From NCBI RefSeq assembly GCF_002742645.2, contig NZ_CP033875.1, forward strand, positions 2,024,001-2,088,000: a DNA stretch of 64,000 bases. Direction: 5' to 3'. The stretch comes from Caulobacter sp. FWC26. GTDB taxonomy: Bacteria > Pseudomonadota > Alphaproteobacteria > Caulobacterales > Caulobacteraceae. Shown one piece after another: positions 1 through 64,000 of this stretch (position 1 is its first letter; the number at the start of each line of letters is the position of its first letter). A program made the position numbers and the translations under genes. The notes beneath the pieces are model-generated. The model saw nothing but the letters and a program-made list of their open reading frames with translations. It ran no database searches and was not told where the DNA came from.

Positions 1-643
1 CGAGCACCTCCCGCCGAGCGAAGTGATCGAGGATCTGATCGCGGAACTCGCATTTCAGCCGATCCACGAACGGGAAGGCCAGGAGGTCTTCGCCGCGAAC
101 GGTGTCGGTCTCCGCTAAAGGGTGATTGACGGAGCAGCCCAGCACGAACCGTTCCTTGAACAGGGGCCGGACATCGAGCTTGCGGTCCGGTCTCGATTCG
201 CGGGGTAGGATGCAAGCATGGTACTTACCTGAGAGCACCTCCGACGTGTCTTCGCTCGACTGTAGCGAATGCAGTTTGATCTCGATTGACGGAACCTCTT
301 CCAAGGCGCTGTCGAAAAATGTCGTGAAAGCCTTTGGGCCGACCGTCGGAGCGACCGCGACATCGAGAACGCGGTGTCGTCCCATGGCCCAGTTTTCCGA
401 GTGATGCCTTACGCTTTTCATCGCGACCAGCATGCGGCGGAACTCGAGTTCGACATCCTGACCGAGGCCGGTGAGCCTGCTGTTCTTCCCGTCACGATAA
501 ATCAGCGGTCCACCAAGTTCTTCCTCCAGGCGGCGGATCGCGCGGGTCAGGCTTGGTTGGGAGACACCACTAAGACGAGCAGCTGCCGTGAAATTCAGCG
601 TCTCGGCCAAGTTGATGAAATAGCTGACCTGATTGAGTTCCAT
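1..643 (-). CDS. LysR-family transcriptional regulator (C-terminus beyond window)
   Basis: The minus strand is open from an ATG at 643 to the window edge, about 214 codons with no stop. The first 60 residues form a LysR-type helix-turn-helix (it begins MELNQVSYFINLAETLNFT, with SQPSLTRAIRRLEEELGG as the recognition region). The start of the effector domain follows. Full LysR proteins are about 300 residues, so roughly 85 are missing. The gene diverges from the hydrolase-OsmC gene, and two palindromic operator-like sites lie between them, so it may share that control region. The effector is unknown. Confidence 0.85.
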   Translation of the reverse strand, partial: MELNQVSYFINLAETLNFTAAARLSGVSQPSLTRAIRRLEEELGGPLIYRDGKNSRLTGLGQDVELEFRRMLVAMKSVRHHSENWAMGRHRVLDVAVAPTVGPKAFTTFFDSALEEVPSIEIKLHSLQSSEDTSEVLSGKYHACILPRESRPDRKLDVRPLFKERFVLGCSVNHPLAETDTVRGEDLLAFPFVDRLKCEFRDQILDHFARREVL

Positions 644-713
644 AGCCCTTCGGCCCGTGCGCCTGACAGATGCTACCGCTGACTGAACGTCCCCCGCGGA
701 CGCCCTACAGAAG

Positions 714-728
714 TATGCGCGACGCATA
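714..728. promoter_or_regulatory. Operator-like palindrome, copy 1
   Basis: TATGCG-CGA-CGCATA is a perfect inverted repeat with a 3-bp centre. Its right arm overlaps a TATAAT hexamer (727-732) that could be a plus-strand -10 box for the hydrolase operon. It is one of seven copies in the first 11 kb, three of them next to marR genes, so it is inferred to be a MarR-type repressor site. Confidence 0.7.
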
Positions 729-751
729 TAATCATGACCGAGGGGCTTGTC

Positions 752-770
752 TATATGCGCCACGCATATA
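752..770. promoter_or_regulatory. Operator-like palindrome, copy 2
   Basis: TATATGCG-CCA-CGCATATA is a perfect 19-bp palindrome with 8-bp arms, the longest of the family. It sits 38 bp from copy 1 and runs into TATAAA (767-772), a possible -10 box. Paired sites in a divergent promoter region recur at 11009/11045. Confidence 0.7.
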
Positions 771-876
771 AAAGAGATGTCCTGCGGTGCTGGGTTTGGT
801 CGCGAATATGTCGATCGGTTCGGCCGAGTTTGCGCGCTGGCACGCTCGCACCGCGGCGTGTGGGAGGCTCGAAGAC

Positions 877-2106
877 ATGGCAGGCACTGCGTTCACGTTT
901 CTCAACGCGGCAGGTTCACGGATTTCCGGGCGGCTAGAACCCCCGGAGGGAACACCTCGCGGCTGGGCGATTTTCGCCCATTGCTTCACCTGCGGAAAAG
1001 ACAACCGTGCCGCAGTTCACATATCGCGCGCGTTGTCGCGCGCGGGCATCGGCGTCTTGAGATTTGACTTTGCCGGCGCTGGGATCGGCGAGCCGACCGC
1101 CGATGCTTTGAACTTCGCCTCGGACGTTCAGGATATCAGGTCAGGCGCAAAGGCGATGAAGGCCGCCGGTAAGACCCCCTCTCTTCTTATCGGGCATAGT
1201 CTTGGCGGCCTTGCAGCAATCGTAGCCGCGTCAGAGCTACCAGATGTCGCTGCGGTGGCAACGATCGGTGCGCCGGCGGACCTGCACCATATCCTGAGCA
1301 TCTTTAAGCAAGATGACCTCGACGCCATCAGGGAAGACGGGGAAGCCTCGGTCGAAATCGCCGGTCGATCATTCGTGATCAGTCGTAGCTTCATCGAGTC
1401 TTTGCAAGCAATCGATGTGGAGACGGCCATCAACTCACTACGACGTCCGGTGCTGGTTATGCACTCCCCGGTCGATCAGGTGGTTGGGATCAACCATGCG
1501 TCGCGCATCTTCGTCTCCTCGCGCCACCCAAAGAGCTTCATATCGCTTGATACGGCGGATCACCTCCTCAGCGATGCAGGCGACGCGAACTACGCTGCCG
1601 CTATGGTCGCTGCCTGGGCCAACCGCTTTCTTCCGCCACTCGTGGACGACCTCCCGCAAGTTGAAGCGGCGAAGGGCGTGAGCGCCACGGAGACGCTAGC
1701 CGGAAAGTTCCAGCTTATGGTGCGCAGCGGCGAGCACACTTTGTTTGCGGACGAGCCGCCGTCGGTCGGCGGACTTGGCAGCGGATTGTCCCCTTATGAA
1801 TTGGTGTCAGCCGGTCTAGCGGCCTGCACCGTCATGACGATGCGACTTTACGCGAACCGCAAGGGATTTCCGCTTGAGCGCGCGAGCACGACCGTCGAGC
1901 ACATGAAAGTGGCAGATATGATGCCCCCCGATCGCTTCAAACGGACGGTCGTTCTGGAGGGGCCGTTGAGTGATGAGCAGCGTGCGCGGATACTTGAGAT
2001 TGCTGATCGCTGTCCGGTGGACTTGACGCTCCTCCGAGGGTCGGATGTGCAAACCGAGTTGATAGACGGATTAGCATTCATCACGCCCACGAAGGTGGAG
2101 CCGTAA
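877..2106 (+). CDS. Bifunctional alpha/beta hydrolase - OsmC-family fusion protein
   Basis: The 409-residue protein starts at ATG 877, chosen for the GGAGG at about 863; an in-frame start at 787 is less likely because it lies close to the operator. Residues 1-260 are an alpha/beta hydrolase with nucleophile elbow GHSLGG (Ser about 108), Asp about 200 (SPVDQ) and His about 229 (ADHL). Residues about 275-409 are an OsmC/Ohr-like domain with both redox cysteines (LAACT, Cys about 317; DRCPVD, Cys about 379). OsmC proteins reduce organic hydroperoxides with thiols; the hydrolase substrate is unknown. It heads an operon with msrA, 2 nt downstream. A role in thiol or peroxide stress is inferred. 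Confidence 0.85.
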
Positions 2107-2108
2107 TC

Positions 2109-2654
2109 GTGACTTCCGCAAAAAGTCACGGTCAATCAGTTAGCGAAACCATGCGTCGAGAACGCGCAATCCTTGCTGGTGGGTGTTTCTGGGGCTTGGA
2201 GGATTTGTTTCGGCGAGCCAGGGGGGTCGTAGGCACGCGCGTTGGCTACATAGGCGGAGAGATGCCTGACCCTACATATGCTCGTCATCATGGCCATGCG
2301 GAAGCGGTTGAGATCACATTTGATCCGGCGGTGACGAGCTATCGCAAGATCCTGGAATATTTCTTCCAGATCCACGACCCGACAACTTACGAGCAGCAAG
2401 GTAGCGACGTCGGTCCAAGCTATCGTTCGGCGATCTTTTACACGTCGCAGGCCCAAATGGACGTGGCCTTAAAAACGATCGCCGAGATCGAAGCGTCAGG
2501 CCGCTGGCCTGGCCCGGTGGTATCCGAAATCAACCCGGAGGAGCCGTTCTGGGAGGCGGAAGCTGAGCACCAACTCTATCTCGCCCGGAATCCCCAGGGT
2601 TATAGCTGCCATTTCGAGCGAGCGAATTGGCGCTTGGACAGGTCAGATCGATGA
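2109..2654 (+). CDS. msrA: Peptide methionine sulfoxide reductase MsrA
   Basis: The 181-residue protein reduces methionine-S-sulfoxide in proteins, using thioredoxin as electron donor. The catalytic motif GCFWG (Cys about 26) and the conserved [17 protein letters not shown] segment (here [11 protein letters not shown]) are present. The GTG at 2109 lies just after the hydrolase stop with GGTGGAG upstream; an ATG at 2151 would give a shorter version that still keeps the whole domain. There is no MsrB domain. Coupling to an OsmC protein points to repair of oxidised proteins within the same stress response. Confidence 0.92.
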
Positions 2655-2720
2655 GTTCCAAACTGGCGCGGCTTTGTCTCATGTTCGGCTTCGCGTCTCG
2701 CGATGCGAAGCGAGGTCGTG

Positions 2721-3479
2721 ATGCCTGAGTACGTGATCGCGGGCCTGTGGGGATTGCTGTCAGGCAGTGGGCTGCTTGTCGGCGCGATCGTCGCGGATGC
2801 CCTCTTTGGCAAGCTCACTCACCGCATGATTTCAGCCGTCATGGGCTTTGGCGGCGGTGTTCTGATAGCAGTTGTAGCCACCGAGCTCATTGGAGAACGG
2901 GTCTCGGACGATCTCGGGCCCACAGCGGTCATCGCGCTGCTTGCCGGCGCTGCGATCTTCAGCGGAGCCAATTTCTACCTGTCTCGGCGTGGCGCGAAGA
3001 ATCGCAAGCGATGCGGTGAATGCACCGAGCAGCCGCGTGAGGGCGAGCAGCACGGGAGCGGCGCTGCGATCGCGCTCGGCAGCGTCCTTGACGGCATCCC
3101 GGAAGCGATGGTGATCGGGATGTCGGTCGCGAACGGCGGCGCGATCAGCGTTGCGGTGATCGCTGGATTCTTTCTCGCAAACGTGCCGCAGGGTCTGTCG
3201 AGTACATCGGGTATGAAAGTCGCCGGGCGATCTCGACGCTACATCTTCACGATCTGGATCGGCATCCCACTTCTCGTGGGCATTTCAGCAGCTTTGGGCA
3301 ATCTGCTTTTTGGTTCGGCCGATACGCAAGCTCCCGCAATTCTTTCCTTCGCTGCGGGCGCGGTCATCGCGATGCTGGCTGAGGCAATGATTCCAGAAGC
3401 CTTCGAAAAGGCGCCTCCGTTCATCGGTTTCATAACCGTTGTGGGCTTCCTCGCAGCTTATTTGATCGCGCAGCACTGA
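2721..3479 (+). CDS. ZIP-family-like metal transporter / integral membrane protein
   Basis: The protein has about 252 residues and 7-8 hydrophobic segments. The ZIP signature region is recognisable as LDGIPEAMVIG (family: HNxPEG) and LANVPQGLSS, with the last helix around AGAVIAMLAEAMIPEA. The first His of the metal site is replaced by Asp, so the transported ion or the activity may differ. A hydrophilic, Cys-containing loop (CGECTE) lies near residue 100. ATG 2721 is preferred over 2703 because GAGG lies just upstream. It probably belongs to the hydrolase-msrA transcription unit. Confidence 0.7.
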   Translation: MPEYVIAGLWGLLSGSGLLVGAIVADALFGKLTHRMISAVMGFGGGVLIAVVATELIGERVSDDLGPTAVIALLAGAAIFSGANFYLSRRGAKNRKRCGECTEQPREGEQHGSGAAIALGSVLDGIPEAMVIGMSVANGGAISVAVIAGFFLANVPQGLSSTSGMKVAGRSRRYIFTIWIGIPLLVGISAALGNLLFGSADTQAPAILSFAAGAVIAMLAEAMIPEAFEKAPPFIGFITVVGFLAAYLIAQH

Positions 3480-3501
3480 CGCCGCCACGTCAACAAGCTG
3501 G

Positions 3502-4041
3502 TTACGCGCCGTCGCTGCCTTCTCGATCCACGCCTCTTTCGTGCAGTTCGGCGTCGATTGGACAGTTGGTGCAGCCATCGTAGCAGCAGAGCCGACAAAT
3601 CCGATATGAGTGCTCGAGGTTCTCCAAACGAGCGCGGAGGACGCGTTCGGCGATATCGCACAGGAGCTTCACTTCGGCAGGATCGAGGATCGAAAGACCC
3701 TCGGCGATGACTTCGTCCCGCGATGCGAGCACGCCGTCGCTCGCAACCTTCCCTGACTCAGTGAGATAGAGAGACCGCGTGCGTCCGTCTGTTGAATGAC
3801 CCCGGCGTTCGATCAGCCCTTCGGCCGCTAGCCGGTCCACGAGACGAACCGTTCCTGCGTGTGACAGGCCCACGCCGACCGCGAGCATACGAATAGATAG
3901 CCCAGGCTTGTGCGCGAGCAGCGCCAATGCAGAGGCAGCAGGGCCAGCTTCCGGCGCCCGCGATGAACTAGCGCGAACGATGTCGTCGCTGATCATGAGT
4001 GCGAACGCCCCGAAAATGTTGCGATCTCGAGGTCCATCCAT
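3502..4041 (-). CDS. MarR-family regulator with C-terminal four-cysteine cluster (paralogue 1)
   Basis: The 179-residue protein has a winged-helix MarR core (LSIRMLAVGVGLSHAGTVRL recognition region, then RGHSTDGRTRSLYL wing). Its tail carries CRLCCYDGCTNCPID, that is CxxC-x4-CxxC, which could bind zinc or sense thiol-reactive compounds. It is chosen to start at ATG 4041 because this aligns with the starts of the other two paralogues in this window; upstream ATG/TTG codons at 4068 and 4077 fall inside the operator-like site. It converges on the ZIP gene. Probably an autoregulated repressor of the palindrome regulon (inferred). Confidence 0.85.
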   Translation of the reverse strand: MDGPRDRNIFGAFALMISDDIVRASSSRAPEAGPAASALALLAHKPGLSIRMLAVGVGLSHAGTVRLVDRLAAEGLIERRGHSTDGRTRSLYLTESGKVASDGVLASRDEVIAEGLSILDPAEVKLLCDIAERVLRARLENLEHSYRICRLCCYDGCTNCPIDAELHERGVDREGSDGA

Positions 4042-4050
4042 TGCCGCATC

Positions 4051-4069
4051 TATATGTGCGCGGAGCATA
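4051..4069. promoter_or_regulatory. Degenerate operator-like palindrome, copy 3
   Basis: TATATGTGCGCGGAGCATA keeps the outer TATG...CATA arms but has two extra bases and mismatches in the centre. Its position, 10 bp before the marR paralogue 1 start, matches copies 5 and 6 relative to their marR genes. Confidence 0.45.
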
Positions 4070-4575
4070 GACAGCAAGCCAAACTCTTACACGATTTGCG
4101 GAGAGACTGCGTTAGGAAAGCGCGCTTTTACAATGCTTTACAGTCGGTTACGGGACTCCCCCCCGCTGTAGCTATGAGATGTCGCAGCGCTCAAGACGCC
4201 CTTCAATCGATAGCTATCGGCTATGATGTTCGCGAGATTGACCGCATGACCACCGAGCCGGGACACGAATCACCTCGGTCGTCCCGCTAGACGTGGCGAC
4301 CTCGTTATCCGCAGGCTTGCGCGACTCCTGCGCCTAGGCATTGGACCGCGTGTGCGGCGGAGCTACGTGTTCCGAGGTCAATCAGCATGCGATCGCGGAC
4401 CTCGCCTGTTGCTCGTTGGGCAGCGAGCGCCTTTTGCGCATCTCTGTCCGGCACAAAGGCGATACCTCCTGTCAGGCGCGCAACCGTGACGGCGACCTGC
4501 AACTACACTTGGCTGAACGCAACGCCATGGGCGCACTGGCAACGTGTTGACGTTCTACTCTCCTCGCGATAGGTC
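4070..4575. other. Gene-free stretch between marR 1 and gap
   Basis: About 500 bp without a supportable gene. Short open frames on both strands lack family signals and ribosome binding sites. A minus-strand frame (4305-4502) is preceded directly by a stop and has only a TTG start. It could hold decayed sequence, but nothing recognisable was found. Confidence 0.4.
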
Positions 4576-4590
4576 TATGCGCGGCGCATA
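4576..4590. promoter_or_regulatory. Operator-like palindrome, copy 4
   Basis: TATGCG-CGG-CGCATA is a perfect 6-bp-arm inverted repeat, 131 bp upstream of the gap start codon. It matches copies 1, 5 and 6 except in the spacer. It suggests the gap-XRE-cysS unit belongs to the same regulon. Confidence 0.65.
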
Positions 4591-4721
4591 CATACTCAAC
4601 CGTTTCGGTCTTTCAGGGCCGTCGGCTTCAGCCGGCCGTCGGCGATGAGCGGTACGCCAGGGCGAACGCCGAGGAAGGCCGTCGATCAAGCGGCTTGAAC
4701 TACGGACAAGCGGAGACGCGC

Positions 4722-5729
4722 ATGACGATCAAGGTCGCAATAAATGGCTTCGGACGTATCGGACGCCTCGCGTTGCGCTCGATTGTCGAGCATCGCCGCC
4801 AAGACATTGAGGTGGTGGCCATCAACGATCTTGGTCCCGTCACCACGATGGCGCATCTCCTCAAGTACGACTCGGTGCATGGTCCCTTCCGGGGCTCTAT
4901 CGCAGCGGGCGAGGACTGGATCGACGTCGGTTCCGGAAGGATTAAAGTTGTTTCGGAGCGTGATCCGGCAGACCTCCCGCATGCATCGCTTGGCGTCGAT
5001 GTCGTGCTCGAGTGCACTGGGCTTTTCACGACGAGCGGAAAGGCACAATCCCACCTTCGGGCAGGCGCGAAGCGAGTATTGGTTTCAGCGCCTAGCGAGG
5101 GGGCTGATAAGACCATCGTCTTCAAGGTCAATCACGACGCTCTAACGCGAGATGACATAATCGTCTCGAACGGCTCTTGCACGACGAACGTGCTCGCGCC
5201 GGTAGCCAAGGTTTTGAACGATCTCTTCGGCATCGAGCGCGGATATATGACGACGGTGCACGCCTATACGGGCGACCAGCCGACATTGGACACCGTCCAC
5301 AAGGACCTTTACCGCGCGCGTGCTGCCGCACTCTCTATGATCCCGACGTCTACTGGCGCCGCGAACGCGATCGGGCTCGTACTCCCAGAGCTGAGAGGGA
5401 AGCTTCACGGATCGTCCATCCGCGTACCGACGCCCAACGTATCTGTCGTGGACTTGAGTGTGTCAGCCGCCCGTGAAGTGTCGATCGAGGAAGTCAACGA
5501 CGCCATTCGGCAGGCCGCTGAAGGGTCGATGCAGGGTGTGCTCGCGACGACCTCAGAACCCCTTGTTTCAATCGATCTCACCCACCGCAGCGAATCCGCC
5601 ATCGTCGCTCTGCCGCAAACTGACGTCGTGGACGGCAGAATGGTTCGGGTCCTTGCCTGGTACGACAACGAGTGGAGCTTCGCCACGCGCATGGCGGATA
5701 CGGCAGTAGCCATGGGCAAGCTGATCTAG
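4722..5729 (+). CDS. gap: Glyceraldehyde-3-phosphate dehydrogenase, type I
   Basis: The 335-residue enzyme oxidises glyceraldehyde 3-phosphate to 1,3-bisphosphoglycerate with NAD+. An N-terminal Rossmann motif (INGFGRIGR) and AINDLG fit NAD use. The catalytic loop is SNGSCTTN (Cys about 153), followed by the HAYTGDQ and SMIPTSTGAA segments. ATG 4722 is preferred because GGAG lies upstream and the protein then begins MTIKVAINGFG like its family; TTG 4695 would add nine residues. GAPDH is a classic target of cysteine oxidation, so an extra copy in a thiol-stress island may replace damaged enzyme (inference). Confidence 0.93.
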   Translation: MTIKVAINGFGRIGRLALRSIVEHRRQDIEVVAINDLGPVTTMAHLLKYDSVHGPFRGSIAAGEDWIDVGSGRIKVVSERDPADLPHASLGVDVVLECTGLFTTSGKAQSHLRAGAKRVLVSAPSEGADKTIVFKVNHDALTRDDIIVSNGSCTTNVLAPVAKVLNDLFGIERGYMTTVHAYTGDQPTLDTVHKDLYRARAAALSMIPTSTGAANAIGLVLPELRGKLHGSSIRVPTPNVSVVDLSVSAAREVSIEEVNDAIRQAAEGSMQGVLATTSEPLVSIDLTHRSESAIVALPQTDVVDGRMVRVLAWYDNEWSFATRMADTAVAMGKLI

Positions 5730-5802
5730 CCGGCAGGATGCAGGCGGCTACGATAGGGATGCTGCCTGCTTCGCCGAGAACGACATTCGGGTAGGAGCGA
5801 TC

Positions 5803-6105
5803 ATGGGCATGACTGGACCATTGGCGCGCGCAGCGCGTGCTCTTGTTCAGTGGCCCCGCGCTCACGCTGCCTTAGTGGCGGGGCTGCAGGAAGACGCCAT
5901 AGCGGATTTCGAAGCTGGCAGAGCGGGGCTCGATTTCGCCGACATAGCTCGGTTACGCGATGCACTCGAACGCGGAGGCGCGGTTTTTATCGACGATGAT
6001 TCGAGCGGGGGGATCGGGGTGCGGCTTAAGTTCAATGCCAAGGATGTGCGCGCCATCAATCGAATGGAGGGTGAAGGTGGGCCGGTGGGCACCGACGACG
6101 TCTGA
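5803..6105 (+). CDS. Small XRE-like (Cro/CI-type) putative DNA-binding protein
   Basis: The 100-residue protein has the layout of short alphaproteobacterial XRE regulators: ARALVQW...DAIADFEAGRAGLDFADIARLRDALERGGAVFID...GGIGVRLK. Compare the backbone protein at 32402-32644 (RAARALLGWTQ...FERAGIVFL). The helix-turn-helix core is degenerate, so DNA binding is uncertain. It lies 73 bp after gap and 54 bp before cysS in the same direction. Its function in the island is unknown. Confidence 0.55.
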   Translation: MGMTGPLARAARALVQWPRAHAALVAGLQEDAIADFEAGRAGLDFADIARLRDALERGGAVFIDDDSSGGIGVRLKFNAKDVRAINRMEGEGGPVGTDDV

Positions 6106-6159
6106 AGCCGAGCATTCGTCGCTGCCGGGCAAGAGGCCGTGAGCGCGAGAGAGCCGGCG

Positions 6160-7527
6160 ATGACTATCATCAAGCTTCACGATACGGCTGCTCTTAAGAA
6201 GCGCGTGTTCGTTCCGAGCAATCCTGCCCGGGTCACGATGTATGTGTGCGGACCGACTGTCTACAGCCGCGCCCATATTGGGAACGCGCGGCCGGCCGTG
6301 ATTTTCGACGTGCTTTCGCGCCTGCTGCGGCATGTTTATGGAATGGATGCGGTGACCTATGCCCGCAACGTAACTGACGTCGACGACAAGATCATCGATG
6401 AAGCGAGCGCGGAGGGTGTGCATCCGTCAGTTATCGCGCGGCGGTTTGAGGAACTGTACCTCGCCGACATGGGCGCACTAGGCGTGCGCCCGCCGGATAT
6501 CGCGCCGAAAGCCACAGCCCATGTTCCTGGCGTGATCGCCATGATCTCTAAGCTTCTCGAGGGCGGCTTCGCCTATGAAACACACGGCCACGTGCTGTTT
6601 CATGTCCCGTCCGACCTGCACTATGGCGCGCTCGGACGCCGTGACCGCGATGCAATGATCGCCGGCGCACGGGTGGAGGTGGCTTCCTACAAAAAGGATC
6701 CGGCCGATTTTGTCCTGTGGAAGCCGTCACCGCCGGAGGCAATCGGGTGGGACTCGCCCTGGGGGCGTGGGCGCGCGGGCTGGCACATCGGATGCTCGGC
6801 AATGATTGCAGAGAATCTCGGCGAGACAATCGACATTCATGGCGGCGGGCTTGATCTGGTGTTCCCCCATCATGAAAACGAAAGCGCACAAAGCCGGTCG
6901 GCTCATGCAGGCTCGCCGTTGGCACGCTACTGGTTGCACAACGGCTTTCTGACGATGACGGACACTGCGGCCGGTGTTGGGAAGATGTCAAAGAGCCTCG
7001 GCAACGTTGTGAGCGTCGGCGAACTGCTGGAGCGGGGCCACGGAGGCGAGACGCTGCGTCTGGCGTTGCTGTCAGCGCATTATCGGCAGCCGCTGGAGTG
7101 GAACGAGGCGCTGCTCTCCCAAACAAAAACGATTTTGGATCGACTGTATCGGCGACTGAAGATGTTTAGTTTCATCGACGATGAGGAACTCGGCATCGAT
7201 GACTGCAATCAAGCTGTCGTCGACGCCCTTGCCGACGACCTGAACACGCCGCTGGCGCTCTCAAAGTTGGTCGCGATCGATGACCCGAAATCGCTCATTG
7301 CGAGCGGCATGCTCCTTGGGCTGTTTTCGAGACGTGAACGTTGGTTTCGCTTCTTTTTAGACGGGCCTAGTGGGGAATCAGATCACGTCGCCCGTCTGAT
7401 CGACGCTCGCACGGACGCGAAGAGCCGAAAGGATTTCGCCGAGGCGGACCGGATCCGCGCAGAACTCACAGACTTGGGTATCGCGTTGGAGGATGGACCT
7501 ACAGGGACAACCTGGCGACGGTTGTGA
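6160..7527 (+). CDS. cysS: Cysteinyl-tRNA synthetase
   Basis: The protein has about 455 residues. The class I signature appears as AHIGNARP (the usual CysRS form of HIGH) and GKMSKSLGN. The zinc-site regions are all present: YVCGPTVY, WHIGCSAM and FPHHENE. The C-terminal anticodon-binding region ends with the typical FAEADRIRAELTDLGIALED. ATG 6160 fits the family start MTIIKLHDT; a GTG at 6139 is the alternative. It charges tRNA-Cys; CysRS enzymes have also been reported to make cysteine persulfides. It is a possible extra copy of a housekeeping gene; whether another exists in the genome cannot be seen. Confidence 0.93.
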   Translation: MTIIKLHDTAALKKRVFVPSNPARVTMYVCGPTVYSRAHIGNARPAVIFDVLSRLLRHVYGMDAVTYARNVTDVDDKIIDEASAEGVHPSVIARRFEELYLADMGALGVRPPDIAPKATAHVPGVIAMISKLLEGGFAYETHGHVLFHVPSDLHYGALGRRDRDAMIAGARVEVASYKKDPADFVLWKPSPPEAIGWDSPWGRGRAGWHIGCSAMIAENLGETIDIHGGGLDLVFPHHENESAQSRSAHAGSPLARYWLHNGFLTMTDTAAGVGKMSKSLGNVVSVGELLERGHGGETLRLALLSAHYRQPLEWNEALLSQTKTILDRLYRRLKMFSFIDDEELGIDDCNQAVVDALADDLNTPLALSKLVAIDDPKSLIASGMLLGLFSRRERWFRFFLDGPSGESDHVARLIDARTDAKSRKDFAEADRIRAELTDLGIALEDGPTGTTWRRL

Positions 7528-7607
7528 ACTCCTATAGTAGCGCTCTAGCGGCTTGGCAGTTCTGTAGCCTGCCCGTGGGACGGCTCGACAACACTCACTC
7601 GATATCG

Positions 7608-7622
7608 TATGCGCGACGCATA
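7608..7622. promoter_or_regulatory. Operator-like palindrome, copy 5
   Basis: TATGCG-CGA-CGCATA is identical to copy 1. It is flanked by a further outer inverted repeat (TCGATA at 7599-7604, TATCGA at 7623-7628). It ends 16 bp before the ATG of marR paralogue 2, which is ideal for autorepression. Confidence 0.7.
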
Positions 7623-7638
7623 TATCGAATGAGTTGCG

Positions 7639-8166
7639 ATGATGGATGAACCCTCTGATCGCTTGATCAACATTTTCGGCGCGCTTTCGCAAGCGGTAGC
7701 GGATCGAGTGCGTATAGCGATCGGCGAGGCTTTCAGCGCTGGTGGCGAGACCGCTGCCGCTCTCATCGCTATCGGTCACGCGCCGGGCATGTCGATCGGA
7801 CAGGTCCGCCAAGTCCTTCGACTGTCACACGCAGGCGCCGTCCGCGTCGTCGAGAGGCTGGAGGATCAGAAACTCGTAGCGAAGTCGCAATCGACTTCTG
7901 ACCGTCGTGTGGCTCACGTTACTTTAACCGCCCTCGGCCAAGTAGAGAGAACTAAGTTGCTTGGCCTCCGTAACGCCGCTGTGGCGGAGCTACTCAGCAA
8001 GGTTTCAGTTGAGGATCGCGGCGCATTGGAGCGCGCGGCCGACTCCATCCTGTCGTCTCTACTGTGCGATCCCCTCGGGGGGGTTGCGACTTGCCGGCTG
8101 TGCGATCAGGCCCGTTGTCTCGACTGCCCGGTTGAAAGGCATCGTCCGTATCGACGGCAGGAATGA
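7639..8166 (+). CDS. MarR-family regulator with C-terminal four-cysteine cluster (paralogue 2)
   Basis: The protein has 175 residues, or 174 if it starts at the adjacent ATG 7642. The winged-helix region IGQVRQVLRLSHAGAVRVVE is followed by wing SQSTSDRRVAHVTL. The C-terminus CRLCDQARCLDCPVE repeats the CxxC-x4-CxxC arrangement of paralogue 1. It is about as long as the other two MarR proteins and begins alike (DEPSDRLINIFGAL). It lies downstream of cysS, behind palindrome copy 5. Probable repressor of the island; the inducer is unknown. Confidence 0.87.
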   Translation: MMDEPSDRLINIFGALSQAVADRVRIAIGEAFSAGGETAAALIAIGHAPGMSIGQVRQVLRLSHAGAVRVVERLEDQKLVAKSQSTSDRRVAHVTLTALGQVERTKLLGLRNAAVAELLSKVSVEDRGALERAADSILSSLLCDPLGGVATCRLCDQARCLDCPVERHRPYRRQE

Positions 8167-8202
8167 TCGCACGGGCATCCATTTTGAAGTGCTTTCGCGG
8201 CT

Positions 8203-8427
8203 CTACAGTGCGGGAGCGCGCCGGCCGGGCAGCGCGTTCCGCGCGGCAAAGCCGATGACGATGGTCAGCGTCATCAGAAGGTAGGCGACTATTCCGCCAG
8301 GAGAGAGCGTAGGAACAGCCGCCAAGATCATTGCGTCGTTCCCGCCGGGTATGAGAGCTATACCGACACCCATGAGAGCGCCACCGACGATCGATCGAAT
8401 TATGCCATAGCCAGTGGGCAGTGACGT
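8203..8427 (-). pseudogene. yeeE: YeeE/YedE sulfur transporter, C-terminal fragment (split by IS3)
   Basis: The minus strand encodes the last 73 residues of a YeeE/YedE protein: SLPTGYGIIRSIVGG, the hallmark ALMGVGIALIPGGND, a final membrane helix and a TAG at 8203-8205. It has no start or ribosome site of its own. Joined to 9688-10438 with one copy of the ACGT target duplication, it gives a 323-codon frame without a stop, so the gene was intact before the insertion. Confidence 0.85.
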
Positions 8428-8485
8428 GACCCCCTGAAACTCCTCCAGGAATAGCTAGAGTCCGCCCTAACGAAGGACGGACAGA

Positions 8486-8752
8486 ATGAAGCGATCAAGG
8501 TTCACGGAAGAGCAGATCATTGGGATCCTGCGGGAGCAGGAGACCGGTGTGGCGACGGCGGAGGTTTGCCGACGCCACGGGGTGAGCTCGGCGACCTTCT
8601 ACAAATGGAAGGCCAAGTTCGGCGGGCTCGACGTGTCGGAGGCTCGGCGGCTGAAGGCGCTCGAGGACGAGAATGCTCGGCTCAAGCGGATGCTGGCGGA
8701 CGCGATGCTGGACAACGTGGCGCTGAAGGACCTGCTGGGAAAAAAGTGGTGA
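8486..8752 (+). CDS. IS3-family transposase OrfA
   Basis: This 88-residue protein has a helix-turn-helix ([16 protein letters not shown], then [16 protein letters not shown]) that binds the IS ends. A leucine-zipper-like C-terminus ([15 protein letters not shown]) mediates oligomerisation. It ends at TGA 8750-8752, just after the run AAAAAAG (8740-8746), where ribosomes can slip -1 to make OrfAB. Confidence 0.93.
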
Positions 8753-9675
8753 CGCCCGCCGGCTACCGCGAGGCGGCTGGTCATCTGCAGGCCGCCTACG
8801 AGATGAGCGAAAGGCGGGCGTGCCGTGTGCTGGGCGTGGATCGGACGAGCGTGCGCTACCAGACGACGCGCCCGGACGACGGCGCCCTGCGCGACCGGCT
8901 GAAGGCCCTGGCTCAGGAGCGTCGCCGGTTCGGCTATCGCCGCCTGCACGTCCTGCTGCGGCGCGAGGGTCATGCGGTCAACAAGAAGCGGGTCCAGCGG
9001 ATCTATCGCGAGGAGCGACTGACGGTGCGCCGGCGGGGCGGTCGGAAGCGAGCAATGGGCACGCGGCGACCACTAGACGTGCCGCTGGCGGCCAACCAGC
9101 GCTGGTCGCTGGACTTCGTCGCAGACCAGATGACGGACGGACGGCGCTTCCGCATCCTGACGGTGATCGACAACTGCACGCGTGAATGCCTGGCGCTGGT
9201 GGCCGACACCTCGCTGTCGGGCGCGCGGGTCGTGCGGGAGTTGGACGCCGTCATCCGGCAGCGGGGCCGGCCCGACACCATCGTCAGCGACAACGGGACG
9301 GAATACACCTCGAACGCGGTCCTGGCCTGGTCCGACGACACCGGCGTCGGCTGGCATTATATCGCGCCCGGCAAGCCCCAGCAGAACGGCTTCAACGAGA
9401 GCTTCAACGGACGCCTGCGCGACGAGTTGCTGAACGAGACGCTGTTCCGATCCCTGCCGCACGCCCGCGCAGTGCTGGAGGCGTGGCGACGCGATTATAA
9501 CGAACGGCGTCCGCACTCGAAGCTCGGGTGGTTGACGCCACAGGCTTATGCAGAAGCGCTCAGCGGACAGATCGGCCGGTCCGCTGCGCTGGTTGGGGGC
9601 TGCGCTGACCGGCCTCTTGCCAACCCCGACAACCCCAGTTCAGATCAACCCAGGACTCTCGTTATGGCTGGATGA
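8749..9675 (+). CDS. IS3-family transposase OrfB (DDE integrase domain)
   Basis: About 308 residues from the GTG at 8749, in the -1 frame relative to OrfA; normally it is expressed as the OrfAB fusion through the slip site 8740-8746. The rve-type integrase core shows the acidic residues in [22 protein letters not shown] and the glutamate of [14 protein letters not shown]. The region [15 protein letters not shown] near the end is typical. The frame is uninterrupted, so the element may still be active. Confidence 0.92.
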
Positions 9676-9687
9676 GAAACGGGGGTC

Positions 9688-10438
9688 ACGTCAGCAGTTG
9701 AAGACGCAGATTGCCCTGCCGAAAGGAAGCCGTGAGAGCACCCGCGACCGATGAGATCACCGTAACAAGCGTGACCTCGCCTGATGGTGACATGCGGAGA
9801 GGAAGCCCGCGTTGAATCAAGTCAGCGAAGGTCCACGCTGGTGACAGTGCGTACAATAGACCGCCAGTTACGCCGAGGCCGATCATCGACGCGGCGAAGG
9901 GCCACGCCGGCCTCTTGCGCGCAACGCGCTTTATACAGACGAACACGATCGACAGCATAAGCACCAACAAAAGACCGGCAAGCGTCGCAAGGCCCAACAG
10001 AGTGGGAGTAGCAGTGAGGCTTGGCCATGACGCCTCATAGCCGAACCTTGTTTGATCGGCCGCCCATATACCGAAAGCCAAGCCAAGCGGCAGCGCTATA
10101 AGCCTTATCTCCCCATCGCCCAAGCGTGCCAATGACCCGAGAAGACAAGTGTCGTTGATCAGTGCGCCTAGCCCAAATGCGATTGCTCCAACTAAGAGAA
10201 GCCAGTTGATGCTAGTCGACGGCGTGAGAGTAGCGCCCAGCGCTCCAGACCAGACAAGCGGTATCGAGATAAGGCCCGCAGCTGCTGACGCCGCTAGAAA
10301 TCCAACAAACATCCTCGGCGGGCGTCGCTTCTGGATTTCGTGAGCAGCGACGACTAGGCACGTTCCACCTTGATTGGCGGAATACCCAAACCAGAAGGCA
10401 AGCACGCAAAGCAGAAATTCGAGGGCTATCGAAGCCAA
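9688..10438 (-). pseudogene. yeeE: YeeE/YedE sulfur transporter, N-terminal fragment (split by IS3)
   Basis: This encodes the first 250 residues of a YeeE/YedE (DUF395) membrane protein, a family known to import thiosulfate or move other sulfur species. The N-terminus FWFGYSANQGGTCLVVAA matches the family motif with its conserved cysteine, and CLLGSLARLGDGE is the second conserved loop. It begins at TTG 10438 behind AGGT, 31 bp after marR paralogue 3. After the ACGT duplication, the frame stops at TGA (9686-9688) formed with the IS end. A truncated product lacking the last helices is possible but unlikely to work. Confidence 0.85.
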
Positions 10439-10468
10439 TTGTAGACCTGCTCAATCATCTTGTCAGCC

Positions 10469-10996
10469 TCAACGGGCAACGTTTCGGCGCCGGGACCGCC
10501 CTGTCTGGCCCACGGGTCCTGAATGGACTTGTTTTCCGTAGCCGAGCAGTTGGCAGAGGCTGCTAGAGCCGGATTTGTCGAACCCATTAGCTGAAAGCAG
10601 CCGTTCGGATAGAGTGCCGAGGATGTCGAGATCTCCGCGCGACAACGCAGAGACACACTCATCGATGACGCGCTCTCGCGCTTTGAGTAAAGCTCCAGTC
10701 AGACGTTCCCCCGAACCGGTGAGGTGGATAAGTCGCGCGCGTTGGTCTGCATTATTCCGGCGTCGTTCCACCAAATCGTCCTGTACCAGTCTGTCGATCA
10801 GCCTCACTGTTCCAGCATGCGACAGCCTAATCCGGGTCGCTAGAACACTGATTGGAAGCCCAGGCTCCAAACTCAGAAATATCATCATCGCGGTCGCGGA
10901 GCCGCTGGGTGAAAGCGAGGCCGAGACGCTGGCGATGCTTTCGGCGACCGCCAGCGCCAGAGCACCAAAATGATATTTGGCGACCTCAGGCTCCAT
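10469..10996 (-). CDS. MarR-family regulator, cysteine cluster lost (paralogue 3)
   Basis: The 175-residue winged-helix protein aligns with the two other MarR proteins here (ISVLATRIRLSHAGTVRLID; wing RRNNADQRARLIHL). At the place of the CxxC-x4-CxxC tail it reads LCQLLGYGKQVHSGPVGQ: only the first cysteine remains. ATG 10996 aligns with the other starts; the upstream extension to 11062 covers the operator sites. It lies upstream of yeeE on the same strand and divergent from a LysR gene. It may sense something different or act constitutively. Confidence 0.85.
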   Translation of the reverse strand: MEPEVAKYHFGALALAVAESIASVSASLSPSGSATAMMIFLSLEPGLPISVLATRIRLSHAGTVRLIDRLVQDDLVERRRNNADQRARLIHLTGSGERLTGALLKARERVIDECVSALSRGDLDILGTLSERLLSANGFDKSGSSSLCQLLGYGKQVHSGPVGQTGRSRRRNVAR

Positions 10997-11008
10997 TCCG
11001 AAATAATA

Positions 11009-11023
11009 TATGCGTCGCGCATA
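11009..11023. promoter_or_regulatory. Operator-like palindrome, copy 6
   Basis: TATGCG-TCG-CGCATA reads TATGCG-CGA-CGCATA on the minus strand, identical to copies 1 and 5. It ends 13 bp before the marR paralogue 3 start and overlaps the minus-strand hexamer TATATT (-10-like). Confidence 0.7.
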
Positions 11024-11044
11024 GACATCAAGATGGGAGAAATG

Positions 11045-11059
11045 TATGACCGACGCATA
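11045..11059. promoter_or_regulatory. Operator-like palindrome, copy 7
   Basis: TATGAC-CGA-CGCATA has a perfect right arm and a left arm changed at two positions. It lies 36 bp from copy 6, nearly the spacing of copies 1 and 2, in the divergent region between marR 3 and a LysR gene. Confidence 0.55.
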
Positions 11060-11240
11060 CATCTCTCACGGATTCGGATATGGTCATGCTCAACAAAGGG
11101 CTCGGCTCGGATTCCACATCTGGGATCGATACGCATGCAACCTTTTCATGCGCGAGGCGGCTTGAGCGGGCGCGCTTCCGACGGCTCCGGCTTCTGGGCT
11201 CGATCTCCTGCAAGCGGGCCACAGCCATGGGAAAAGTGTC

Positions 11241-12140
11241 ATGCCCGATCTGACGCTGGACCTTCGATACTTGAAGTACGCCGTTCAGGTCGCTGAGGCG
11301 GGTAGTTTTCGACGCGCGGCCGAGCGCCTTGCGATATCGCAATCCACCGTGAGCCGTCGGGTTCAGATACTTGAGCGCCAGCTTGGGTGCTCGCTATTCC
11401 ACCGCACGCGATCAGGCGCTGATTTGACGCCCGAGGGGGAACGCTTCCTTCAGCAGGCGGTAGTGGGTGCGAGATTCCTTCGCGAAGCCGCGACGGAAAT
11501 CCGCACTACACGGAAGCAGACGACCGGTGTCGTCAGGTTCGGAATGCTCGAAGCATTTCCCGCGTGCCCTATCATCGACCTTCTAGCGAGCTTCCGGCTC
11601 CGATACCCGACGATTGAGGTCAAACTCGAGGAAGGAACGTCAGAAGCAAACACACTGGGTGTCAGACGGGGGTTGCTAGACGCGGCAATCAGCCTGGGCG
11701 CGGCTAGAGACCCTGCGCTCCAAATCCGACGCCTATGTGAACCGGATCTGTTCGTCGCGCTGTCCCCAGGTCACAAATTGGCATCGCGGCCTAATCTCGT
11801 CTGGGATGACCTCTGCGGAGAAATCTTTCTGTCCCGCTCCGATGGGGCCGGACGAGAACTCGCTGCGATGCTGCGACGGATGGTCGGGGCGGTCGAGAGT
11901 GCCGTCCAACTTTCAATTCAACAGGTCAGTCGAGAGACCCTGCTGACGATGGTCGAACAGGGGTTTGGGGTTACCATCACGAGTGCGGTTCGCCGTCCAG
12001 ACCTTGCTCTGGTGCCACTTCGATCCAGCCGGGCGCCGACCGCAGCAATGATCTCGTCTAGCGACAACGATAATCCAGCGCTGCCCCTTCTACTGAAGTG
12101 TTTCGACGCTCTACCCGGTATGAAAGTAGGCGCCGCCTAA
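11241..12140 (+). CDS. LysR-family transcriptional regulator
   Basis: The 299-residue full-length LysR protein has an N-terminal helix-turn-helix (LKYAVQVAEAGSFRRAAERL, then SQSTVSRRVQILERQLG). A periplasmic-binding-like effector domain follows from about residue 95. It starts at ATG 11241 and is divergent from marR 3 with palindromes 6 and 7 between. Its stop codon (12138-12140) overlaps the stop of the convergent DUF2274 gene by 2 bp, so it sits exactly at the end of the trb operon. It could belong to the transfer backbone or to the cargo. Confidence 0.9.
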   Translation: MPDLTLDLRYLKYAVQVAEAGSFRRAAERLAISQSTVSRRVQILERQLGCSLFHRTRSGADLTPEGERFLQQAVVGARFLREAATEIRTTRKQTTGVVRFGMLEAFPACPIIDLLASFRLRYPTIEVKLEEGTSEANTLGVRRGLLDAAISLGAARDPALQIRRLCEPDLFVALSPGHKLASRPNLVWDDLCGEIFLSRSDGAGRELAAMLRRMVGAVESAVQLSIQQVSRETLLTMVEQGFGVTITSAVRRPDLALVPLRSSRAPTAAMISSSDNDNPALPLLLKCFDALPGMKVGAA

Positions 12141-12379
12141 TCAGCCTTCCGCTGCGTGGACGCTCGCCGCGCCTTCGCGAAGCCGCGATCTGTAGCGATG
12201 AACCGCTGTAGCATCGGGACGATCAACCGAGCGGGTTCCACCGCCGGCTGGCCTTGCTCGCGGCCCAGGAGGTCCGCGTAATCGGCCAAGTCCTGATGCA
12301 GAGGGGCTGGCAGCTCGACCTGAACCTTTACGGGTTTATCGTCCGCGAGGGGACCTAGCTTGAGCTTAGACATATTCAT
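12137..12379 (-). CDS. DUF2274 protein, last gene of the trb operon
   Basis: The 80-residue protein has a short ribbon-helix-helix-like pattern (KVQVELPAPLHQDLADYADLLGRE). DUF2274 genes regularly follow trbI in alphaproteobacterial ICEs. Its ATG overlaps the trbI stop (ATGA), so it is translationally coupled. Its function is unknown; it may be a small regulator of the transfer operon. Confidence 0.85.
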   Translation of the reverse strand: MNMSKLKLGPLADDKPVKVQVELPAPLHQDLADYADLLGREQGQPAVEPARLIVPMLQRFIATDRGFAKARRASTQRKAD

Positions 12380-13596
12380 TCCCCATAGGGTTCGAGCACG
12401 AGATCACGCGTTACGATGACGCGGACTGGGTAGCCTGGGCGAATTGTGAGAGTGGGCGCCACGTTGAGCTGACGGCGGACGATCTGCTGTCCGGCGTCAT
12501 TGATCGTGTCCTGGCCGCCATTGCGGATCGCCTGGATAAGCCGGTCATCATTATCGACGGCAAGTTCGGCGCCAACGCTGAGGAGCGTCGAAAGTCCTGC
12601 CGCCTTGGCGAGATCCCACCAATGGTAATCCACCCCATCCTGCAGGCCGGCATATCCCTCGGCGTCGGCACCAGGCTGGCGCTCGAGAACGATCGAGCGA
12701 CCATTCGGAAAGATCAGCCGGTTCCAGACAAGCAGCACACGGCTTTGCCCGAACTGCACATTGTTGTCGTACTGGCCGATGACGCGCGTGCCCTGTGGCA
12801 CGAGCAGGATGCGTCCTGTGGGACTGTCGTAGATGTTTTCGGTCACCTGGGCGGTGATCTGGCCCGGGAGGTCCGATCGGATGCCGGTTATGAGTGCCGC
12901 CGAGATGACTGCGCCGGCCTGAAGGATGTTCGGCGACGCCGGAGCAACGACGCGATCGGGAGACACCGTTCGTCGATCGGTGGCCGCGTTGAGAAAGGCG
13001 TTCTGACGATCCTGTGCGGAGGGAGTTGCTGGCGGCGGCGCGAGGCCAAGGCTCGCCAAATCCGGTGCGGGCGGGAGTGCCGGGGCCGCCCCCGCCGCAG
13101 CGGGCGCACCCCGGCTTTCCGATCCGGAGAATAGGCGACTCGTCCGCGCGGTCTCGATCTCCTGTAGGCGCCGCTGCTCTTCCGGGCTGATGCCGGGATT
13201 GGGCGTGGCGATGCCAGGGGTCGGCACTGGCTGGCCGCGATCCTGTGTGCTGAGGATAGGCCGGCCGAGGTCTCCGGGAAGCGGCGGACCAAGCCGCGGC
13301 ACGCCAGCATAGTCTCGCGGTAGCCCGGCCAGGCCATCGGCTGTGGAGCGGTTCTCGGTGGAATACAGCTCCTCATTCGGCCGGGCGCCGTCCCGCGTTT
13401 GAAGCGCGTAAATCAATGCGCCGCCAAGCCCGACGCTGGCGATCAGGCCGAGCCCTGCCAACACCTTACGCGACAGCCGCGTCACACGCGGCGGCTCGGC
13501 CCGCAGCCGCATTGGCGCGGGACCGGCGGGTTCGCCGGTCAAGGGCTGCGGATCGTCGTCCGGGGCATCCCCACTCCGGGGCGGGCTCTCGCTCAC
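12376..13596 (-). CDS. trbI: TrbI / VirB10-type conjugal transfer protein
   Basis: The 406-residue scaffold spans inner and outer membranes of the mating channel. A proline-rich cytoplasmic N-terminus precedes one membrane helix (VLAGLGLIASVGLGGALIYA, about 45-65). A Pro/Gln-rich periplasmic linker and the C-terminal VirB10 domain follow (AALITGIRSDLPGQI, LVPQGTRVIGQYD, RVLLVWNRLIFPNG). It starts with GTG 13596, overlapping the trbG stop by 4 bp. Confidence 0.95.
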   Translation of the reverse strand: MSESPPRSGDAPDDDPQPLTGEPAGPAPMRLRAEPPRVTRLSRKVLAGLGLIASVGLGGALIYALQTRDGARPNEELYSTENRSTADGLAGLPRDYAGVPRLGPPLPGDLGRPILSTQDRGQPVPTPGIATPNPGISPEEQRRLQEIETARTSRLFSGSESRGAPAAAGAAPALPPAPDLASLGLAPPPATPSAQDRQNAFLNAATDRRTVSPDRVVAPASPNILQAGAVISAALITGIRSDLPGQITAQVTENIYDSPTGRILLVPQGTRVIGQYDNNVQFGQSRVLLVWNRLIFPNGRSIVLERQPGADAEGYAGLQDGVDYHWWDLAKAAGLSTLLSVGAELAVDNDDRLIQAIRNGGQDTINDAGQQIVRRQLNVAPTLTIRPGYPVRVIVTRDLVLEPYGE

Positions 13597-14642
13597 GAGG
13601 TCGGCCTCCCATCGGTGCGGGTGATGCGAACGCGCCGTTGCCGGTCGCCGGAGCCGAACCTCAGTTCGGCCGCGGCGAAGAGCCGATCGACGATCATGTG
13701 ATGGCCGCGGACGCGATAGTTGACCAATTCGGAGGTGTTGCCTTCGGCGCCCACGACGAAGAGCGGGGGCATCTCGCCCTGGCCGATGCCGCGCGGGAAC
13801 TCAATGAAGACCTGTCGGCCGTCGTCAAAGGCGCGGAGCGGCCTCCACGGCGCGCGGTCCCCCTCGATTGCGTAGCGGAAGTTGACGTTGGCGAGATCGA
13901 CGCCGCTCGCCACGGGTTGGGCGGCTTGCGCCTCGGCATTCTGCCGACGCAATGCGATAAGCTGATCCTGTGGATACTGCCACGAGACCGATGCCATATA
14001 GGTCCGCTCGGTCGAGCGAAGCTCCATGTGATAAGTGCGCATGTTGGTGTTGATGACGAGGTTGGTCATCAGGTCGGCCCGTGTCGGCTTCACCAGGATG
14101 TGGACTTGGCGCGTCGCACCCGATCCGCTCTCGGTGTCGCCGATGATCCACCGTACCGTGTCGCCTGCGGCGACGGGTCCTGCGCCGACGAGCTGCTCGC
14201 CGGGCTGGAGCGCGATGTCAGTGATCTGTCCGACCGCCGTATAGACTTGGTAGAGCGCACCCTGCGTCCAGGGATAGACCTGCATCGAATTGATAAATCC
14301 ATCACGCACCGGCTGGACGCGGGCCGCCTCGTTGGCCTGGTTGACGCGCGCCGTCGGGTTGGCCGGCTCGGGCGCGCGTCGCGTCTCCGGCACGCGCTGC
14401 AACTGGCCGGGTAGCGGGAGCGGCCGCGGCAGCTCGACCACAGTGACGGGCGCTGGTGGATCGACGGTCTGCACCGCGGGAGCCGCGTTGTCGTAGGATA
14501 TTTCAGGCGGGGGGTTGGTCGTAGCGCAGCCGGCGAGTGCGGTTGTCGCCAGCAGGACCATCGGGATTGCGGCCCTGCGGAGAGCCGGGAATACGAATGT
14601 GTGTAAAGCCGGGCTTCCGGCTTTACGGAAAGACGGCTTCAT
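13593..14642 (-). CDS. trbG: TrbG / VirB9-type conjugal transfer lipoprotein
   Basis: About 349 residues from ATG 14642, which overlaps the trbF stop; a longer frame upstream of it is ignored because it would lie inside trbF. The export signal ends in a lipobox (TTALAGC). The CagX/VirB9 domain follows (VYPWTQGALYQVYTAVGQIT, then GDTVRWIIGD). It forms the outer-membrane core with TrbI. The first 13 codons contain a palindromic repeat shared with the helicase gene at 41649-41685. Confidence 0.93.
   Translation of the reverse strand: MKPSFRKAGSPALHTFVFPALRRAAIPMVLLATTALAGCATTNPPPEISYDNAAPAVQTVDPPAPVTVVELPRPLPLPGQLQRVPETRRAPEPANPTARVNQANEAARVQPVRDGFINSMQVYPWTQGALYQVYTAVGQITDIALQPGEQLVGAGPVAAGDTVRWIIGDTESGSGATRQVHILVKPTRADLMTNLVINTNMRTYHMELRSTERTYMASVSWQYPQDQLIALRRQNAEAQAAQPVASGVDLANVNFRYAIEGDRAPWRPLRAFDDGRQVFIEFPRGIGQGEMPPLFVVGAEGNTSELVNYRVRGHHMIVDRLFAAAELRFGSGDRQRRVRITRTDGRPTS
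14603..14639. repeat. Palindromic repeat inside the trbG signal sequence (copy A)
   Basis: A 37-bp element containing AAAGCCGG/CCGGCTTT and TTTACGGAAAG. It is identical at 30 of 37 positions to 41649-41685 in an unrelated gene. It is read in frame in both genes, giving KPSFRKAGSPAL here. Confidence 0.6.
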
Positions 14643-15322
14643 TGCCCAAGCTCCCGTGACCAGTTGATGGCGTTGACGTAGATGCCGAGCGGGTTCGCCC
14701 TCAGCCGATCGGCGTTTCGGGGGACCTGCACGACGATCGTCAGGATCGCAGTCCAGCGGGTTGTCTCGGCGAGCTGGCCGTTCTCGTAGCGGCGCTCCAC
14801 CCACGCGACGCGGAAGCTGTCCGGCGAAGCGCGGATGACGCTGGAGACGTCGACGGCGACCTGCTGGCGGCCGACCCGTGTGAACGGGTCGTTGGACCTG
14901 GCGTAGTCGTTCAACGCCATGGCACCGCGATCGGTCGTGAAGTCATACGCGCGCAGCCAGTTTTGCCGCACGATGATCGCGTCGGCCGGGATCGAGCGAA
15001 CCTGCTCGATGAAGCGCGCCAAGTGGAAGGCGATCTGCGGATCGGTCGGACGGTAGTCCGCCTCGGCGGGAGCGACCGCTTGTGCCTGACCGAGTCGATC
15101 GACCTGGACCACCCAAGGAACTATCGTTCCCCGTGCCGACTGCACGACGAGCGCGGTGGCGAAGCCGGCCGACAGGATCAGCGAGCCGAATGCCATCAAG
15201 CGCCAGTTCTTGGCCTGCACGCGCGGGGCGCCGATGCGTTCATCCCAGACCTGGCCGGCACGCTGGTAGGGCGTCTCGGGTTCGGGGGCTTTGCCGTAGT
15301 GGGTAGAGGGTCGTTTGAACAT
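14639..15322 (-). CDS. trbF: TrbF / VirB8-type conjugal transfer protein
   Basis: The 227-residue inner-membrane protein nucleates the transfer channel. Features are a short cytoplasmic N-terminus (YQRAGQVWDERIGAPRVQA), one membrane helix around residues 45-65 and a periplasmic VirB8 domain with FTTDRGAMALNDYAR and the late W.AIL..V pattern. Its ATG overlaps the trbL stop (ATGA). Confidence 0.94.
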   Translation of the reverse strand: MFKRPSTHYGKAPEPETPYQRAGQVWDERIGAPRVQAKNWRLMAFGSLILSAGFATALVVQSARGTIVPWVVQVDRLGQAQAVAPAEADYRPTDPQIAFHLARFIEQVRSIPADAIIVRQNWLRAYDFTTDRGAMALNDYARSNDPFTRVGRQQVAVDVSSVIRASPDSFRVAWVERRYENGQLAETTRWTAILTIVVQVPRNADRLRANPLGIYVNAINWSRELGQ

Positions 15323-16686
15323 CAGCGATCGCCTTCGGACAGGTTGACGGAGGAGCCGCCGCCGTGGGCGTCGCCGGAGCGGACAGCGTGGGCCGTGGCT
15401 TGCACGGCATGGGTCATGTGTTGGGAGCGGCGCATCCGCTGCGCCCAGGCGGGTGGCCCGCCGGCACCGGCGGAACCCGAGGACGCGGCACCGTCACCGG
15501 CAGCGTCACCGCCGATCGAGCCCATGGTGGAGGAGCCGCCCGTCGCCTCGAAGGCGGCCTTGCCGCCCGCGTTGAAGCTGGACTTCATGCTTTCGGCGGC
15601 GCGCGATGCGGCCCGACGCAATGGAGAGACAGCGGCACTTCCGCCAGCGCGGGCAACGCCACCGAGACCGGAAGCGACACCAGCCGCGCCCGACTGACCG
15701 GCAGAGCCAAGGCTGTAAGCGGTCGAAGCGCCGCCGGCGACCGCAGCGCCGCCACGAGCCGCAGCGGCGGCGCCGCCAGCCAGGGCTGCACCTCCGGATG
15801 CGGCGGCACCGACAGCGCCAGCACCGAGTGCGACCATTCCGCCTGCGGCTAGGCCGGTACCAACCGCAGCGCCAGCGCTGAGTTGCGGGCCGCCGGAAAC
15901 GATGCCGCTGGCGATGCCGGGGCCGAAAATTCCCAAACCGAGCAGCGACAAAGCTGCAAGGACGATCGCCATAGCCTCGTCGATCGACGGGTTCTGCCCC
16001 CCGAACCCGGACGTGAACTCGGAAAATAACGTCGAGCCGATGCCGATGATGACGGCGAGCACCAGGACCTTGATGCCGGAGGAAATGACGTTGCCGAGGA
16101 CGCGCTCGGCCATGAAGGCAGACTTCCCGAAAAGACCGAACGGGATGAGCACAAAGCCGGCCAACGTGGTCAGTTTGAATTCGATGAGCGTGACGAACAG
16201 CTGGATCGCGAGAATGAAGAAGGCGAGCAGCACCAGCACCCATGCGAGGAACATGCAGGCGATCTGGATGAAGTTCTCAAAGAAGGACCAGTAGCCCATC
16301 AGGCTGGAGATCGAGTCGAGCAGCGGCCGGCCAGCATCCAAGCCGGTTTGGGCGACCTTGCCCGGGCGCATCAGGTCGGCGGTCGAGAAGCTCGTGCCGC
16401 TTGCCTTCAGACCTAGACCGGCGAAGCTCTCGAAGATGATCCGGGCGAGGTTGTTCCAGTTGCCAATGATGTAGGCGAAGACACCGACGAACAGCGTCTT
16501 CTTCACCAGCCGCGCTACGATGTCGTCGTCGGCGCCCCACGACCAGAACAGCGCCGCAAGCGTCACGTCGATGACGATGAGGGTGGTTGCGATGAAGGCG
16601 ACTTCGCCGCTGAGGAGGCCGAACCCGCTGTCGATATAGCGGGTGAAAACCTCGAGGAAGTGGTCGATGACGCCGGTGCTGCCCAT
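15322..16686 (-). CDS. trbL: TrbL / VirB6-type conjugal transfer membrane protein
   Basis: The 454-residue polytopic protein starts MGSTGVIDHFLEVFTRYID. Five or six hydrophobic helices lie between residues 25 and 280. A Gly/Ala/Ser-rich low-complexity region (about 280-400) and a His/Gly-rich tail follow. ATG 16686 is chosen rather than 16770, because the upstream extension would lie inside trbK-alt. The protein forms part of the inner-membrane pore for DNA transfer. Confidence 0.93.
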   Translation of the reverse strand: MGSTGVIDHFLEVFTRYIDSGFGLLSGEVAFIATTLIVIDVTLAALFWSWGADDDIVARLVKKTLFVGVFAYIIGNWNNLARIIFESFAGLGLKASGTSFSTADLMRPGKVAQTGLDAGRPLLDSISSLMGYWSFFENFIQIACMFLAWVLVLLAFFILAIQLFVTLIEFKLTTLAGFVLIPFGLFGKSAFMAERVLGNVISSGIKVLVLAVIIGIGSTLFSEFTSGFGGQNPSIDEAMAIVLAALSLLGLGIFGPGIASGIVSGGPQLSAGAAVGTGLAAGGMVALGAGAVGAAASGGAALAGGAAAAARGGAAVAGGASTAYSLGSAGQSGAAGVASGLGGVARAGGSAAVSPLRRAASRAAESMKSSFNAGGKAAFEATGGSSTMGSIGGDAAGDGAASSGSAGAGGPPAWAQRMRRSQHMTHAVQATAHAVRSGDAHGGGSSVNLSEGDR

Positions 16687-16690
16687 GATG

Positions 16691-17068
16691 CTATCGCGCC
16701 TCGTCGAGCTCAGGCGTGGCGGGCGTCGCGGCTGGTGCGTTGCTTCGTTCGGACTGAGGCGTGAGGCCATCGCGCTGCGCGGGCGGCATGTCCGGCAACC
16801 GCTCGGCGGGCCGCGCGCCAGGCGCGAGGAAGCGGTGACGGTTTTCCGCCCAGGCGCGTAGGCAAGCTGAATCGCGCGGGCCGGCTTCGCCGAGCGCCTG
16901 GCAACGGATCAACTCGTCACGCAGCGGATCGCTCTGCGATTGAGTGGCGCGGCCGGACGGCCATAGCTCGGGCGGCTCCTCCTTCCGGGTCATCTCGATC
17001 GCCGTGGCGGTGACCGCGACCGCGACGAATACAACCGCCCCGACCCGCGCGAGCATCTTGCCGTCCAT
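16691..17068 (-). CDS. TrbK-alt family putative entry-exclusion protein
   Basis: The 125-residue protein has one N-terminal membrane helix (LARVGAVVFVAVAVTATAIE) and a conserved core RDELIRCQALGEAGPRDSACLRAWAENRHRFL with two cysteines. It occupies the trbK slot between trbJ and trbL. Proteins of this slot are thought to prevent redundant transfer into cells that already carry the element. ATG 17068 has GAGGA seven bases upstream; GTG 17074 is possible. Confidence 0.85.
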   Translation of the reverse strand: MDGKMLARVGAVVFVAVAVTATAIEMTRKEEPPELWPSGRATQSQSDPLRDELIRCQALGEAGPRDSACLRAWAENRHRFLAPGARPAERLPDMPPAQRDGLTPQSERSNAPAATPATPELDEAR

Positions 17069-17078
17069 GACCACGTCC

Positions 17079-17849
17079 TCAGTTGCCGCTCGGGAACATG
17101 CGGGCGTTGCCGGGCTGATAGCCGCTGCCTGGCGTCAGAAATCGGCGACGCTGTTCGCGACCCTGTTCAGCCGCGGCGGCGCGCTCGGCCTCGGAAAGGC
17201 TCTGGGCACGCCCGTTGGCGGCGACGACGGCGGTGAGGTCGGCGAGCTGCTGGGCTTGAAGGGCGAGAAGCTGATTGCCGGCCTGTGTCGCCTGCAAGGC
17301 GCCCGTCGCGCCCTGGCTCTGGCCGACCAGTGCCGACATCTCGCCGCGATTGGTGTCGATGTTGCCGACGACGCCCGCCTGCACGCGCATGGCGTCCTGC
17401 AAACCGCCGACGGTGTTCTGCCAGCGCTCGCGCGCTCCGGCGACGAGCGCCTGATCGGAGGCCGACATCGAGGCGTTGCCGTAGGTCGACGTGAACGCCT
17501 GGTCGATGCGCTGGACATCGTAGGCGATGCCCTGCGCTTGTTGCAGGAGCTGCTGGGTTCGCTGGACGGACTGCTGAAGCTGCTGCAGCGAGGAGTAAGG
17601 CAGGCTCGCCAGATTGCGCGCCTGGTTGATCAGCATGGTGGCTTCATTCTGAAGCTGGGTGATCTGCTGATTGACCTGCTGAAGCGTGCGAGCGGCCGTC
17701 AGGACGTTTTGGGCGTAGTTGGTCGGATCGTAGACGACCCACTGCGCGGCTGCCGGCGGGGCGAAGATCGGCGACAGCGCGAGCGGCGCGGCGAGTAGCG
17801 CGGCGCTCATGCGCAGCGCGCGCGAGCGGGAATGAACGGAACGGGTCAT
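17079..17849 (-). CDS. trbJ: TrbJ / VirB5-type conjugal transfer protein
   Basis: The 256-residue exported protein has a cleavable signal peptide ending PPAAA-QWVVYDP. The mature part is long, Gln-rich and helical (LQQVNQQITQLQNEATMLIN, then LQQLQQSVQRTQQLLQQ). VirB5-type proteins sit at the pilus tip. The start overlaps the trbE stop by 4 bp. Confidence 0.93.
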   Translation of the reverse strand: MTRSVHSRSRALRMSAALLAAPLALSPIFAPPAAAQWVVYDPTNYAQNVLTAARTLQQVNQQITQLQNEATMLINQARNLASLPYSSLQQLQQSVQRTQQLLQQAQGIAYDVQRIDQAFTSTYGNASMSASDQALVAGARERWQNTVGGLQDAMRVQAGVVGNIDTNRGEMSALVGQSQGATGALQATQAGNQLLALQAQQLADLTAVVAANGRAQSLSEAERAAAAEQGREQRRRFLTPGSGYQPGNARMFPSGN

Positions 17850-20302
17850 GGGCGTGCCTCCGGATTATGTTGGGGGGTGACGTTGGTGAGGTCGGCTACG
17901 AGGTCGGCGGCCCAGGCGAGCCGGTTTTCGGCCAGCCACTCGGTGAGAAACCCGTCCGTGCCGCTACGGGCGTGAACCGCGGCGATCAGTGCCTGATGCT
18001 GTTTCGACGAGGCCGCGCAAAGCGCGAGCGCCACATCCGACAGGCCCAGCTCGAAGAGCCTGTTTCCCCTGCGGCTCTGGCAGTAGTAGTCGCGCTTGGG
18101 CATCGCCCGCGCGAGGATCTCGATCTGGCGATCGTTTAGGCCGAAGCGGCGATAGATGGCGGTGATCTGCGGCTCGATCGCGCGTTCGTTCGGGAGCAGG
18201 ATGCGGGTCTGGCAGCTCTCGATGATGGCGGGCGCAATCGCCGATCCGTCGATATCGGAGAGGGATTGGGTGGCGAAGATAACGCTGGCGTTCTTCTTCC
18301 GGAGCGTCTTCAGCCACTCGCGGAGCTGACCGGCGAAACCGTCGTCGTCCAACGCGAGCCAGCCCTCATCGACGATGAGCAGCGTCGGCCGCCCGTCGAG
18401 GCGGTCCTCGATACGGTGGAAGAGATAGGCCAGCACGGCGGCGGCAGCACCGGTGCCGATCAATCCCTCGGTCTCGAAGACCTGAACATCGGCTTCGCCG
18501 AGATGCTCGGCCTCAGCGTCGAGCAGCCGACCATAGGGCCCGCCGACACAATAGGGTCGGAGCGCCTGCTTCAGGTCGTTGGACTGGAGCAGGACGGAGA
18601 GGCCCGTCAACGTGCGCTCCGCGACGGGCGCCGATGCCAGCGAGGTCAGGGCCGACCAGAGATGCTCCTTGACCTCGGGCGTGACCGTTACGCTCTCGCG
18701 GGAGAGGATCGCGATCAGCCAGTCGGAGGCCCAGGCCCGCTCCGCGACGTCGTCGATGCGGGCCAGCGGTTGCAGCGACACCCTGTCGTCGGCGCCGTCC
18801 GTTAGGCCACCGCCCAGGTCATGCCAGTCACCACGCATGGCGAGCGCCGCGGCGCGGATCGATCCGCCGAAGTCGAAAGCGAAGACTTGGGATTGCGGAT
18901 AGCGCCGGAACTGGAGCGCCATGAGTGCGAGCAACACCGACTTGCCGGCGCCGGTCGGCCCGACGATCAGCGTATGACCGACATCGCCGACGTGGATGGA
19001 AAGCCGGAACGGGGTCGAGCCCTCCGTTCTGCCGTAAAGCAGTGGGGGTGCATCGAAGTGCTCGTCCCGTTCCGGTCCCGCCCACACCGCCGACAGCGGG
19101 ATCATGTGGGCGAGATTCAATGTGCTGATGGGTGGCTGCCGGACGTTGGCGTAGACGTGGCCGGGCAGCGAACCTAGCCAGGCGTCCACGGCATTGATGG
19201 TCTCGGCCATCGCGGTGAAGTCGCGGCTCTGAATGATTTTCTCGACCAGCCGGAGCTTCTCGGCGGCGATGCGCGGATCGTCGTCCCAGACCGTGATCGT
19301 GGCCGTCACATAGGCCTGGCCGGCATAATCGGCGCCCAGCTCCTGCAGCGCCATGTCGGCGTCGGCCGCCTTGTTCGCCGCATCGGTGTCGACGAGCGCC
19401 GAGGCCTCGTTCGTCATGATTTCCTTGAGGATGGCCGCGATCGACTTGCGCTTGGCGAACCATTGCCGCCGGATCTTGGTCAGCAGCTTGGTGGCGTCGG
19501 TCTTGTCGAGCAGTACCGCGCGCGTCGACCAGCGGTAGGGAAAGGCCAGCCGGTTCAGCTCGTCGAGAATGCCGGGCGTGGTCGCGGTCGGGAAGCCGAC
19601 GACGGTGAGGATGCGCAGATGCGCGTTGCCAAGCCGGGGCTCGAGGCCGCCTGTGAGCGGCTGATCGGCCAGCAGCGCGTCGAGATACATCGGCGTCTCG
19701 GGAACACGGACTCGATGCCGTTTCGTCGAGATGGTCGAATGCAGGTAGGTCAGCGTCTCGGCATCATCGAGCCACGCGCATTCCGGCATGAAAGCGTCGA
19801 TGAGGTTGAGGATGCGGTCGGTGCGGTCGGCGAAGCCGCGCACGATCTCATGTGCGTCAACGCCGGTATGTTCGCGGCCCTCGTAGAGCCAGGTTTCGGC
19901 GCGCGCCGCATCCTCGGCCGGGGGCAGATAGAGAAAGGTGAGGAAGTAGCTGGACTCGTAATGCGCGCCGGCTTCCTCGAAATCGGCCTTGCGTTCGGCA
20001 TCGACCAGCGCCGAGGCGCTGTTGGCGAACATGCTGGCGGGATAGGTCGCAGCGCCGTGCCGCTGTGCCTCGACGAAGATGGCCCAGCCGGAGCCGAGGC
20101 GGCGAAAGGCATTGTTGAGGCGGCCGGCGACCGCGACCAGCTCGGCCGGTACGGCGCTGTCGAGGTCAGGTCCGCGAAAGCGTGCAGTGCGTTGCAGGCT
20201 GCCGTCCTTGTTCAGTACGACGCCTTCGCCGACCAGCGCGACCCAGGGAAGGAAGTCGGCGAGCCGGGTGTTACGATTACGATATTCGGCAAGGTTCATC
20301 AT
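17846..20302 (-). CDS. trbE: TrbE / VirB4-type conjugal transfer ATPase
   Basis: The 818-residue cytoplasmic ATPase energises pilus assembly and substrate transfer. The CagE_TrbE_VirB domain fills the N-terminal half. Walker A is GPTGAGKSVLLALMAL (about 450). The Walker B region is PTLLIVDEGWLALDD, and a late FATQSLSDIDGS motif is present. The length is normal for the family. ATG 20302 is followed immediately by a second ATG. Confidence 0.96.
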   Translation of the reverse strand: MMNLAEYRNRNTRLADFLPWVALVGEGVVLNKDGSLQRTARFRGPDLDSAVPAELVAVAGRLNNAFRRLGSGWAIFVEAQRHGAATYPASMFANSASALVDAERKADFEEAGAHYESSYFLTFLYLPPAEDAARAETWLYEGREHTGVDAHEIVRGFADRTDRILNLIDAFMPECAWLDDAETLTYLHSTISTKRHRVRVPETPMYLDALLADQPLTGGLEPRLGNAHLRILTVVGFPTATTPGILDELNRLAFPYRWSTRAVLLDKTDATKLLTKIRRQWFAKRKSIAAILKEIMTNEASALVDTDAANKAADADMALQELGADYAGQAYVTATITVWDDDPRIAAEKLRLVEKIIQSRDFTAMAETINAVDAWLGSLPGHVYANVRQPPISTLNLAHMIPLSAVWAGPERDEHFDAPPLLYGRTEGSTPFRLSIHVGDVGHTLIVGPTGAGKSVLLALMALQFRRYPQSQVFAFDFGGSIRAAALAMRGDWHDLGGGLTDGADDRVSLQPLARIDDVAERAWASDWLIAILSRESVTVTPEVKEHLWSALTSLASAPVAERTLTGLSVLLQSNDLKQALRPYCVGGPYGRLLDAEAEHLGEADVQVFETEGLIGTGAAAAVLAYLFHRIEDRLDGRPTLLIVDEGWLALDDDGFAGQLREWLKTLRKKNASVIFATQSLSDIDGSAIAPAIIESCQTRILLPNERAIEPQITAIYRRFGLNDRQIEILARAMPKRDYYCQSRRGNRLFELGLSDVALALCAASSKQHQALIAAVHARSGTDGFLTEWLAENRLAWAADLVADLTNVTPQHNPEARP

Positions 20303-20314
20303 CGGTGTCGCTCC

Positions 20315-20596
20315 TCAGACCGACAGGTGGCCGGGGATGCGCAGATGCTTGCGCACGACGTCGACGAACTGCGGATCGCGCTTGGCTGCCCAGACGGCCG
20401 CGAAGTGCCCCACCGCCCAAAGGGCGAGACCCACTAGCCAGAGGCGGAGGCCGAGACCGAGCGCGGCCGCCAGTGTGCCGTTGAGGATGGCGAGCGAACG
20501 TGGGGCGCCGCCGAGCAGGATGTGCTCGGTCAGCGCCCGGTGGACGGGCACGGAAAAGCCCGGAACCTCGCCGCCATGATCCGCGCCGTCGGCCAT
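20315..20596 (-). CDS. trbD: TrbD / VirB3-type conjugal transfer protein
   Basis: The 93-residue protein has one or two membrane helices (LAILNGTLAAALGLGLRLWL, then WAVGHFAAVWAAKRDP). The VPVHRALTEHILLGGAPR segment is typical of VirB3. The start overlaps the trbC stop. Confidence 0.92.
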   Translation of the reverse strand: MADGADHGGEVPGFSVPVHRALTEHILLGGAPRSLAILNGTLAAALGLGLRLWLVGLALWAVGHFAAVWAAKRDPQFVDVVRKHLRIPGHLSV

Positions 20597-20928
20597 CAGA
20601 CGAGCGCCCCGCCGCCGAACGAGAAGAACGACAGGAAGAAGCTGGATGCGGCGAAGGCGATCGACAGGCCGAACACGATCTGGATCAGCTTGCGGGCGCC
20701 ACCCGACGTGTCACCGAAGGCCAGCGTCAGCCCGGTGATGATGATGATCATGACCGCGATGATCTTGGCGACCGGTCCCTCGATCGATTCCAGGATCGAC
20801 TGGAGCGGGGCTTCCCACGGCATCGATGAGCCCGACGCATGCGCGGCCGGTGCCAGTGCGAGCGTGAGGAAGGTGACGGACGCCGCCGTGGCGATGTGGC
20901 GGCGAAAGCGCAAAGCATGCTTGATCAT
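20596..20928 (-). CDS. trbC: TrbC / VirB2-type pilin
   Basis: The 110-residue prepilin has a long signal sequence ending HASGSSMPWE. Two hydrophobic helices follow (IAVMIIIITGLTLAFGD and FGLSIAFAASSFFLSFF). It is processed to the mating pilus subunit. ATG 20928 overlaps the trbB stop (ATGA); longer frames upstream are antisense-like extensions inside trbB. Confidence 0.92.
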   Translation of the reverse strand: MIKHALRFRRHIATAASVTFLTLALAPAAHASGSSMPWEAPLQSILESIEGPVAKIIAVMIIIITGLTLAFGDTSGGARKLIQIVFGLSIAFAASSFFLSFFSFGGGALV

Positions 20929-21908
20929 GACGGGTCTCCTGTGAGGGGTTGGCTTGCGGGCGTGACGCGGTAGTCGCCGTTGGGGCCGAGGCCCTCGATG
21001 CGGGCGAGTTCGGCAAGCCGGCGCGAGGCGCCGCGGCCGGAGAGCACGGCGACCAGATCGATCGTCTCGGCGATCAGCGCGCGGGGGACCGTGACGACGG
21101 CTTCCTGGATAAGCTGTTCCATTCGGCGCAGCGCGCCGATGGCGGTGCCGGCGTGGATCGTCCCCACGCCTCCCGGGTGGCCGGTGCCCCAAGCCTTGAG
21201 AAGATCGAGCGCCTCGGAGCCGCGGACCTCGCCGATGGGAATGCGGTCGGGTCGCAGGCGGAGCGAGGAGCGAACAAGATCGGAGAGCGAGGCGACGCCG
21301 TCCTTCGTCCGCATGGCGACGAGGTTGGGCGCGGCGCATTGCAGCTCGCGCGTGTCCTCGATCAGGACGACGCGATCCGAGGTCTTCGAGACCTCTGCCA
21401 GCAGCGCGTTGGTGAGGGTCGTCTTGCCGGTCGAGGTTCCGCCGGCGACGAGGATGTTGCGCCGATCGGCAACGGCCTGGCGCAGCGTTTCGGCCTGATC
21501 CGCCGCCATGATTCCGGACGCCACATAGTCGCCGAGCGTGAACACAGCGACGGCGGGCTTGCGGATCGCGAAAGCCGGCGCGGACACCACGGGAGGCAAC
21601 AGCCCCTCGAACCGCTCCCCCGTCTCGGGCAGTTCGGCCGAGACCCGCGGGGCGCCTGGATGAACTTCGGCGCCGACGTGATGGGCGACAAGGCGAATGA
21701 TCCGCTCGCCATCGGCGGGCGACAGTCGTTCACCGGTGTCGGAAAGACCCTCTGAAAGCCGGTCGACCCAGAGCCGCCCATCGGGATTGAGCATCACCTC
21801 GACGATCGCGGGATCTTCCAGAAACGTGGCGATCGCTGACCCGAGGGCTGTGCGCAGCATGCGCGCGCCGCGAAGGATCGCCTCCGATTTCTGGTGAGGT
21901 GCCGCCAC
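20925..21908 (-). CDS. trbB: TrbB / VirB11-type conjugal transfer ATPase
   Basis: The 327-residue hexameric traffic ATPase has an N-terminal domain, then Walker [18 protein letters not shown] (about 155), an Asp box ([11 protein letters not shown]), Walker B-like [19 protein letters not shown] and a His box ([12 protein letters not shown]). It is the first gene of the trb cluster, 169 bp after the copG-like gene. Confidence 0.95.
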
Positions 21909-22077
21909 GTCGTCCCCGTTCTCTTGCGGGTCCGCGATGCGCGGCCCTGGATCGGGGATGAGTAGAAGAGGCAGAAATCATGGCCTGACAACAACCATGA
22001 TGTGGCAGTCGTACTGTGGCGTACAAAGACAGGAAAACGGCGGAACGCCCGAATACTTGTGATGCGCGGATCAGTGA

Positions 22078-22518
22078 TTATTCCGCGTCACGCGCGGGCG
22101 GGATGTCTTCCGCAATCTCCTGTCTGAGCTTCGGTCCCTGCGCGAGTCGTCGGCCGAGCGCGGTCACGAAGGCTTCGTAGCGCTCGGCCGCCTTGGCGCG
22201 TGCCGCGACCTGGGCCGGCTCCGGCAACGGCGGATTGGACGTCAGCCAGAAACGGATGAATACAGCTAGCGTCTCGACCGATATGCCGAGGTCGCGCTCC
22301 ATTCGCGCCAGGCGACGGTCGAGTTGATCGAGCCGCTTCGTCGTGGCTGCCTCCTGCCGCTCAGCGGCGTCCGGCGAGAGAAACGAAGCAATGCCAGCCT
22401 CGGCAACCAGCGATAGGGACAGGTCTCGCCGCGCCGCATGGGCCGCGAGCGCCTTCATGACATCCGGGTCGAGATACACGGAGAGGCGTTGCTTTTTCGG
22501 AGGCTTGCTCACCGACAC
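22078..22518 (-). CDS. CopG / ribbon-helix-helix family regulator between traG and trbB
   Basis: The 146-residue protein starts with a ribbon-helix-helix motif (KKQRLSVYLDPDVMKALAAH). A coiled-coil-like stretch (RLDQLDRRLARMERDLGI) and a hydrophobic patch follow. CopG-like genes regularly sit between traG and trbB in this ICE family and may regulate transfer genes or support the relaxosome (inference). It begins three bases after the traG stop. Confidence 0.82.
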   Translation of the reverse strand: MSVSKPPKKQRLSVYLDPDVMKALAAHAARRDLSLSLVAEAGIASFLSPDAAERQEAATTKRLDQLDRRLARMERDLGISVETLAVFIRFWLTSNPPLPEPAQVAARAKAAERYEAFVTALGRRLAQGPKLRQEIAEDIPPARDAE

Positions 22519-22521
22519 ATC

Positions 22522-24507
22522 CTAAAGTTCGATACCGTCGCCCGGATCGAGCGAGGCTTGGCGGGCGACTTGGCGCATCGTCTGCGTCATGCGGCTCAGG
22601 CGTGCGGCATCCTCGTCGACATCGTCACGGGGATCGATCTCGAATTCATTTTCGAGCACCGGCTTTCGCTCGACGGCCTGGGTCCGGCTCAGTTCGGGTT
22701 GATGCCGGCGTTCGGAATCCGTCGGATCGTCATCGGACCCGTCCTGCACTGCGATGACCGTGCTCAGCTTGGGAGCCGCCGGTATGGCGAGCGTGCTCCA
22801 GTCGTCGGTCATTGCGCTCGCCGGCTTGGTGAGTGTGGGCGGCGTGAGGATGCGTTCCTGAAATCTGCGATCCTCGTAGTAGCGGGCCTTCTTCGCCCGG
22901 ATCGGCGGAATGCCGGCGACCATGACGATCTCGTCGGAGGGCGGGAGCTGCATGATCTCGCCGGGCGTCAGCAACTGTCGGGCGGTCTCCGAGCGCGATA
23001 CCATCAAGTGGCCGAGCCAGGGCGATAGCCGGTGGCCAGCATAGTTTTTCATCGCCTTCATCTCGGTCGCGGTGCCGAGGGCATCCGAAACGCGTTTGGC
23101 CGTGCGCTCGTCATTGGTCGCGAAGCTCACGCGGACATGGCAATTGTCCAAAATTGAGTTGTTAGGGCCGTAGGCCTTCTCGATCTGATTCAGCGATTGC
23201 GCGATGAGGAAGGCCTTGAGGCCGTAACCGGCCATGAAAGCGAGCGCGCTCTCGAAGAAGTCGAGGCGGCCGAGCGCGGGAAACTCATCGAGCATGAGCA
23301 GCAGGCGGTGCCGGTTGCCCTTAGCCTGCAAGTCCTCCGTCAACCGGCGTCCAACCTGATTCAAGATTAGGCGGATCAGTGGCTTGGTCCGATTGATGTC
23401 GGATGGCGGGACCACGAGGTAGAGCGTCGTCGGACGCTTGCCGCCGACCACGTCAGCGATGCGCCAGTCGCAGCGGCGGGTTACTTCCGCGACCACCGGA
23501 TCGCGATACAGACCGAGAAAGGACATCGCGGTCGACAGCACGCCCGACCGCTCGTTGTCCGACTTGTTGAGCAGTTCACGAGCCGCGCTGGCGATCACCG
23601 GATGAGGCCCGGCCTCGCCGAGATGGGCGGTCTTCATCATCGCCGCGAGCGTCGATTCGATCGGCCGCTTCGGATCGGACAGGAAGGCCGCGACACCCGC
23701 CAATGTCTTGTCGGCCTCGGCATAGAGGACGTGCAGGATCGCGCCGACCAGAAGCGCGTGCGACGTCTTCTCCCAGTGGTTCCGCTTCTCGAGCGAGCCT
23801 TCCGGGTCAACCAAAATGTCGGCGATGTTCTGCACGTCACGGACTTCCCATTCGCCGCGGCGCACCTCGAGCAGCGGATTGTAGGCCGCCGACTTCGCGT
23901 TTGTGGGATCGAACAGCAGCACGCGGCCGTGCCGGGCGCGGTAGCCGGCGGTCAGGGTCCAGTTCTCGCCCTTGATGTCGTGAACGATCGCCGAGCCCGG
24001 CCAGGTCAGGAGCGACGGCACGACCAGGCCCACGCCCTTGCCGGAACGTGTCGGCGCGAAGCACAGCACATGCTCCGGGCCGTCGTGGCGAAGATACTCG
24101 CGCTCATGCCTGCCGAGCACGACGCCGTCTGGACCGAGGAGGCCGGCGGCCTTCACCTCTTCAGGCCGCGCCCAGCGGGCTGAGCCGTAGGTCTCCACAT
24201 TCTTCGCTTCGCGTGCCCGCCACACGGACATGCCGATGGCGACGGCGATGGAGATGAACCCGCCGGACGCTGCGATATAGGCGCCCTCGACGAAGATCGG
24301 CGGGGCATAGGCGTCATAGAAATACCACCACCAGAAGAAGGCCGGCGGATAGTAGATCGGCCATCCGACGAGCTCGAACCAGGGCTGGCCGAGCTGAGGC
24401 TGGAAGCCAAGACGATAGGCCGTCCATTGCGTCGCGCCCCAGGTCGTCATCAGCACGATCAGGAAGACGGTGAGGATCTGGCCCCAGAGGATCTTCGTCG
24501 CCGACAT
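22522..24507 (-). CDS. traG: TraG / VirD4-type coupling protein
   Basis: The 661-residue type IV coupling ATPase links the relaxosome to the channel. Two N-terminal membrane regions (about 8-30 and 70-95) are followed by Walker A APTRSGKGVGLVVPSLL and Walker B-like LLLMLDEFPALGRLD. ATG 24507 is chosen for AAGGAG eight bases upstream, over GTG 24516. The acidic C-terminus (DPRDDVDEDAARLSR) may contact the relaxase. Confidence 0.95.
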   Translation of the reverse strand: MSATKILWGQILTVFLIVLMTTWGATQWTAYRLGFQPQLGQPWFELVGWPIYYPPAFFWWWYFYDAYAPPIFVEGAYIAASGGFISIAVAIGMSVWRAREAKNVETYGSARWARPEEVKAAGLLGPDGVVLGRHEREYLRHDGPEHVLCFAPTRSGKGVGLVVPSLLTWPGSAIVHDIKGENWTLTAGYRARHGRVLLFDPTNAKSAAYNPLLEVRRGEWEVRDVQNIADILVDPEGSLEKRNHWEKTSHALLVGAILHVLYAEADKTLAGVAAFLSDPKRPIESTLAAMMKTAHLGEAGPHPVIASAARELLNKSDNERSGVLSTAMSFLGLYRDPVVAEVTRRCDWRIADVVGGKRPTTLYLVVPPSDINRTKPLIRLILNQVGRRLTEDLQAKGNRHRLLLMLDEFPALGRLDFFESALAFMAGYGLKAFLIAQSLNQIEKAYGPNNSILDNCHVRVSFATNDERTAKRVSDALGTATEMKAMKNYAGHRLSPWLGHLMVSRSETARQLLTPGEIMQLPPSDEIVMVAGIPPIRAKKARYYEDRRFQERILTPPTLTKPASAMTDDWSTLAIPAAPKLSTVIAVQDGSDDDPTDSERRHQPELSRTQAVERKPVLENEFEIDPRDDVDEDAARLSRMTQTMRQVARQASLDPGDGIEL

Positions 24508-24532
24508 GGCGGGCACTCCTTTCTTAGTTGGG

Positions 24533-26272
24533 TTACATGCCGAGGCCGCGATTGCGGCCGAAGCTCCAGTCGACGCCGCCGGGGCCGCGCGAGACGCCCG
24601 AGACGTGCTGACCGTGCTGCCGTTCGAGGGAGGGCGACCAGGGCACGAGCTGGAACCCGAGGCCGTCGTCGATCATGGCGAAGCGGCCCGAGGCGAGCGC
24701 GAAGCGCTGGCGGTAGGTGCCCGCCACATACTCGCCCGATCCGGCCTTGGTGAACGGACGCCCGGTTTCGGCCGCGAGCTTTTCGCCGAGCGCTTCGACC
24801 TCGCGCTGGCGCAAGGTTTCGATGAGGCCCGGCGAGAAGCTGACGCCGCGCGTCTGCCGCTCGGCGAGGCCCTGGCCAACGAGATGCTCGGCACGTCGGT
24901 CCATCGCTTGGCGCACCTCCGCGCCGAAGCCGCCACCGCCAAGGGCTACCGGCTCGCGGGCGATCGCCTGCCGGTCGAGCCAGGTGGCGCCGGTCGCATG
25001 GACCTGCCGCTCAATATCGAGATCCGAGCGAACGGCGAGCGCGACACGCCGGCGGCCCTGCGCGTCGTCGAACTTGCGCAGCTCGACGATCGAACCCGGT
25101 GCGCTGTCGCCGGCGGCGTCGAGATCGGCGAGCTTGATGTGGTGGGTGCGCCCGTCGGTGCCGTCGACTACGGCATAGGCCGTGCCCTTCAGCTCGTCAT
25201 CGAGGCCGCGGTCGACCAGCCGGCCGATGACCGGATCGTCGATGCTCTCGCCGGCGAGCACATAGCTCGCGGCGCCGCGTTCGATGCCGCGTTCAGTCAG
25301 GCCGCGGTGGATGCGCTTGATGATGTCGCCACGCTCGCCGAGCGCGCGCAGCGTCTTCTCGGCATTCTCCGATACGACCCATTGGCCGGGACCGACCTGA
25401 TCGGCGAGGCCGAGTGTCTCCAGCTTGCGCAGCCGACCGACCTTCAGCGCGTGGAATTCGTCTGGCTGCCGATCGGGATGTGGGGCGAGGTCGGCGACGC
25501 CGGTGCGATAGCTATCGCGGGCAATCTGGCGATCGAGATCGGTCCAGCGTTCCGCCTCGACCTGACGCCCCAGGTTGCGGCGGATCTCGTGATCGGTGCG
25601 CGGTCCCAGCTCCTGGGTGACGAGGTCCTGCGCGCGGGCGCGCATGCCTTCCTTGATGTAGTCGCGGGAGATGACGAGGTCCTGGCCGTCGTCAGTCCGT
25701 CCCCGCAGGATGATATGGACATGCGGGTTGTCGGTGTTCCAGTGATCGACGCCGACCCAGTCGAGCTTCGTGCCCAGGTCCTTCTCCATCTGCCCCATCA
25801 GTTCGCGGGCATAGGTCTTGAGGTCGCTCATCTCGGTCGCGTCCTCTGGTGAGACGATGAACCGGAAGTGATGCCGATCGTCCTGGGTGCGCTCGGCGAA
25901 GGCCTTCGGATCGGAGTCCTCGGTCTCGGCACCAAACAGGTGGGCCTTCTCCCCATCCCGGGTGACGCCCTCGCGGCGGAGATAGCTGAGGTGGGTGGAG
26001 AGCGGCGCAGCCCGCGCGCTATGACGGACGACGCGTGTCTTGATGACCGTGTTTCGCGATCGGCTCGTGAGCAGCCGATTGGCCTGCACGGTCGCGCGCT
26101 GTCCGCGTCCAAACCGCGAGCGATTGCCCTTGCTGATCTGGCCGGAGCGCGAGACGCGTCCACCGGCTCGCTGCGCGGCTGCCAGCGCCTGCGCGATAAA
26201 GGGCCGCGCAGCTTGAGCCCGGGTCGAGCGGATGCGGCCAGGGCGAATGCGGAAATCGTCCTCTCCGCTCAT
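24533..26272 (-). CDS. Relaxase of the VirD2/RlxS type (DUF3363)
   Basis: About 579 residues from ATG 26272. The N-terminal relaxase domain contains TVIKTRVVRHSARAAPLSTH, the LSYLRREGVTRDG segment with the likely nicking tyrosine, and the metal-binding histidine motif NPHVHIILRG. The C-terminal DUF3363 region is typical of ICE relaxases. The enzyme nicks oriT and pilots the strand. No oriT is proven; the adjacent gene-free 244 bp is the likely place. Confidence 0.9.
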   Translation of the reverse strand: MSGEDDFRIRPGRIRSTRAQAARPFIAQALAAAQRAGGRVSRSGQISKGNRSRFGRGQRATVQANRLLTSRSRNTVIKTRVVRHSARAAPLSTHLSYLRREGVTRDGEKAHLFGAETEDSDPKAFAERTQDDRHHFRFIVSPEDATEMSDLKTYARELMGQMEKDLGTKLDWVGVDHWNTDNPHVHIILRGRTDDGQDLVISRDYIKEGMRARAQDLVTQELGPRTDHEIRRNLGRQVEAERWTDLDRQIARDSYRTGVADLAPHPDRQPDEFHALKVGRLRKLETLGLADQVGPGQWVVSENAEKTLRALGERGDIIKRIHRGLTERGIERGAASYVLAGESIDDPVIGRLVDRGLDDELKGTAYAVVDGTDGRTHHIKLADLDAAGDSAPGSIVELRKFDDAQGRRRVALAVRSDLDIERQVHATGATWLDRQAIAREPVALGGGGFGAEVRQAMDRRAEHLVGQGLAERQTRGVSFSPGLIETLRQREVEALGEKLAAETGRPFTKAGSGEYVAGTYRQRFALASGRFAMIDDGLGFQLVPWSPSLERQHGQHVSGVSRGPGGVDWSFGRNRGLGM

Positions 26273-26516
26273 GGCCAAGGCCCCGCACATCGCGCAAAGC
26301 CAAGGAAATTCCTCAATAAAACGCGAGAGCGCAGGCTGCGCCGATCAGGCGCACCTCGCGCAAATGCGCCATAAGTCCCTGAAAAAACACGACCGCACCA
26401 AGCCGCACCTCGCGCGCTTTTATCTCGCCATCGTGCGGTTGTGCTGACTGCTCCTCCTCTCCGGACCGCCATTTGCCCGCCAGACCACGCCACAATGCGA
26501 ACGGGTGCGAACGCGG
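26273..26516. other. Gene-free region with repeats next to the relaxase gene, candidate oriT
   Basis: 244 bp between the relaxase start and the transglycosylase stop. It contains two direct copies of CGCACCTCGCGC (about 26349 and 26403), AT-rich patches, and a TGCGAAC repeat (26496, 26506) flanked by CAATG...CATTG. A 17-mer (26503-26519) recurs exactly at 59148-59164. Position and repeats suit an origin of transfer and the relaxase promoter, but no nick site was recognised. Confidence 0.4.
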
Positions 26517-27278
26517 TCATTGCGGGCCACCGGCGACATTGCGCGCGACGAAAAGGCCATCGGTGCGCGAAGCCGCCGGGCCTTGATCGCGCTCCGGTGC
26601 AGACGCCGTGCTGTTACCGGGCGCGCCTTCGGACTGCGTTGGCGCGGCAGGTCCGCTGCCGGCCGACTGCACGACGAAGAGCGGCGCCCGCGTCCAGGCG
26701 AGCGGATCGGCAGCCGCCACCACGACTGGGCCGGCGAGTTCTCCGCCGCCGACAATTGGGGCGAGCGTCGTGACATAGGCGCGCGTCTCGGCCGGCAATG
26801 GGCGACCGGCGAGATACTCTTCGTAACGGCCCGGTCCGGCGTTGTAGGCCGCCAGGAAACCGGGCGATCCGTAGCGATCGTGCATGTCGCGCAGATACGC
26901 GGCGCCCGCCAGGATGTTGTCGCGAGGATCGTAGGGGTTGCTGCCGAGTCGATGGCGAACGCGCAGTTCGGCCCATGTGGCGGGCATGATCTGCATCAGG
27001 CCCATCGCCCCGGCCGACGAGATGGCGCGCACGTCGCCGGCGCTTTCGACGCGCATGACGGCGCGAATCCACGCTTCCGGGACGCCGAACCGCTGCGCCG
27101 CCTCGGTGATAAAAGCACCATAGGGATCACTGCGCGACGGCCGCTCGGCGGACGCCTGCTGTGCTCCGGCCGGGCTCGCCCCCGGCGCGGCGAGGATCAG
27201 GCCGGAAAGGAGAAGGAGGGCTGCACGTCGGAGGGTGATCCTCCCTCCGACGGCAGGCTGACGGCGCGCGGCGGGCAT
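26517..27278 (-). CDS. VirB1-like lytic transglycosylase
   Basis: The 253-residue exported muramidase opens peptidoglycan for the mating channel. A signal peptide (LLLLSGLILAAPGASPAGA) is followed by the SLT domain: catalytic Glu in MRVESAGD, SSAGAMGLMQIMPATW, NILAGAAYLRDM and FLAAYNAGPGRYEEYL. A Pro/Ala-rich tail follows. It begins two bases before the DUF736 stop. Confidence 0.93.
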   Translation of the reverse strand: MPAARRQPAVGGRITLRRAALLLLSGLILAAPGASPAGAQQASAERPSRSDPYGAFITEAAQRFGVPEAWIRAVMRVESAGDVRAISSAGAMGLMQIMPATWAELRVRHRLGSNPYDPRDNILAGAAYLRDMHDRYGSPGFLAAYNAGPGRYEEYLAGRPLPAETRAYVTTLAPIVGGGELAGPVVVAAADPLAWTRAPLFVVQSAGSGPAAPTQSEGAPGNSTASAPERDQGPAASRTDGLFVARNVAGGPQ

Positions 27279-27280
27279 CG

Positions 27281-27628
27281 TTAGTCCCGCTCGCCGCGCT
27301 TCGGCGGGCGATTCCAGTGCAGGCCCCAGGCGGACTTGTCGTCGGCCGACTGGAACAGATTGGCGCGGATCGGATGTTCGAAGGTCGGATCGTCGAGCTG
27401 CAGCGAGACGTATTCGCCGGCCTTCTCGCCGGTGCGCTTCCAGCCCGCGCCGATCTCCGCGCCGGTCTCGTTGCTTATGGTGTCAAGCACATGGACGCGG
27501 TAGTCCGGCGCGTTCTCGGCATCGGACGGTTCGGCCGCGACGATGATGATGTCCTGATGCAAGGACAGCGTCGTCAGGTGGCCGATGAAGCCATCATTTT
27601 CGCGCATGAATTGACCGATCACGGGCAT
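27281..27628 (-). CDS. DUF736 protein (copy 1)
   Basis: The 115-residue protein has the DUF736 pattern: IGQFMRENDGFIGHLTTL near the start, NAPDYRVH, then GAGWKRTGEKAGEYVSLQLD and PIRANLFQ. Single-domain DUF736 genes accompany conjugation genes in alphaproteobacteria; their function is unknown. A second, divergent copy lies at 32835-33161. Confidence 0.9.
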   Translation of the reverse strand: MPVIGQFMRENDGFIGHLTTLSLHQDIIIVAAEPSDAENAPDYRVHVLDTISNETGAEIGAGWKRTGEKAGEYVSLQLDDPTFEHPIRANLFQSADDKSAWGLHWNRPPKRGERD

Positions 27629-27674
27629 GGGTCGTCTCCTTCAGATTGCGGTGGGCAGGGTCATGGGCGGGCCG

Positions 27675-28220
27675 TCACCGCGTCGGCGCGCGCCAGACGA
27701 AGCGGCCATCGCCGTCCTCGTCGGTGTAGAGGGGGGTGGCCCGGCCGATCACGGCGGTGGCCGGAAGCGGGCCGAAATAGCGGCCGTCGAGGCTGTCGCG
27801 GACCTGCCAGTTCATCAGGAACAGTTCGCCGTTCGCGACCAACCGGCAGCCCTGCCAGATCGGGAGCGGGCGACCGCGACGATCGCGATCAAGGGCTTCA
27901 CCCATCGGTACACCGTCGACCGTGATGGCGAGCCCGGACCGGCAGACCCGCTGTCCCGGTAGCGCGGCGACGCGCTTCAACAGCGGCACGCCGCGCGGCA
28001 GGTAGCCGCCGTCGGACAGGAAAGTGGCGAGTGGCTCGGGGGCATCCACCGCGACCAGATCGGTCACGGCGACCGGGCCGGGTTCTTCTATCGTGTAGAA
28101 GCCGACGGGCGTGCTGGCGGACGCGTTCCAGATCAGCTTCGGCGCGAACGATGCCACGGAGGCGATGCCGAGAAGCGACACGGCCACTGTCGTGACGATG
28201 GCATAGGAGAGCCGGGTCAT
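27675..28220 (-). CDS. traF: TraF-type S26 signal peptidase
   Basis: The 181-residue membrane-anchored serine peptidase matures pilin. One N-terminal helix is followed by the catalytic serine segment WNASASTPVGFYTIE, the lysine region YLPRGVPLLKRVAALPG and late FGPLPATAVIGRATPL. ATG 28220 overlaps the DUF2840 stop by 4 bp. The length is typical of plasmid TraF. Confidence 0.92.
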   Translation of the reverse strand: MTRLSYAIVTTVAVSLLGIASVASFAPKLIWNASASTPVGFYTIEEPGPVAVTDLVAVDAPEPLATFLSDGGYLPRGVPLLKRVAALPGQRVCRSGLAITVDGVPMGEALDRDRRGRPLPIWQGCRLVANGELFLMNWQVRDSLDGRYFGPLPATAVIGRATPLYTDEDGDGRFVWRAPTR

Positions 28221-28738
28221 GCGCCGATCTCCCGGCGCAGGAGAAATGCGCGATGCTGCCGAAGGCCATAAGCGCGTGGCGTTTCGCCGACGGTCATCCG
28301 GTTGTGGACGTGGCGCCAATGGTCCGGCGAAACGTCGATCGGGTCGATGCCGCGCGCCTCGATGGCGTCGATGAGCTGGAGCACGCGCTCGACCTTCGGC
28401 CAGCCATCGACATGCAGCAGAACCTCTGCGCCGGGCGCGACCGTCGGAACGGTCTGGCACGCTGCGTTGCGCTCGACCGTGCGCAGGATGTCGAGCCGCG
28501 AGAGGACAGTGCCGTGCTCGTTGGCCGCCCAGCGCACGAGCGCGAAGACGCTGCCGGGAGGGAAGAAGAGGATGCGACGGCGGCGGTCGAGGATCTGCTC
28601 GCGCCGCTCGCGGCCGAAGCGGACCCAGTACTCCGTGTGCTTCTCGATCCAGACGAGTTCGACCTGGGTGAACGCTTCGGGCGGCAGCTCGTCGGCAGCA
28701 CGGCCGACGCGTTTTGGCACGGCGACAAGGCCGGTCAT
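28217..28738 (-). CDS. DUF2840 protein
   Basis: The 173-residue protein contains TQVELVWIEKHTEYWVRFG and FFPPGSVFALVRWAANEHGT, characteristic of DUF2840, and a C-terminal ETPRAYGLRQHRAFLLRREI. It is always seen between traF and the ParA/RHH pair in this ICE family. No biochemical role is known. It overlaps its neighbours by 4 bp on both sides. Confidence 0.88.
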   Translation of the reverse strand: MTGLVAVPKRVGRAADELPPEAFTQVELVWIEKHTEYWVRFGRERREQILDRRRRILFFPPGSVFALVRWAANEHGTVLSRLDILRTVERNAACQTVPTVAPGAEVLLHVDGWPKVERVLQLIDAIEARGIDPIDVSPDHWRHVHNRMTVGETPRAYGLRQHRAFLLRREIGA

Positions 28739-28989
28739 TGTCCTTCTCCTGACGGGGGTGGAAACTCGCGCTCGAACAGCGCACGCAGCATGTCGGCGAC
28801 GGTCTGGCCGCGCTGAAAGGCGGCGATCTTGATGCGGCCGCGCATGTCGGCGGTGACGTCGATCGTCAGCCGGGCCGAGAAGTCCTCGGCGGGCTGACTG
28901 CGGGAGGCATGGCGTTCGGGCGCCTTGATCCAGTCTTCGGGATCGGCCGGACGCGCCGCAAAACTGCGCTTCGGGGACCGTTCGCTCAT
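28735..28989 (-). CDS. Ribbon-helix-helix partner of ParA
   Basis: The 84-residue basic protein has an N-terminal disordered part and a C-terminal RHH fold (LTIDVTADMRGRIKIAAFQR, then TVADMLRALFE). Small RHH proteins directly downstream of a ParA are usually the DNA-binding (ParG/ParB-like) partner that loads on a centromere. Overlapping ATGA with parA supports a joint role. Confidence 0.8.
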   Translation of the reverse strand: MSERSPKRSFAARPADPEDWIKAPERHASRSQPAEDFSARLTIDVTADMRGRIKIAAFQRGQTVADMLRALFEREFPPPSGEGQ

Positions 28990-29624
28990 GCGCCGATCCT
29001 CGCGACTTCCGCTGCGAGCGCGGCGATCTCGCGCGCGCCAGGGCAATTCTCGTCCTGCTCGGCGGCGAGCCGGCCGGTCTGAACGACATCGGCGAAGACG
29101 ATGCGCTGGCCGATCGTCGTCGAGAGCAAGGGCGGGTCGTGATCCGCCAGCGTCTCGGCGGTCTCGCGGGCCAGAACCGTGCGGGCCGCGCAGCGGTTCA
29201 GCACGAAGCGTGCGGCGAGCTGCGGGCGATAGATGCGCGCCTCGCCGAGCAGCGCGAGCATTTCGGCGGAGGCCCAGCCATCGAGCGGCGATGGCTGCAC
29301 CGGGATCAGCACGAGATCGGCGGCGAGCAGCGCCGAGCGCATCAGCCCGGCGACACGGGGCGGGCCGTCGATCACGACATGGTCGGCGTTGCGGGCCAGT
29401 TCCGGCGCTTCTCGGTGGAGCGTGTCGCGGGCCAGGCCGACGACACCGAACAACCGCTCCAGCCCCTCCCGGCTGCGTTGCTGGGACCAGTCGAGCGCAG
29501 ACCCTTGCGGATCGGCGTCGATCAGCGTGACGCGCTGTCCACGGCGAGCCCATTCGCCAGCAAGGTGCAGGGCGAGCGTGGTCTTGCCGACGCCGCCCTT
29601 CTGGTTGAGCAGCGCGACGATCAT
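28986..29624 (-). CDS. parA: ParA-family partition ATPase
   Basis: The 212-residue deviant Walker ATPase has P-loop NQKGGVGKTTLALHLA with the signature lysine, then TLIDADPQGSALDWS and the switch region DHVVIDGPPRV. It lacks an N-terminal DNA-binding domain (type Ib). With the RHH protein it forms a partition module for stable inheritance of the circular form. It is transcribed from the repeat-rich region 29625-29832. Confidence 0.93.
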   Translation of the reverse strand: MIVALLNQKGGVGKTTLALHLAGEWARRGQRVTLIDADPQGSALDWSQQRSREGLERLFGVVGLARDTLHREAPELARNADHVVIDGPPRVAGLMRSALLAADLVLIPVQPSPLDGWASAEMLALLGEARIYRPQLAARFVLNRCAARTVLARETAETLADHDPPLLSTTIGQRIVFADVVQTGRLAAEQDENCPGAREIAALAAEVARIGA

Positions 29625-29685
29625 GACGATCTCCCGGCGATCGGGGACTCGTCCACAGCGGCCGAAAAACGCGGTCGCGTTAGAA

Positions 29686-29702
29686 AGATTCCGTAGGAAT
29701 CT
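29686..29702. promoter_or_regulatory. Inverted repeat in front of parA
   Basis: AGATTCC-GTA-GGAATCT is a perfect 7-bp palindrome about 60 bp upstream of parA. It is followed by a short tandem repeat of TAAGTTAGA (29702-29720). Possibly the ParA/RHH operator or centromere. Confidence 0.5.
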
Positions 29703-29760
29703 AAGTTAGATAAGTTAGAGGGCTCGCAAGCTACTGATTCACCGCGAGGAATCGATGATT

Positions 29761-29830
29761 CCGGTCCCCGATAGCACGAGAGTCCGGTCCCCGATGGCAC
29801 GATAGTGCCGGTCCCTGATAGCACGAGACG
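29761..29830. repeat. Three tandem 23-24-bp iteron-like repeats between repA and parA
   Basis: Units begin at 29761, 29784 and 29808, each starting CCGGTCCCYGATRGCACGA. They lie directly downstream of repA and next to TTATCCCCA (29838-29846), one mismatch from a DnaA box. This fits an origin (RepA-binding iterons) or a partition site. Confidence 0.6.
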
Positions 29831-29832
29831 AT

Positions 29833-30717
29833 TCACAGCTTATCCCCAGGGCGAGAGTTGCTCCGGCGACGACGGCGCGGGATGCCGAGGGCATCCGGGT
29901 CGGTCGGCACGAAGGAGAGGATTTCCGGTCCGCCGAGGCCCTGCTCGATGGTCAGGCGGTAGCCCGGCAGAGGCTGCCGGCGGACGATGTCCCGCAGGTC
30001 GTAGGCGAAATGCTTGAGCGGCGAGAGCGAGCCGGACTTGGCGTGGAGATGCGGAAAATCGAAGCTCCAGCCGAATTCCTGCTTGCCGCCGTGCTTGCGC
30101 ACGAGGCGATAGAGCCAGCGCTCCAGGCCGCCCGTCAGGCCGAAATAATTGCGGTCGATCGTCAGTACGAGCGCGTCGTCGAGCACGGCGGCGTAGAACC
30201 AGTCCGGCACGATCAGCTCGAGGCCGAGCGGGCGGCCTTTGCCGTCGGCGCGCTCTTTCCACTCGTTGATCCAGGAGAAGCGGTGCAGCCGCCGCTCCGT
30301 CGGCTGGCGGATCGACGTCGCGATGGTGGTCGACTGAAGTCGGTCGAGCGCGGCCTTCAGCCGCTCATAGTCCCGCAGGCTGACGCCGCGGCCGATGAAC
30401 TGAAGAATCTCGTAGGGCGTGGTCGCCATCAGACGCGATGGGCGCAATCCGTGGTCTCGTGCCTCGACGATCTGGGAGGCCGCCCAGATCAGCACGTCGG
30501 CATCCCAGATGGTGGCCATGCCGTGCTCGGGGACGGCTTCGACACGGATGACGATGGAGCCGGTTTTGAAGTCGATAGGCGCCACCCGCTTGGACTTGCC
30601 GAGCGCGAAGAACGGGTACGCCATCAGGTCCTGCGCATCGCGCAGCGCGAGATCGCCGGGCAGCGCCCGGAAGAGATCGAGCTGCTCGCGTTCGCTGCTG
30701 TGATGGCGCGCCGACAT
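29833..30717 (-). CDS. repA: RepA-type replication initiator
   Basis: The 294-residue member of the plasmid replication initiator A family contains DFKTGSIVIRVEA, ATIWDADVLIWAASQIVEA, TPYEILQFIGRGVS, LTIDRNYFGLTGGLERWLYR and a basic tail. Tn4371-type ICEs carry such a gene for replication in the excised state. The ATG is at 30717, nine bases after the AlpA-like gene stop. Confidence 0.92.
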   Translation of the reverse strand: MSARHHSSEREQLDLFRALPGDLALRDAQDLMAYPFFALGKSKRVAPIDFKTGSIVIRVEAVPEHGMATIWDADVLIWAASQIVEARDHGLRPSRLMATTPYEILQFIGRGVSLRDYERLKAALDRLQSTTIATSIRQPTERRLHRFSWINEWKERADGKGRPLGLELIVPDWFYAAVLDDALVLTIDRNYFGLTGGLERWLYRLVRKHGGKQEFGWSFDFPHLHAKSGSLSPLKHFAYDLRDIVRRQPLPGYRLTIEQGLGGPEILSFVPTDPDALGIPRRRRRSNSRPGDKL

Positions 30718-30725
30718 GCCCGGAC

Positions 30726-31007
30726 TCAGCGCGGGAAACGTTCGGCGACCGCAGGGGAGACGGCCTGGCGCTTGGCCGGAAGAACGGTGCCGCCGCGCGG
30801 ATCGGAGGTCGAGGTGACGAGACCGCGATCAGCCCAGGCTTGAAGGTCGTCAACGGAATAGACGACGCGGCCGCCGAGTTTGCGGTAGGTCGGGCCGGTC
30901 CCGTAGGTGCGATGCTTTTCGAGGGTGCGCTCGGAAAGCCCGAGGAAGCGGGCTGCCTCCTGCGTTCTCAGGTATCGTGGCGGTAGATTGGCGGCTTTTT
31001 CGGCCAT
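30726..31007 (-). CDS. AlpA/MerR-like helix-turn-helix regulator
   Basis: The 93-residue protein has a single winged helix (YLRTQEAARFLGLSERTLEK, then TYRKLGGRVVYSVDDLQAWAD), typical of excisionase/AlpA-type proteins. It lies directly upstream of repA and probably controls repA or transfer genes. Confidence 0.85.
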   Translation of the reverse strand: MAEKAANLPPRYLRTQEAARFLGLSERTLEKHRTYGTGPTYRKLGGRVVYSVDDLQAWADRGLVTSTSDPRGGTVLPAKRQAVSPAVAERFPR

Positions 31008-31133
31008 GATCGAACCTCCGTGGTCTCGCGGGTGGCCGCTGCGAATAAGCGGCGGGTTGCGAGCACGGTGGCGCGAAGACGGCGCCCCGGACGATGTCGA
31101 AGTAAGATGCTAAAATCGACACGCGAGCGGGTA

Positions 31134-31899
31134 TCAGCGATCCCGGCGTGGGCGACGCAGCAATGTCCGATAGCCGCCGCGAACGAGCTTCATGCCGTCG
31201 CGGGCAAGACGGATGGTGATCTCCCGGATCGGGTCGCCGACCCAGGATGCTGCATCGATCTTGTGCTGGGGGAAGAGATGCTCCGCGACGGTGCGGTAGA
31301 TGGCGCCGCTCGCGCGCGCGTCGATGGCGCGCAACATCTGGCGGGCGCGCTGACGTCTTTGTGGCGTCAGGCGTGGATCGGGCGGCACGCGCTTGCCGAA
31401 CATAGCGTGCCAGAGGCGTTCAACCGCGGTCAGCCGGTCGGGTGTCAGTTCATCGAACATGATGAACGCGCCAAGAGGGCGGGCATCATCAACGCCGATC
31501 AGGGCGACGTCGTGGGGTTCGCCGCGCAGTACGAGCCGGATCAGACCAGGATCATGCTCGATGATGGCGTGGGCGTGAAGATCCTCAACGCGGAGGCGGA
31601 GATGTCTCGCCGGGTTAGGTCCGACGGTGAACGGAAGTGTCGCGGGATCGGTTTGCGGGGTCCAGAAGATCGGCTGGATTAGCGCCGAGTTGCGAGGGTC
31701 GGCGACGAAATCGCAACCCCCATCGTTCAGCGAATTCCTGAGCGATAGCTTCGGTAAGGCGCCCGGTGGCTACCAAGTCACGGTATGCGTTCCGATAATC
31801 GGGGTTACGACGCAAGAACTCCCAAGCAAGATCGCCGGGGGTCAACTTATCGATGTAGTCATAGGCGGCCTCGGACCGCCAATCTTCATCTTCGGACAT
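31134..31899 (-). pseudogene. DUF6499-DUF2285 protein, interrupted by a frameshift
   Basis: The first frame (from ATG 31899) encodes the DUF6499 domain, DWRSEAAYDYIDKLTPGDLA to AQEFAERWG. The second encodes the continuation CDFVADPRNSALIQPIFW through the DUF2285 core (LTPQRRQRARQMLRAIDAR, DGMKLVRGGYRTLLR). They are out of register by one base at a run of five C (31717-31721, G on the coding strand). Removing one base gives one 254-residue protein of the usual size and domain order. Mutation, sequencing error or slippage are all possible; an ATG at 31460 could express the DUF2285 part alone. Confidence 0.75.
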
Positions 31900-32017
31900 C
31901 CTTCTCTGCCTCTGCGCAAATTCGTGCAACGCGAGTTATGCGGCAGATACGATTCCCGGTTGAACGAGGCGGGGGAAGGACGAAGTGGGCGCGACGTGAT
32001 GCGGTTTGCGCATCACC

Positions 32018-32356
32018 TTAATGAAGGCGACACTGAAGAAGCTCGCAGAAGCCGCTTTTCGTCATCCATTTCGCGCGGTCGAGATGGCTGGTGTAGACGT
32101 GCAAGGCGCGCTCCGGATCGGCGCCCGCATCGAGATTGAACAGCACCGCGACGACCTCACGCCAATCCGCGCCCTCACTCTCGGCGTCGAGCAGCCGGAC
32201 GTAGAGCTTCAGATGTGCGTGGTCATAGGCCGTGAGCGCTGCCCCGGACGGCGGCTGATCAAGAAAGTCGTCTTTGGTCACAACATCCCCCGATCGCGAG
32301 ATGTATCCAATCCGGAGGGAATTGTTAACGATGATTTTATCGGAAGGATGACGCAA
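32018..32356 (-). CDS. Conserved small ICE protein, function unknown
   Basis: The 112-residue protein has the core AHLKLYVRLLDAESEGADWREVVAVLFNLDAGADPERALH, ending in LDRAKWMTKSGFCELLQ. Such genes occur beside DUF2285/DUF6499 genes in alphaproteobacterial mobile elements, and the pattern looks helical and possibly DNA-binding. I do not recognise a named family. It lies about 120 bp upstream of the frameshifted gene and shares its direction. Confidence 0.65.
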   Translation of the reverse strand: MRHPSDKIIVNNSLRIGYISRSGDVVTKDDFLDQPPSGAALTAYDHAHLKLYVRLLDAESEGADWREVVAVLFNLDAGADPERALHVYTSHLDRAKWMTKSGFCELLQCRLH

Positions 32357-32401
32357 GGCCCGGCTGCGGGAGGTTGAGCCAACGCGGCGAGGTGTCGAAC
32401 G

Positions 32402-32644
32402 TCAGGTTTCCTTCTTTGCATCGACGAGTAGCACTCCCTTGCCCTGATCGGAGTTCAGGAAGACGATGCCGGCGCGTTCGAAGGCCCTTCGTACCTCATC
32501 GCGCGTACTCTCAAAGACCTCGAGACCACTGGTGGATTCGAGGCGCTTGAGCGCAGTCAATGAGACCCGGGCCTTGTCAGCGAGCGTCTCCTGTGTCCAA
32601 CCCAGCAACGCGCGTGCGGCCCGAAACTGTCGGGCGGTGATCAT
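32402..32644 (-). CDS. XRE-family helix-turn-helix regulator
   Basis: The 80-residue regulator has a clear helix-turn-helix (ARALLGWTQETLADKARVSL, then LKRLEST) and the short C-terminal FERAGIVFLNSDQGKGVLLV typical of ICE-borne XRE proteins. ATG 32644 is preceded by an AT-rich stretch with GACTATTATAGTCG (32690-32703), a possible operator. Confidence 0.88.
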   Translation of the reverse strand: MITARQFRAARALLGWTQETLADKARVSLTALKRLESTSGLEVFESTRDEVRRAFERAGIVFLNSDQGKGVLLVDAKKET

Positions 32645-32689
32645 GCATGATCACCTCCCATACGGACCTACGCGCACGCCAAAACTACG

Positions 32690-32703
32690 ACTATAATAGT
32701 CGT
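32690..32703. promoter_or_regulatory. AT-rich palindrome upstream of the XRE gene
   Basis: CGACTATAATAGTCG-like dyad (ACTATAATAGT at about 32691-32701) lies 46 bp before the XRE start. It contains a TATAAT hexamer. It could be the promoter and autoregulatory operator of the XRE gene. Confidence 0.45.
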
Positions 32704-32796
32704 TCTCGGCGTGATTTTCTAGCAAGAAGTGCCTGCGAGGGCTCGGTGCGATCCAAAAACGCGGCGACTGATTCGGTCGCCTGGCTGTCACAACCG

Positions 32797-32824
32797 AAGG
32801 CCCCGACCTTCCGGCCGGGGCCTT
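32797..32824 (-). terminator. GC-rich hairpin after DUF736 copy 2
   Basis: Stem AAGGCCCCG/CGGGGCCTT with a 10-nt loop, 10 bp downstream of the DUF736 stop. There is no clear U tract, so termination efficiency is uncertain. Confidence 0.55.
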
Positions 32825-32834
32825 GCGCGGAGCC

Positions 32835-33161
32835 TCAGTCGCCGCGCCGCCCGTTGGGGCGGGACCAGATCAGCGAGAAGGTGTCTTCGCCTTCGTCGTC
32901 GAACAGGTTGGCGTAGATCGGTGCGTTGAAGCTCGGATCGTCGAGCTTGAGGCCCAGATAGTCGCGGCCCTCGTTGGAGCGCTTGGACCAGGCGGCGCCG
33001 ATCTCGGCGCGGCCGACCAGGACCCGGTGGCTGGGAGCGTTCTCGCCGGTGGCGCGCTGGTCGGGGACGATGCGTACGTTCTTGGCCTGGACGCTGAGGG
33101 TGACGATGTCGCCGGTGAACTCGTTCGAGCCGCTCTTCTTGAAGGTGCCGATGGTCGCCAT
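32835..33161 (-). CDS. DUF736 protein (copy 2)
   Basis: About 108 residues from ATG 33161 (MATIGTFKKSGSNEFTGDIV). Family positions are NAPSHRVLVG, EIGAAWSKRSNEGRDYLGLK and PIYANLFDDEGE. It is clearly diverged from the copy at 27281. It forms a single-gene unit with a terminator-like hairpin. Function unknown. Confidence 0.9.
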   Translation of the reverse strand: MATIGTFKKSGSNEFTGDIVTLSVQAKNVRIVPDQRATGENAPSHRVLVGRAEIGAAWSKRSNEGRDYLGLKLDDPSFNAPIYANLFDDEGEDTFSLIWSRPNGRRGD

Positions 33162-33724
33162 TGTAAGTCTCCGTTTTCCGTTCCCGAGCCGCACCATTGC
33201 GGCCTCGATGGCGATCGGTTGGCCGGAGGCGATCGACGGCGCACCCCGAAGGGGCCTGACAGCTAAGGAGGGCTTTCTTGTCTCGCGAGGAATGACGGCG
33301 CAGCCGGCAGGGGAAGAAAGTTTGACGCGGCTGTTGCGTCATAGGCGATCGAGGCGAAGCCGGCCTTCGGCCAGATCAGGCCATTGGAGAGGCCGTTTGG
33401 AGCGGTCGCGTGACGGACAGAAAGGAAGAGATGGCGGCCCGCCGCTGCCGCCAAGATGACATCGCCACGAACCTCACCGGCGAGCTGTCGTCCTTTGTCT
33501 GGGCCGATCACGGCATCCTGACCCGGCCTGCCTCCGGCGGACGTCCCCGCATCAACGGATCTCGGTTCTCGCTACGACGGCTGACGCTTCGCCTGCGCCC
33601 GCCGTGGGTCGCTCTCAGGGCCGAACGACGATCCGCTTTCCAAGCCCCGCAACCGCCCATTCTCCTGACGGGGATCGCCGCTTCGATCATCGCGCTGGCC
33701 CGCACCATGACGACATGCGTGACG
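33162..33724. other. Gene-free stretch
   Basis: About 560 bp between DUF736 copy 2 and a membrane-protein gene. Open frames exist on both strands but match no family and lack credible start regions. Nothing else was recognised. Confidence 0.4.
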
Positions 33725-34168
33725 TCAGGCCCGCGCGAGGTCCCGGCCGGTGGGGCCGCTGGCCGTGGCCATTCCCGCGACCCGGACGAAGGCCGTGATG
33801 CCGACAGCGATGGCCCCGACGACGGAGAATGTGATCTGCCAAGCGTCCGACGGCATCAGGTGCTTCACGATGCCATGGGTGGCGTGGAAGCCCGCGACGG
33901 CGGCGGGCGCGACGAAGATGACGGCGACGCAGAGCTTCAGCCACATCGGCCGCGCGAAGGTGATGAGGAGCTGGCCGACCGCGAAGGTGACGGCCGCGGC
34001 GACGAGGCCGACCAGGATCGCGCCGGGAATGCCGGCGCCGGTGCCGTGGGCCCAGGCTCCTGCGGCGAAGCCGACGAAGGCCGGCAGCGCGAAGACGGCC
34101 AGCGTGAACAACAGCCAGCAAAGCAGGCCTATTGCTGCGAGGGATGCGAGTATAGCGAGGATGATCAT
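33725..34168 (-). CDS. Small integral membrane protein, function unknown
   Basis: About 147 residues starting MIILAILASLAAIGLLCWLL, with four hydrophobic helices (about 2-22, 25-60, 85-105, 115-140). ATG 34168 is chosen because a longer start to 34222 adds an unlikely basic extension. No catalytic motif is seen. It is placed among accessory genes of the ICE maintenance region and could act in cell-envelope functions of conjugation; this is speculation. Confidence 0.7.
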   Translation of the reverse strand: MIILAILASLAAIGLLCWLLFTLAVFALPAFVGFAAGAWAHGTGAGIPGAILVGLVAAAVTFAVGQLLITFARPMWLKLCVAVIFVAPAAVAGFHATHGIVKHLMPSDAWQITFSVVGAIAVGITAFVRVAGMATASGPTGRDLARA

Positions 34169-34261
34169 AGTGGTGGCCTCCGTGCCAAAAGGTCTGACGG
34201 TTGCGCCTGCCACCACCACCACGGCGCGACCGCACTATAGCTGAAGGTCGACTGCGCCGGG

Positions 34262-34287
34262 AGCGGAAATCGCGGCGGATTTCCGCT
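34262..34287 (-). terminator. Hairpin downstream of the 54-residue gene
   Basis: Stem AGCGGAAATC/GATTTCCGCT with a 6-nt loop, 23 bp after the small gene stop and about 95 bp before the membrane-protein start. Terminator-like, but without a U tract. Confidence 0.5.
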
Positions 34288-34309
34288 TCGGCGGACCGGG
34301 TTGCCCCGG

Positions 34310-34474
34310 TCAGGCGAAAGGATCGATCTCATGGACAATCGCGGCGGTGTCGCCGTCGTACTCGCTGGCGGGCATCACGGAATGCGTGCCGTCGCCGGCC
34401 TGGAAGATGACGATGGCGGCCATCAGCGAGGTGGCGAGGCTGAAGGCGAAGGCATGTGCTTGCTTGAGGGACAT
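34310..34474 (-). CDS. Small membrane protein of 54 residues
   Basis: The protein is MSLKQAHAFAFSLATSLMAA followed by more hydrophobic residues and an acidic tail ending VHEIDPFA. One membrane helix or signal anchor covers residues 8-28. GGAG lies in the leader region of ATG 34474. No family is recognised; it is supported only by composition, start region and the hairpin following it. Confidence 0.5.
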   Translation of the reverse strand: MSLKQAHAFAFSLATSLMAAIVIFQAGDGTHSVMPASEYDGDTAAIVHEIDPFA

Positions 34475-34692
34475 CGACCCGGCTCCTGTTTCGAGCGGAG
34501 GACCATCCCCCGCTGACAGGCGCCCGAAGTGTCGGACTGGTCGCTGCAATCACCGCGCAGGCGCAGCCGCAGCGGCGGCATGCTCGCATAGCCGACCCTT
34601 TACGGGTTGATGGCACCAAGCGGCCAGTCTGACCAAGGATCAGCGCAGAGAAGCGGGTGTGGTGCTCGGCGCCGCGAGCCGGTCCTGTCCCG

Positions 34693-35277
34693 TCAGTCGG
34701 GAAGCACCTGCATTCGCCATGCCGGTGCGTTGGCGATGAAGTCCCGGTAGGCATAGTTGATAAGGTCGCGAACCAGCTCGAGCAGCCCGCCGACCGGCAG
34801 TCCGTCGAAGGGATCGCCATGCGCCATGCCGTTGCGCCGCTGGCTGAGGCTGGGCTTCGCGTCGCCGGTGACGAAGCCGATCGCGGTGCCGCCGGTGCGG
34901 ACGGTCATCGGGATGTGCGCGTCGGTCAGGCCGTCGACGTCGACCATATGCTTCAGCAACGCCGCGAAGGGGCGGCTCTTCTTCGGAATCTTGTCGCCAT
35001 ATCGGTCCATCGTGGCGAGTTCGAGGGCGATCAGCGCCGCAAGCTCGCCGGCTTTCAGCACGTCGAGGTCGACCCAGCCCAGGAGGTAGAGCGTCTGCGC
35101 TCGTGCGAACTTCGCGCGCACGACGTCCGGGATGCGCTCGTCGATGCCGAGGCTGACGATGAATTTCCGCCAAGTCTCGGGATCGTTGAATTGAAGGAAT
35201 CCACCGGGCATTCCCGGCGATGGCCAGGGAATGATGAGTGGTTCTGAGCGCGGCGGAAGGTCCAGGTCGAGATTCAG
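34693..35277 (-). CDS. Conserved hypothetical protein, probable CTG start
   Basis: About 194 residues, soluble. Segments are PPRSEPLIIPWPSPGMPGGF, WRKFIVSLGIDERIPDVVR and late LINYAYRDFIANAPAWRMQV. The frame continues upstream to a TTG at 35328, but a strong AAAGGAGA (35283-35290) lies five bases before an in-frame CTG at 35277 and none precedes the TTG. CTG initiation is therefore suggested. The protein is not recognised; it may belong with the neighbouring DUF2493 gene. Confidence 0.65.
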   Translation of the reverse strand: MNLDLDLPPRSEPLIIPWPSPGMPGGFLQFNDPETWRKFIVSLGIDERIPDVVRAKFARAQTLYLLGWVDLDVLKAGELAALIALELATMDRYGDKIPKKSRPFAALLKHMVDVDGLTDAHIPMTVRTGGTAIGFVTGDAKPSLSQRRNGMAHGDPFDGLPVGGLLELVRDLINYAYRDFIANAPAWRMQVLPD

Positions 35278-35350
35278 CGGCGTCTCCTTTCTGATATTCC
35301 GGCGCGCAATAATACTCGCGATCGGCAAGTATTGCGAAGTCTGACGGCGC

Positions 35351-36274
35351 TCACGCGCCGCCGAACTTCCAGACCGGGATGCCGAGCTTCTTGGCCTTGT
35401 CGGCGAGGTTGTCGTTGATGCCCGTGCCCGGGAAGTGCATCACGCCCTTCGGCACGATCTCCAGCATCTCGTCGTTGCGCTTGAAGGGCGCTGCGCGGCC
35501 GTGCTTCGTCCAGTCGGGCGCGAAGCCGATCTGCGGCACGTTGCGGTTCTTCGCCCAGAGCGAGGCGATCTTCTCCGCGCCCTTCGGCGACTTGCCGTGA
35601 ACGAGGACCATGTCGGGGTGCTTCTCGTGCACCTGGTCGAGCTTGGCCCAGATCAGCGGGTGATCGTTGAAGTCGAGCCCGCCGGTGACGACGATCTTCG
35701 GGCCGGGAGGAAGAAGGACTTCCTGTTCGGCACGCTTCTTCGCCATAAGGAAATCGCGGCTGTCGATCATTGCCGAGGTGAGATTGCGATGGTTGACCTT
35801 CGATCCGCTGCGCGGGAGCCAGGGCTTGCCGACGTGGCGCTCGTAGTGCTCGGCGGCCTGGTCGCGCATGAGCTCGAAGGCGGCTTGGCGCTCGATGAGA
35901 GTCATGCCCTCGGCGATCTGGCGCTCGAGTTCGACCGATTTCACCTCGCTGCCGTCCTGTTCCCGCTGCGAGCGCTTCTGGGCCTGCTCGTTATCGTCGA
36001 GCTCGCGTGCGATCCGTTCGGTGGCGCGATGGAAGACGTTGACGGTCGACCAGAGGAGATCGTCGAGGTCGGGTTCGAGGCGTGTGTCCTCCAGCGTGAC
36101 GATCAGCGCGTCGAAGATGTCGGCGACGGCGCCCGCGACTGCGTTTCCGTCCGGAAGAAGCCGCTGGTCCGGTTCGTCGGCGAAGGGCCGGTAGCCGTGG
36201 AGCTGCAATTCGTTGAGGACGTGGTCGGTGGGTGAGGATTCGTGGTGGGGTTCGAAGTCGTCGTGGTCGTCCAT
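35351..36274 (-). CDS. DUF2493 protein (SLOG / Rossmann-like)
   Basis: About 307 residues from ATG 36274, chosen for GGAG six bases upstream. The N-terminal half is acidic and helical. The C-terminal DUF2493 domain begins GPKIVVTGGLDFNDHPLIWA and contains LVHGKSPKGAEKIASLWA and VMHFPGTGINDNLADKAKKL. Such SLOG folds bind nucleotides or nucleotide-like ligands. It is common in alphaproteobacterial ICEs; its role is unknown. Confidence 0.88.
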   Translation of the reverse strand: MDDHDDFEPHHESSPTDHVLNELQLHGYRPFADEPDQRLLPDGNAVAGAVADIFDALIVTLEDTRLEPDLDDLLWSTVNVFHRATERIARELDDNEQAQKRSQREQDGSEVKSVELERQIAEGMTLIERQAAFELMRDQAAEHYERHVGKPWLPRSGSKVNHRNLTSAMIDSRDFLMAKKRAEQEVLLPPGPKIVVTGGLDFNDHPLIWAKLDQVHEKHPDMVLVHGKSPKGAEKIASLWAKNRNVPQIGFAPDWTKHGRAAPFKRNDEMLEIVPKGVMHFPGTGINDNLADKAKKLGIPVWKFGGA

Positions 36275-36583
36275 GGGATGCTCCGTCGGTAGGACCGCGA
36301 CCGTCGCGGCCTTCATGGCGACGAAGCCCATCGGCGGGACGGCTCTGCACCCGGAGCGCAGCGAAGGGCAGGAGCGTCAGCGGAGGATGGCGAAGGCCGG
36401 CTATTTTGCCTCGCGATGGAAAGGCGCGGCACGCGCCGCCGGAAAATAGTCGGCCGCCGCCATTGCCGGGCCGGCCCGACTGTGGGCCGATCGCCCTCTC
36501 GAAGGCCGAGGCGCGGTCCTCTCAGACGGTATGGGGCATCCGGACGGGCCTGACGGCACCGCCGCCGCCTTCCTGCCTGCCGG

Positions 36584-37618
36584 CTATGCCACTAGCGCCA
36601 TGAAACGCACCACGTCCTGCGGCCCGATCTGCATCCGGGTCTGGCTTCTGAGCGCGTCGATGCCGAGGGTGCGGAGATCCTCGTTGAAGTCGCCGAGCTG
36701 GGGCGAGATGACGATCGCCTCGATGCCGGCCGCGTTCGCCCGTTCGACCAGGCTGTCGCGCGCACCGTCACCGGCCGGATCGTCGTCGCGCAGGACGTAG
36801 AGCCGCCGCAGCGTGTCCGGGAACAGGATGGCGGCGAGATGGGCTGCGGAGAGCGCCGCCAGCATCGGCATGTCGGGCAAGACCTGCCTGACCGACAGTA
36901 CGGTCTCGATGCCTTCGCCGGCCGCCATGACTTCGCCGCCCGTGCCGAAGCGCACCGCGTTGCCGAGAAGATCGCCCATCGCCCGCCTCGGCGTGTCGAG
37001 TGGCGCCTTGTCGCGGCGTCGCGGGTCGAGCCAGGTCCGATGCGCTCCGGTGATCCTGTCGCGGAGGTCGGTGACGGCTGCGATCATCGCCGGCCAGGTC
37101 TCGGTCGGAGAATGCTCGTCGGGCCGATAATAGCAGCGCGGGTGGAAGCGCAGGTTTCCGGTTCCGCGTAAATCCGTAATGCCGCGTTCGCGTAAGTACG
37201 ATTGTACGAGCGTGCCGGTGATCGGCTGCGACATGCCGATCAGGCGGCGGGCTGCCTCGGGCGATCCGTGCGGCGCTGGCGCCTGACGTGGGTTCGCCGG
37301 CATCGGCGTGGATGCGGGCATGCTGAGGAAGGTCCGTGCCTCGTCGGCGACGTCCTTGAAGTCGATGAGGCCGCAGCTCTCCCGGATCACGTCGAGAAGA
37401 TCGCCATGCTCGCCGGTCGCGGCGTCGGTCCATTTGCCGGCCGGACCTTTCGGAGAGTCCTTGAGCCGCACATACATCGAGCGACCGGGCGTGTTGCGCA
37501 CGTCGCCGACCAGCCAGTAGCGGCCCTCGCGCCGCCCGCTGGAGAGGTAATGGCGACACACCGCCTCGGCCTGCCGGCCGAGACGCTGCGCGAGATCGGA
37601 AGCATCGCGACGCGACAT
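36584..37618 (-). CDS. Toprim-domain protein (DUF7146 / primase-like)
   Basis: The 344-residue protein has an N-terminal region MSRRDASDLAQRLGRQAEAV with a CHC2-like fold pattern (HYLSSGRREGRYWLVGDVRN). A toprim domain starts at about residue 225 with EVMAAGEGIETVLSVRQ (the catalytic Glu) and YVLRDDDPAGDGARD. It may synthesise primers or act on DNA ends for the incoming strand. The start overlaps the helicase-methylase stop by one base. Confidence 0.85.
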   Translation of the reverse strand: MSRRDASDLAQRLGRQAEAVCRHYLSSGRREGRYWLVGDVRNTPGRSMYVRLKDSPKGPAGKWTDAATGEHGDLLDVIRESCGLIDFKDVADEARTFLSMPASTPMPANPRQAPAPHGSPEAARRLIGMSQPITGTLVQSYLRERGITDLRGTGNLRFHPRCYYRPDEHSPTETWPAMIAAVTDLRDRITGAHRTWLDPRRRDKAPLDTPRRAMGDLLGNAVRFGTGGEVMAAGEGIETVLSVRQVLPDMPMLAALSAAHLAAILFPDTLRRLYVLRDDDPAGDGARDSLVERANAAGIEAIVISPQLGDFNEDLRTLGIDALRSQTRMQIGPQDVVRFMALVA

Positions 37619-40600
37619 CACGCGGCCTCCCGTTCGGAGATGCGCGCCACCGGATAGGTGTCGAGTAGCTTGGTGAGGATGCTCACGCCGCTGGCGTCGG
37701 CCGGTACGAAGAAGCGGAGCTTCCACGAGATGATCTCGCTGAACAGGCCATAGGCCCGCAGCCGCTCGCGCATCGCCTCGGTGAAGCCGGTCAGCTCCAG
37801 GCGATAGGCGCTCATGACGCGGGCGCGGCGAAGCTGGAGGCCCTCGGCGAGATCGAGGACCGTACTGCCCTCCATCAGCGCGGCGAAGGCATGTTCCGGC
37901 GTCAGCGTGCTCGCCCCCTGCGAGGCGGCGTTGGCGGCCCAGGCCGGCGAGACCCGGCGGCCGATGATGCGCTCGCCCGCGTCGGTCTGGAGCCGATACA
38001 CCCGCGTCGACTCGTCCGGCAGGCGCTTCCAGATCGGCAGCAGCAGGCCAGCGACGATGTGGATCGTGCTGTCGGAGAACTCCGGGATGTCGGCAAGCTC
38101 CGCTTGCCATGCCGCGGCGAAGCGAGCGCGATCAGCTTCCTCCCAATGGCTTTCGTCCATCATGCGCAGCGGCGCATAATGCTGCTCCATCGGCCGGATC
38201 AGGCAGACGCGGCGTTCGATCTCGCCATCGTCGAGCATCATCGACGGCGCCGGCATCTGCACGGCGGAGCGCCCCGAGCGACCGTTCACCAGCGGGCGCG
38301 CGCGAGGATCGGCGAGATGGCCCAGTGCATCGGCGAGTGAGATCGGGCGATTGCGCTCCCGGCGTGTGATGGTGAGCAGCCGCGTCTCGGCGCCGGTGCC
38401 GGGATGGACGTGGATGACCTGGCTGTCGGTGACCACGAAGCTCTCGGCCTGCAACGTCTCCAGCCCGACGTCATAGTGACCGCTGCGGATCGCGCCCTCG
38501 ATCTTCGCCGTCAGAAGCTGCTCGAACGCGGTGAAGAGGATACCCTGCAACTCGATGGTCAGCGCCAGCAGCCGGTTGAGGAAGGTCGTGATCGGCGGCA
38601 ACTCATCCTTGATGCCGTTGTCGTCCATCAGCTTCAGGCCGGTGGCGGACTCGAAGCGATCGAGCGAGCAGCCCTCGACCTTGCCGCGCACGAGCAGCAG
38701 GTAGAGCTGGCGCAGCGCGTCGCGCGCATAGTGGGATTCGAGATTGTCCTCGGACCGGAACAGACCCTGACCGCCGGTCTGGCGCTGGCCGCGCGTGATG
38801 GCGCCGAGCGTGTCGAGCCGGCGCGCGATGGTCGAAAGGAAACGCTTCTCGGCCTTCACGTCAGTCGCGATCGGCCGGAAGAGCGGCGGCTGCGCCTGGT
38901 TTGTACGGTTGGTGCGGCCGAGCCCCTGGATCGCCGCGTCAGCCTTCCAGCCGGGCTCCAGGAGATAGTGGATGCGCAGGCGCTGGTTCCGGGCGGCAAG
39001 GTCAGCGTGGTAGCTGCGACCCGTCCCGCCGGCATCGGAGAAGACGAGGACGCGCTTGTCGTCGTCCATGAACGCGGCCGCCTCGGAGAGGTTGGCCGAT
39101 CCCGCCCGGTTCTCGACCGTAAGGCGGTCGCCTTTGCGAACCACGCGCCGCGAGCGGCCGGTCACCTCGGCGACCACGTCCGTGCCGAACCGCTGGACGA
39201 TCTGGTCGAGGGCTCCGGGCACGGGCTCCAAGGATGCGAGGCGCTCGATCAGCTCATCGCGGCGAGCGACGGCATCCCGGCTCTCGACCGGCTGGCCGTC
39301 CCGGTAGACCGGCCGCGACGACAGGTTGCCCTCGCTGTCGGAAAACGGCTCGTAGAGCTGTACCGGGAAGGAATGGGCGAGGTAGTCGAGGACGTATTCG
39401 CGCGGCGTGATGTCGACGCGGACGTCATTCCACTCCTCGGTGGGGATCTCGGCCAGCCGCCGCTCCATCAGGGCTTCGCCGGTCGAGACGATCTGAATGA
39501 CGGCGGAATGGCCGGCCGCCAGGTCCTGCTCGATCGAGCGGACCAGCGTCGGCGTCTTCATACTGGTCAGCAGATGACCGAAGAAACGCTGCTTGGCGCT
39601 CTCGAAGGCTGAGCGCGCGGCGGATTTCGCTTGCCGGTTCAGCGTGCCGGTATCGCCGGTGATATTGGCGGCGCGCATCGCCGCGTCGAGATGATTATGG
39701 ATGATGGCGAAGGCGCCGGCATAGGCATCGTAGATGCGGGTCTGTTCGGGTGTGAGCTGGTGCTCGACCAGCTCATATTCGACGCCGTCATAAGAGAGCG
39801 AACGGGACGTATAGAGGCCGAGCGCCCGAAGGTCGCGGGCCAGCACCTCCATCGCCGCGACGCCGCCATTCTCGACGGCTTCCACGAATTCCGCGCGGTT
39901 GGCGAAGGGGAAATCGTCGCCGCCCCACAGGCCGAGCCGTTGGGCATAGGCGAGATTGTGGACGGTGGTCGCGCCGGTCGCCGAGACATAGACCACGCGG
40001 GCGTTCGGCAGCGCGTGCTGGAGCCGGAGCCCCGCACGGCCTTGCTGCGACGGGGCGACATCGCCCCGTTCTCCCTTGCCGCCCCCGGCGTTCTGCATCG
40101 CGTGGGACTCGTCGAAAATGATCACTCCGTCGAAATCGGAGCCCAACCATTCGACGATCTGCTTGACCCGTGAAAGCTTCTCGCCGCGGTCGTCGGACCG
40201 TAGCGTGGCATAGGTGGTGAATAGGACGCCTTCGGGCAGCCGGATCGACGTACCCTGAGGGAAGCGCGACAGCGGCGTGACCAGCAAGCGTTCCATGCCG
40301 AGCGCCGACCAGTCGCGCTGGGCGTCTTCGAGCAGCTTGTCGGACTTGGAGATCCAGACTGCCTTGCGGCGGTCCTGGAGCCAGTTATCGAGGATGATGC
40401 CGGCAGACTGGCGGCCCTTGCCGGCGCCGGTCCCATCGCCGAGCATGAAGCCACGGCGGAAGCGGACCGCGTTCGGGGCATCGTCCGGCGCGGCGGTGAC
40501 GAGATCGCCGGTCTCGTCCACGGTCCAGGCCCCGGCGAGATATTCGCCATGCGTCTCGCCGGCATAGATGATCGTCTCGAGCTGGGCGTCGGATAGGATG

Positions 40601-41943
40601 CCGTCGGCGACGATCGGCGCCGGCAGCGTCGGTCGGTAGCTCGGCTTTGGCGGCGCGACCGAGGCCATGGCGGCGGACTGCACCAGCTTGGTCGGATGCG
40701 GCTGTGCGCCGGCGATGCGGATCGACTGGAGCGCATAGGCCTCATAGATCGACTCCGACAGGCGGCCGGTCTCCGGCGGCGTCCAGTCGATGGTCTCATA
40801 GTCGAGCGGCACGCCTTCGAGCTGGGCGATACGGCGGGCGGGCTGGGCCGTCGCCGCGCGGGCGAGATAGCCTCGCACCGTGCGCGGCGTTGCGGCCGGT
40901 GTCGCGGCGGGACGCATGATCGAGACCGGCAGGCGTGCCGGAAGCTGCGCGTCGATCCAGCCGAGCAAGGTCGCGACATCGGGTGCGATCCCGGCCGAAT
41001 CCGGGAAATGCTCGGGGTCCTCGGCCGGCGCTTTGTCGATGACGGTCAGGCGGGTCTCGATGGTCGTGCCGTGCTTGGCATAGACCGAGCCGGCGATCGC
41101 GGCGGTGAACACGACGCGGCCGCGTCCCTGCAGGCGCACGAAGGCGTCCCGCCAGGCCGGAAGCTCGGGCGAGAAGTTCGCGCCCGTGATGGCGACGAGG
41201 CGTCCGCCGTCGGCCAGCCGGGCCAGCGCCGAGGCGATGTGCCGATAGGCGGCGTCCGCGACCCGCCCGGTGACGTTCGCCATCACCGAGAATGGCGGGT
41301 TCATGATGACGACGCTCGGCACAGCGGCCGGATCGAGATGGTCGTCGATCTGGGCGGCGTCGAAGCGCGTGACGGGCATGGCCGGAAAGAGAGAGGTGAG
41401 AAGATCGGCGCGGGTCTCGGCCAGCTCGTTGAGGATGAGCGATGCGCCTGCGGTCTCGGCGAGGACGGCGAGCAGTCCGGTCCCGGCGGACGGGTCCAGC
41501 ACGCGATCTGCCGGGGCCAATGTTGCCGCCGTCAGCGCGGCAAGGCCGAGCGGGATCGGCGTCGAGAATTGCTGGAAGGCCTGCGCCTCCTCGGATCGGC
41601 GCGTGTGCGTCGGTAACAGTCCGACGATCTTCACAAGCGCGGAGAGTCGTGAAGCCGGCGATGCGGCTTTACGGAAAAGCGGCTTTCCGTATTTGCGTAG
41701 GAACAGGACGGTCGCGACCTCGCAGGCGTCATAGGCGGCTTTCCAGTCCCACGCGCCGGCTGCGTCGGACGCGCCGAAGGCATCCTCCATGGCGCTGCGC
41801 AGCATGGCGGCATCAACGGTGCGGCCCTGTTCGAGGTGGGAGAGGATGCGTTCGGCGGCGGCGAGGATAGAGGCGGCCGGCGGCGTGTGGGGGACAAGCG
41901 GGAGCGAAGCCGCGTGAGCGGCTGGAAGCGGATCATGAAGCAT
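37618..41943 (-). CDS. Strawberry-notch-type helicase fused to N6-adenine methyltransferase
   Basis: A protein of 1441 residues from ATG 41943. The N-terminal third is a methyltransferase: DPSAGTGLLAVLAE (motif I) and IMNPPFSVMANV (motif IV). The middle and C-terminal parts are an SF2 helicase of the strawberry-notch kind: GDGTGAGKGRQSAGIILDNW (Walker A), IIFDESHAMQNAGG (motif II) and FRSEDNLES near GLGRTNRTNQAQPP (motif VI). A longer frame upstream runs into the leader and is not used. ICE-borne proteins of this type are thought to protect incoming DNA from restriction (inference). A palindromic repeat sits in frame near residue 90. Confidence 0.9.
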   Translation of the reverse strand: MLHDPLPAAHAASLPLVPHTPPAASILAAAERILSHLEQGRTVDAAMLRSAMEDAFGASDAAGAWDWKAAYDACEVATVLFLRKYGKPLFRKAASPASRLSALVKIVGLLPTHTRRSEEAQAFQQFSTPIPLGLAALTAATLAPADRVLDPSAGTGLLAVLAETAGASLILNELAETRADLLTSLFPAMPVTRFDAAQIDDHLDPAAVPSVVIMNPPFSVMANVTGRVADAAYRHIASALARLADGGRLVAITGANFSPELPAWRDAFVRLQGRGRVVFTAAIAGSVYAKHGTTIETRLTVIDKAPAEDPEHFPDSAGIAPDVATLLGWIDAQLPARLPVSIMRPAATPAATPRTVRGYLARAATAQPARRIAQLEGVPLDYETIDWTPPETGRLSESIYEAYALQSIRIAGAQPHPTKLVQSAAMASVAPPKPSYRPTLPAPIVADGILSDAQLETIIYAGETHGEYLAGAWTVDETGDLVTAAPDDAPNAVRFRRGFMLGDGTGAGKGRQSAGIILDNWLQDRRKAVWISKSDKLLEDAQRDWSALGMERLLVTPLSRFPQGTSIRLPEGVLFTTYATLRSDDRGEKLSRVKQIVEWLGSDFDGVIIFDESHAMQNAGGGKGERGDVAPSQQGRAGLRLQHALPNARVVYVSATGATTVHNLAYAQRLGLWGGDDFPFANRAEFVEAVENGGVAAMEVLARDLRALGLYTSRSLSYDGVEYELVEHQLTPEQTRIYDAYAGAFAIIHNHLDAAMRAANITGDTGTLNRQAKSAARSAFESAKQRFFGHLLTSMKTPTLVRSIEQDLAAGHSAVIQIVSTGEALMERRLAEIPTEEWNDVRVDITPREYVLDYLAHSFPVQLYEPFSDSEGNLSSRPVYRDGQPVESRDAVARRDELIERLASLEPVPGALDQIVQRFGTDVVAEVTGRSRRVVRKGDRLTVENRAGSANLSEAAAFMDDDKRVLVFSDAGGTGRSYHADLAARNQRLRIHYLLEPGWKADAAIQGLGRTNRTNQAQPPLFRPIATDVKAEKRFLSTIARRLDTLGAITRGQRQTGGQGLFRSEDNLESHYARDALRQLYLLLVRGKVEGCSLDRFESATGLKLMDDNGIKDELPPITTFLNRLLALTIELQGILFTAFEQLLTAKIEGAIRSGHYDVGLETLQAESFVVTDSQVIHVHPGTGAETRLLTITRRERNRPISLADALGHLADPRARPLVNGRSGRSAVQMPAPSMMLDDGEIERRVCLIRPMEQHYAPLRMMDESHWEEADRARFAAAWQAELADIPEFSDSTIHIVAGLLLPIWKRLPDESTRVYRLQTDAGERIIGRRVSPAWAANAASQGASTLTPEHAFAALMEGSTVLDLAEGLQLRRARVMSAYRLELTGFTEAMRERLRAYGLFSEIISWKLRFFVPADASGVSILTKLLDTYPVARISEREAA
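41649..41685. repeat. Palindromic repeat inside the helicase-methylase gene (copy B)
   Basis: Matches 14603-14639 at 30 of 37 positions. Read in frame as GKPLFRKAASPAS, compared with MKPSFRKAGSPAL in trbG. It adds the dyad TACGGAAA/TTTCCGTA next to it. Confidence 0.6.
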
Positions 41944-41984
41944 GAGAGGAACCTCGGAGAGCGGAACAGGAGCGAGCCGGCCCG

Positions 41985-42040
41985 GCGCTCTCTCTCGACC
42001 GGACGGGCTCAAACCCGTCCCGGCCACCCTCTCACTCTGG
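41985..42040 (-). promoter_or_regulatory. 5' leader element upstream of the helicase-methylase gene (variant a)
   Basis: On the coding strand: AGAGTGAGAGGG, a GGACGGG/CCCGTCC hairpin with a 6-nt loop (42001-42020), then GAGAGAGAGC. The same parts occur, rearranged, before parB and DUF932. Confidence 0.5.
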
Positions 42041-42174
42041 CGCGGCCGGAACCCGGCCTGTCGCACCGGCTTCCGGCGGTGCGGATGGGACGCTAAGTTC
42101 TCGTAGGAAAACAAGCCGCTGTGCCTCGCACCATTCGCGCGTGCCGCGCCGGCTGAGTGAGCATCGGAGGCGAG

Positions 42175-42534
42175 ATGAAGGGCAGTGCGATTGGCATTCT
42201 CGGCGCGGCCTGTCTGGCTGTCGGCTTCGGTGCGGGTTTCGTGCTCAGGCCGGTGATCTCGCCGGTCACTGCATCTCCGGCCGTCGCCGCCGGCGTCGCA
42301 GAGCCGAGCGAGGGCGAAGCGACCGCGGCCGTGCGGCGCCATCGCCTGTTCACGGGCACGTCGCTGGCGAACGCGACGCTGAAGCTCGGCGATTGCTCGC
42401 CGGGTGGGGTCGGTCCGGGCGTGACCTGCATGACGCAGATCGTGCTCGATCCGACCAGGCCGAACGCGAGCCCGCAAAACCGGCCAATCGGATTTGCCCG
42501 CGTCAACGGGCAGTGGGAAGTTGCGGTCTGGTAG
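42175..42534 (+). CDS. Small exported or membrane-anchored protein
   Basis: The 119-residue protein starts at ATG 42175 (GGAGG upstream). Its N-terminal helix is SAIGILGAACLAVGFGAGFV. The rest has two cysteines (GDCSPGG, VTCMTQI) that may form a disulphide, and ends NGQWEVAVW. It is the only plus-strand gene in this part of the backbone, so it is separately transcribed. Function unknown. Confidence 0.7.
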   Translation: MKGSAIGILGAACLAVGFGAGFVLRPVISPVTASPAVAAGVAEPSEGEATAAVRRHRLFTGTSLANATLKLGDCSPGGVGPGVTCMTQIVLDPTRPNASPQNRPIGFARVNGQWEVAVW

Positions 42535-42565
42535 CGGCGAGCGAGGACATTGGGCGCGCGCTCGC

Positions 42566-42790
42566 CTATGTCGACGCGTCCGGCGGGCTGTAGATTTCGA
42601 AGGGATTGCCATCGGCGAGATGGCCGAACGGTGTGAAGACGAACTCGCCGTCATCGCGGCCGACGGCGCAGATCACGTAGCGCGGTTCGCCGGTTGCTAC
42701 GTCGGTGCATTCCATCAGCGCCAGGTCGCCACTGTTCGCGGCGCGCAGGAGCGTCTGGAAGTTGGCGCGGGCATGGTCGGGGATGCTCAT
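42566..42790 (-). CDS. DUF6117-type small protein
   Basis: The 74-residue protein, MSIPDHARANFQTLLRAANS, then ALMECTDVATGEPRYVICAV, ends NPFEIYSPPDAS. The pattern is that of DUF6117, found in alphaproteobacterial ICEs. ATG 42790 overlaps the upstream gene's stop by 4 bp. Function unknown. Confidence 0.8.
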   Translation of the reverse strand: MSIPDHARANFQTLLRAANSGDLALMECTDVATGEPRYVICAVGRDDGEFVFTPFGHLADGNPFEIYSPPDAST

Positions 42791-43200
42791 CGCGCGCCTC
42801 CCCTGGCAAGCCGGTCGGCGAGCCAGCGGCCGGTGCTCGTCCATGCGATCGTCTCGCCGGTGGCAAGATCGAGCACATGGGTGCCGCCCGAGAAACCATC
42901 GACCACGGGATCGGAGGCGATGCCGGCCCATTGAAATCCCCAACGGCCGGTCAGCGCGAGGGCCTCGGCGCAGCGCGTCACGAAGGTGATCGCAAGCTGC
43001 GGATCTGCGGTGCCGGGATCGCGCAGCCAGAGCCGCGACGCACCGTGATCGGGTGTCACAGATAGATGAAACGGCTCGGCCGGCGGGTCTTCGCGGTCGT
43101 TCTCGGCCATCAAGGCGGCGTAGATGTCGAAGGCCCGGGCGACGTTGGCGGAGGTGCCGACATCGAGCAGGCAGGAATAGCGGGTGGAGAAATCGGTCAT
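42787..43200 (-). CDS. Conserved ICE protein, function unknown
   Basis: The 137-residue soluble protein begins MTDFSTRYSCLLDVGTSANV and ends TGETIAWTSTGRWLADRLA. No catalytic motif is visible. It is coupled to the DUF6117 gene by ATGA. It is probably conserved in this backbone position, but its family is not recognised with certainty. Confidence 0.7.
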   Translation of the reverse strand: MTDFSTRYSCLLDVGTSANVARAFDIYAALMAENDREDPPAEPFHLSVTPDHGASRLWLRDPGTADPQLAITFVTRCAEALALTGRWGFQWAGIASDPVVDGFSGGTHVLDLATGETIAWTSTGRWLADRLARGGAR

Positions 43201-43221
43201 GGCGGGCTCCGGAAACGAAAA

Positions 43222-43245
43222 GAGCCCGGCGCTCGGGCCGGGCTC
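43222..43245 (-). terminator. Rho-independent terminator
   Basis: On the minus strand: a 9-bp GAGCCCGGC/GCCGGGCTC stem with 6-nt loop followed by TTTTCGTTT. It lies 24 bp after the stop of the 72-residue gene. Confidence 0.75.
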
Positions 43246-43268
43246 GGAGTGGGTTCGGGGTGGCGCGG

Positions 43269-43487
43269 CTAGTAGCCGAACTGCCAGGATGGCCAGGCCT
43301 GGCCGTCGTCGGCGGCGCGGATGGCGTCGGCGAGATAGGCGGGATCGCCTTCGACGACGACGGGGGCGCGCACCGGGGTTTCGTCGATGATCGTCACGCG
43401 GCCGACGATGCCGTCCTCGACCTCGACATGTACGGGAACGAGGTACTGGAAGACGACGCGGCGTGGCGACGGGTTGGATCGCGACAT
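43269..43487 (-). CDS. Small conserved hypothetical protein
   Basis: The 72-residue protein is rich in beta-type residues (FQYLVPVHVEVEDGIVGRVT, then PVVVEGDPAYLADAIRAADD), ending WPSWQFGY. It is followed by a good terminator. It lies downstream of parB in the same direction, between two hairpins, so it is probably a separate unit. Function unknown. Confidence 0.65.
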   Translation of the reverse strand: MSRSNPSPRRVVFQYLVPVHVEVEDGIVGRVTIIDETPVRAPVVVEGDPAYLADAIRAADDGQAWPSWQFGY

Positions 43488-43515
43488 GGCGATGCTCCTT
43501 CAATCGGGGAAAGGA

Positions 43516-43539
43516 CCGGAGCGGCCGAAGCCGCTCCGG
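43516..43539 (-). terminator. Terminator hairpin after parB
   Basis: A 10-bp perfect stem CCGGAGCGGC/GCCGCTCCGG whose minus-strand loop is TTCG (very stable tetraloop), followed by TCCTTT. It begins 8 bp after the parB stop. Confidence 0.72.
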
Positions 43540-43546
43540 GTGCTCG

Positions 43547-45685
43547 TCATTCGGCTGCGACAAGGTGCGCTTCGTCGTCGGTGGCCTCCGCCGTGACAAC
43601 CTCGTCGTCGCCGGCGAGGAACGCGGGCAGCGCCGCATCGTCGTCCTCGCCGCCAGCCTCGACCTCCGGCGTGGACACCTCGGCATCGTCGATCAGGCGC
43701 AGCGGCTCGGGCAGCCAGCCGGTCTCGGCGAGCAGCCGCTCGGCCTCCTTGGCCATGTCGCCCTTCTTCAGGTGGTCGATGAGCTGCGCGGCCTGCTCTC
43801 CGACGCCCTCGCGAACCGCCTGCAGGATGCGGGGCTTGGTGACACGGTTGAGGTAATTGCCGAAGGTCGGGCGCCAGCCGGCCTCCACCAGATCGAGCCC
43901 AGTCGCCTTGGTCAGGCGGTCGGCCTGGGCGAGCCGCATGCCGAGCGTGTGCTGCGACACGCCGCCGGCGCTGTGCGGGTTCGGCCGCTCATAGAGCGCG
44001 TTGACGCCGTAGCTGACGCAATGCGCCAGCAGCGCCATCCGGCTGGCGTCGTCCAAGCCCGCGAGCCAGTCCCATAGGGCATCGTCGTCCTTCGGGATGT
44101 CGCCGGCCCAGGCGGCGTGACGGTCCTGCACCGCGCGGGCGGACGGGCAGTCCTTCAGCCCATCGTCCTGCGCCGGGAAGAAGACGTGCTTCACCCCGGC
44201 CTCCATGGCGCCCGTGTACATGCGGGTCATGAAGGTGTCCGACACCAGCTTGTGGAGCAGTGCGGTCATGGCGACGTGCGGGTTCTCCGCGACGGCGTTG
44301 CGCAGCGCGAGGGTGCGATAGGCCGTCAGCTCGATGACCAGGCGCTCGGGGAGCGGCTTGATCGCGTCGTCCTCGTCGTCCTCCGCCTCGACGGGCTGGC
44401 CGCCGATCGTGATGACGGCGCGCTGCACGGCCGGCGCACCGGGCTCATCCGACCGACCTTCGGTTTCGCCCCCATCGGCCTCGGCGCCGGGGTCGGGAGC
44501 CTCGTCCTCGGCCCGGACATAGCCGCGATCGATGGCGACGGTGCCGTCATGAGCGATGCTGATGAACACACCGGCGCGGGCGATGTCGGCGGCCTCGAAT
44601 CGCACGGGACGGGTGTCGAAGGCCGACAGCGCCGTCTCGATCTCGCCGAGCCGCTGGTCGACCTCGTCGGGCAACTCATCGGCGTCCTCATATTCGGCCT
44701 CGAGCTTCTGGTACTCGGAGTTGAGCGCCGCGATCGTCGCCTGTTCATCCGCCGTCAGGTCGAGCGGTTCGCCCTGCAGCTCGCGCAGGCCGCGCGTTGC
44801 GTCGTAGGGGAAGCTGACCGCGACCTCGATCCACTTCCAGGCCTCGGCGGCGATGGTCTCTGCCGTCGCCTTCAGCTTCTCTGCGACCAGCCGATCGAGC
44901 AGCGCCGCATCCTGCAGCCAGCCGCCATCGTCGGACTGGAACAGGTCGCGCATGACGATGCCACCGGCCAGCTCATAGGCTTCGACACCGACGAAGACGG
45001 CGCGCTTGTCCGAAGCGCGCACCGTCGTCTCGGTGAGCATGCGACGGATTTGATAGGGCTCCTTCGACCAAGCGTCCTTGATCGCCTCCCAGACCTGCTC
45101 CTGGCGGGCATGGTCGTCGGTGACGGTGAAGGCCATGAGCTGGTCGAGCGTCATGCCGTCCTCGGCATAGACGTCGAGCAGGACGGGCGATGCGGCCGCG
45201 AGGCGCAGGCGCTGCTTGACCACCTGGACCGGGACGAAGAGCGCTGCGGCGATCTCCTCCTCGGTCTTGCCCTTCACCCGCATATCCTGGAAGGCGCGGA
45301 ACTGGTCCAGCGGATGAAGCGGCGCGCGATCGATATTCTCGACCAGCGACACTTCCTCGGACAGGACCTCGTCGTCGCGCTTGCGCACGACGCACGGCAC
45401 GGGGGCGATCTTGGCGAGGCGCTTCTGCTTGACCAGCAGCTCCAGCGCACGGAAGCGGCGGCCGCCGGCCGGGACCTCGAACATGCCGGTCTCCTGACCT
45501 TCGGCGTCGACCACGGGCACGACGCTGAGGCTCTGGATCAGGCCGCGACGCGCGATCGAGGCCGCCAGGTCCTCGATCGAGATGCCGGCCTTCACACGCC
45601 GGACGTTGGACTGGCTGAGCACCAGCTTGTTGAAGGGGATGTCGCGTGAGGACGACAGGATGATCTTCTGAACTGCAGTAGCCAT
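43547..45685 (-). CDS. parB: Large ParB/Srx-domain protein of ICE type
   Basis: The 712-residue protein has an N-terminal ParB/Spo0J domain: LVLSQSNVRRVKAGISIEDL, GGRRFRALELL, LSEEVSLVENIDRAPLHPLD (the ParB box region) and the helix-turn-helix TEEEIAAALFVPVQVVKQRL. The long C-terminal part has acidic linkers and no known enzyme motif. It is much longer than chromosomal ParB (about 300), a form typical of ICEs and plasmids, and may act on gene expression rather than partition. The start is preceded by the shared leader (variant b). Confidence 0.9.
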   Translation of the reverse strand: MATAVQKIILSSSRDIPFNKLVLSQSNVRRVKAGISIEDLAASIARRGLIQSLSVVPVVDAEGQETGMFEVPAGGRRFRALELLVKQKRLAKIAPVPCVVRKRDDEVLSEEVSLVENIDRAPLHPLDQFRAFQDMRVKGKTEEEIAAALFVPVQVVKQRLRLAAASPVLLDVYAEDGMTLDQLMAFTVTDDHARQEQVWEAIKDAWSKEPYQIRRMLTETTVRASDKRAVFVGVEAYELAGGIVMRDLFQSDDGGWLQDAALLDRLVAEKLKATAETIAAEAWKWIEVAVSFPYDATRGLRELQGEPLDLTADEQATIAALNSEYQKLEAEYEDADELPDEVDQRLGEIETALSAFDTRPVRFEAADIARAGVFISIAHDGTVAIDRGYVRAEDEAPDPGAEADGGETEGRSDEPGAPAVQRAVITIGGQPVEAEDDEDDAIKPLPERLVIELTAYRTLALRNAVAENPHVAMTALLHKLVSDTFMTRMYTGAMEAGVKHVFFPAQDDGLKDCPSARAVQDRHAAWAGDIPKDDDALWDWLAGLDDASRMALLAHCVSYGVNALYERPNPHSAGGVSQHTLGMRLAQADRLTKATGLDLVEAGWRPTFGNYLNRVTKPRILQAVREGVGEQAAQLIDHLKKGDMAKEAERLLAETGWLPEPLRLIDDAEVSTPEVEAGGEDDDAALPAFLAGDDEVVTAEATDDEAHLVAAE

Positions 45686-45700
45686 CGGGGATTACTCCGC

Positions 45701-45771
45701 GACGGGCGCCGAGAGACTCTCTCTCAGCCCTAAACCCGTCACGAAGCGAAGCGCCGCCCTCTTCCTCTAAA
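45701..45771 (-). promoter_or_regulatory. Shared structured 5' leader before parB (variant b)
   Basis: The coding strand can pair GACGGG (45735-45740 complement) with CCCGTC (45701-45706 complement) around a purine-rich GAGAGAGAG loop. A GAGGAAGAGGG segment lies upstream. It ends 16 nt from the ATG. Near-identical to the DUF932 leader. Confidence 0.65.
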
Positions 45772-45858
45772 GGGGGCAGCGCCACGGACCGGGAAACCAG
45801 AAAGGCACGGAAGCGCAGAGCCGGAGACACGCAAACCGCATCCCCGGCCTTGCGGAGA

Positions 45859-47052
45859 TCAGGCCGCCCGATCGAGCAGCTTCTTAGCCTTGGCCTCCAT
45901 GTCGAGACGGGCGTCCTGATGCGCCTTGTCGCGGGCAACGGCGGTGATGCCCTGCACGAAATCGAAGATCGACTCGGGCGGCCGGCCTTCCTCGGCCAGC
46001 ACGGTGTCGATGATCTTGCTGGTCTCGGCCTTCGAAAAGCCGCGGCGGCGCAGGAAGTCGGTACGGTCCTCATCGGTGCGTGCCACGATTCTCTCGCGGG
46101 CTGCCTTTATGCCGTTTACGAAAGGCAGGGCTGAGGAGTTGGCGAAGTTCGCCAGCGCCGGCGCCGCCTCATGGGCGAAGCGGTTGGCGGCATATTTGGA
46201 GTGGCGGATGGTGATTTCCTCGAAATCCTCCACGCCCCATAAATTGCGATTCTGGCAGACCGCCCGCAGATAGAAGCTCGCCATGCCGAGCGTCTTGGCG
46301 CCCACCTCGGAGTTCCAGCAGTAGAAGCCGCGGAAATAGAGATCCGGCGAGCCGTCCGCCAGCCGTCCGGCCTCGATCGGGTTCAGGTCGTCGACGAGGA
46401 ACAGGAAGACATCCCGATCGGAGGCATAGAGCGTCGTGGTGTCTTTGGTGATGTCGACGCGCGGATTGTAGATGCCGGTCGACCAGTCCAGCACGCCTGG
46501 CACCTTCCAGCGTGTGTCGCCCGTGCCGTTGCCGGCGATGCGCTGCACCGCCTCGACCAGCTCGTGGTCGAAGATGCGGCCATAGTCCGGGCCGGTGACG
46601 GCGCGCAGTTCGACACGGCCGTTATCGGTTTCGAGCGTCTTGATCTGCTCGGCCCGATTGGACGTCAGGCCATATTGCAGGTTGATGGCGGCGAGCGGCG
46701 CCGGGAGTTGGCGCAGATAGGCGGCCGGCGCGCCGACCAGGCCGGCCAGTTGGCCGAAGCTCCAATGGGTCGGGGCGATAGGCGTATCCGTGCCGGGAAG
46801 GATCAACGCCAGGCGTTCCGGGTCGCGGCGGTTCGCCTCCACATGGATGAGTGCGCTTTCCACGACACGCGTCCGGCTGCGGTCGGCCCGGTCGCGAACG
46901 GAATGCGCCAGCTCGGACAGAGATAGATAGCGCTCATCCGCTGGCCGGGAGAACCATTCGGACGAGACGCGGCCGATCTGCTCGCCACGGCTGACATCGA
47001 CCTTGTAACCGCCACGCGCATCACTGCGCGCATCGAGGACCTGTATGTTCAT
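45859..47052 (-). CDS. DUF932 protein
   Basis: About 397 residues from ATG 47052. The DUF932 core shows SEWFSRPADERYLSLSELA, APTHWSFGQLAGLVGAPAAY, FRGFYCWNSEVGAKTLGMAS and CQNRNLWGVEDFEEITIRHS. Such proteins (phage- and plasmid-borne, sometimes called LigD- or ArdA-associated) have no proven function; an anti-restriction role has been suggested only by context. It is the first backbone gene next to the defence cargo and has the shared leader (variant c). Confidence 0.88.
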   Translation of the reverse strand: MNIQVLDARSDARGGYKVDVSRGEQIGRVSSEWFSRPADERYLSLSELAHSVRDRADRSRTRVVESALIHVEANRRDPERLALILPGTDTPIAPTHWSFGQLAGLVGAPAAYLRQLPAPLAAINLQYGLTSNRAEQIKTLETDNGRVELRAVTGPDYGRIFDHELVEAVQRIAGNGTGDTRWKVPGVLDWSTGIYNPRVDITKDTTTLYASDRDVFLFLVDDLNPIEAGRLADGSPDLYFRGFYCWNSEVGAKTLGMASFYLRAVCQNRNLWGVEDFEEITIRHSKYAANRFAHEAAPALANFANSSALPFVNGIKAARERIVARTDEDRTDFLRRRGFSKAETSKIIDTVLAEEGRPPESIFDFVQGITAVARDKAHQDARLDMEAKAKKLLDRAA

Positions 47053-47067
47053 GGGACCAATCTCCAC

Positions 47068-47142
47068 GACGGGCACCGGAAGCTCTCTCCCAGCTCTCAA
47101 CCCGTCACGGAAAACCGGTCCGCACTCTCACTCTCAGGGGGC
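47068..47142 (-). promoter_or_regulatory. Shared structured 5' leader before the DUF932 gene (variant c)
   Basis: GACGGG (47068-47073) and CCCGTC (47101-47106) form a stem enclosing GAGAGCTGGGAGAGAGC on the coding strand. A GAGAGTGAGAGTGCGG segment lies upstream and GGAG follows. It ends 15 nt before the ATG. Confidence 0.65.
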
Positions 47143-47574
47143 GTTGCGGGGTCTCCCCGCAGAAGGGGTCGACCGAGACAAAGGCTCGGCCGCCGGGGAA
47201 TGCTTTCCCCTCAAGGTCATCTCTGGAAGCCTCGACGGCCCACAACTAGGACATCGGCCGCGCGATCAGCTCCCGCAGGGGCCGCAAGCACCCCGTTGAA
47301 TCCCCAGGATGGGTTCGATATAAAGTTCCTGTTTTGTTCCTGCGTTGATTGAGGGAAGCACAGCCGGTCGAGATGTCGCCCACACTGGTCTGGCCGGCTG
47401 GGCGGCTGAGCTTCGCATCCCACGGGTCGAAAGAATGGTTAGGAAACTCTGTGGTAGAGAGGAAACGGTGGCGCTTTTGGCCTGATTCCGATAGCGTTGG
47501 CGAAGCAAGCGAGAGCCAAAAGCATCTGAGCAGGCAACAGTATAGCGAGGCCCAACCAAAGAAAGGAGGCGAGC
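47143..47574. promoter_or_regulatory. Intergenic region with inverted repeat upstream of ietA
   Basis: About 430 bp between the backbone and the defence cargo. Two notable elements are the dyad GCTTTTGGC (47472-47480)/GCCAAAAGC (47514-47522) with a 33-nt loop, and the ietA ribosome site AAAGGAGG at about 47562. The dyad may be an operator or attenuator for ietAS. No gene is seen. Confidence 0.5.
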
Positions 47575-48585
47575 ATGTCGACTAAGCAAATTCTCGCACT
47601 CCTGAACTCGCATATCGACGGGGATGAGGACCAGCTCCTGTCGATCGCCTTGCAGATCGCCGCTCAGGAAGCTCGCCAGGGCCGTGCGGATGACGCTGAG
47701 AAGCTGAAACGGCTTGTCCAGAAGGCACGTGATCAGCGAGGGACCGGCAAACCTGCCGGCGGACAGACCCCGATCCCGCTCGCCCGGCCGCGCGGCGAAT
47801 TGCAGGGCCTCGTCGAGAGCGCCTATCCCAAGGTTGCGCTCTCGAGCATGGTGCTCTCCGATGAAATTGCCAAGCGGCTGGGCCGTGTCGTCCGCCAGCA
47901 GCAGGAGCGTGCGACCCTGCGTGAGCACGGACAGACCCCCGCCACGCACATGCTCCTTGTTGGCCCGCCCGGAACGGGCAAGACGATGACGGCCTCGGCC
48001 TTGGCCGGCGAACTGCGGCTGCCGCTGTTCACGGTCCGGCTCGAATCGCTGTTCAGCCGGTTTTTCGGCGAGACCGCCGGCAAGCTGCGCTTGCTCTTCG
48101 ACCAGATTGCGCAGACCCGCGGCGTCTATCTACTTGATGAGTTCGACGCGATCGGCTCTCGCCGAGGCCACCCGAACGATGTCGGCGAAATACGACGGGT
48201 TCTGAATTCGGTGCTGGCCTTCATGGAGGAGCCAAATTCAACCGACAGTCTCGTGCTGGCCGCGACCAATCATGTCGAGATCCTGGACGAAGCTCTGGCG
48301 CGTCGTTTCGACGAAGTGGTCGAATATACATTGCCAGACGCGACGTCAGCGCGGGCCATCGTTGAACGTCGGCTTGGCAAGTTCAAGTTCGCGTCGACGG
48401 TATGGCCCGGCATTGAAAGCGTGCTCGAAGGCCTGAGCCAGGGCGAGTTGGTCCGCGCGGCCGATGCCGTCGTCAAGGACGCCATCCTGGAAGGCGCCTC
48501 GAAGGTATCGCCCGATGCCTTGCGTGACGCGCTCCAAAATCGACAGACTTTGAAGGGCAAGTTCCGTCGCCAACCCGGCCGTTAG
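47575..48585 (+). CDS. ietA: IetA-type AAA ATPase (antitoxin/partner of IetS)
   Basis: The 336-residue AAA+ ATPase contains LLVGPPGTGKTMTASALAGE (Walker A, about 125), YLLDEFDAIGSRRG (Walker B), ATNHVEILDEALARRFDEVV (sensor and arginine-finger region) and a helical lid. The 120-residue N-terminus is Gln/Arg-rich. The pairing with a subtilisin-like gene 52 bp downstream matches the IetA/IetS module, first described as a stability system of Agrobacterium pTiC58 and later listed among antiviral defences. The ATPase is expected to restrain or direct the protease. Confidence 0.8.
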   Translation: MSTKQILALLNSHIDGDEDQLLSIALQIAAQEARQGRADDAEKLKRLVQKARDQRGTGKPAGGQTPIPLARPRGELQGLVESAYPKVALSSMVLSDEIAKRLGRVVRQQQERATLREHGQTPATHMLLVGPPGTGKTMTASALAGELRLPLFTVRLESLFSRFFGETAGKLRLLFDQIAQTRGVYLLDEFDAIGSRRGHPNDVGEIRRVLNSVLAFMEEPNSTDSLVLAATNHVEILDEALARRFDEVVEYTLPDATSARAIVERRLGKFKFASTVWPGIESVLEGLSQGELVRAADAVVKDAILEGASKVSPDALRDALQNRQTLKGKFRRQPGR

Positions 48586-48637
48586 GCAGGCTCCGCCGAA
48601 CGGATCGAACGGAACGCGAATGAAGAAGTAGGAGCCT

Positions 48638-51190
48638 ATGGCAGAGCCCGATAATTTCGACACGAGAGACCGCGCGCATATCTCGATCGACGTCTTTCGT
48701 GAGACCGCGGCCTATACCTTTCCCTCACGCAATCAGGAACGCAAACCCCTCCGGGGAGACTATACGGCGCATGCGACGCAGCTCCTCGACCAGCTCGCAG
48801 CGGCGCTGGGGACGGTTCCGGCTGCCGCTGCCGACCCGCGCCTGCCCATACAGGGGCTGAAATCCGGTACTGTCGTGGAGGTCACGACGCTGCCGCCAGC
48901 GGAAGACTCCCGGATCAAGGCCGTGAAGGTGCCCGCGGCGCTGGAGTTTCCTACACAGGACGTTGTGATCTTGCGATCGGAGCGCAACGAGGACCGCACC
49001 GAAAGCGCCTTGGTGTTCGTGCCGGATGATGCCCGCGCCTTCCTGCGCAATCGCATCGCTGACTATGGACGCGATCCCGGCAATCAGAGACGCCCCGATG
49101 CCGAGCGGTTCGAGGTGATCGAGGAAGTCAGGGCTGCAGAAGCCGTATCGCTGTTCACCGGCGAGGTGGATCTGGCTGCGCCCGACATCCTATGGTGGGA
49201 GCTCTGGGTTCGCCAGCCGGTCGCACTAGCGGATCGCCTGGTGGCGGCGGCCCGCAATGCGAACATCGATGTGCACGGCGATCGCCTGATCTTTCCCGAC
49301 ACGACGGTTGTCTTCATTCACGCGGTTGCTGCGGCGGTGGCAGCGTTCGCGGCGCGCGTGCCAGGCGCCATCACCGAAATTCGCCGCGCGACGGGAACGA
49401 TCGAGCCTTTCCTCGACCGTGGGGAGACCGGTCTTGGACAGCATGACTGGGTGGAAGAGCTGGCGCAGCGCGTGAGCCCGCCGTCTCCTGACGCTCCCGT
49501 GGTCTGTACGCTCGACACTGGCGTGATGGCGGCTCATCCGTTGATTGCGCCCGGCCTGCGCGGCGCTTGGGCTTACGATCCCGCCTGGGGTGCGGACGAT
49601 CACCAGCCGCATGGCGGTCACGGCACGCCGCTTGCGGGGCTCGTACTCTACGGCGACCTGGAACCGTTGATGAACGATGAGCGTCCTGTCGAACTCACCC
49701 ATGGCGCCGAATCCATGAAGCTGCTGCCGCCCGGCGGGTTTCCGCCAACAAAGCCGCCCAGCTACGGTGTGGTGACCCAGGGCGCCGTCAGTTCGGTCGA
49801 GATCGAGCGCCCGGATGTGGTGCGGAGCTTTTGCATCGCCACGTCCGCCACCGATTTCCCTCCAAGCCGGCCATCGACTTGGAGCGGTGCGATCGACCAG
49901 ATCGCGGCGGGGGCCATGCCAGGCGAGGCTGATGACACCGTCCCGGCCGCGGAACGACCGAAGAGGCTGATCGTCGTCGCCACCGGGAACGTCTCTGGTG
50001 GCATGGCGGTGGACGTCCTTCCTTCGCAGCCTCTGGAAGACCCGTCACAGAGCTGGAACGCCCTGACCATCGGCGGCTTCACGCGCAAGGAGCAGCCGCC
50101 GGCGCCGCCGCCGGTGTTGCAGGCCGCCGTTCCGGCCAATCACCGCAGCCCGTTCAGTCGTGGCTCACAGTCGCTGCCCGACGACCTGACGCCGATTAAG
50201 CCGGAAGTCTTGTTCGAGGCCGGCAATATGATGTCGGACGCGACCGGCTTCTGCGGCTGGGACCCGGCCGTCTCTCTCCTGTCGGCCGGCTCCGATGTGA
50301 CGGCTGAACCGCTTGTCCCGTTCTGGGCGACGAGCGCTGCCGCCGGCATGGCCGGAAACTTCATCGGCCGCCTGCAGGCGGCTCGGCCGGACCTGTGGGC
50401 GGAGACGCACCGCGCACTGACCGTGGATTCGGCCCGATGGCCCGAACCGATCCGGAGAAAGTTCATCGGCACCGGTGCCCACTGGAAGACCGGGAAGGCG
50501 GCCACCAAGGGCAAGAAGCAGGAGATGCTTCGCGAGTTCGGTTACGGCGTACCGGACATCGAGCGAGCGATCCTGTCGGCGCGCAATGACGCCACGCTCG
50601 TCGCCCAGGCCGAGATTCAGCCCTTCGCGATCGGTGCGGACGGCCGGACCGGCGTGTTCAATGAGATGCACTTCTACGATCTGCCTTGGCCGAAAGCAGC
50701 GCTGGAGAAGCTCGAAAACGAGATTGTCACGATGAAGGTGACCTTGTCGTATTTCATCGAGCCGAACTTGGCGGGCAAGGCGGCGACCCGACCGGACACC
50801 TATCGTTCTTTCGGGCTGCGGTTTGACATGAAGAAGCGCACCGAGACGGCAGCGCGCTTCCGTAGCCGGATTTCAGCGAGCCAGGCCAAGGACGGCACCG
50901 AAGCCGATGGCGAGGCCAGTTGCTGGCTTCTAGGGCCAAAAGCTATCCAGGCGGGGTCGCTGCATTGCGATCTGTGGCGCGGCAGGGCGATCGAACTGGC
51001 AGGTCACGACGCCATCGCGGTCTATCCGGTCGGGGGATGGTGGAAGTCGCACGTCGGCCAGAAGCGGGTGGCTGATAAGGCGCGGTACGCTCTGGTCATT
51101 TCCATCTCTGCGCCCGGCCAAGATGTCGATCTCTACAGTGAGATCAGCACGCTTGTTGAGAACAAAGAGATAGAAGTGCTACTCGGTTAG
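48638..51190 (+). CDS. ietS: IetS-type subtilisin-like serine protease (S8)
   Basis: The 850-residue protein has a 270-residue N-terminal region, then the S8 catalytic domain: Asp in VVCTLDTGVMAAHPL (about 290), His in HQPHGGHGTPLAGLVLYG (about 328), an oxyanion Asn in VVATGNVSGG and Ser in FWATSAAAGMAGNF (about 568). It has no signal peptide, so it acts in the cytoplasm. A C-terminal beta-rich domain may recognise targets. It is co-transcribed with ietA. It probably acts as the toxic effector after infection or plasmid loss (inference). Confidence 0.8.
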   Translation: MAEPDNFDTRDRAHISIDVFRETAAYTFPSRNQERKPLRGDYTAHATQLLDQLAAALGTVPAAAADPRLPIQGLKSGTVVEVTTLPPAEDSRIKAVKVPAALEFPTQDVVILRSERNEDRTESALVFVPDDARAFLRNRIADYGRDPGNQRRPDAERFEVIEEVRAAEAVSLFTGEVDLAAPDILWWELWVRQPVALADRLVAAARNANIDVHGDRLIFPDTTVVFIHAVAAAVAAFAARVPGAITEIRRATGTIEPFLDRGETGLGQHDWVEELAQRVSPPSPDAPVVCTLDTGVMAAHPLIAPGLRGAWAYDPAWGADDHQPHGGHGTPLAGLVLYGDLEPLMNDERPVELTHGAESMKLLPPGGFPPTKPPSYGVVTQGAVSSVEIERPDVVRSFCIATSATDFPPSRPSTWSGAIDQIAAGAMPGEADDTVPAAERPKRLIVVATGNVSGGMAVDVLPSQPLEDPSQSWNALTIGGFTRKEQPPAPPPVLQAAVPANHRSPFSRGSQSLPDDLTPIKPEVLFEAGNMMSDATGFCGWDPAVSLLSAGSDVTAEPLVPFWATSAAAGMAGNFIGRLQAARPDLWAETHRALTVDSARWPEPIRRKFIGTGAHWKTGKAATKGKKQEMLREFGYGVPDIERAILSARNDATLVAQAEIQPFAIGADGRTGVFNEMHFYDLPWPKAALEKLENEIVTMKVTLSYFIEPNLAGKAATRPDTYRSFGLRFDMKKRTETAARFRSRISASQAKDGTEADGEASCWLLGPKAIQAGSLHCDLWRGRAIELAGHDAIAVYPVGGWWKSHVGQKRVADKARYALVISISAPGQDVDLYSEISTLVENKEIEVLLG

Positions 51191-51297
51191 CGTACCGATT
51201 AAGAGGGCGGGACAAAGCCGCAGTGGGCGGGTTGGGCGGGCATGGACGCTCTCGTACCGGTGTTCAAGGGGCACTTCACTCTTGAAGGCCTACGGCG

Positions 51298-51786
51298 TTA
51301 CGCGAACAGGCGAGCGACCTCGGCCATCGGGAGGAAAAGACGGCGGCCGGCGTTATCCAAGGGAAGGAAGTCGTAGGCGCGGTAGAAAGCTCCTGCGGCT
51401 TCGTCCTTCGCGTCGACCAGGATGGCGAATGTGGTGATTTCGCTGCGCAGCGCTCGTGCGAAGGCGTCCAAAAGCATGTGCTCGCCCAGTCGGCGTCCGC
51501 GATGGCGCCGATCGACGGCGAGTCGCCCGAGCAACGTCGCCGGTACGACGGGGTAGCGCGGCAAGCGCTTCGTCAGCGTTGCCGGAAGGTTGGACAGAGC
51601 GATCGATGTTCTGGCAAGTGTCGAGAACGCGAGAGGCGTGAGATCACCCTCTACGAGGACGAAACAGGAGGCGACGCGTCGGCGAACGTCCTGACTGGCT
51701 TGGGTGCGGAAATATCGGTCTAGCGCGTCCACGCCGGACTCGAACCCGGCGCGATCGTGAGTGTCGTCGAGTGTCTGGATCAACAA
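51298..51786 (-). CDS. GNAT-family acetyltransferase toxin
   Basis: The 162-residue protein starts at TTG 51786, three bases after the antitoxin stop. The acetyl-CoA site is LGRLAVDRRHRGRRLGEHML (the RxxGxG/A-like P-loop). FYRAYDFLPL is the C-terminal signature of TacT/AtaT-like toxins, which acetylate aminoacyl-tRNA. It pairs with a DUF1778 antitoxin. It lies convergent to ietS and on the opposite strand from the rest of the defence cargo. Confidence 0.85.
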   Translation of the reverse strand: MLIQTLDDTHDRAGFESGVDALDRYFRTQASQDVRRRVASCFVLVEGDLTPLAFSTLARTSIALSNLPATLTKRLPRYPVVPATLLGRLAVDRRHRGRRLGEHMLLDAFARALRSEITTFAILVDAKDEAAGAFYRAYDFLPLDNAGRRLFLPMAEVARLFA

Positions 51787-51789
51787 GGG

Positions 51790-52107
51790 CTAGCGAGCAT
51801 TCGGCTCATGCGCCGCGACCGACGCCATATAGCGCCGAGCGGCCGCGGAAAGTCGCGAGCCGGGCTCTCGGGGGTTCAGGAGAGCCTCGGCGAAAGCGCG
51901 GCTTTCATCAACCGCTAGCTTGACCGACTGCAGGTCCTCAAGGGTGCGCACGGCGGCCTCATGCACGCTCGAGATGACAAAATCCGTGAGCGTTCGGCCC
52001 TGCAACTCGGCAGCACGGAGGAAAAGTTCCTTCTGATCAGAGGACACACGCGCCTCCAATCGCTCGCTGCGGGCCGCGACCCGCCTTTTCGCCGCCGTAT
52101 GTTTCAT
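51790..52107 (-). CDS. DUF1778 antitoxin
   Basis: About 105 residues from ATG 52107. The N-terminal ribbon-helix-helix is ERLEARVSSDQKELFLRAAE, then LTDFVISSVHEAA, as in TacA/AtaR. The C-terminal tail (FAEALLNPREPGSRLSAAAR) should wrap the toxin. It probably represses its own promoter, in the 124-bp divergent region shared with hsdS. Confidence 0.85.
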   Translation of the reverse strand: MKHTAAKRRVAARSERLEARVSSDQKELFLRAAELQGRTLTDFVISSVHEAAVRTLEDLQSVKLAVDESRAFAEALLNPREPGSRLSAAARRYMASVAAHEPNAR

Positions 52108-52231
52108 GGGCCATTGCCTTAATGATCGCCTGAAGGCTATTGTACGGCTTACAGCCGGACGCATCAAGGGGGTGAAGGCGAGCCTTTGGGCGGTTCAGCT
52201 TCTTGGTGCGCGGTAATAGGCGCACAAGACC

Positions 52232-53423
52232 ATGAGCACGAACGACGATCAGACACCTTCTCGACCCGACCTTCCGGCCGGCTGGGCGGTGGTCCGCGTC
52301 GACCAGGCCGGCGCCGTTCGACTCGGCCGTCAACGGTCCCCGGATCAAGCCATGGGCGAACACCTGACCAAATATATTCGAGCCGCGAATATCACCCCTG
52401 CGGGTATCAATCTTGATGACCTGCTGGAGATGAATTTCACCCCGGCCGAGCAGCAGGTGTTCGGTCTTGAGGTGGGGGATGTCCTGCTGACCGAAGCCTC
52501 GGGGAGCGCTAGCCAAGTCGGCCGATCAGCGATCTGGCGCGGTGAGGTGCAGCCCTGCTGCTATCAGAACACGGTCATCCGTTTTCGCCCCCATCTAACC
52601 ACGCCCGAGTATGCGTTGATCGTATTCCGACAAATGGCCGTATCCGGCGCCTTCGCTCAAGCCGCTCGAGGTGTCGGCATTCAGCATCTCGGCGCTTCGC
52701 GATTCGCAGAACTAGACTTTCCATTGCCACCGTTGAAGGAACAGGCGCGGATCGTTGCCATAGCTGACCAACGCTTGACCGAAATCCGCGAGGCCGAGAC
52801 GCGACTCCAGTCCGCATTGCGGCTTCTGGATGAGCAGCTCCGAGAGGTGCTCGCTGCGGCCGTTGCCGGTGAGCTGGTCGCGCAGCGGGATGAAGAGCTA
52901 TCCGAGCGCAGCCGCACGCCGGCGAGCGCGGCGCGCGCTGAACCAGATCTATTCGGTCAAAGCGAACGGGCGCCTAACCTAGAAGGCTTTGACCCGGTGC
53001 TTCCCGCGGGCTGGGCTTGGTCGCGCGTCGATGGGGCGGGCGAGGTGACCCTCGGCCGCCAGCGTTCACCCAAGCATGAACGCGGCAAGCACATGCGGCC
53101 CTATCTTCGGGTCGCCAACGTCTATGAGGATCGGATCGATACCTCGGACGTGCTCCGCATGAACTTCGAGCCTGAGGAAGTGGCCATCTATGAATTGCGC
53201 GACGGGGACATTCTGCTGAACGAGGGACAGAGCCCTGAGCTGGTGGGTCGCCCAGCGATCTACCGAGGTGAGGTGCCGGGCGCGTGCTTCCAGAATACGC
53301 TTATACGCTTCAGAGCGTATGAGCACGTGGACCCCAATTACGCGCTGTTGGTCTTTCGACACTACATGCATTCGGGTGTTTTCAAATCCATTGCCCGGTG
53401 GTCGACCAACATTGCCCATCTAG
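52232..53423 (+). pseudogene. hsdS: Type I specificity subunit HsdS, 5' part (split by IS5)
   Basis: The first 397 codons of an S subunit. TRD1 (about 10-165) begins LPAGWAVVRVDQAGAVRLGR. The conserved helix follows with LPPLKEQARIVAIADQRLTE. TRD2 begins LPAGWAWSRVDGAGEVTLGR (about 255) and ends at STNIAHLG where the IS enters. The two TRDs are similar to each other (SAIWRGEVQPCCYQNTVIRF against PAIYRGEVPGACFQNTLIRF), so the target may have related half sites. With the IS present the frame runs on only to a TGA at 53450-53452. Confidence 0.9.
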
Positions 53424-53494
53424 GCTCAGGACCTATTAAATTGCTTGCATGACGGGCGTTGCTCTGATTCCCGATAGGGATCGGGGAGGCGTTG

Positions 53495-53863
53495 ATGAGC
53501 GATCTTTTGTGGTTGTCGGACAGGCAGATGGCGGTGATTGCGCCGTTCTTTCCGTTGGCGCACGGCGTACCTCGGGTGGATGACCGGCGGGTGGTGTCGG
53601 GGATCGTGTTCGTGATCCGGAACGGCCTGCGCTGGCGCGATGCGCCGTCGGCCTATGGGCCGCACAAGACGCTGTATAATCGGTTTGTGCGCTGGAGCCG
53701 CCTGGGGGTGTTCGACCGCATCTTCGCGGCCCTGGCCGGACAGGCGGGAGAGCCGGACGCCATCATGATCGACAGCACCCACCTGAAGGCGCATCGCACG
53801 GCGGCGAGCCTGCTCAAAAAGGGGATGTTCCCCGCCGCATCGGGCGAACCAAGGGCGGCCTGA
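53495..53863 (+). CDS. IS5-family transposase, OrfA part
   Basis: About 122 residues starting at the second of two ATGs. DUF4096-like start LWLSDRQMAVIAPFFP, then VFVIRNGLRWRDAPSAYGPH and the first DDE aspartate region DAIMIDSTHLKAHRTAAS. It should be joined to OrfB by a -1 frameshift at 53816-53824. Confidence 0.9.
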   Translation: MSDLLWLSDRQMAVIAPFFPLAHGVPRVDDRRVVSGIVFVIRNGLRWRDAPSAYGPHKTLYNRFVRWSRLGVFDRIFAALAGQAGEPDAIMIDSTHLKAHRTAASLLKKGMFPAASGEPRAA

Positions 53864-54258
53864 ACTCCAAGCTGCACACCGTCTGCGACGACCGGGGGCG
53901 GCCCCTGGTCATGCTGCTCACCGAAGGCCAGATGAGCGACCACAGGGGCGCCGCCCTCATGCTGGGCGCCCTGCCGCGCGCCCGCGTCCTCATCGGCGAC
54001 AGGGGCTACGACAGCCGCGGCTTCCGCGACGCTCTCGCCGCCCGCGGAACCGACGCCTGCATCCCCTCAAGCCGCAGCCGCAAGATCCCAATCCCCCACG
54101 ACCCGGCCGTCTATCGCCGCCGACACAGGATCGAGAACCTCTTCGCCCGCCTCAAGGACTGGCGCCGCATCGCCACCCGCTACGACCGGTGCGCCCACAC
54201 CTTCATGGCCGCCATCACCATCGCCGCCATCATGATCTTCTGGATCAATGAGTCCTGA
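53825..54258 (+). CDS. IS5-family transposase, OrfB part (frameshift continuation)
   Basis: The -1 frame continues with DVPRRIGRTKGGLNSKLHTV, the second aspartate region RVLIGDRGYDSRGFRDALAA and the Glu region RHRIENLFARLKDWRRIATR. It is the C-terminal part of the DDE transposase. An internal ATG at 53911 could start a shorter product. It ends at TGA 54256-54258, two bases before the IS end. Confidence 0.88.
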
Positions 54259-54260
54259 GC

Positions 54261-54803
54261 CTAGGCCTAGAGCGATACCGGGCGTTGCCGTTCCCGACGC
54301 CACCTTTGGCGGAGCAGGCGAGGATTGTGCAGGCGGCGCGAGATCGGCTGCGCATCACACAACAACAGATATCAGCCGTACGGACCTCGTTGGCTCGCCT
54401 GCCTGATCTCGAGCAGGAGCTGTTCGCTGCGGCCGTGGCCGGAGAACTCGCTCCTCAGGATCCCAACGATGAGCCGGCGTCGGCGCTCGCAATCAGGCTG
54501 GGCGGTCCGCCGCAGGCTGTGACCGCGGTGACGACGAAGAGCTCGGGAGGAAAGAATATGCCGCAACGTAAACCACGCCCATCGCGACAGGCGGAGCCAA
54601 GTCCTGATCTGACGTCCGTCCTCCGCGAGAATGGCGGGGTTCTTCCCTTGCCGGATCTGTTCGCATTAGCGGGATACAATCGCGACATGCCCGAGCATGT
54701 CGAACTTTTCTACCTCGCGCTTCGCGAGGGCATGAAAGGAAGCTTGCGGCTGAGAGGCGAGGCAACCGAGAACGCCGAAGTGGAGATCGTCGATGCGGCT
54801 TGA
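54261..54803 (+). pseudogene. hsdS: Type I specificity subunit HsdS, 3' part
   Basis: Continues the S subunit: LERYRALPFPTPPLAEQARI (second conserved helix, mirroring the one after TRD1), then a linker (PQRKPRPSRQAEPSPD) and a C-terminal alpha-helical module DLTSVLRENGGVLPLPDLFA ending AEVEIVDAA. With one CTAG copy removed, 52232-53423 plus 54265-54803 make an unbroken 577-codon frame. An in-frame TTG at 54285 might express this piece alone. The stop overlaps the start of the ATPase gene by 11 bp. Confidence 0.88.
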
Positions 54804-56403
54804 GAAGGTCAGGATCGGCTCCTTCAAAAACCTTCGTGACCTTAACGTCGTCTTCGACGAGCTCTCACCTTACACCGTCCTCGTTGGCGAAAACGGTGCC
54901 GGGAAGTCGAATCTGATCGAGGGCCTAGCGCTGGTCTTCCGCAACCTCGATCTCGATGTGGAGGCCCCCTTCGACTACGAGCTGCAATATGAGTGCCGTG
55001 ACAACATCATATCGGTCAAGGCGAAGGCCGACCAGCATCCCAGCTTTCGGATAAGGCGGCCGGGCGAAGAGTCGTTCGCGGACTTATCCCGCAAGGCCTT
55101 CATGGCGGAGGACGCGGATGGGCGGCCTCGCCACCGGCCGGCGTTTGTGTTCGGCTATTACTCTGGGCCGAGTGATCGCCTAACGTCGATCTTCGAGAAG
55201 CATCGGGAGCGCTTTTACAGCTGGATCATCAAAGCGCCGGAGCAACGTGGGAAGGCGATCGCTGACCCGAATTCGCTGCGACGGCTGTTCTACGCCGAAA
55301 CGCTGCACGGCCAGTTCGCCCTGATCGCCTTCTTCATGGAGGCGAGTGAGGCGTCGAAGGCCGACCGCGACTTCCTTCGCGACCACCTGCAAATCGAGGG
55401 TCTCGACAGTGTTCTGTTCGCTCTCAAGGAGCCGCCGTGGAAGCGCAAAGGCGGCGATCCGCGTTTCTGGAACGCCGTGGGCGAGGTTCAGCAGTTTCTT
55501 GCTTACCTTTACGACAAGGCACTGTTGCCGCTCCGTATGACGCGGCGAATTCCGATCGACTTGACCAAGAACCCGATCGTTCAGAGCTTATACCTGTTCC
55601 TCTCCAACACCGACGCGCTGGCCGAAGTTTACCGAACCTACGGCAACCAATATGCCTTCTTCACGGCATTGGAGAGCATGCACCTATCGAAAGTGCTCGG
55701 CGAGGTGCGCACTCGCGTCAAGATGACGCCGGAAGCTGGCGGCGGGAACGTGACCTACCGCGACTTGAGCGAGGGCGAACAGCAGTTGTTGCTCGTGCTC
55801 GGGCTTCTGAAATTTACCGCGAGGGATGAAGCTCTCTTCCTGCTCGATGAGCCGGACACCCATTTGAACCCCGCCTGGAGCACTCAGTATCTCAGTTTCC
55901 TCGACCGTTTCATCCGCGATCGGGACAGTTGCCATATTGTGATGTCGACGCATGATCCGTTGGTCTTCGCTGGATTGAAGCGCGAACAGGTGCGGATTTT
56001 TCGGCGTGACGAACAGGGGTGCGCCGTTGCTGACCCTCCTGACCAAGACCCGCGGGGCATGGGCGTCGCAGCTATTCTAACAAGCGATCTCTTCCGGCTG
56101 CGCACCACATTGGACCCCGAAACCCAGGCGGATCTTGATAAGCAACGCCTGTTGGCCATGAAGGAGAACCTCACTGATGACGATCAGGCCGAACTGGCGC
56201 GGCTGCGGGAGGTGCTGCGCGGGCGCGGTTTCGACCTGACGCAGCGCGATCCACTTTATCAGGAATTCCTGAAGGCCTGGACTGCCCAGGAGGACCCTCG
56301 CTGGCGCGAGACTGTGGAACTCACCCCTGAACAGCAGCAGGCGCGGAGCCGTTTAGCCGCTCGCATCGTCGAGGAGCTGCGTCGCGAGCAGGGCATGTCG
56401 TAA
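54793..56403 (+). CDS. AAA/ABC-type ATPase resembling Septu PtuA
   Basis: The 536-residue ATPase has Walker A GENGAGKSNLIEGLAL (residues about 33-48), a long helical insertion, an ABC-like signature RDLSEGEQQLLLVLGLLKF, Walker B ALFLLDEPDTHLNP and a switch His in IVMSTHDPLVFAG. The C-terminal 130 residues are helical. It is the SMC/RecF-like kind seen in PtuA and OLD proteins, without a TOPRIM domain. Translation is coupled to hsdS (11-bp overlap) and the HNH gene follows after 4 bp. Probably the sensor/ATPase of a nuclease complex. Confidence 0.85.
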   Translation: MRLEKVRIGSFKNLRDLNVVFDELSPYTVLVGENGAGKSNLIEGLALVFRNLDLDVEAPFDYELQYECRDNIISVKAKADQHPSFRIRRPGEESFADLSRKAFMAEDADGRPRHRPAFVFGYYSGPSDRLTSIFEKHRERFYSWIIKAPEQRGKAIADPNSLRRLFYAETLHGQFALIAFFMEASEASKADRDFLRDHLQIEGLDSVLFALKEPPWKRKGGDPRFWNAVGEVQQFLAYLYDKALLPLRMTRRIPIDLTKNPIVQSLYLFLSNTDALAEVYRTYGNQYAFFTALESMHLSKVLGEVRTRVKMTPEAGGGNVTYRDLSEGEQQLLLVLGLLKFTARDEALFLLDEPDTHLNPAWSTQYLSFLDRFIRDRDSCHIVMSTHDPLVFAGLKREQVRIFRRDEQGCAVADPPDQDPRGMGVAAILTSDLFRLRTTLDPETQADLDKQRLLAMKENLTDDDQAELARLREVLRGRGFDLTQRDPLYQEFLKAWTAQEDPRWRETVELTPEQQQARSRLAARIVEELRREQGMS

Positions 56404-56407
56404 CGCG

Positions 56408-57250
56408 ATGCAGTACATTAATTTGGAAGATATCCTGCCCAACATCCGGCATCTGCTCGCCGATCTGCAAACGGCGCAAGACCTCATCATGGCCGAAGCC
56501 GACCCCCGCCGTCGGGCTGCGCTCATTGAGGCAAACCAGAACCGGTGGACTGCGTTGCGCGACGCCTTCGAGGGCGCGTCGGGCGGCAAATGCTGGTACA
56601 CCGAGTGTGAGAGTCCTGGCGCGGACAACGACATCGACCATTTCCGGCCGAAGGGGAAGGTAAAAGAGGACCGGCGTCATCCCGGCTACTATTGGCTGGC
56701 CTTTGACTGGCGCAACATGCGGTTGAGCTGTCAGCGAGCGAACCGGCCACGGATTGCTCCGGGCGCCCGCGTTGCCGGCGGGAAATCGACCCATTTCCCG
56801 CTTCTCGCGACCGGTGTACGCGCAACCGAGCCAGGCGACGACATCCGTCTTGAGCATCCGGCTTTGCTGGATCCCACCGACCCCGGGGATCCGATTTTGC
56901 TGACGTTTTTACCGAACGGCGAGATCGATCTGTCTCCGCAGTATCGCGGAAATGCTGTCGCTGAAGCCAAGATCGCCGCCAGTCGATTGGGCCTGCACCT
57001 AAACTGGCCAAAGTTCGTGGAGGGCCGCATGACGCTCTACAACATTATTGAGCGCGACGTGGAGCGCGGCAAGCGAGAAGCGCCGAACGACTACCTTGGG
57101 ATGCCGCAAGCCTCGCAAGCCTTCAAGGATGTGATCGGTGACCTCAAAAGGCGGCTGAACCCGAGGGCGCAGTACGCGGCTGCGGCCAAGGTCTACGTCG
57201 AATCGTTTCGTGATATTTGGTGGATTAACGACGTGGTGTTGAAGCTCTGA
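56408..57250 (+). CDS. HNH endonuclease resembling Septu PtuB (TIGR02646-like)
   Basis: The 280-residue protein has the HNH core DIDHFRPKGKVKEDRRHPGY, then YYWLAFDWRNMRLSCQRANR, preceded by KCWYTECES (a zinc-type cysteine region). This arrangement is the hallmark of retron- and Septu-associated HNH nucleases. It is expected to cut nucleic acid when released by its ATPase partner. It lies 4 bp after the ATPase gene and 2 bp before hsdM, so all are one operon. Confidence 0.85.
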   Translation: MQYINLEDILPNIRHLLADLQTAQDLIMAEADPRRRAALIEANQNRWTALRDAFEGASGGKCWYTECESPGADNDIDHFRPKGKVKEDRRHPGYYWLAFDWRNMRLSCQRANRPRIAPGARVAGGKSTHFPLLATGVRATEPGDDIRLEHPALLDPTDPGDPILLTFLPNGEIDLSPQYRGNAVAEAKIAASRLGLHLNWPKFVEGRMTLYNIIERDVERGKREAPNDYLGMPQASQAFKDVIGDLKRRLNPRAQYAAAAKVYVESFRDIWWINDVVLKL

Positions 57251-57252
57251 TT

Positions 57253-58701
57253 ATGGTGGGAACCCAGCAACGCGCCGATGGCGCACAGAACATTGTTCGT
57301 CGCCTCTGGCAGTATTGCAATATCCTGCGGGATGATGGCTTGTCTTACCCAGATTATGTCGAGCAGCTTACTTATCTGCTGTTTCTCAAGATGGCGGACG
57401 AGCAAGCGGGTGAGATGGTCCCAAAGGAGCTCTCGTGGGGCGTTCTTGCCAGCCTTGATGCGGTCGAGATGCACGCGCATTACACCCGTATTCTGCCCGC
57501 CCTCGGTGAGCTGGGAGGAATGCTGGGCCTGATTTTTGGCAACGCCAAAAACAAGATACGCGATCCCGCAAAACTGCGGCTCCTCATCGTTGATCTGATT
57601 GGCCAGACGGAGTGGACAGGCCTATCCGATGATCTGAAAGGGGACGCGTACGAGGGGCTGCTTGAGAAGAATGCACGCGACACCAAGAGCGGGGCAGGCC
57701 AGTATTTCACTCCGCGCCCCTTGATCGAGGCCGTTGTCGCTTGTGTGGATCCGCGTCTGGGCGAAGTCATCTGTGATCCAGCGTGCGGCACAGCCGGATT
57801 TTTGCTCGCGGCTCACGACTACCTCCGAGAGAATAATCCCGAAATGACGCCGCGGCAACGCAAACAGCTTGCCACCAAAGCGATCCGCGGGGTCGAACTC
57901 GTCGAAGAGGTTGCACGGTTAGCCACGATGAACCTGCTGCTGCATGGCGTCGGCGGCAATGCCGAAGATGAGCTGCCGATCGCGTGCGAGGACAGCCTGA
58001 AGGCACCACCAAAGATGCAGGTCGATGTGGTGCTTACGAATCCCCCCTTCGGCATCAAAGGCAGCGTGACCTATTCACAAGGGAAGTCGTCCCGGGTCGA
58101 CGACAGCCTTACTATCGTTCGCCCCGACTTTTGGGTTCAGACCGCCAACAAGCAGTTGAACTTCATGCAGCACATCGTGGCGCTGCTGAAACCGGGCGGC
58201 CGTGCGGCGGTCGTCGTGCCAGACAATGTTCTCTTTGAGACCGGTGCCGCAGCATCGGTTCGCCGCCGCTTGGTTGAGACATGCCGGCTCCACACCATCC
58301 TGCGGCTTCCGCCGGGCCTGTTTTATGCCGCGGGCGTTAAGTCAAACGTCGTCTTTTTCGACAAGCCGGTTCGCGCCTCCGGCGGTCCTGCGGAATCGAT
58401 CTGGGTCTATGACCTTCGGTCTGACAAGCGCTTTTCGCTCCGTACCAAGCCGCTGCAGGCTGAAGACCTTCGCGAATTCGTAACGCTGTTCAAATCGGAT
58501 CATCGGGAAAGCGGCGATCGGCACCGGCAATTTGCGACGTCTCACGTCCTCGCGAACGCTGACTGCCGGCTCGATCTTACGTGGAGCGCGACTGGGGCGG
58601 CGCAACGCACGCCCGGCCTCGCTCGTCTCGATGAGCTGTCGGAGTTGGTCGCTGATGATCTCCGGCGGGCGCTGGAACTCATCACTAAGGCGAAGGCTTG
58701 A
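57253..58701 (+). CDS. hsdM: Type I restriction-modification methyltransferase HsdM
   Basis: The 482-residue N6-adenine methyltransferase has an N-terminal helical domain (YPDYVEQLTYLLFLKMADEQ), then YFTPRPLIEAVVACVDPRLG, motif I ICDPACGTAGFLLAAHDYL, motif IV VVLTNPPFG and PGGRAAVVVPDNVLFE. With HsdS it would methylate a bipartite site. It comes last in the operon, after the ATPase-HNH pair, instead of the usual M-S-R order. No HsdR translocase-endonuclease is found within this window. Confidence 0.95.
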   Translation: MVGTQQRADGAQNIVRRLWQYCNILRDDGLSYPDYVEQLTYLLFLKMADEQAGEMVPKELSWGVLASLDAVEMHAHYTRILPALGELGGMLGLIFGNAKNKIRDPAKLRLLIVDLIGQTEWTGLSDDLKGDAYEGLLEKNARDTKSGAGQYFTPRPLIEAVVACVDPRLGEVICDPACGTAGFLLAAHDYLRENNPEMTPRQRKQLATKAIRGVELVEEVARLATMNLLLHGVGGNAEDELPIACEDSLKAPPKMQVDVVLTNPPFGIKGSVTYSQGKSSRVDDSLTIVRPDFWVQTANKQLNFMQHIVALLKPGGRAAVVVPDNVLFETGAAASVRRRLVETCRLHTILRLPPGLFYAAGVKSNVVFFDKPVRASGGPAESIWVYDLRSDKRFSLRTKPLQAEDLREFVTLFKSDHRESGDRHRQFATSHVLANADCRLDLTWSATGAAQRTPGLARLDELSELVADDLRRALELITKAKA

Positions 58702-58738
58702 ATAACGACCATCGCCTCGTTCCGCCTTTAGGTCCCCG

Positions 58739-58969
58739 AGTTTCGGCAGCATCGATGTCGCGGGTTATGCCGAAGCGATCGCGCAGGATCGTGCCTTCAT
58801 CGACAGCGCAAACGGCAACTAGCCGGACGATCCGAAGCGGCTCGCCCATCGGATCGTCGCGCTTGCTGCGCAGTTTGAGCCGCCATCGCGGCTCGTGTTC
58901 GGTGACGCCCTGCAGTGGGCGGCGCAAAGCTCGAGTAATGCAGCAGGAGATTCTCCAATCCGCCAATGA
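58739..58969 (+). pseudogene. Short-chain dehydrogenase C-terminal remnant
   Basis: The plus frame reads SFGSIDVAGYAEAIAQDRAF, then IDSANGN, a TAG stop (58820-58822), and PDDPKRLAHRIVALAAQFEP, PSRLVFGDALQWAA, ending at tandem stops. SDR proteins have NGxQPGDPxxLAxAIV.L...PPLRLxLG at this place, so the TAG replaces a Gln codon. There is no start or N-terminal Rossmann part. It marks decayed sequence just after the defence operon. Confidence 0.5.
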
Positions 58970-59473
58970 TAACTGACAGGTGAGGCCGATAACCGCTGTT
59001 GAAATGCCGGACTCAGCGAAGGCCAGCAATCCGGTATGCCGCGGAGCGGAGGAAAACGACATACATTGAACAGTTTAGCGGCGGCTGACGGTATAGTGGG
59101 GCGGAGGATGTAAGGGAACAGTCGTACCGGGGCGTACAGGCGGCGGGGGGTGCGAACGCGGTCAGGAGGGGAGTTGGCTTTCCGTGCGCCGCGATAGACC
59201 GCGAAGGATCAAATTCCGGAAACCAACCAAAAAGACCAGTGTTTTCAATAGCCGGTGTTTTTGACGGTGTGCCTGACGGTATAGAGAACGTCGGAAAATT
59301 TTTTTGCGCGCAATATCAATTGGTTATGGTACTAGGAAATAATCGAGTGGGAGTAGCGGTAAATTAATACCGCATTCGCCGGGTAAACTTGCGGCGACTG
59401 GCGCGCTCAGTCTGCTCCGTCGGGAACTCCGGTTGCGGCGACGTGTGAAGCGGCTGCGCCGGTCCTCAGCAGT
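58970..59473. other. Gene-free, partly AT-rich region with short direct repeats
   Basis: About 500 bp. CTGACGGTATAG occurs at 59085-59096 and 59273-59284, with a related TTGACGGTGTG at 59261. The 17-mer GGGTGCGAACGCGGTCA (59148-59164) also occurs at 26503. The stretch 59285-59395 is much richer in A+T. It could hold a recombination or attachment region or promoters; no gene is supported. Confidence 0.4.
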
Positions 59474-60004
59474 CTACCGCGCAAACTCCGTGGCCAGCCG
59501 CCGAAGCGCCTGCGACATATGCTTCTCTACCGCGCTTCGCGAGATACCAAGCTGCTGGGCGGTTTCGGCGTGCGACAGGCCGTAAAACTTGTGCAGCCAG
59601 AACACGCGCTGGGTCCTATCGGGCAAATCCGTAATCACCTGAACCAACCGCTCAAGACGGAGGCGAGCGCCCACGGCGGCTTCAGCGTCCGGTATGTCGG
59701 CGATGTCGGCCCCGTGCAGGCTTACATGGCTGTCGCGCCGCCAGGCGGCGTCACGGACAGCCGCGCGGCGCCGGCTGCGCGCTCGGTCGACCAAGAGATT
59801 TGACGCTAGCCTGTATAGGTAGGCCGAGGAATTTTCGATCGGTTCGTGATCCACCCTTTGAACCTTGAGATAGAGGTCCTGCATCAGGTCCTCAACCTCT
59901 CCGTTCCCGCCGGCTCTGACGGCGAAGAAGCGACGCATGTCTTGGCGCCGAGCCAGATAGGCGAGGACGAGGGGCGGCGTCGACGGAGGGCGTGAAGCGG
60001 TCAC
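59474..60004 (-). CDS. ECF-type sigma factor
   Basis: About 176 residues from GTG 60004, which overlaps the cytochrome b561 stop (GTGA). Region 2 is EVEDLMQDLYLKVQR with SSAYLYRLASNLLVDRARSR. Region 4 is VITDLPDRTQRVFWLHKFYG, then LSHAETAQQLGISRSAVEKH. It is FecI-like. No anti-sigma gene adjoins it within the window. It is the last gene of the RND/OMF/cytochrome operon, so it may drive that operon or its response. Confidence 0.88.
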   Translation of the reverse strand: MTASRPPSTPPLVLAYLARRQDMRRFFAVRAGGNGEVEDLMQDLYLKVQRVDHEPIENSSAYLYRLASNLLVDRARSRRRAAVRDAAWRRDSHVSLHGADIADIPDAEAAVGARLRLERLVQVITDLPDRTQRVFWLHKFYGLSHAETAQQLGISRSAVEKHMSQALRRLATEFAR

Positions 60005-60612
60005 GGCGTAGGGCGTTGGAAGAGCGGAAAGGAAGGGCGACGAGGGGGAGGGCGTCCCGTCATGCGCTCCAGCACGTCGGTCTCGCCGCCCCGGTCCGAA
60101 AGGCGATGCTTCAGCGCGCCGATGACGTGCAGAAGCGCCAGGCCCAGCAGCGTGTAGGCCAGGACCCTGTGCAGCCATTGAAAGACAGCGAAACCGGCGT
60201 TGCTCTTCGGCAGCAGTTCTGGAAGCGCCATGAACAGGAAGGGCACGCCGTCGCTGTCGATGTAGGAACTGGACATGGCGTAGCCCGTCAGGGGCACGAT
60301 CACGGTCAGGACCAGCAACGCGCGATGGATCATGCGCGACAGGGTCGCCTCCCAGCGCGAGAGCCCGCGTGGCTCGCCGGGATAGGTCGAGCGCCCCCGC
60401 ACGATCAGTGCGATGACGGCGATGATGAAGACCGTGACGCCCATTTGCTTGTGCACGGGGTAGAGCGCGAACTTGATCGGATCGGCGTCCGGCAAGGCGG
60501 TCATCCACCATCCAAGAGCAATCAGCCCAAGAACCAGCACCGCCCGCAACCAGTGCAGCCCCACCATGGCGAACGGATAGCGGCGGGGAGCCACCTCTTT
60601 GGCGAAAGTCAT
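60001..60612 (-). CDS. Cytochrome b561 family protein
   Basis: The 203-residue four-helix haem protein contains the haem-ligand histidines in MVGLHWLRAVLVLG, YPVHKQMGVTVFI, MIHRALLVLTVIVPLTGYAM and FQWLHRVLAYTLLGLALLHV. It moves electrons between quinol and periplasmic partners. It overlaps the outer-membrane-channel stop and the sigma-factor start by 4 bp, which suggests tight co-expression. Confidence 0.92.
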   Translation of the reverse strand: MTFAKEVAPRRYPFAMVGLHWLRAVLVLGLIALGWWMTALPDADPIKFALYPVHKQMGVTVFIIAVIALIVRGRSTYPGEPRGLSRWEATLSRMIHRALLVLTVIVPLTGYAMSSSYIDSDGVPFLFMALPELLPKSNAGFAVFQWLHRVLAYTLLGLALLHVIGALKHRLSDRGGETDVLERMTGRPPPRRPSFPLFQRPTP

Positions 60613-62006
60613 CGCAGGTCCTCTCTGGATTGCGGTCGGTCCAGTCCTCCGCCGAGTGCGGCGTAGAGCGCGACCATGGACGCGAGTTGGTCGTGCCTAA
60701 GCGACAGCAGGGTCTGACGCGCGGCGTAGTCGGCGCGTTGGGCGTCGAGCAGCTCAAGCCGCCCATCCAGGCCGGAGCGATATCGCAGGCTCGACAGATG
60801 CAGACGACGGCTGGCCGCGTCGGCCGCCCCCTTCTGCACATGAGCCTGGTTGGCGAAGGTGGCCTGAGCGGCCAGTCCGTCGGCGACTTCGCGGAAAGCG
60901 ACCTGGATCTGCCGCTCATAGGCCGCGACGGCGATCGACTTGCGCGCCTCGGTCAAGGCCAGGCCGCCCCGCAACTGACCATTTCGGAAGATGGGCTGAG
61001 TGATCTGCGGCGCGAACGACCAGGCTCTGCTCGCAGGGTTGAACAGTGCGCCCAGGTCCGTGCTGGCCCCACCGAACGCGCCGCTCAAGCTGATGCGGGG
61101 CAGGAAGGCGGCGCGTGCGGCGCCGACATTTGCGTTGGCGGCGCGCAGCATGTGTTCAGCCTGCGCGATGTCCGGTCGCAGGACGAGCAGATCGGCGGGA
61201 AGGCCGGGCTCCAACTGGGTGGGAAGCGGCTGATCGGCCAGGGAAATCGCAGTCGGTAACGAGGCAGGAACTGGCCCGCCGACTACGAGTTCAAGCGCAT
61301 TGCGCGCCTGGGCCAGCGCGCGTCGGCCAGCTTCGCGATCGGCTTCGGCTTGACGCACCAAACCCTCGGCCTGGGCGACGTCGAGGCCGCTCGCCTGCGA
61401 GGCAGACTTGAGCCGTTGAGCGATGTCGAACGATGCGCGCCAGTCCGCCAGGGTGGCTTCGGTCAGTGTTAGTTGCTCCGCCGCCAGCCGCTCGTCGAGA
61501 TAGGCGGTCGCGACGGCTGAGATCAGGGCGATCCGAGCGGCGCGCGCACCGGTTTCGCTGGCCAAGTAGCGCTCGTAGGCGGCGCTGGACTCCGCTCGGA
61601 GGCGACCGAAAAGGTCCAGTTCGAAGGCCGTCAGCCCCAGATTGACGGAGTAGGTGTCTGACCGACCTTGCGTTGGGGAGCGCTCCCGGGTTTGCGAAAG
61701 ACCGACGTCGAGACTTGGTCCCAAGGGGCTGCGTGCGATGCGACGTTCGGCGCGGGCGGCTTCGACATTCAATAGGGCGGTCCGAAGATCTCGGCTCTGG
61801 TCCAGCGCCAGACTGATCAGCGCTTGCAACCGGGGATCGCCATAAACCTGACGCCAGGCCAAAGACCTCGCGGTCGGCATGTCTGCCGCAACGCCGCCTT
61901 CAACGACCGGATAGGCTGGCGCTACGGGCGCTGCAGGCAAGTCCAGGCGCGGCGTGGTGGAGCAGGCGGCCAGCAGCGCCGCGCCGCCGAGGATAAGGGA
62001 GCGCAT
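60609..62006 (-). CDS. RND efflux outer-membrane lipoprotein (OprM/NodT family)
   Basis: The 465-residue channel has a lipoprotein signal ending LAACS and two outer-membrane-efflux repeats (ALDQSRDLRTALLNVEAARA and RPDIAQAEHMLRAANANVGA, then RAAFLPRISLSGAFGGAS). It forms the exit duct for the RND pump encoded two bases upstream. Confidence 0.94.
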   Translation of the reverse strand: MRSLILGGAALLAACSTTPRLDLPAAPVAPAYPVVEGGVAADMPTARSLAWRQVYGDPRLQALISLALDQSRDLRTALLNVEAARAERRIARSPLGPSLDVGLSQTRERSPTQGRSDTYSVNLGLTAFELDLFGRLRAESSAAYERYLASETGARAARIALISAVATAYLDERLAAEQLTLTEATLADWRASFDIAQRLKSASQASGLDVAQAEGLVRQAEADREAGRRALAQARNALELVVGGPVPASLPTAISLADQPLPTQLEPGLPADLLVLRPDIAQAEHMLRAANANVGAARAAFLPRISLSGAFGGASTDLGALFNPASRAWSFAPQITQPIFRNGQLRGGLALTEARKSIAVAAYERQIQVAFREVADGLAAQATFANQAHVQKGAADAASRRLHLSSLRYRSGLDGRLELLDAQRADYAARQTLLSLRHDQLASMVALYAALGGGLDRPQSREDLR

Positions 62007-62008
62007 GA

Positions 62009-64000
62009 TCAGACCTCCGCCGCCGAGACGGATTTGCGATGTCCGGCCAAGCGCTCCGCCGCGCCGACGACCAAGACGAAGAAGACAGGAACCAGGACGA
62101 TCGTCAGCAGGGTGCCGGTGATCATCCCGCCGAACACGCCGGTGCCGATGGCGTGCTGGGTCTCCGCGGCCGCGCCCGAGGCGATCACCAGGGGAACGAC
62201 GCCTAAGGCGAAGGCCAAGCTCGTCATCAGGATGGGACGCAGGCGAAGCTTTGCGGCGTGGATGGCGGCTTCAGCGAGCCCCATGCCCTCGGCGCGTCGG
62301 GCCTTGGCGAACTCAACGATCAGGATGGCGTTTTTCGCCGACAGGCCGATGATCGTGATCAGCCCGACCTTGAAGAAGACGTCGTTGGGCAGGCCGCGCA
62401 GCAGGACGGCGGCCAAGGCGCCGATCAGACCGAGCGGGATGGCCAGCATCACCGACAATGGGATCGACCAGCTTTCGTAGAGCGCTGCCAGAACCAGGAA
62501 CACGACCAGCATCGACAGGACGAGCAGGGCGGGGGCCTGGGCGCCGGCGAGCTTCTCCTGCAACGATTGCCCTGTCCACGCGACCGCGTAGCCCCGGGGG
62601 AGCTGGGCCGCCAGTCGCTCCATCTCGGCCATGGCCTGACCGCTTGAGACGCCCGGCGCGGGTGATCCGGTGAGACGGACCGACGGATAGCCGTTGAAGC
62701 GCGTCATCTGGGCGGGCGCCTTGGTCCAGACCGGCGTCACCACCTCGGACAGCGCGACCATTCCGCCGGACTCGTTGCGGACGTAGAGCTTCAGCACGTC
62801 GCCGAGCTGCATCCGGAATGGCGCGTCCGCCTGGACGATCACCTGCTGTAGACGGCCGGCGTTGACGAAGTCGTTGACGTAGCTTGAGCCCAAAGCGGTC
62901 GACAGCGTGTCGCCGATCGCCGCAAAGGAGACTCCCAGGGCCTGGGCTTTCTGTCGGTCGATATCCAGCCGCACCGTCGAACCCGGCGGAAGGCCGTCGG
63001 GATAGACGCCCGTCACCAGCTTGCTCTGGGCGGCGAGCTCGAGCAGCTGCGTCTGGGCCTTAAGAAGAGCCTCGGGCCCGCGGTTGGCGTGGTCCTGCAG
63101 CGCCAGGGTGAAGCCGGACGAACTCCCCAGTTCGTCAATGGATGGCGGCATCATTGACATGATCTCACCCTCGCGCTGGACCTTCATGGCCTCGGTCGCG
63201 GCCTTGACTTCGCTGGCGCTGGTCGCGCCATCGCGCTTTTTCCAGTCCTTGAGCATCGTGAAGACCAGAGCCGCGTTGGGACCTTGACCTGAGAAGCTGA
63301 AGCCGGTGACGGCCTGGGTCGTCTCGATCGCGGGCCTGGTGCGGGCGTAGTGCTCGAAGCGCGCGACGGCTTCGCTGGTGCGCTGGGCCGTCGCGTCGGC
63401 CGGCAGCTGGAAAGAGGTCAAGAAGTAGCCTTGGTCTTCCTCAGGCAGGAAGGCCGAGGGCAGCACCAGGAAGGCGCCCGCCGTGACGGCGACGACCACG
63501 CCGAAAGCGGCCATCGCGCGTCCGCTGCGGCGCACCACCTTGCCAAGCAGGCGCTCGTAGCCCTCGGTAAGGCGGTCGAAGCGTTGGTCGAACCACGCAA
63601 AGAAGCCCGTCTTGGGCGCGTGGCCGTCGATCGGCTTCAGCAAGCTCGCGCACAGGGCCGGAGTCAGTGACAAGGCCAGGAAGGCCGAAAACAGGATCGA
63701 GACGGCCATCGACAGCGTGAACTGACGATAGATCGCGCCGACCGAACCGTCGGCCAGGGCCATCGGGATGAACACGGCCGCGAGGACGGCGGTGATACCG
63801 ATGATCGCGCCGGTCATCTCCGACATCGCCTTGCGGGTGGCGTCCTTGGGCGAGAGACCTTCGGTCGCCATGATCCGCTCGACCGCCTCGACCACGACGA
63901 TGGCGTCATCGACGATGATGCCGATCGCCAGCACCATGCCGAACATGGTCAGCACGTTGATCGAAAAGCCAGCCGCCAGCATCACCGTGAACGTTCCCAG
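62009..64000 (-). CDS. RND-family efflux permease (N-terminus beyond window)
   Basis: About 663 residues of the C-terminal two thirds of an HAE1-type (AcrB/MexF-like) pump. The frame stays open to the window edge (LGTFTVMLAAGFSINVLTMF), so the start lies outside. Typical parts are GIIVDDAIVVVEAVERIM (the proton-relay Asp pair in helix 4), ALSLTPALCASLLKP, LPEEDQGYF and KNAILIVEFAKARRAEGMGL. It exports drugs or solvents with the adjacent channel; the membrane-fusion gene should lie beyond 64000. Confidence 0.94.
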   Translation of the reverse strand: MGTFTVMLAAGFSINVLTMFGMVLAIGIIVDDAIVVVEAVERIMATEGLSPKDATRKAMSEMTGAIIGITAVLAAVFIPMALADGSVGAIYRQFTLSMAVSILFSAFLALSLTPALCASLLKPIDGHAPKTGFFAWFDQRFDRLTEGYERLLGKVVRRSGRAMAAFGVVVAVTAGAFLVLPSAFLPEEDQGYFLTSFQLPADATAQRTSEAVARFEHYARTRPAIETTQAVTGFSFSGQGPNAALVFTMLKDWKKRDGATSASEVKAATEAMKVQREGEIMSMMPPSIDELGSSSGFTLALQDHANRGPEALLKAQTQLLELAAQSKLVTGVYPDGLPPGSTVRLDIDRQKAQALGVSFAAIGDTLSTALGSSYVNDFVNAGRLQQVIVQADAPFRMQLGDVLKLYVRNESGGMVALSEVVTPVWTKAPAQMTRFNGYPSVRLTGSPAPGVSSGQAMAEMERLAAQLPRGYAVAWTGQSLQEKLAGAQAPALLVLSMLVVFLVLAALYESWSIPLSVMLAIPLGLIGALAAVLLRGLPNDVFFKVGLITIIGLSAKNAILIVEFAKARRAEGMGLAEAAIHAAKLRLRPILMTSLAFALGVVPLVIASGAAAETQHAIGTGVFGGMITGTLLTIVLVPVFFVLVVGAAERLAGHRKSVSAAEV

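Follow-up and report, generated by a model that had tools for sequence, protein, structure and literature searches.

Why should a type I methyltransferase operon enclose a Septu-like ATPase and HNH nuclease? The question is raised by a 64,000-nucleotide stretch of Caulobacter sp. FWC26 (NZ_CP033875.1, positions 2,024,001-2,088,000), hereafter the window, to whose positions all coordinates below refer. Our preferred reading, to which we give a probability of about 0.6, is that HsdM and HsdS form a sensor that is coupled through a winged helix of HsdS to a Septu (PtuAB) effector, making one two-part defence machine. Already known are Septu itself, guards of the PrrC type, and restriction-modification operons that house defence genes. 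A search of titles and opening lines of abstracts in the open-licence PMC literature returned no publication on an HsdMS-PtuAB unit.

Organization of the locus

The cluster and its parts are as follows.

52232..53452, + strand: 5' part of hsdS with two target-recognition domains (ORF; PADLOC Specificity_I, 259.9 bits; Methylase_S)
53420..54264, + strand: IS5-family insertion sequence interrupting hsdS (inverted repeats; DUF4096/DDE_Tnp_1/IS5 models)
54285..54803, + strand: 3' part of hsdS, comprising the end of the conserved region, a linker and the C-terminal module (ORF; Specificity_I, 52.8 bits)
54546..54560, + strand: putative ribosome-binding site within hsdS (ggagg, 54546-54550), followed by an ATG (54558-54560) from which a free module protein of 81 residues could start (sequence)
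54606..54800, + strand: HsdS C-terminal winged-helix module, proposed PtuA coupling element (leave-one-out profiles, homologue model)
54793..56403, + strand: PtuA-like SMC/ABC-type ATPase, 536 aa (PADLOC, domain models, motifs conserved in relatives)
56408..57250, + strand: PtuB-like HNH nuclease, 280 aa (PADLOC, alignment, structure model)
57253..58701, + strand: HsdM, N6-adenine methyltransferase, 482 aa, related to EcoKI M (PADLOC, domain models)
59354, no strand: right end of the mobile element carrying the cluster (end of identity to L012 and L013)

The ORF coordinates bear out the order hsdS - ATPase - HNH - hsdM on the + strand and the spacings given in an earlier, sequence-only reading, namely an 11-bp overlap of hsdS and the ATPase gene (54803/54793) and gaps of 4 bp (56403/56408) and 2 bp (57250/57253). 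An IS5-family element that went unnoticed there splits hsdS: the 5' frame reads into the element, with HsdS sequence up to about position 53423, and HsdS sequence restarts downstream at 54285. The element has 18-nt terminal inverted repeats (53420-53437 and 54247-54264, 89% complementary), has CTAG at both ends, carries transposase frames at 53492-53863 and 53911-54258, and has one match in the genome (40 of 113 first-look candidates scored). An intact HsdS with two target domains is found in relatives such as L014, from Mesorhizobium caraganae LMG 24397, and not in the window, where hsdS is naturally mutated and the frames of the ATPase, the HNH protein and HsdM stay open. Because the insertion broke HsdS, the window copy is probably inactive, and the system as described here cannot be complete in this genome. 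This broken allele occurs in two further records, L013 (99.86% identity) and L012 (99.99%); identity with both ends exactly at 59354, beyond which the flanks differ. The contig of L011 terminates 2 bases short of this boundary.

No hsdR lies in the window, as had been noted. The single HSDR_N match found in the whole genome lies about 1.3 Mb away, within its own complete R-M-S operon.

Identity of the encoded proteins

The recognition of a Septu-like pair was confirmed by PADLOC, which assigns the ATPase to PtuA1 (582.9 bits, residues 1-533) and the HNH protein to PtuB1 (207.9 bits). These are the profiles of Septu type I, matched over nearly their full length, and the two genes are adjacent as in that type. 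The models of retron-associated PtuAB (NF041760 and NF041761) scored far under their cut-offs, with 57.2 of 500 and 26.9 of 150 bits. The Walker A, signature and Walker B regions of PtuA are conserved among relatives; its Pfam matches are AAA_21, AAA_15 and SMC_N, plus weaker ones, and the domain search returned no translocase-type domain. Each of the 43 aligned ATPases matches TIGR04435 (restriction system-associated AAA family ATPase) with an E-value no worse than 1e-20; the window ATPase scores 118.1 bits, under the model's cut-off of 300. The name that NCBI gave this model already ties such ATPases to restriction systems.

In PtuB, residues H78, N103 and N112 are invariant in 51 aligned sequences. 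A PDB sequence search with the HNH protein gave no match; the nine best PDB matches of its structure model (pLDDT 94.6) are PtuB-sized chains, 205-234 aa long, that belong to complexes of retron Ec78/Eco7, retron I-A and E. coli Septu. HsdM (PADLOC, 537.3 bits) contains an N6_Mtase domain (228 bits) and is an N6-adenine methyltransferase that matches EcoKI M; NPPF is present in 77/77 HsdM sequences and a strict motif I pattern in 58/77. HsdS likewise resembles its EcoKI-like counterparts in its pair of target domains and its long, conserved helices. MADS, which by its model names combines a methyltransferase, an AAA ATPase and an HsdS-like protein, gave weak matches of 114.9, 43.3 and 35.3 bits, below the NCBIfam cut-offs of 720, 420 and 400 for MAD2, MAD3 and MAD5.

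The four genes recur as a unit

Of 400 relatives in a genome scan the best 80 were studied, and counts are given over 85 related loci. HsdS directly precedes PtuA in 81 of these, with at most 70 bp between its end and the start of PtuA; in 50 the two genes overlap, 4, 11 and 14 bp being the commonest lengths. PtuB directly follows PtuA in 84, and HsdM lies inside the cluster in 82. The four exceptions for HsdS are L026 and L080, which are cut by contig ends, L038, in which PtuA-PtuB stands without HsdS or HsdM, and L063, with 1.7 kb intervening. By eye, we take a gene of L063 to be IscB-like and a frame of L123 to be a transposase. The operon link proposed from the single sequence holds in a search of genomes for the four-gene order, which spans many phyla, and these counts support a recurrent unit rather than a chance neighbourhood. 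By gene content these loci differ from a self-contained two-gene Septu: known Septu is either a two-gene system or a retron effector, whereas here HsdS nearly always adjoins.

A survey of 385 genomes of the class found PtuA in two, the window's genome included, and matches of more than 56 bp occur in 9 of 5426 complete E. coli genomes. The four E. coli stretches inspected (4/4) are HsdM-HsdS-PtuA-PtuB islands without HsdR, and two of these systems are almost the same. The environmental E. coli OW1E2 (L190) has such an HsdM-HsdS-PtuA-PtuB operon. At E 1e-20, a search of phage records found no sequence related to the ATPase.

A winged-helix module marks PtuA-linked HsdS

Leave-one-out profiles detect a C-terminal module in 81 of 83 PtuA-linked HsdS proteins, that of the window included (82/83 when the alignment is read directly); L063 and L095 have no detectable module. 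It is present in 0/10 ordinary type I loci of the same class with related HsdM, nine of which have HsdR and the tenth of which is a 3.3-kb contig. Among 48 PtuA-bearing genomes, drawn from 80 fetched loci, 47 have one strong module match each, in frames of 524-662 aa or, in the copy broken by the insertion sequence, 183 aa; the 48th, L038, in which HsdS is missing, has none. Across the 385 genomes of the class the module occurs in the same two as PtuA, plus one marginal 82-aa frame (8e-4). Ten secondary matches were seen in PtuA-bearing genomes, nine in frames of 98-105 aa and one in a frame of 531 aa, the last without a PtuA match within the 14 kb fetched.

In the AlphaFold model of the L014 homologue the module folds as H-E-H-H-E-E, and a structure search matches it to winged-helix structures. 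The most attractive structural analogue, the winged helix of the ScpA kleisin, failed in a profile comparison (0.26% probability). A C-terminal addition to HsdS had been proposed earlier as a docking site. The module is real, is one of a conserved family and is linked to PtuA; from this co-occurrence we infer that it docks PtuA physically.

The module may also be made as a free protein. In relatives, an ATG or GTG with a Shine-Dalgarno sequence lies just upstream of it, which suggests a product of about 80 residues. Among stand-alone module proteins, 11/34 are 80-82 residues long (ten sequences inspected); these carry no genomic context, and many come from contigs of less than 2 kb in which hsdS may be broken or cut. 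For ATG or GTG with five bases, 19 were observed, and synonymous shuffling (49 thinned genes, 100 shuffles) gave a mean of 7.9 and a maximum of 13; for ATG alone with four bases, 25 were observed and the shuffles gave a mean of 15.2 and a maximum of 21; for ATG alone with five bases the 11 observed did not exceed the shuffles (mean 6.2, maximum 11). Part of the excess stems from the amino-acid composition of the linker, and 17 of 76 HsdS genes have no ATG or GTG with a four-base match within 20 codons. In L061, a MAG, HsdS and the module are split by an in-frame stop, which may be an error.

HsdR is probably an optional extra

Of 75 resolved loci, 48 (the window's included) have no adjoining hsdR, and 27 have an HsdR-type gene upstream in the same cluster; among the latter, L034, L044, L062 and L070 are fragmentary or truncated, and the distance between an R gene and its neighbour in the cluster reaches 1.7 kb in some. 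Ten rows of the tree are labelled with the order HsdR-HsdS-PtuA-PtuB-HsdM. HsdR is found in 0/15 rows of the window clade, and clustering of the R-bearing label on the tree is only weak, with values as low in 44 of 500 shuffles. A unit without hsdR, as had been proposed, does exist: among 46 genomes tested, from 58 loci without adjacent HsdR, 17 show no HSDR_N match anywhere. Absence calls depend on flank length; L086, R-less in the tree, shares its contig with an HSDR_N frame some 12 kb from the module, and L016 a weak HSDR_N match 49 kb away. The further proposal that ATPase and HNH replace HsdR is too simple, given the 27 loci that keep both; 25 aligned R proteins retain their nuclease (PD-ExK) and helicase motifs. 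Since R-bearing clades keep such an HsdR beside PtuAB, the pair looks like an added effector, placed as PrrC is. Some lineages have HsdR and the window clade has none.

Target domains are conserved in the window clade and swapped in some other pairs

Across the 15 loci of the window clade, the two HsdS target domains resemble each other and are conserved across phyla: both reach 40% identity in 91 of the 105 pairs and fall below 30% in none. Conserved rather than diversified specificity is unusual for a restriction system, and with the absence of HsdR and the extra module it sets the clade apart from type I restriction-modification. Elsewhere, close pairs have exchanged target domains. L073 and L087 share PtuA (99%), PtuB (99%) and HsdM (93%) with a second target domain at 23%; the R-less E. 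coli systems L188 and L189 share PtuA (90%) and PtuB (94%) with target domains at 21% and 20%; the R-less L065 and L082 share PtuA (80%) with target domains at 18% and 36%, one of these two genomes having only a 52-aa HSDR_N match that holds a stop and the other none. Swapped target domains between otherwise near-identical systems suggest that HsdS specificity is in use. A general rule that absence of HsdR goes with frozen specificity fails for E. coli L188/L189 and for L065/L077/L082; it fits the window clade and L037/L040/L055 (3/3 pairs), and partly L067/L069/L081 (1/3 pairs).

Discussion

In the mechanism that we favour, HsdM and HsdS would together, as a type I methyltransferase, read a DNA sequence and mark it, with PtuA, an SMC-like ATPase, and PtuB, an HNH nuclease, as its effector. 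The terminal winged helix of HsdS, on a flexible linker, would couple PtuA to the HsdMS complex, and the internal start probably yields this domain as a free protein as well. Marked host DNA would hold PtuAB inactive. If invading DNA is unmarked, or if an inhibitor from a phage blocks HsdMS, HsdS would license PtuAB, which would then cut nucleic acid and stop the infection. Either DNA or tRNA may be the target: PtuAB of Septu EcB88 and of retron-Eco7 has been reported to cleave tRNA-Tyr, and another Septu has been reported to degrade DNA. Two observations speak against this mechanism: L038 carries PtuA-PtuB in the absence of both HsdS and HsdM, and the broken hsdS allele keeps its PtuA, PtuB and HsdM frames open.

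We hold more tentatively, and would not bet on, an extended form in which these loci are a distinct class of methylation-licensed nucleases. Here hsdS would supply both a full specificity subunit and, by way of the internal start, a free winged-helix adaptor to couple or restrain the ATPase-HNH pair, HsdR would be dispensable, and the window clade would be frozen on a single symmetric target that serves as a fixed self-signal or decoy.

A guard arrangement of the PrrC kind is somewhat unlikely. HsdMS would silence PtuAB until a phage anti-restriction attack on HsdMS frees it, and in the R-less clade HsdMS would be a pure decoy, which would explain the fixed specificity there. PrrC is reported to be silenced by its own restriction-modification enzyme and activated by an anti-restriction factor, and the cloned system is listed as HsdR, HsdS, PrrC, HsdM, with an ABC-type ATPase nuclease after HsdS, an order that the HsdR-HsdS-PtuA-PtuB-HsdM loci mirror; the reported tRNA cleavage by PtuAB agrees with this. 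Our loci differ from EcoprrI-type operons in having two proteins with an HNH nuclease instead of one, apparently other Pfam ATPase families and often no HsdR. Target-domain swapping in the R-less E. coli and L065/L082 systems would be needless for a decoy. The broken allele weighs against it too: if HsdMS were a plain antitoxin, loss of HsdS should kill, yet the allele persists with open PtuA and PtuB frames in two other records. Either PtuAB needs HsdS for its action, or the intact free module restrains PtuAB, or the insertion silences the downstream genes.

The hybrid restriction enzyme envisaged in the sequence-only reading, in which HsdMS marks self and docked PtuAB does the work of HsdR by cutting at or near unmethylated targets, we regard as unlikely. 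It draws on the majority of loci without adjacent HsdR, the genomes without any HSDR_N match, the swapped target domains of R-less pairs and the DNA-degrading Septu. It is opposed by the motif-bearing HsdR kept beside PtuAB, by a PtuA without a translocase-type domain and by target domains that do not diversify in the window clade. The R-less state in E. coli refers to the four stretches inspected.

That Septu is cargo merely housed in a type I operon and working alone is very improbable: TgvAB and DarTG2 are documented as two-gene defence modules within hsd operons, TgvAB is reported to protect alone, though less than the whole cluster, and EcB88 PtuAB as a two-gene system, but those modules adjoin a full type I enzyme with no matching HsdS tail described in the available text, and cargo would not require such a tail. 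The HsdS adjacency over many phyla and the persistence without HsdR also speak against it.

Conclusions

The module at the end of HsdS offers an annotation signature that predicts a neighbouring PtuAB, and the natural E. coli copies make the HsdMS-PtuAB system directly testable. If our reading is true, two textbook systems would be one machine, in which methylation is the self mark, the Septu nuclease the executioner and the HsdS tail the plug between them. Septu-type nucleases would gain a defined, testable sensor, and type I methyltransferases without HsdR would gain a role.

The hsdS-ATPase-HNH-hsdM cluster and its broken hsdS

The gene order and spacings hsdS-ATPase-HNH-hsdM proposed by a sequence-only reading were recovered in the window (C3:2024001-2088000 of a 4.87-Mb genome), where HMM libraries matched PtuA1 (582.9 bits), PtuB1 (207.9 bits), a type I methyltransferase (537.3 bits) and a specificity subunit (259.9 bits). 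The hsdS gene of that reading is present in its place, but is split by an IS5-family element and is hence a natural mutant.

52232-58701, + strand: hsdS, PtuA-like ATPase, PtuB-like HNH and hsdM (reading frames and HMM libraries)
53420-54264: IS5-family element; inverted ends of 18 nt, two frames for transposase
54546-54560: candidate internal start (ggagg, 7 nt, ATG), 3' of the IS element

The element, matched once in the window's genome (of 113 first-look candidates, 40 were scored), lies past most of the second target domain of HsdS, and its flanks join in frame, by eye, when set against the intact homologue L014 (Mesorhizobium caraganae LMG 24397). The same DNA, IS included, occurs in Sphingomonas sp. 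S2M10 (L013; 99.86% over 14,562 bp) and a Hyphomicrobiales MAG (L012; 99.99% over 7,312 bp); a 4.9-kb MAG contig (L011) is 100% identical, but starts downstream of the IS and is uninformative on it. Identity to L012 and L013 breaks off at window position 59354, with unrelated sequence past it (the L011 contig ends there). The cluster therefore forms one end of a mobile element, and the insertion predates at least one transfer. The PtuA, PtuB and HsdM frames are still open in copies of the broken allele. That this HsdS-less allele persists speaks against HsdMS being a simple antitoxin, unless the C-terminal winged-helix module of HsdS is enough in free form or the IS silences the genes.

The cluster adjoins an IetAS defence pair (47575-51190; AAA ATPase IetA, 228.7 bits; subtilase IetS, 96.3 bits), which makes the mobile element a defence island. 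Between IetAS and hsdS lies a toxin-antitoxin pair of GNAT acetyltransferase and TacA1-type antitoxin (51298-52167, - strand). A 1678-aa Strawberry-notch-type helicase (AAA_34, Helicase_C_4; 37618-42654, - strand) has a ParB-domain gene nearby (43547-45685), a combination frequent on mobile elements. The same genome also holds an ordinary complete type I operon in the order R-M-S (G000:C3:739237-746327; L115:4238-11328), the HsdS of which has no winged-helix module.

Recurrence of the four-gene unit

A genome scan for the ATPase family yielded 400 relatives. The best 80 of these and five plasmid loci were fetched, and purpose-built profiles were run over all frames of the resulting 85 loci. 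In 81 of the 85, no more than 70 bp separate the end of HsdS from the start of PtuA, with an overlap in 50 (commonest lengths 4, 11 and 14 bp); PtuB follows PtuA in 84, and an HsdM gene lies in the cluster, either 5' of HsdS or 3' of PtuB, in 82. The exceptions to HsdS-PtuA adjacency are L026 and L080, both cut by contig ends; L038 (Tengunoibacter), with PtuAB alone within 21 kb; and L063, where 1.7 kb including an IscB-like gene (by eye) separates HsdS from PtuA. Hosts include Pseudomonadota, Actinomycetota, Acidobacteriota, Chloroflexota, Bacillota, Bacteroidota, Cyanobacteriota, Planctomycetota, Verrucomicrobiota and others, as well as one Methanosarcina MAG. The system is rare: it was found in 1 of 101 near-relative genomes (the window's own) and 2 of 385 in the class Alphaproteobacteria (the window's counted), and 10 of 5426 E. 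coli genomes had matches, one of just 56 bp. PtuB seems to have been swapped between lineages (L073, L084, L187, L188 and relatives), since some pairs share 70-81% ATPase identity with 31-36% in PtuB; other pairs keep both.

Two related arrangements were observed. A second, divergent M-S-ATPase-HNH unit, in a genome of the same bacterial class (L123:3084-9660, genome G493), comprises HsdM, a transposase-like frame (by eye), an HsdS carrying a C-terminal extension of its own, a PtuA-like ATPase of 541 aa (137.3 bits) and a 357-aa protein weakly matching PADLOC candidates PDC-M01B/M62B (33.9 bits); 18 kb of sequence gave no match to HsdR profiles. In L121:600-9405 (G193), the type I operon is an ordinary one with a 610-aa AriA/OLD-like ATPase between its hsdR and hsdS genes.

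HsdR and target specificity

HsdR is optional. Among 81 rows of the ATPase tree, an HsdR-type gene precedes the other genes of the cluster in 27 and is lacking there in 48, with 6 undecided; this character needs at least 15 changes of state on well-supported branches. The R proteins look genuine: 25 aligned from 24 loci carry ResIII (25), EcoEI_R_C (24) and HSDR_N (19), and conservation of the D...ExK and helicase motifs reaches 90% or more. HsdR occurs in none of the 15 rows of the window's clade (100% support). For the 58 loci with no HsdR next to them, 46 genomes were examined, and 17 gave no HSDR_N match anywhere, those of clade members L013, L018, L019, L023, L024 and L027 among them; the rest of the 17 include several possibly incomplete MAGs.

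The 15 loci of the window's clade outside the window (median ATPase identity 65%) form 105 pairs; in 91 of them both HsdS target domains share 40% identity or more, and in none does identity fall below 30%. The two domains within each HsdS are also alike (37-71%, 15 of 15), while no other HsdS compared reached 35%; together, this suggests a single target that is fixed and symmetric. Of 176 pairs from clades that include at least one HsdR, 173 show less than 30% identity in a target domain and two reach 40% or more in both, and target domains differ even at 95-99% ATPase identity (L073/L087, L073/L092, L084/L086). The DNA-reading part thus appears variable in many lineages and fixed in the window's. 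That all R-less systems are frozen is ruled out by the E. coli loci L188 and L189, which have no HsdR beside them and differ by swapped target domains.

A candidate internal start before the module

In the 20 codons 5' of the module, 43 of 76 full HsdS genes have an ATG with a Shine-Dalgarno match of at least 4 bases (control mean 2.0 over 17 bins of the same genes), and 33 have an ATG or GTG with at least 5 bases (control bins 1.3). On the latter measure, a thinned set of 49 genes (ATPases <70% identical) gave 19 against a control of 0.8 and against a mean of 7.9 (maximum 13) in 100 synonymous shuffles; results for ATG alone were weaker against the shuffles. Within the window's clade, 14 of 16 members (all but L022 and L025) have this start at -15 or -16, as ATG or GTG. 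Restricting a protein search to short sequences gave 34 stand-alone relatives, 11 of them 80-82 residues long, and several of ten inspected begin at the Met of the candidate start. The putative start may thus give a second hsdS product.

In L061:8434-9999, an in-frame stop lies just past the HsdS core and sets linker and module apart as a frame that has an AGGAG and a start of its own. Frames of 98-105 aa in G136, G139, G532, G537, G541-G543, G144 and G146 match module profile positions 15-50 (E 1e-6 to 1e-3) and may represent either a small family of unrelated winged helices or distant kin of the module.

Proposed working

PtuA is an SMC/Rad50-like ATPase. The predicted PtuB model resembles PtuB-sized chains from the complexes of retron Ec78/Eco7 and E. 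coli Septu, and H78, N103 and N112 are invariant across 51 aligned sequences. According to published accounts, PtuAB of Septu EcB88 and of retron-Eco7 cleaves tRNA-Tyr, another Septu is reported to degrade DNA, and PrrC acts as a guard, sensing when a restriction-modification enzyme is inhibited, one such system being listed as HsdR, HsdS, PrrC, HsdM. The linked R-S-A-B-M loci share this layout, with PtuAB standing where PrrC stands.

The sequence-only reading had PtuAB cutting DNA in place of HsdR. This is possible above all for R-less lineages with swapped target domains, such as E. coli L188/L189. Given the PtuAB nuclease precedents, the PrrC guard and the shared layout, we favour by analogy a system in which HsdMS would act as sensor and the HsdS winged helix would couple it to PtuAB, the trigger being unmethylated DNA or a blocked HsdMS.

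Septu, type I methyltransferases, PrrC guards and defence genes embedded in type I operons are already known, and in NCBIfam a cousin ATPase family already bears the name 'restriction system-associated'. Judged by titles and the starts of abstracts, the literature searched showed no report of a stable four-gene unit whose HsdS bears this tail, of a frozen clade without HsdR or of the internal start. The candidate internal start offers a direct target for mutation.
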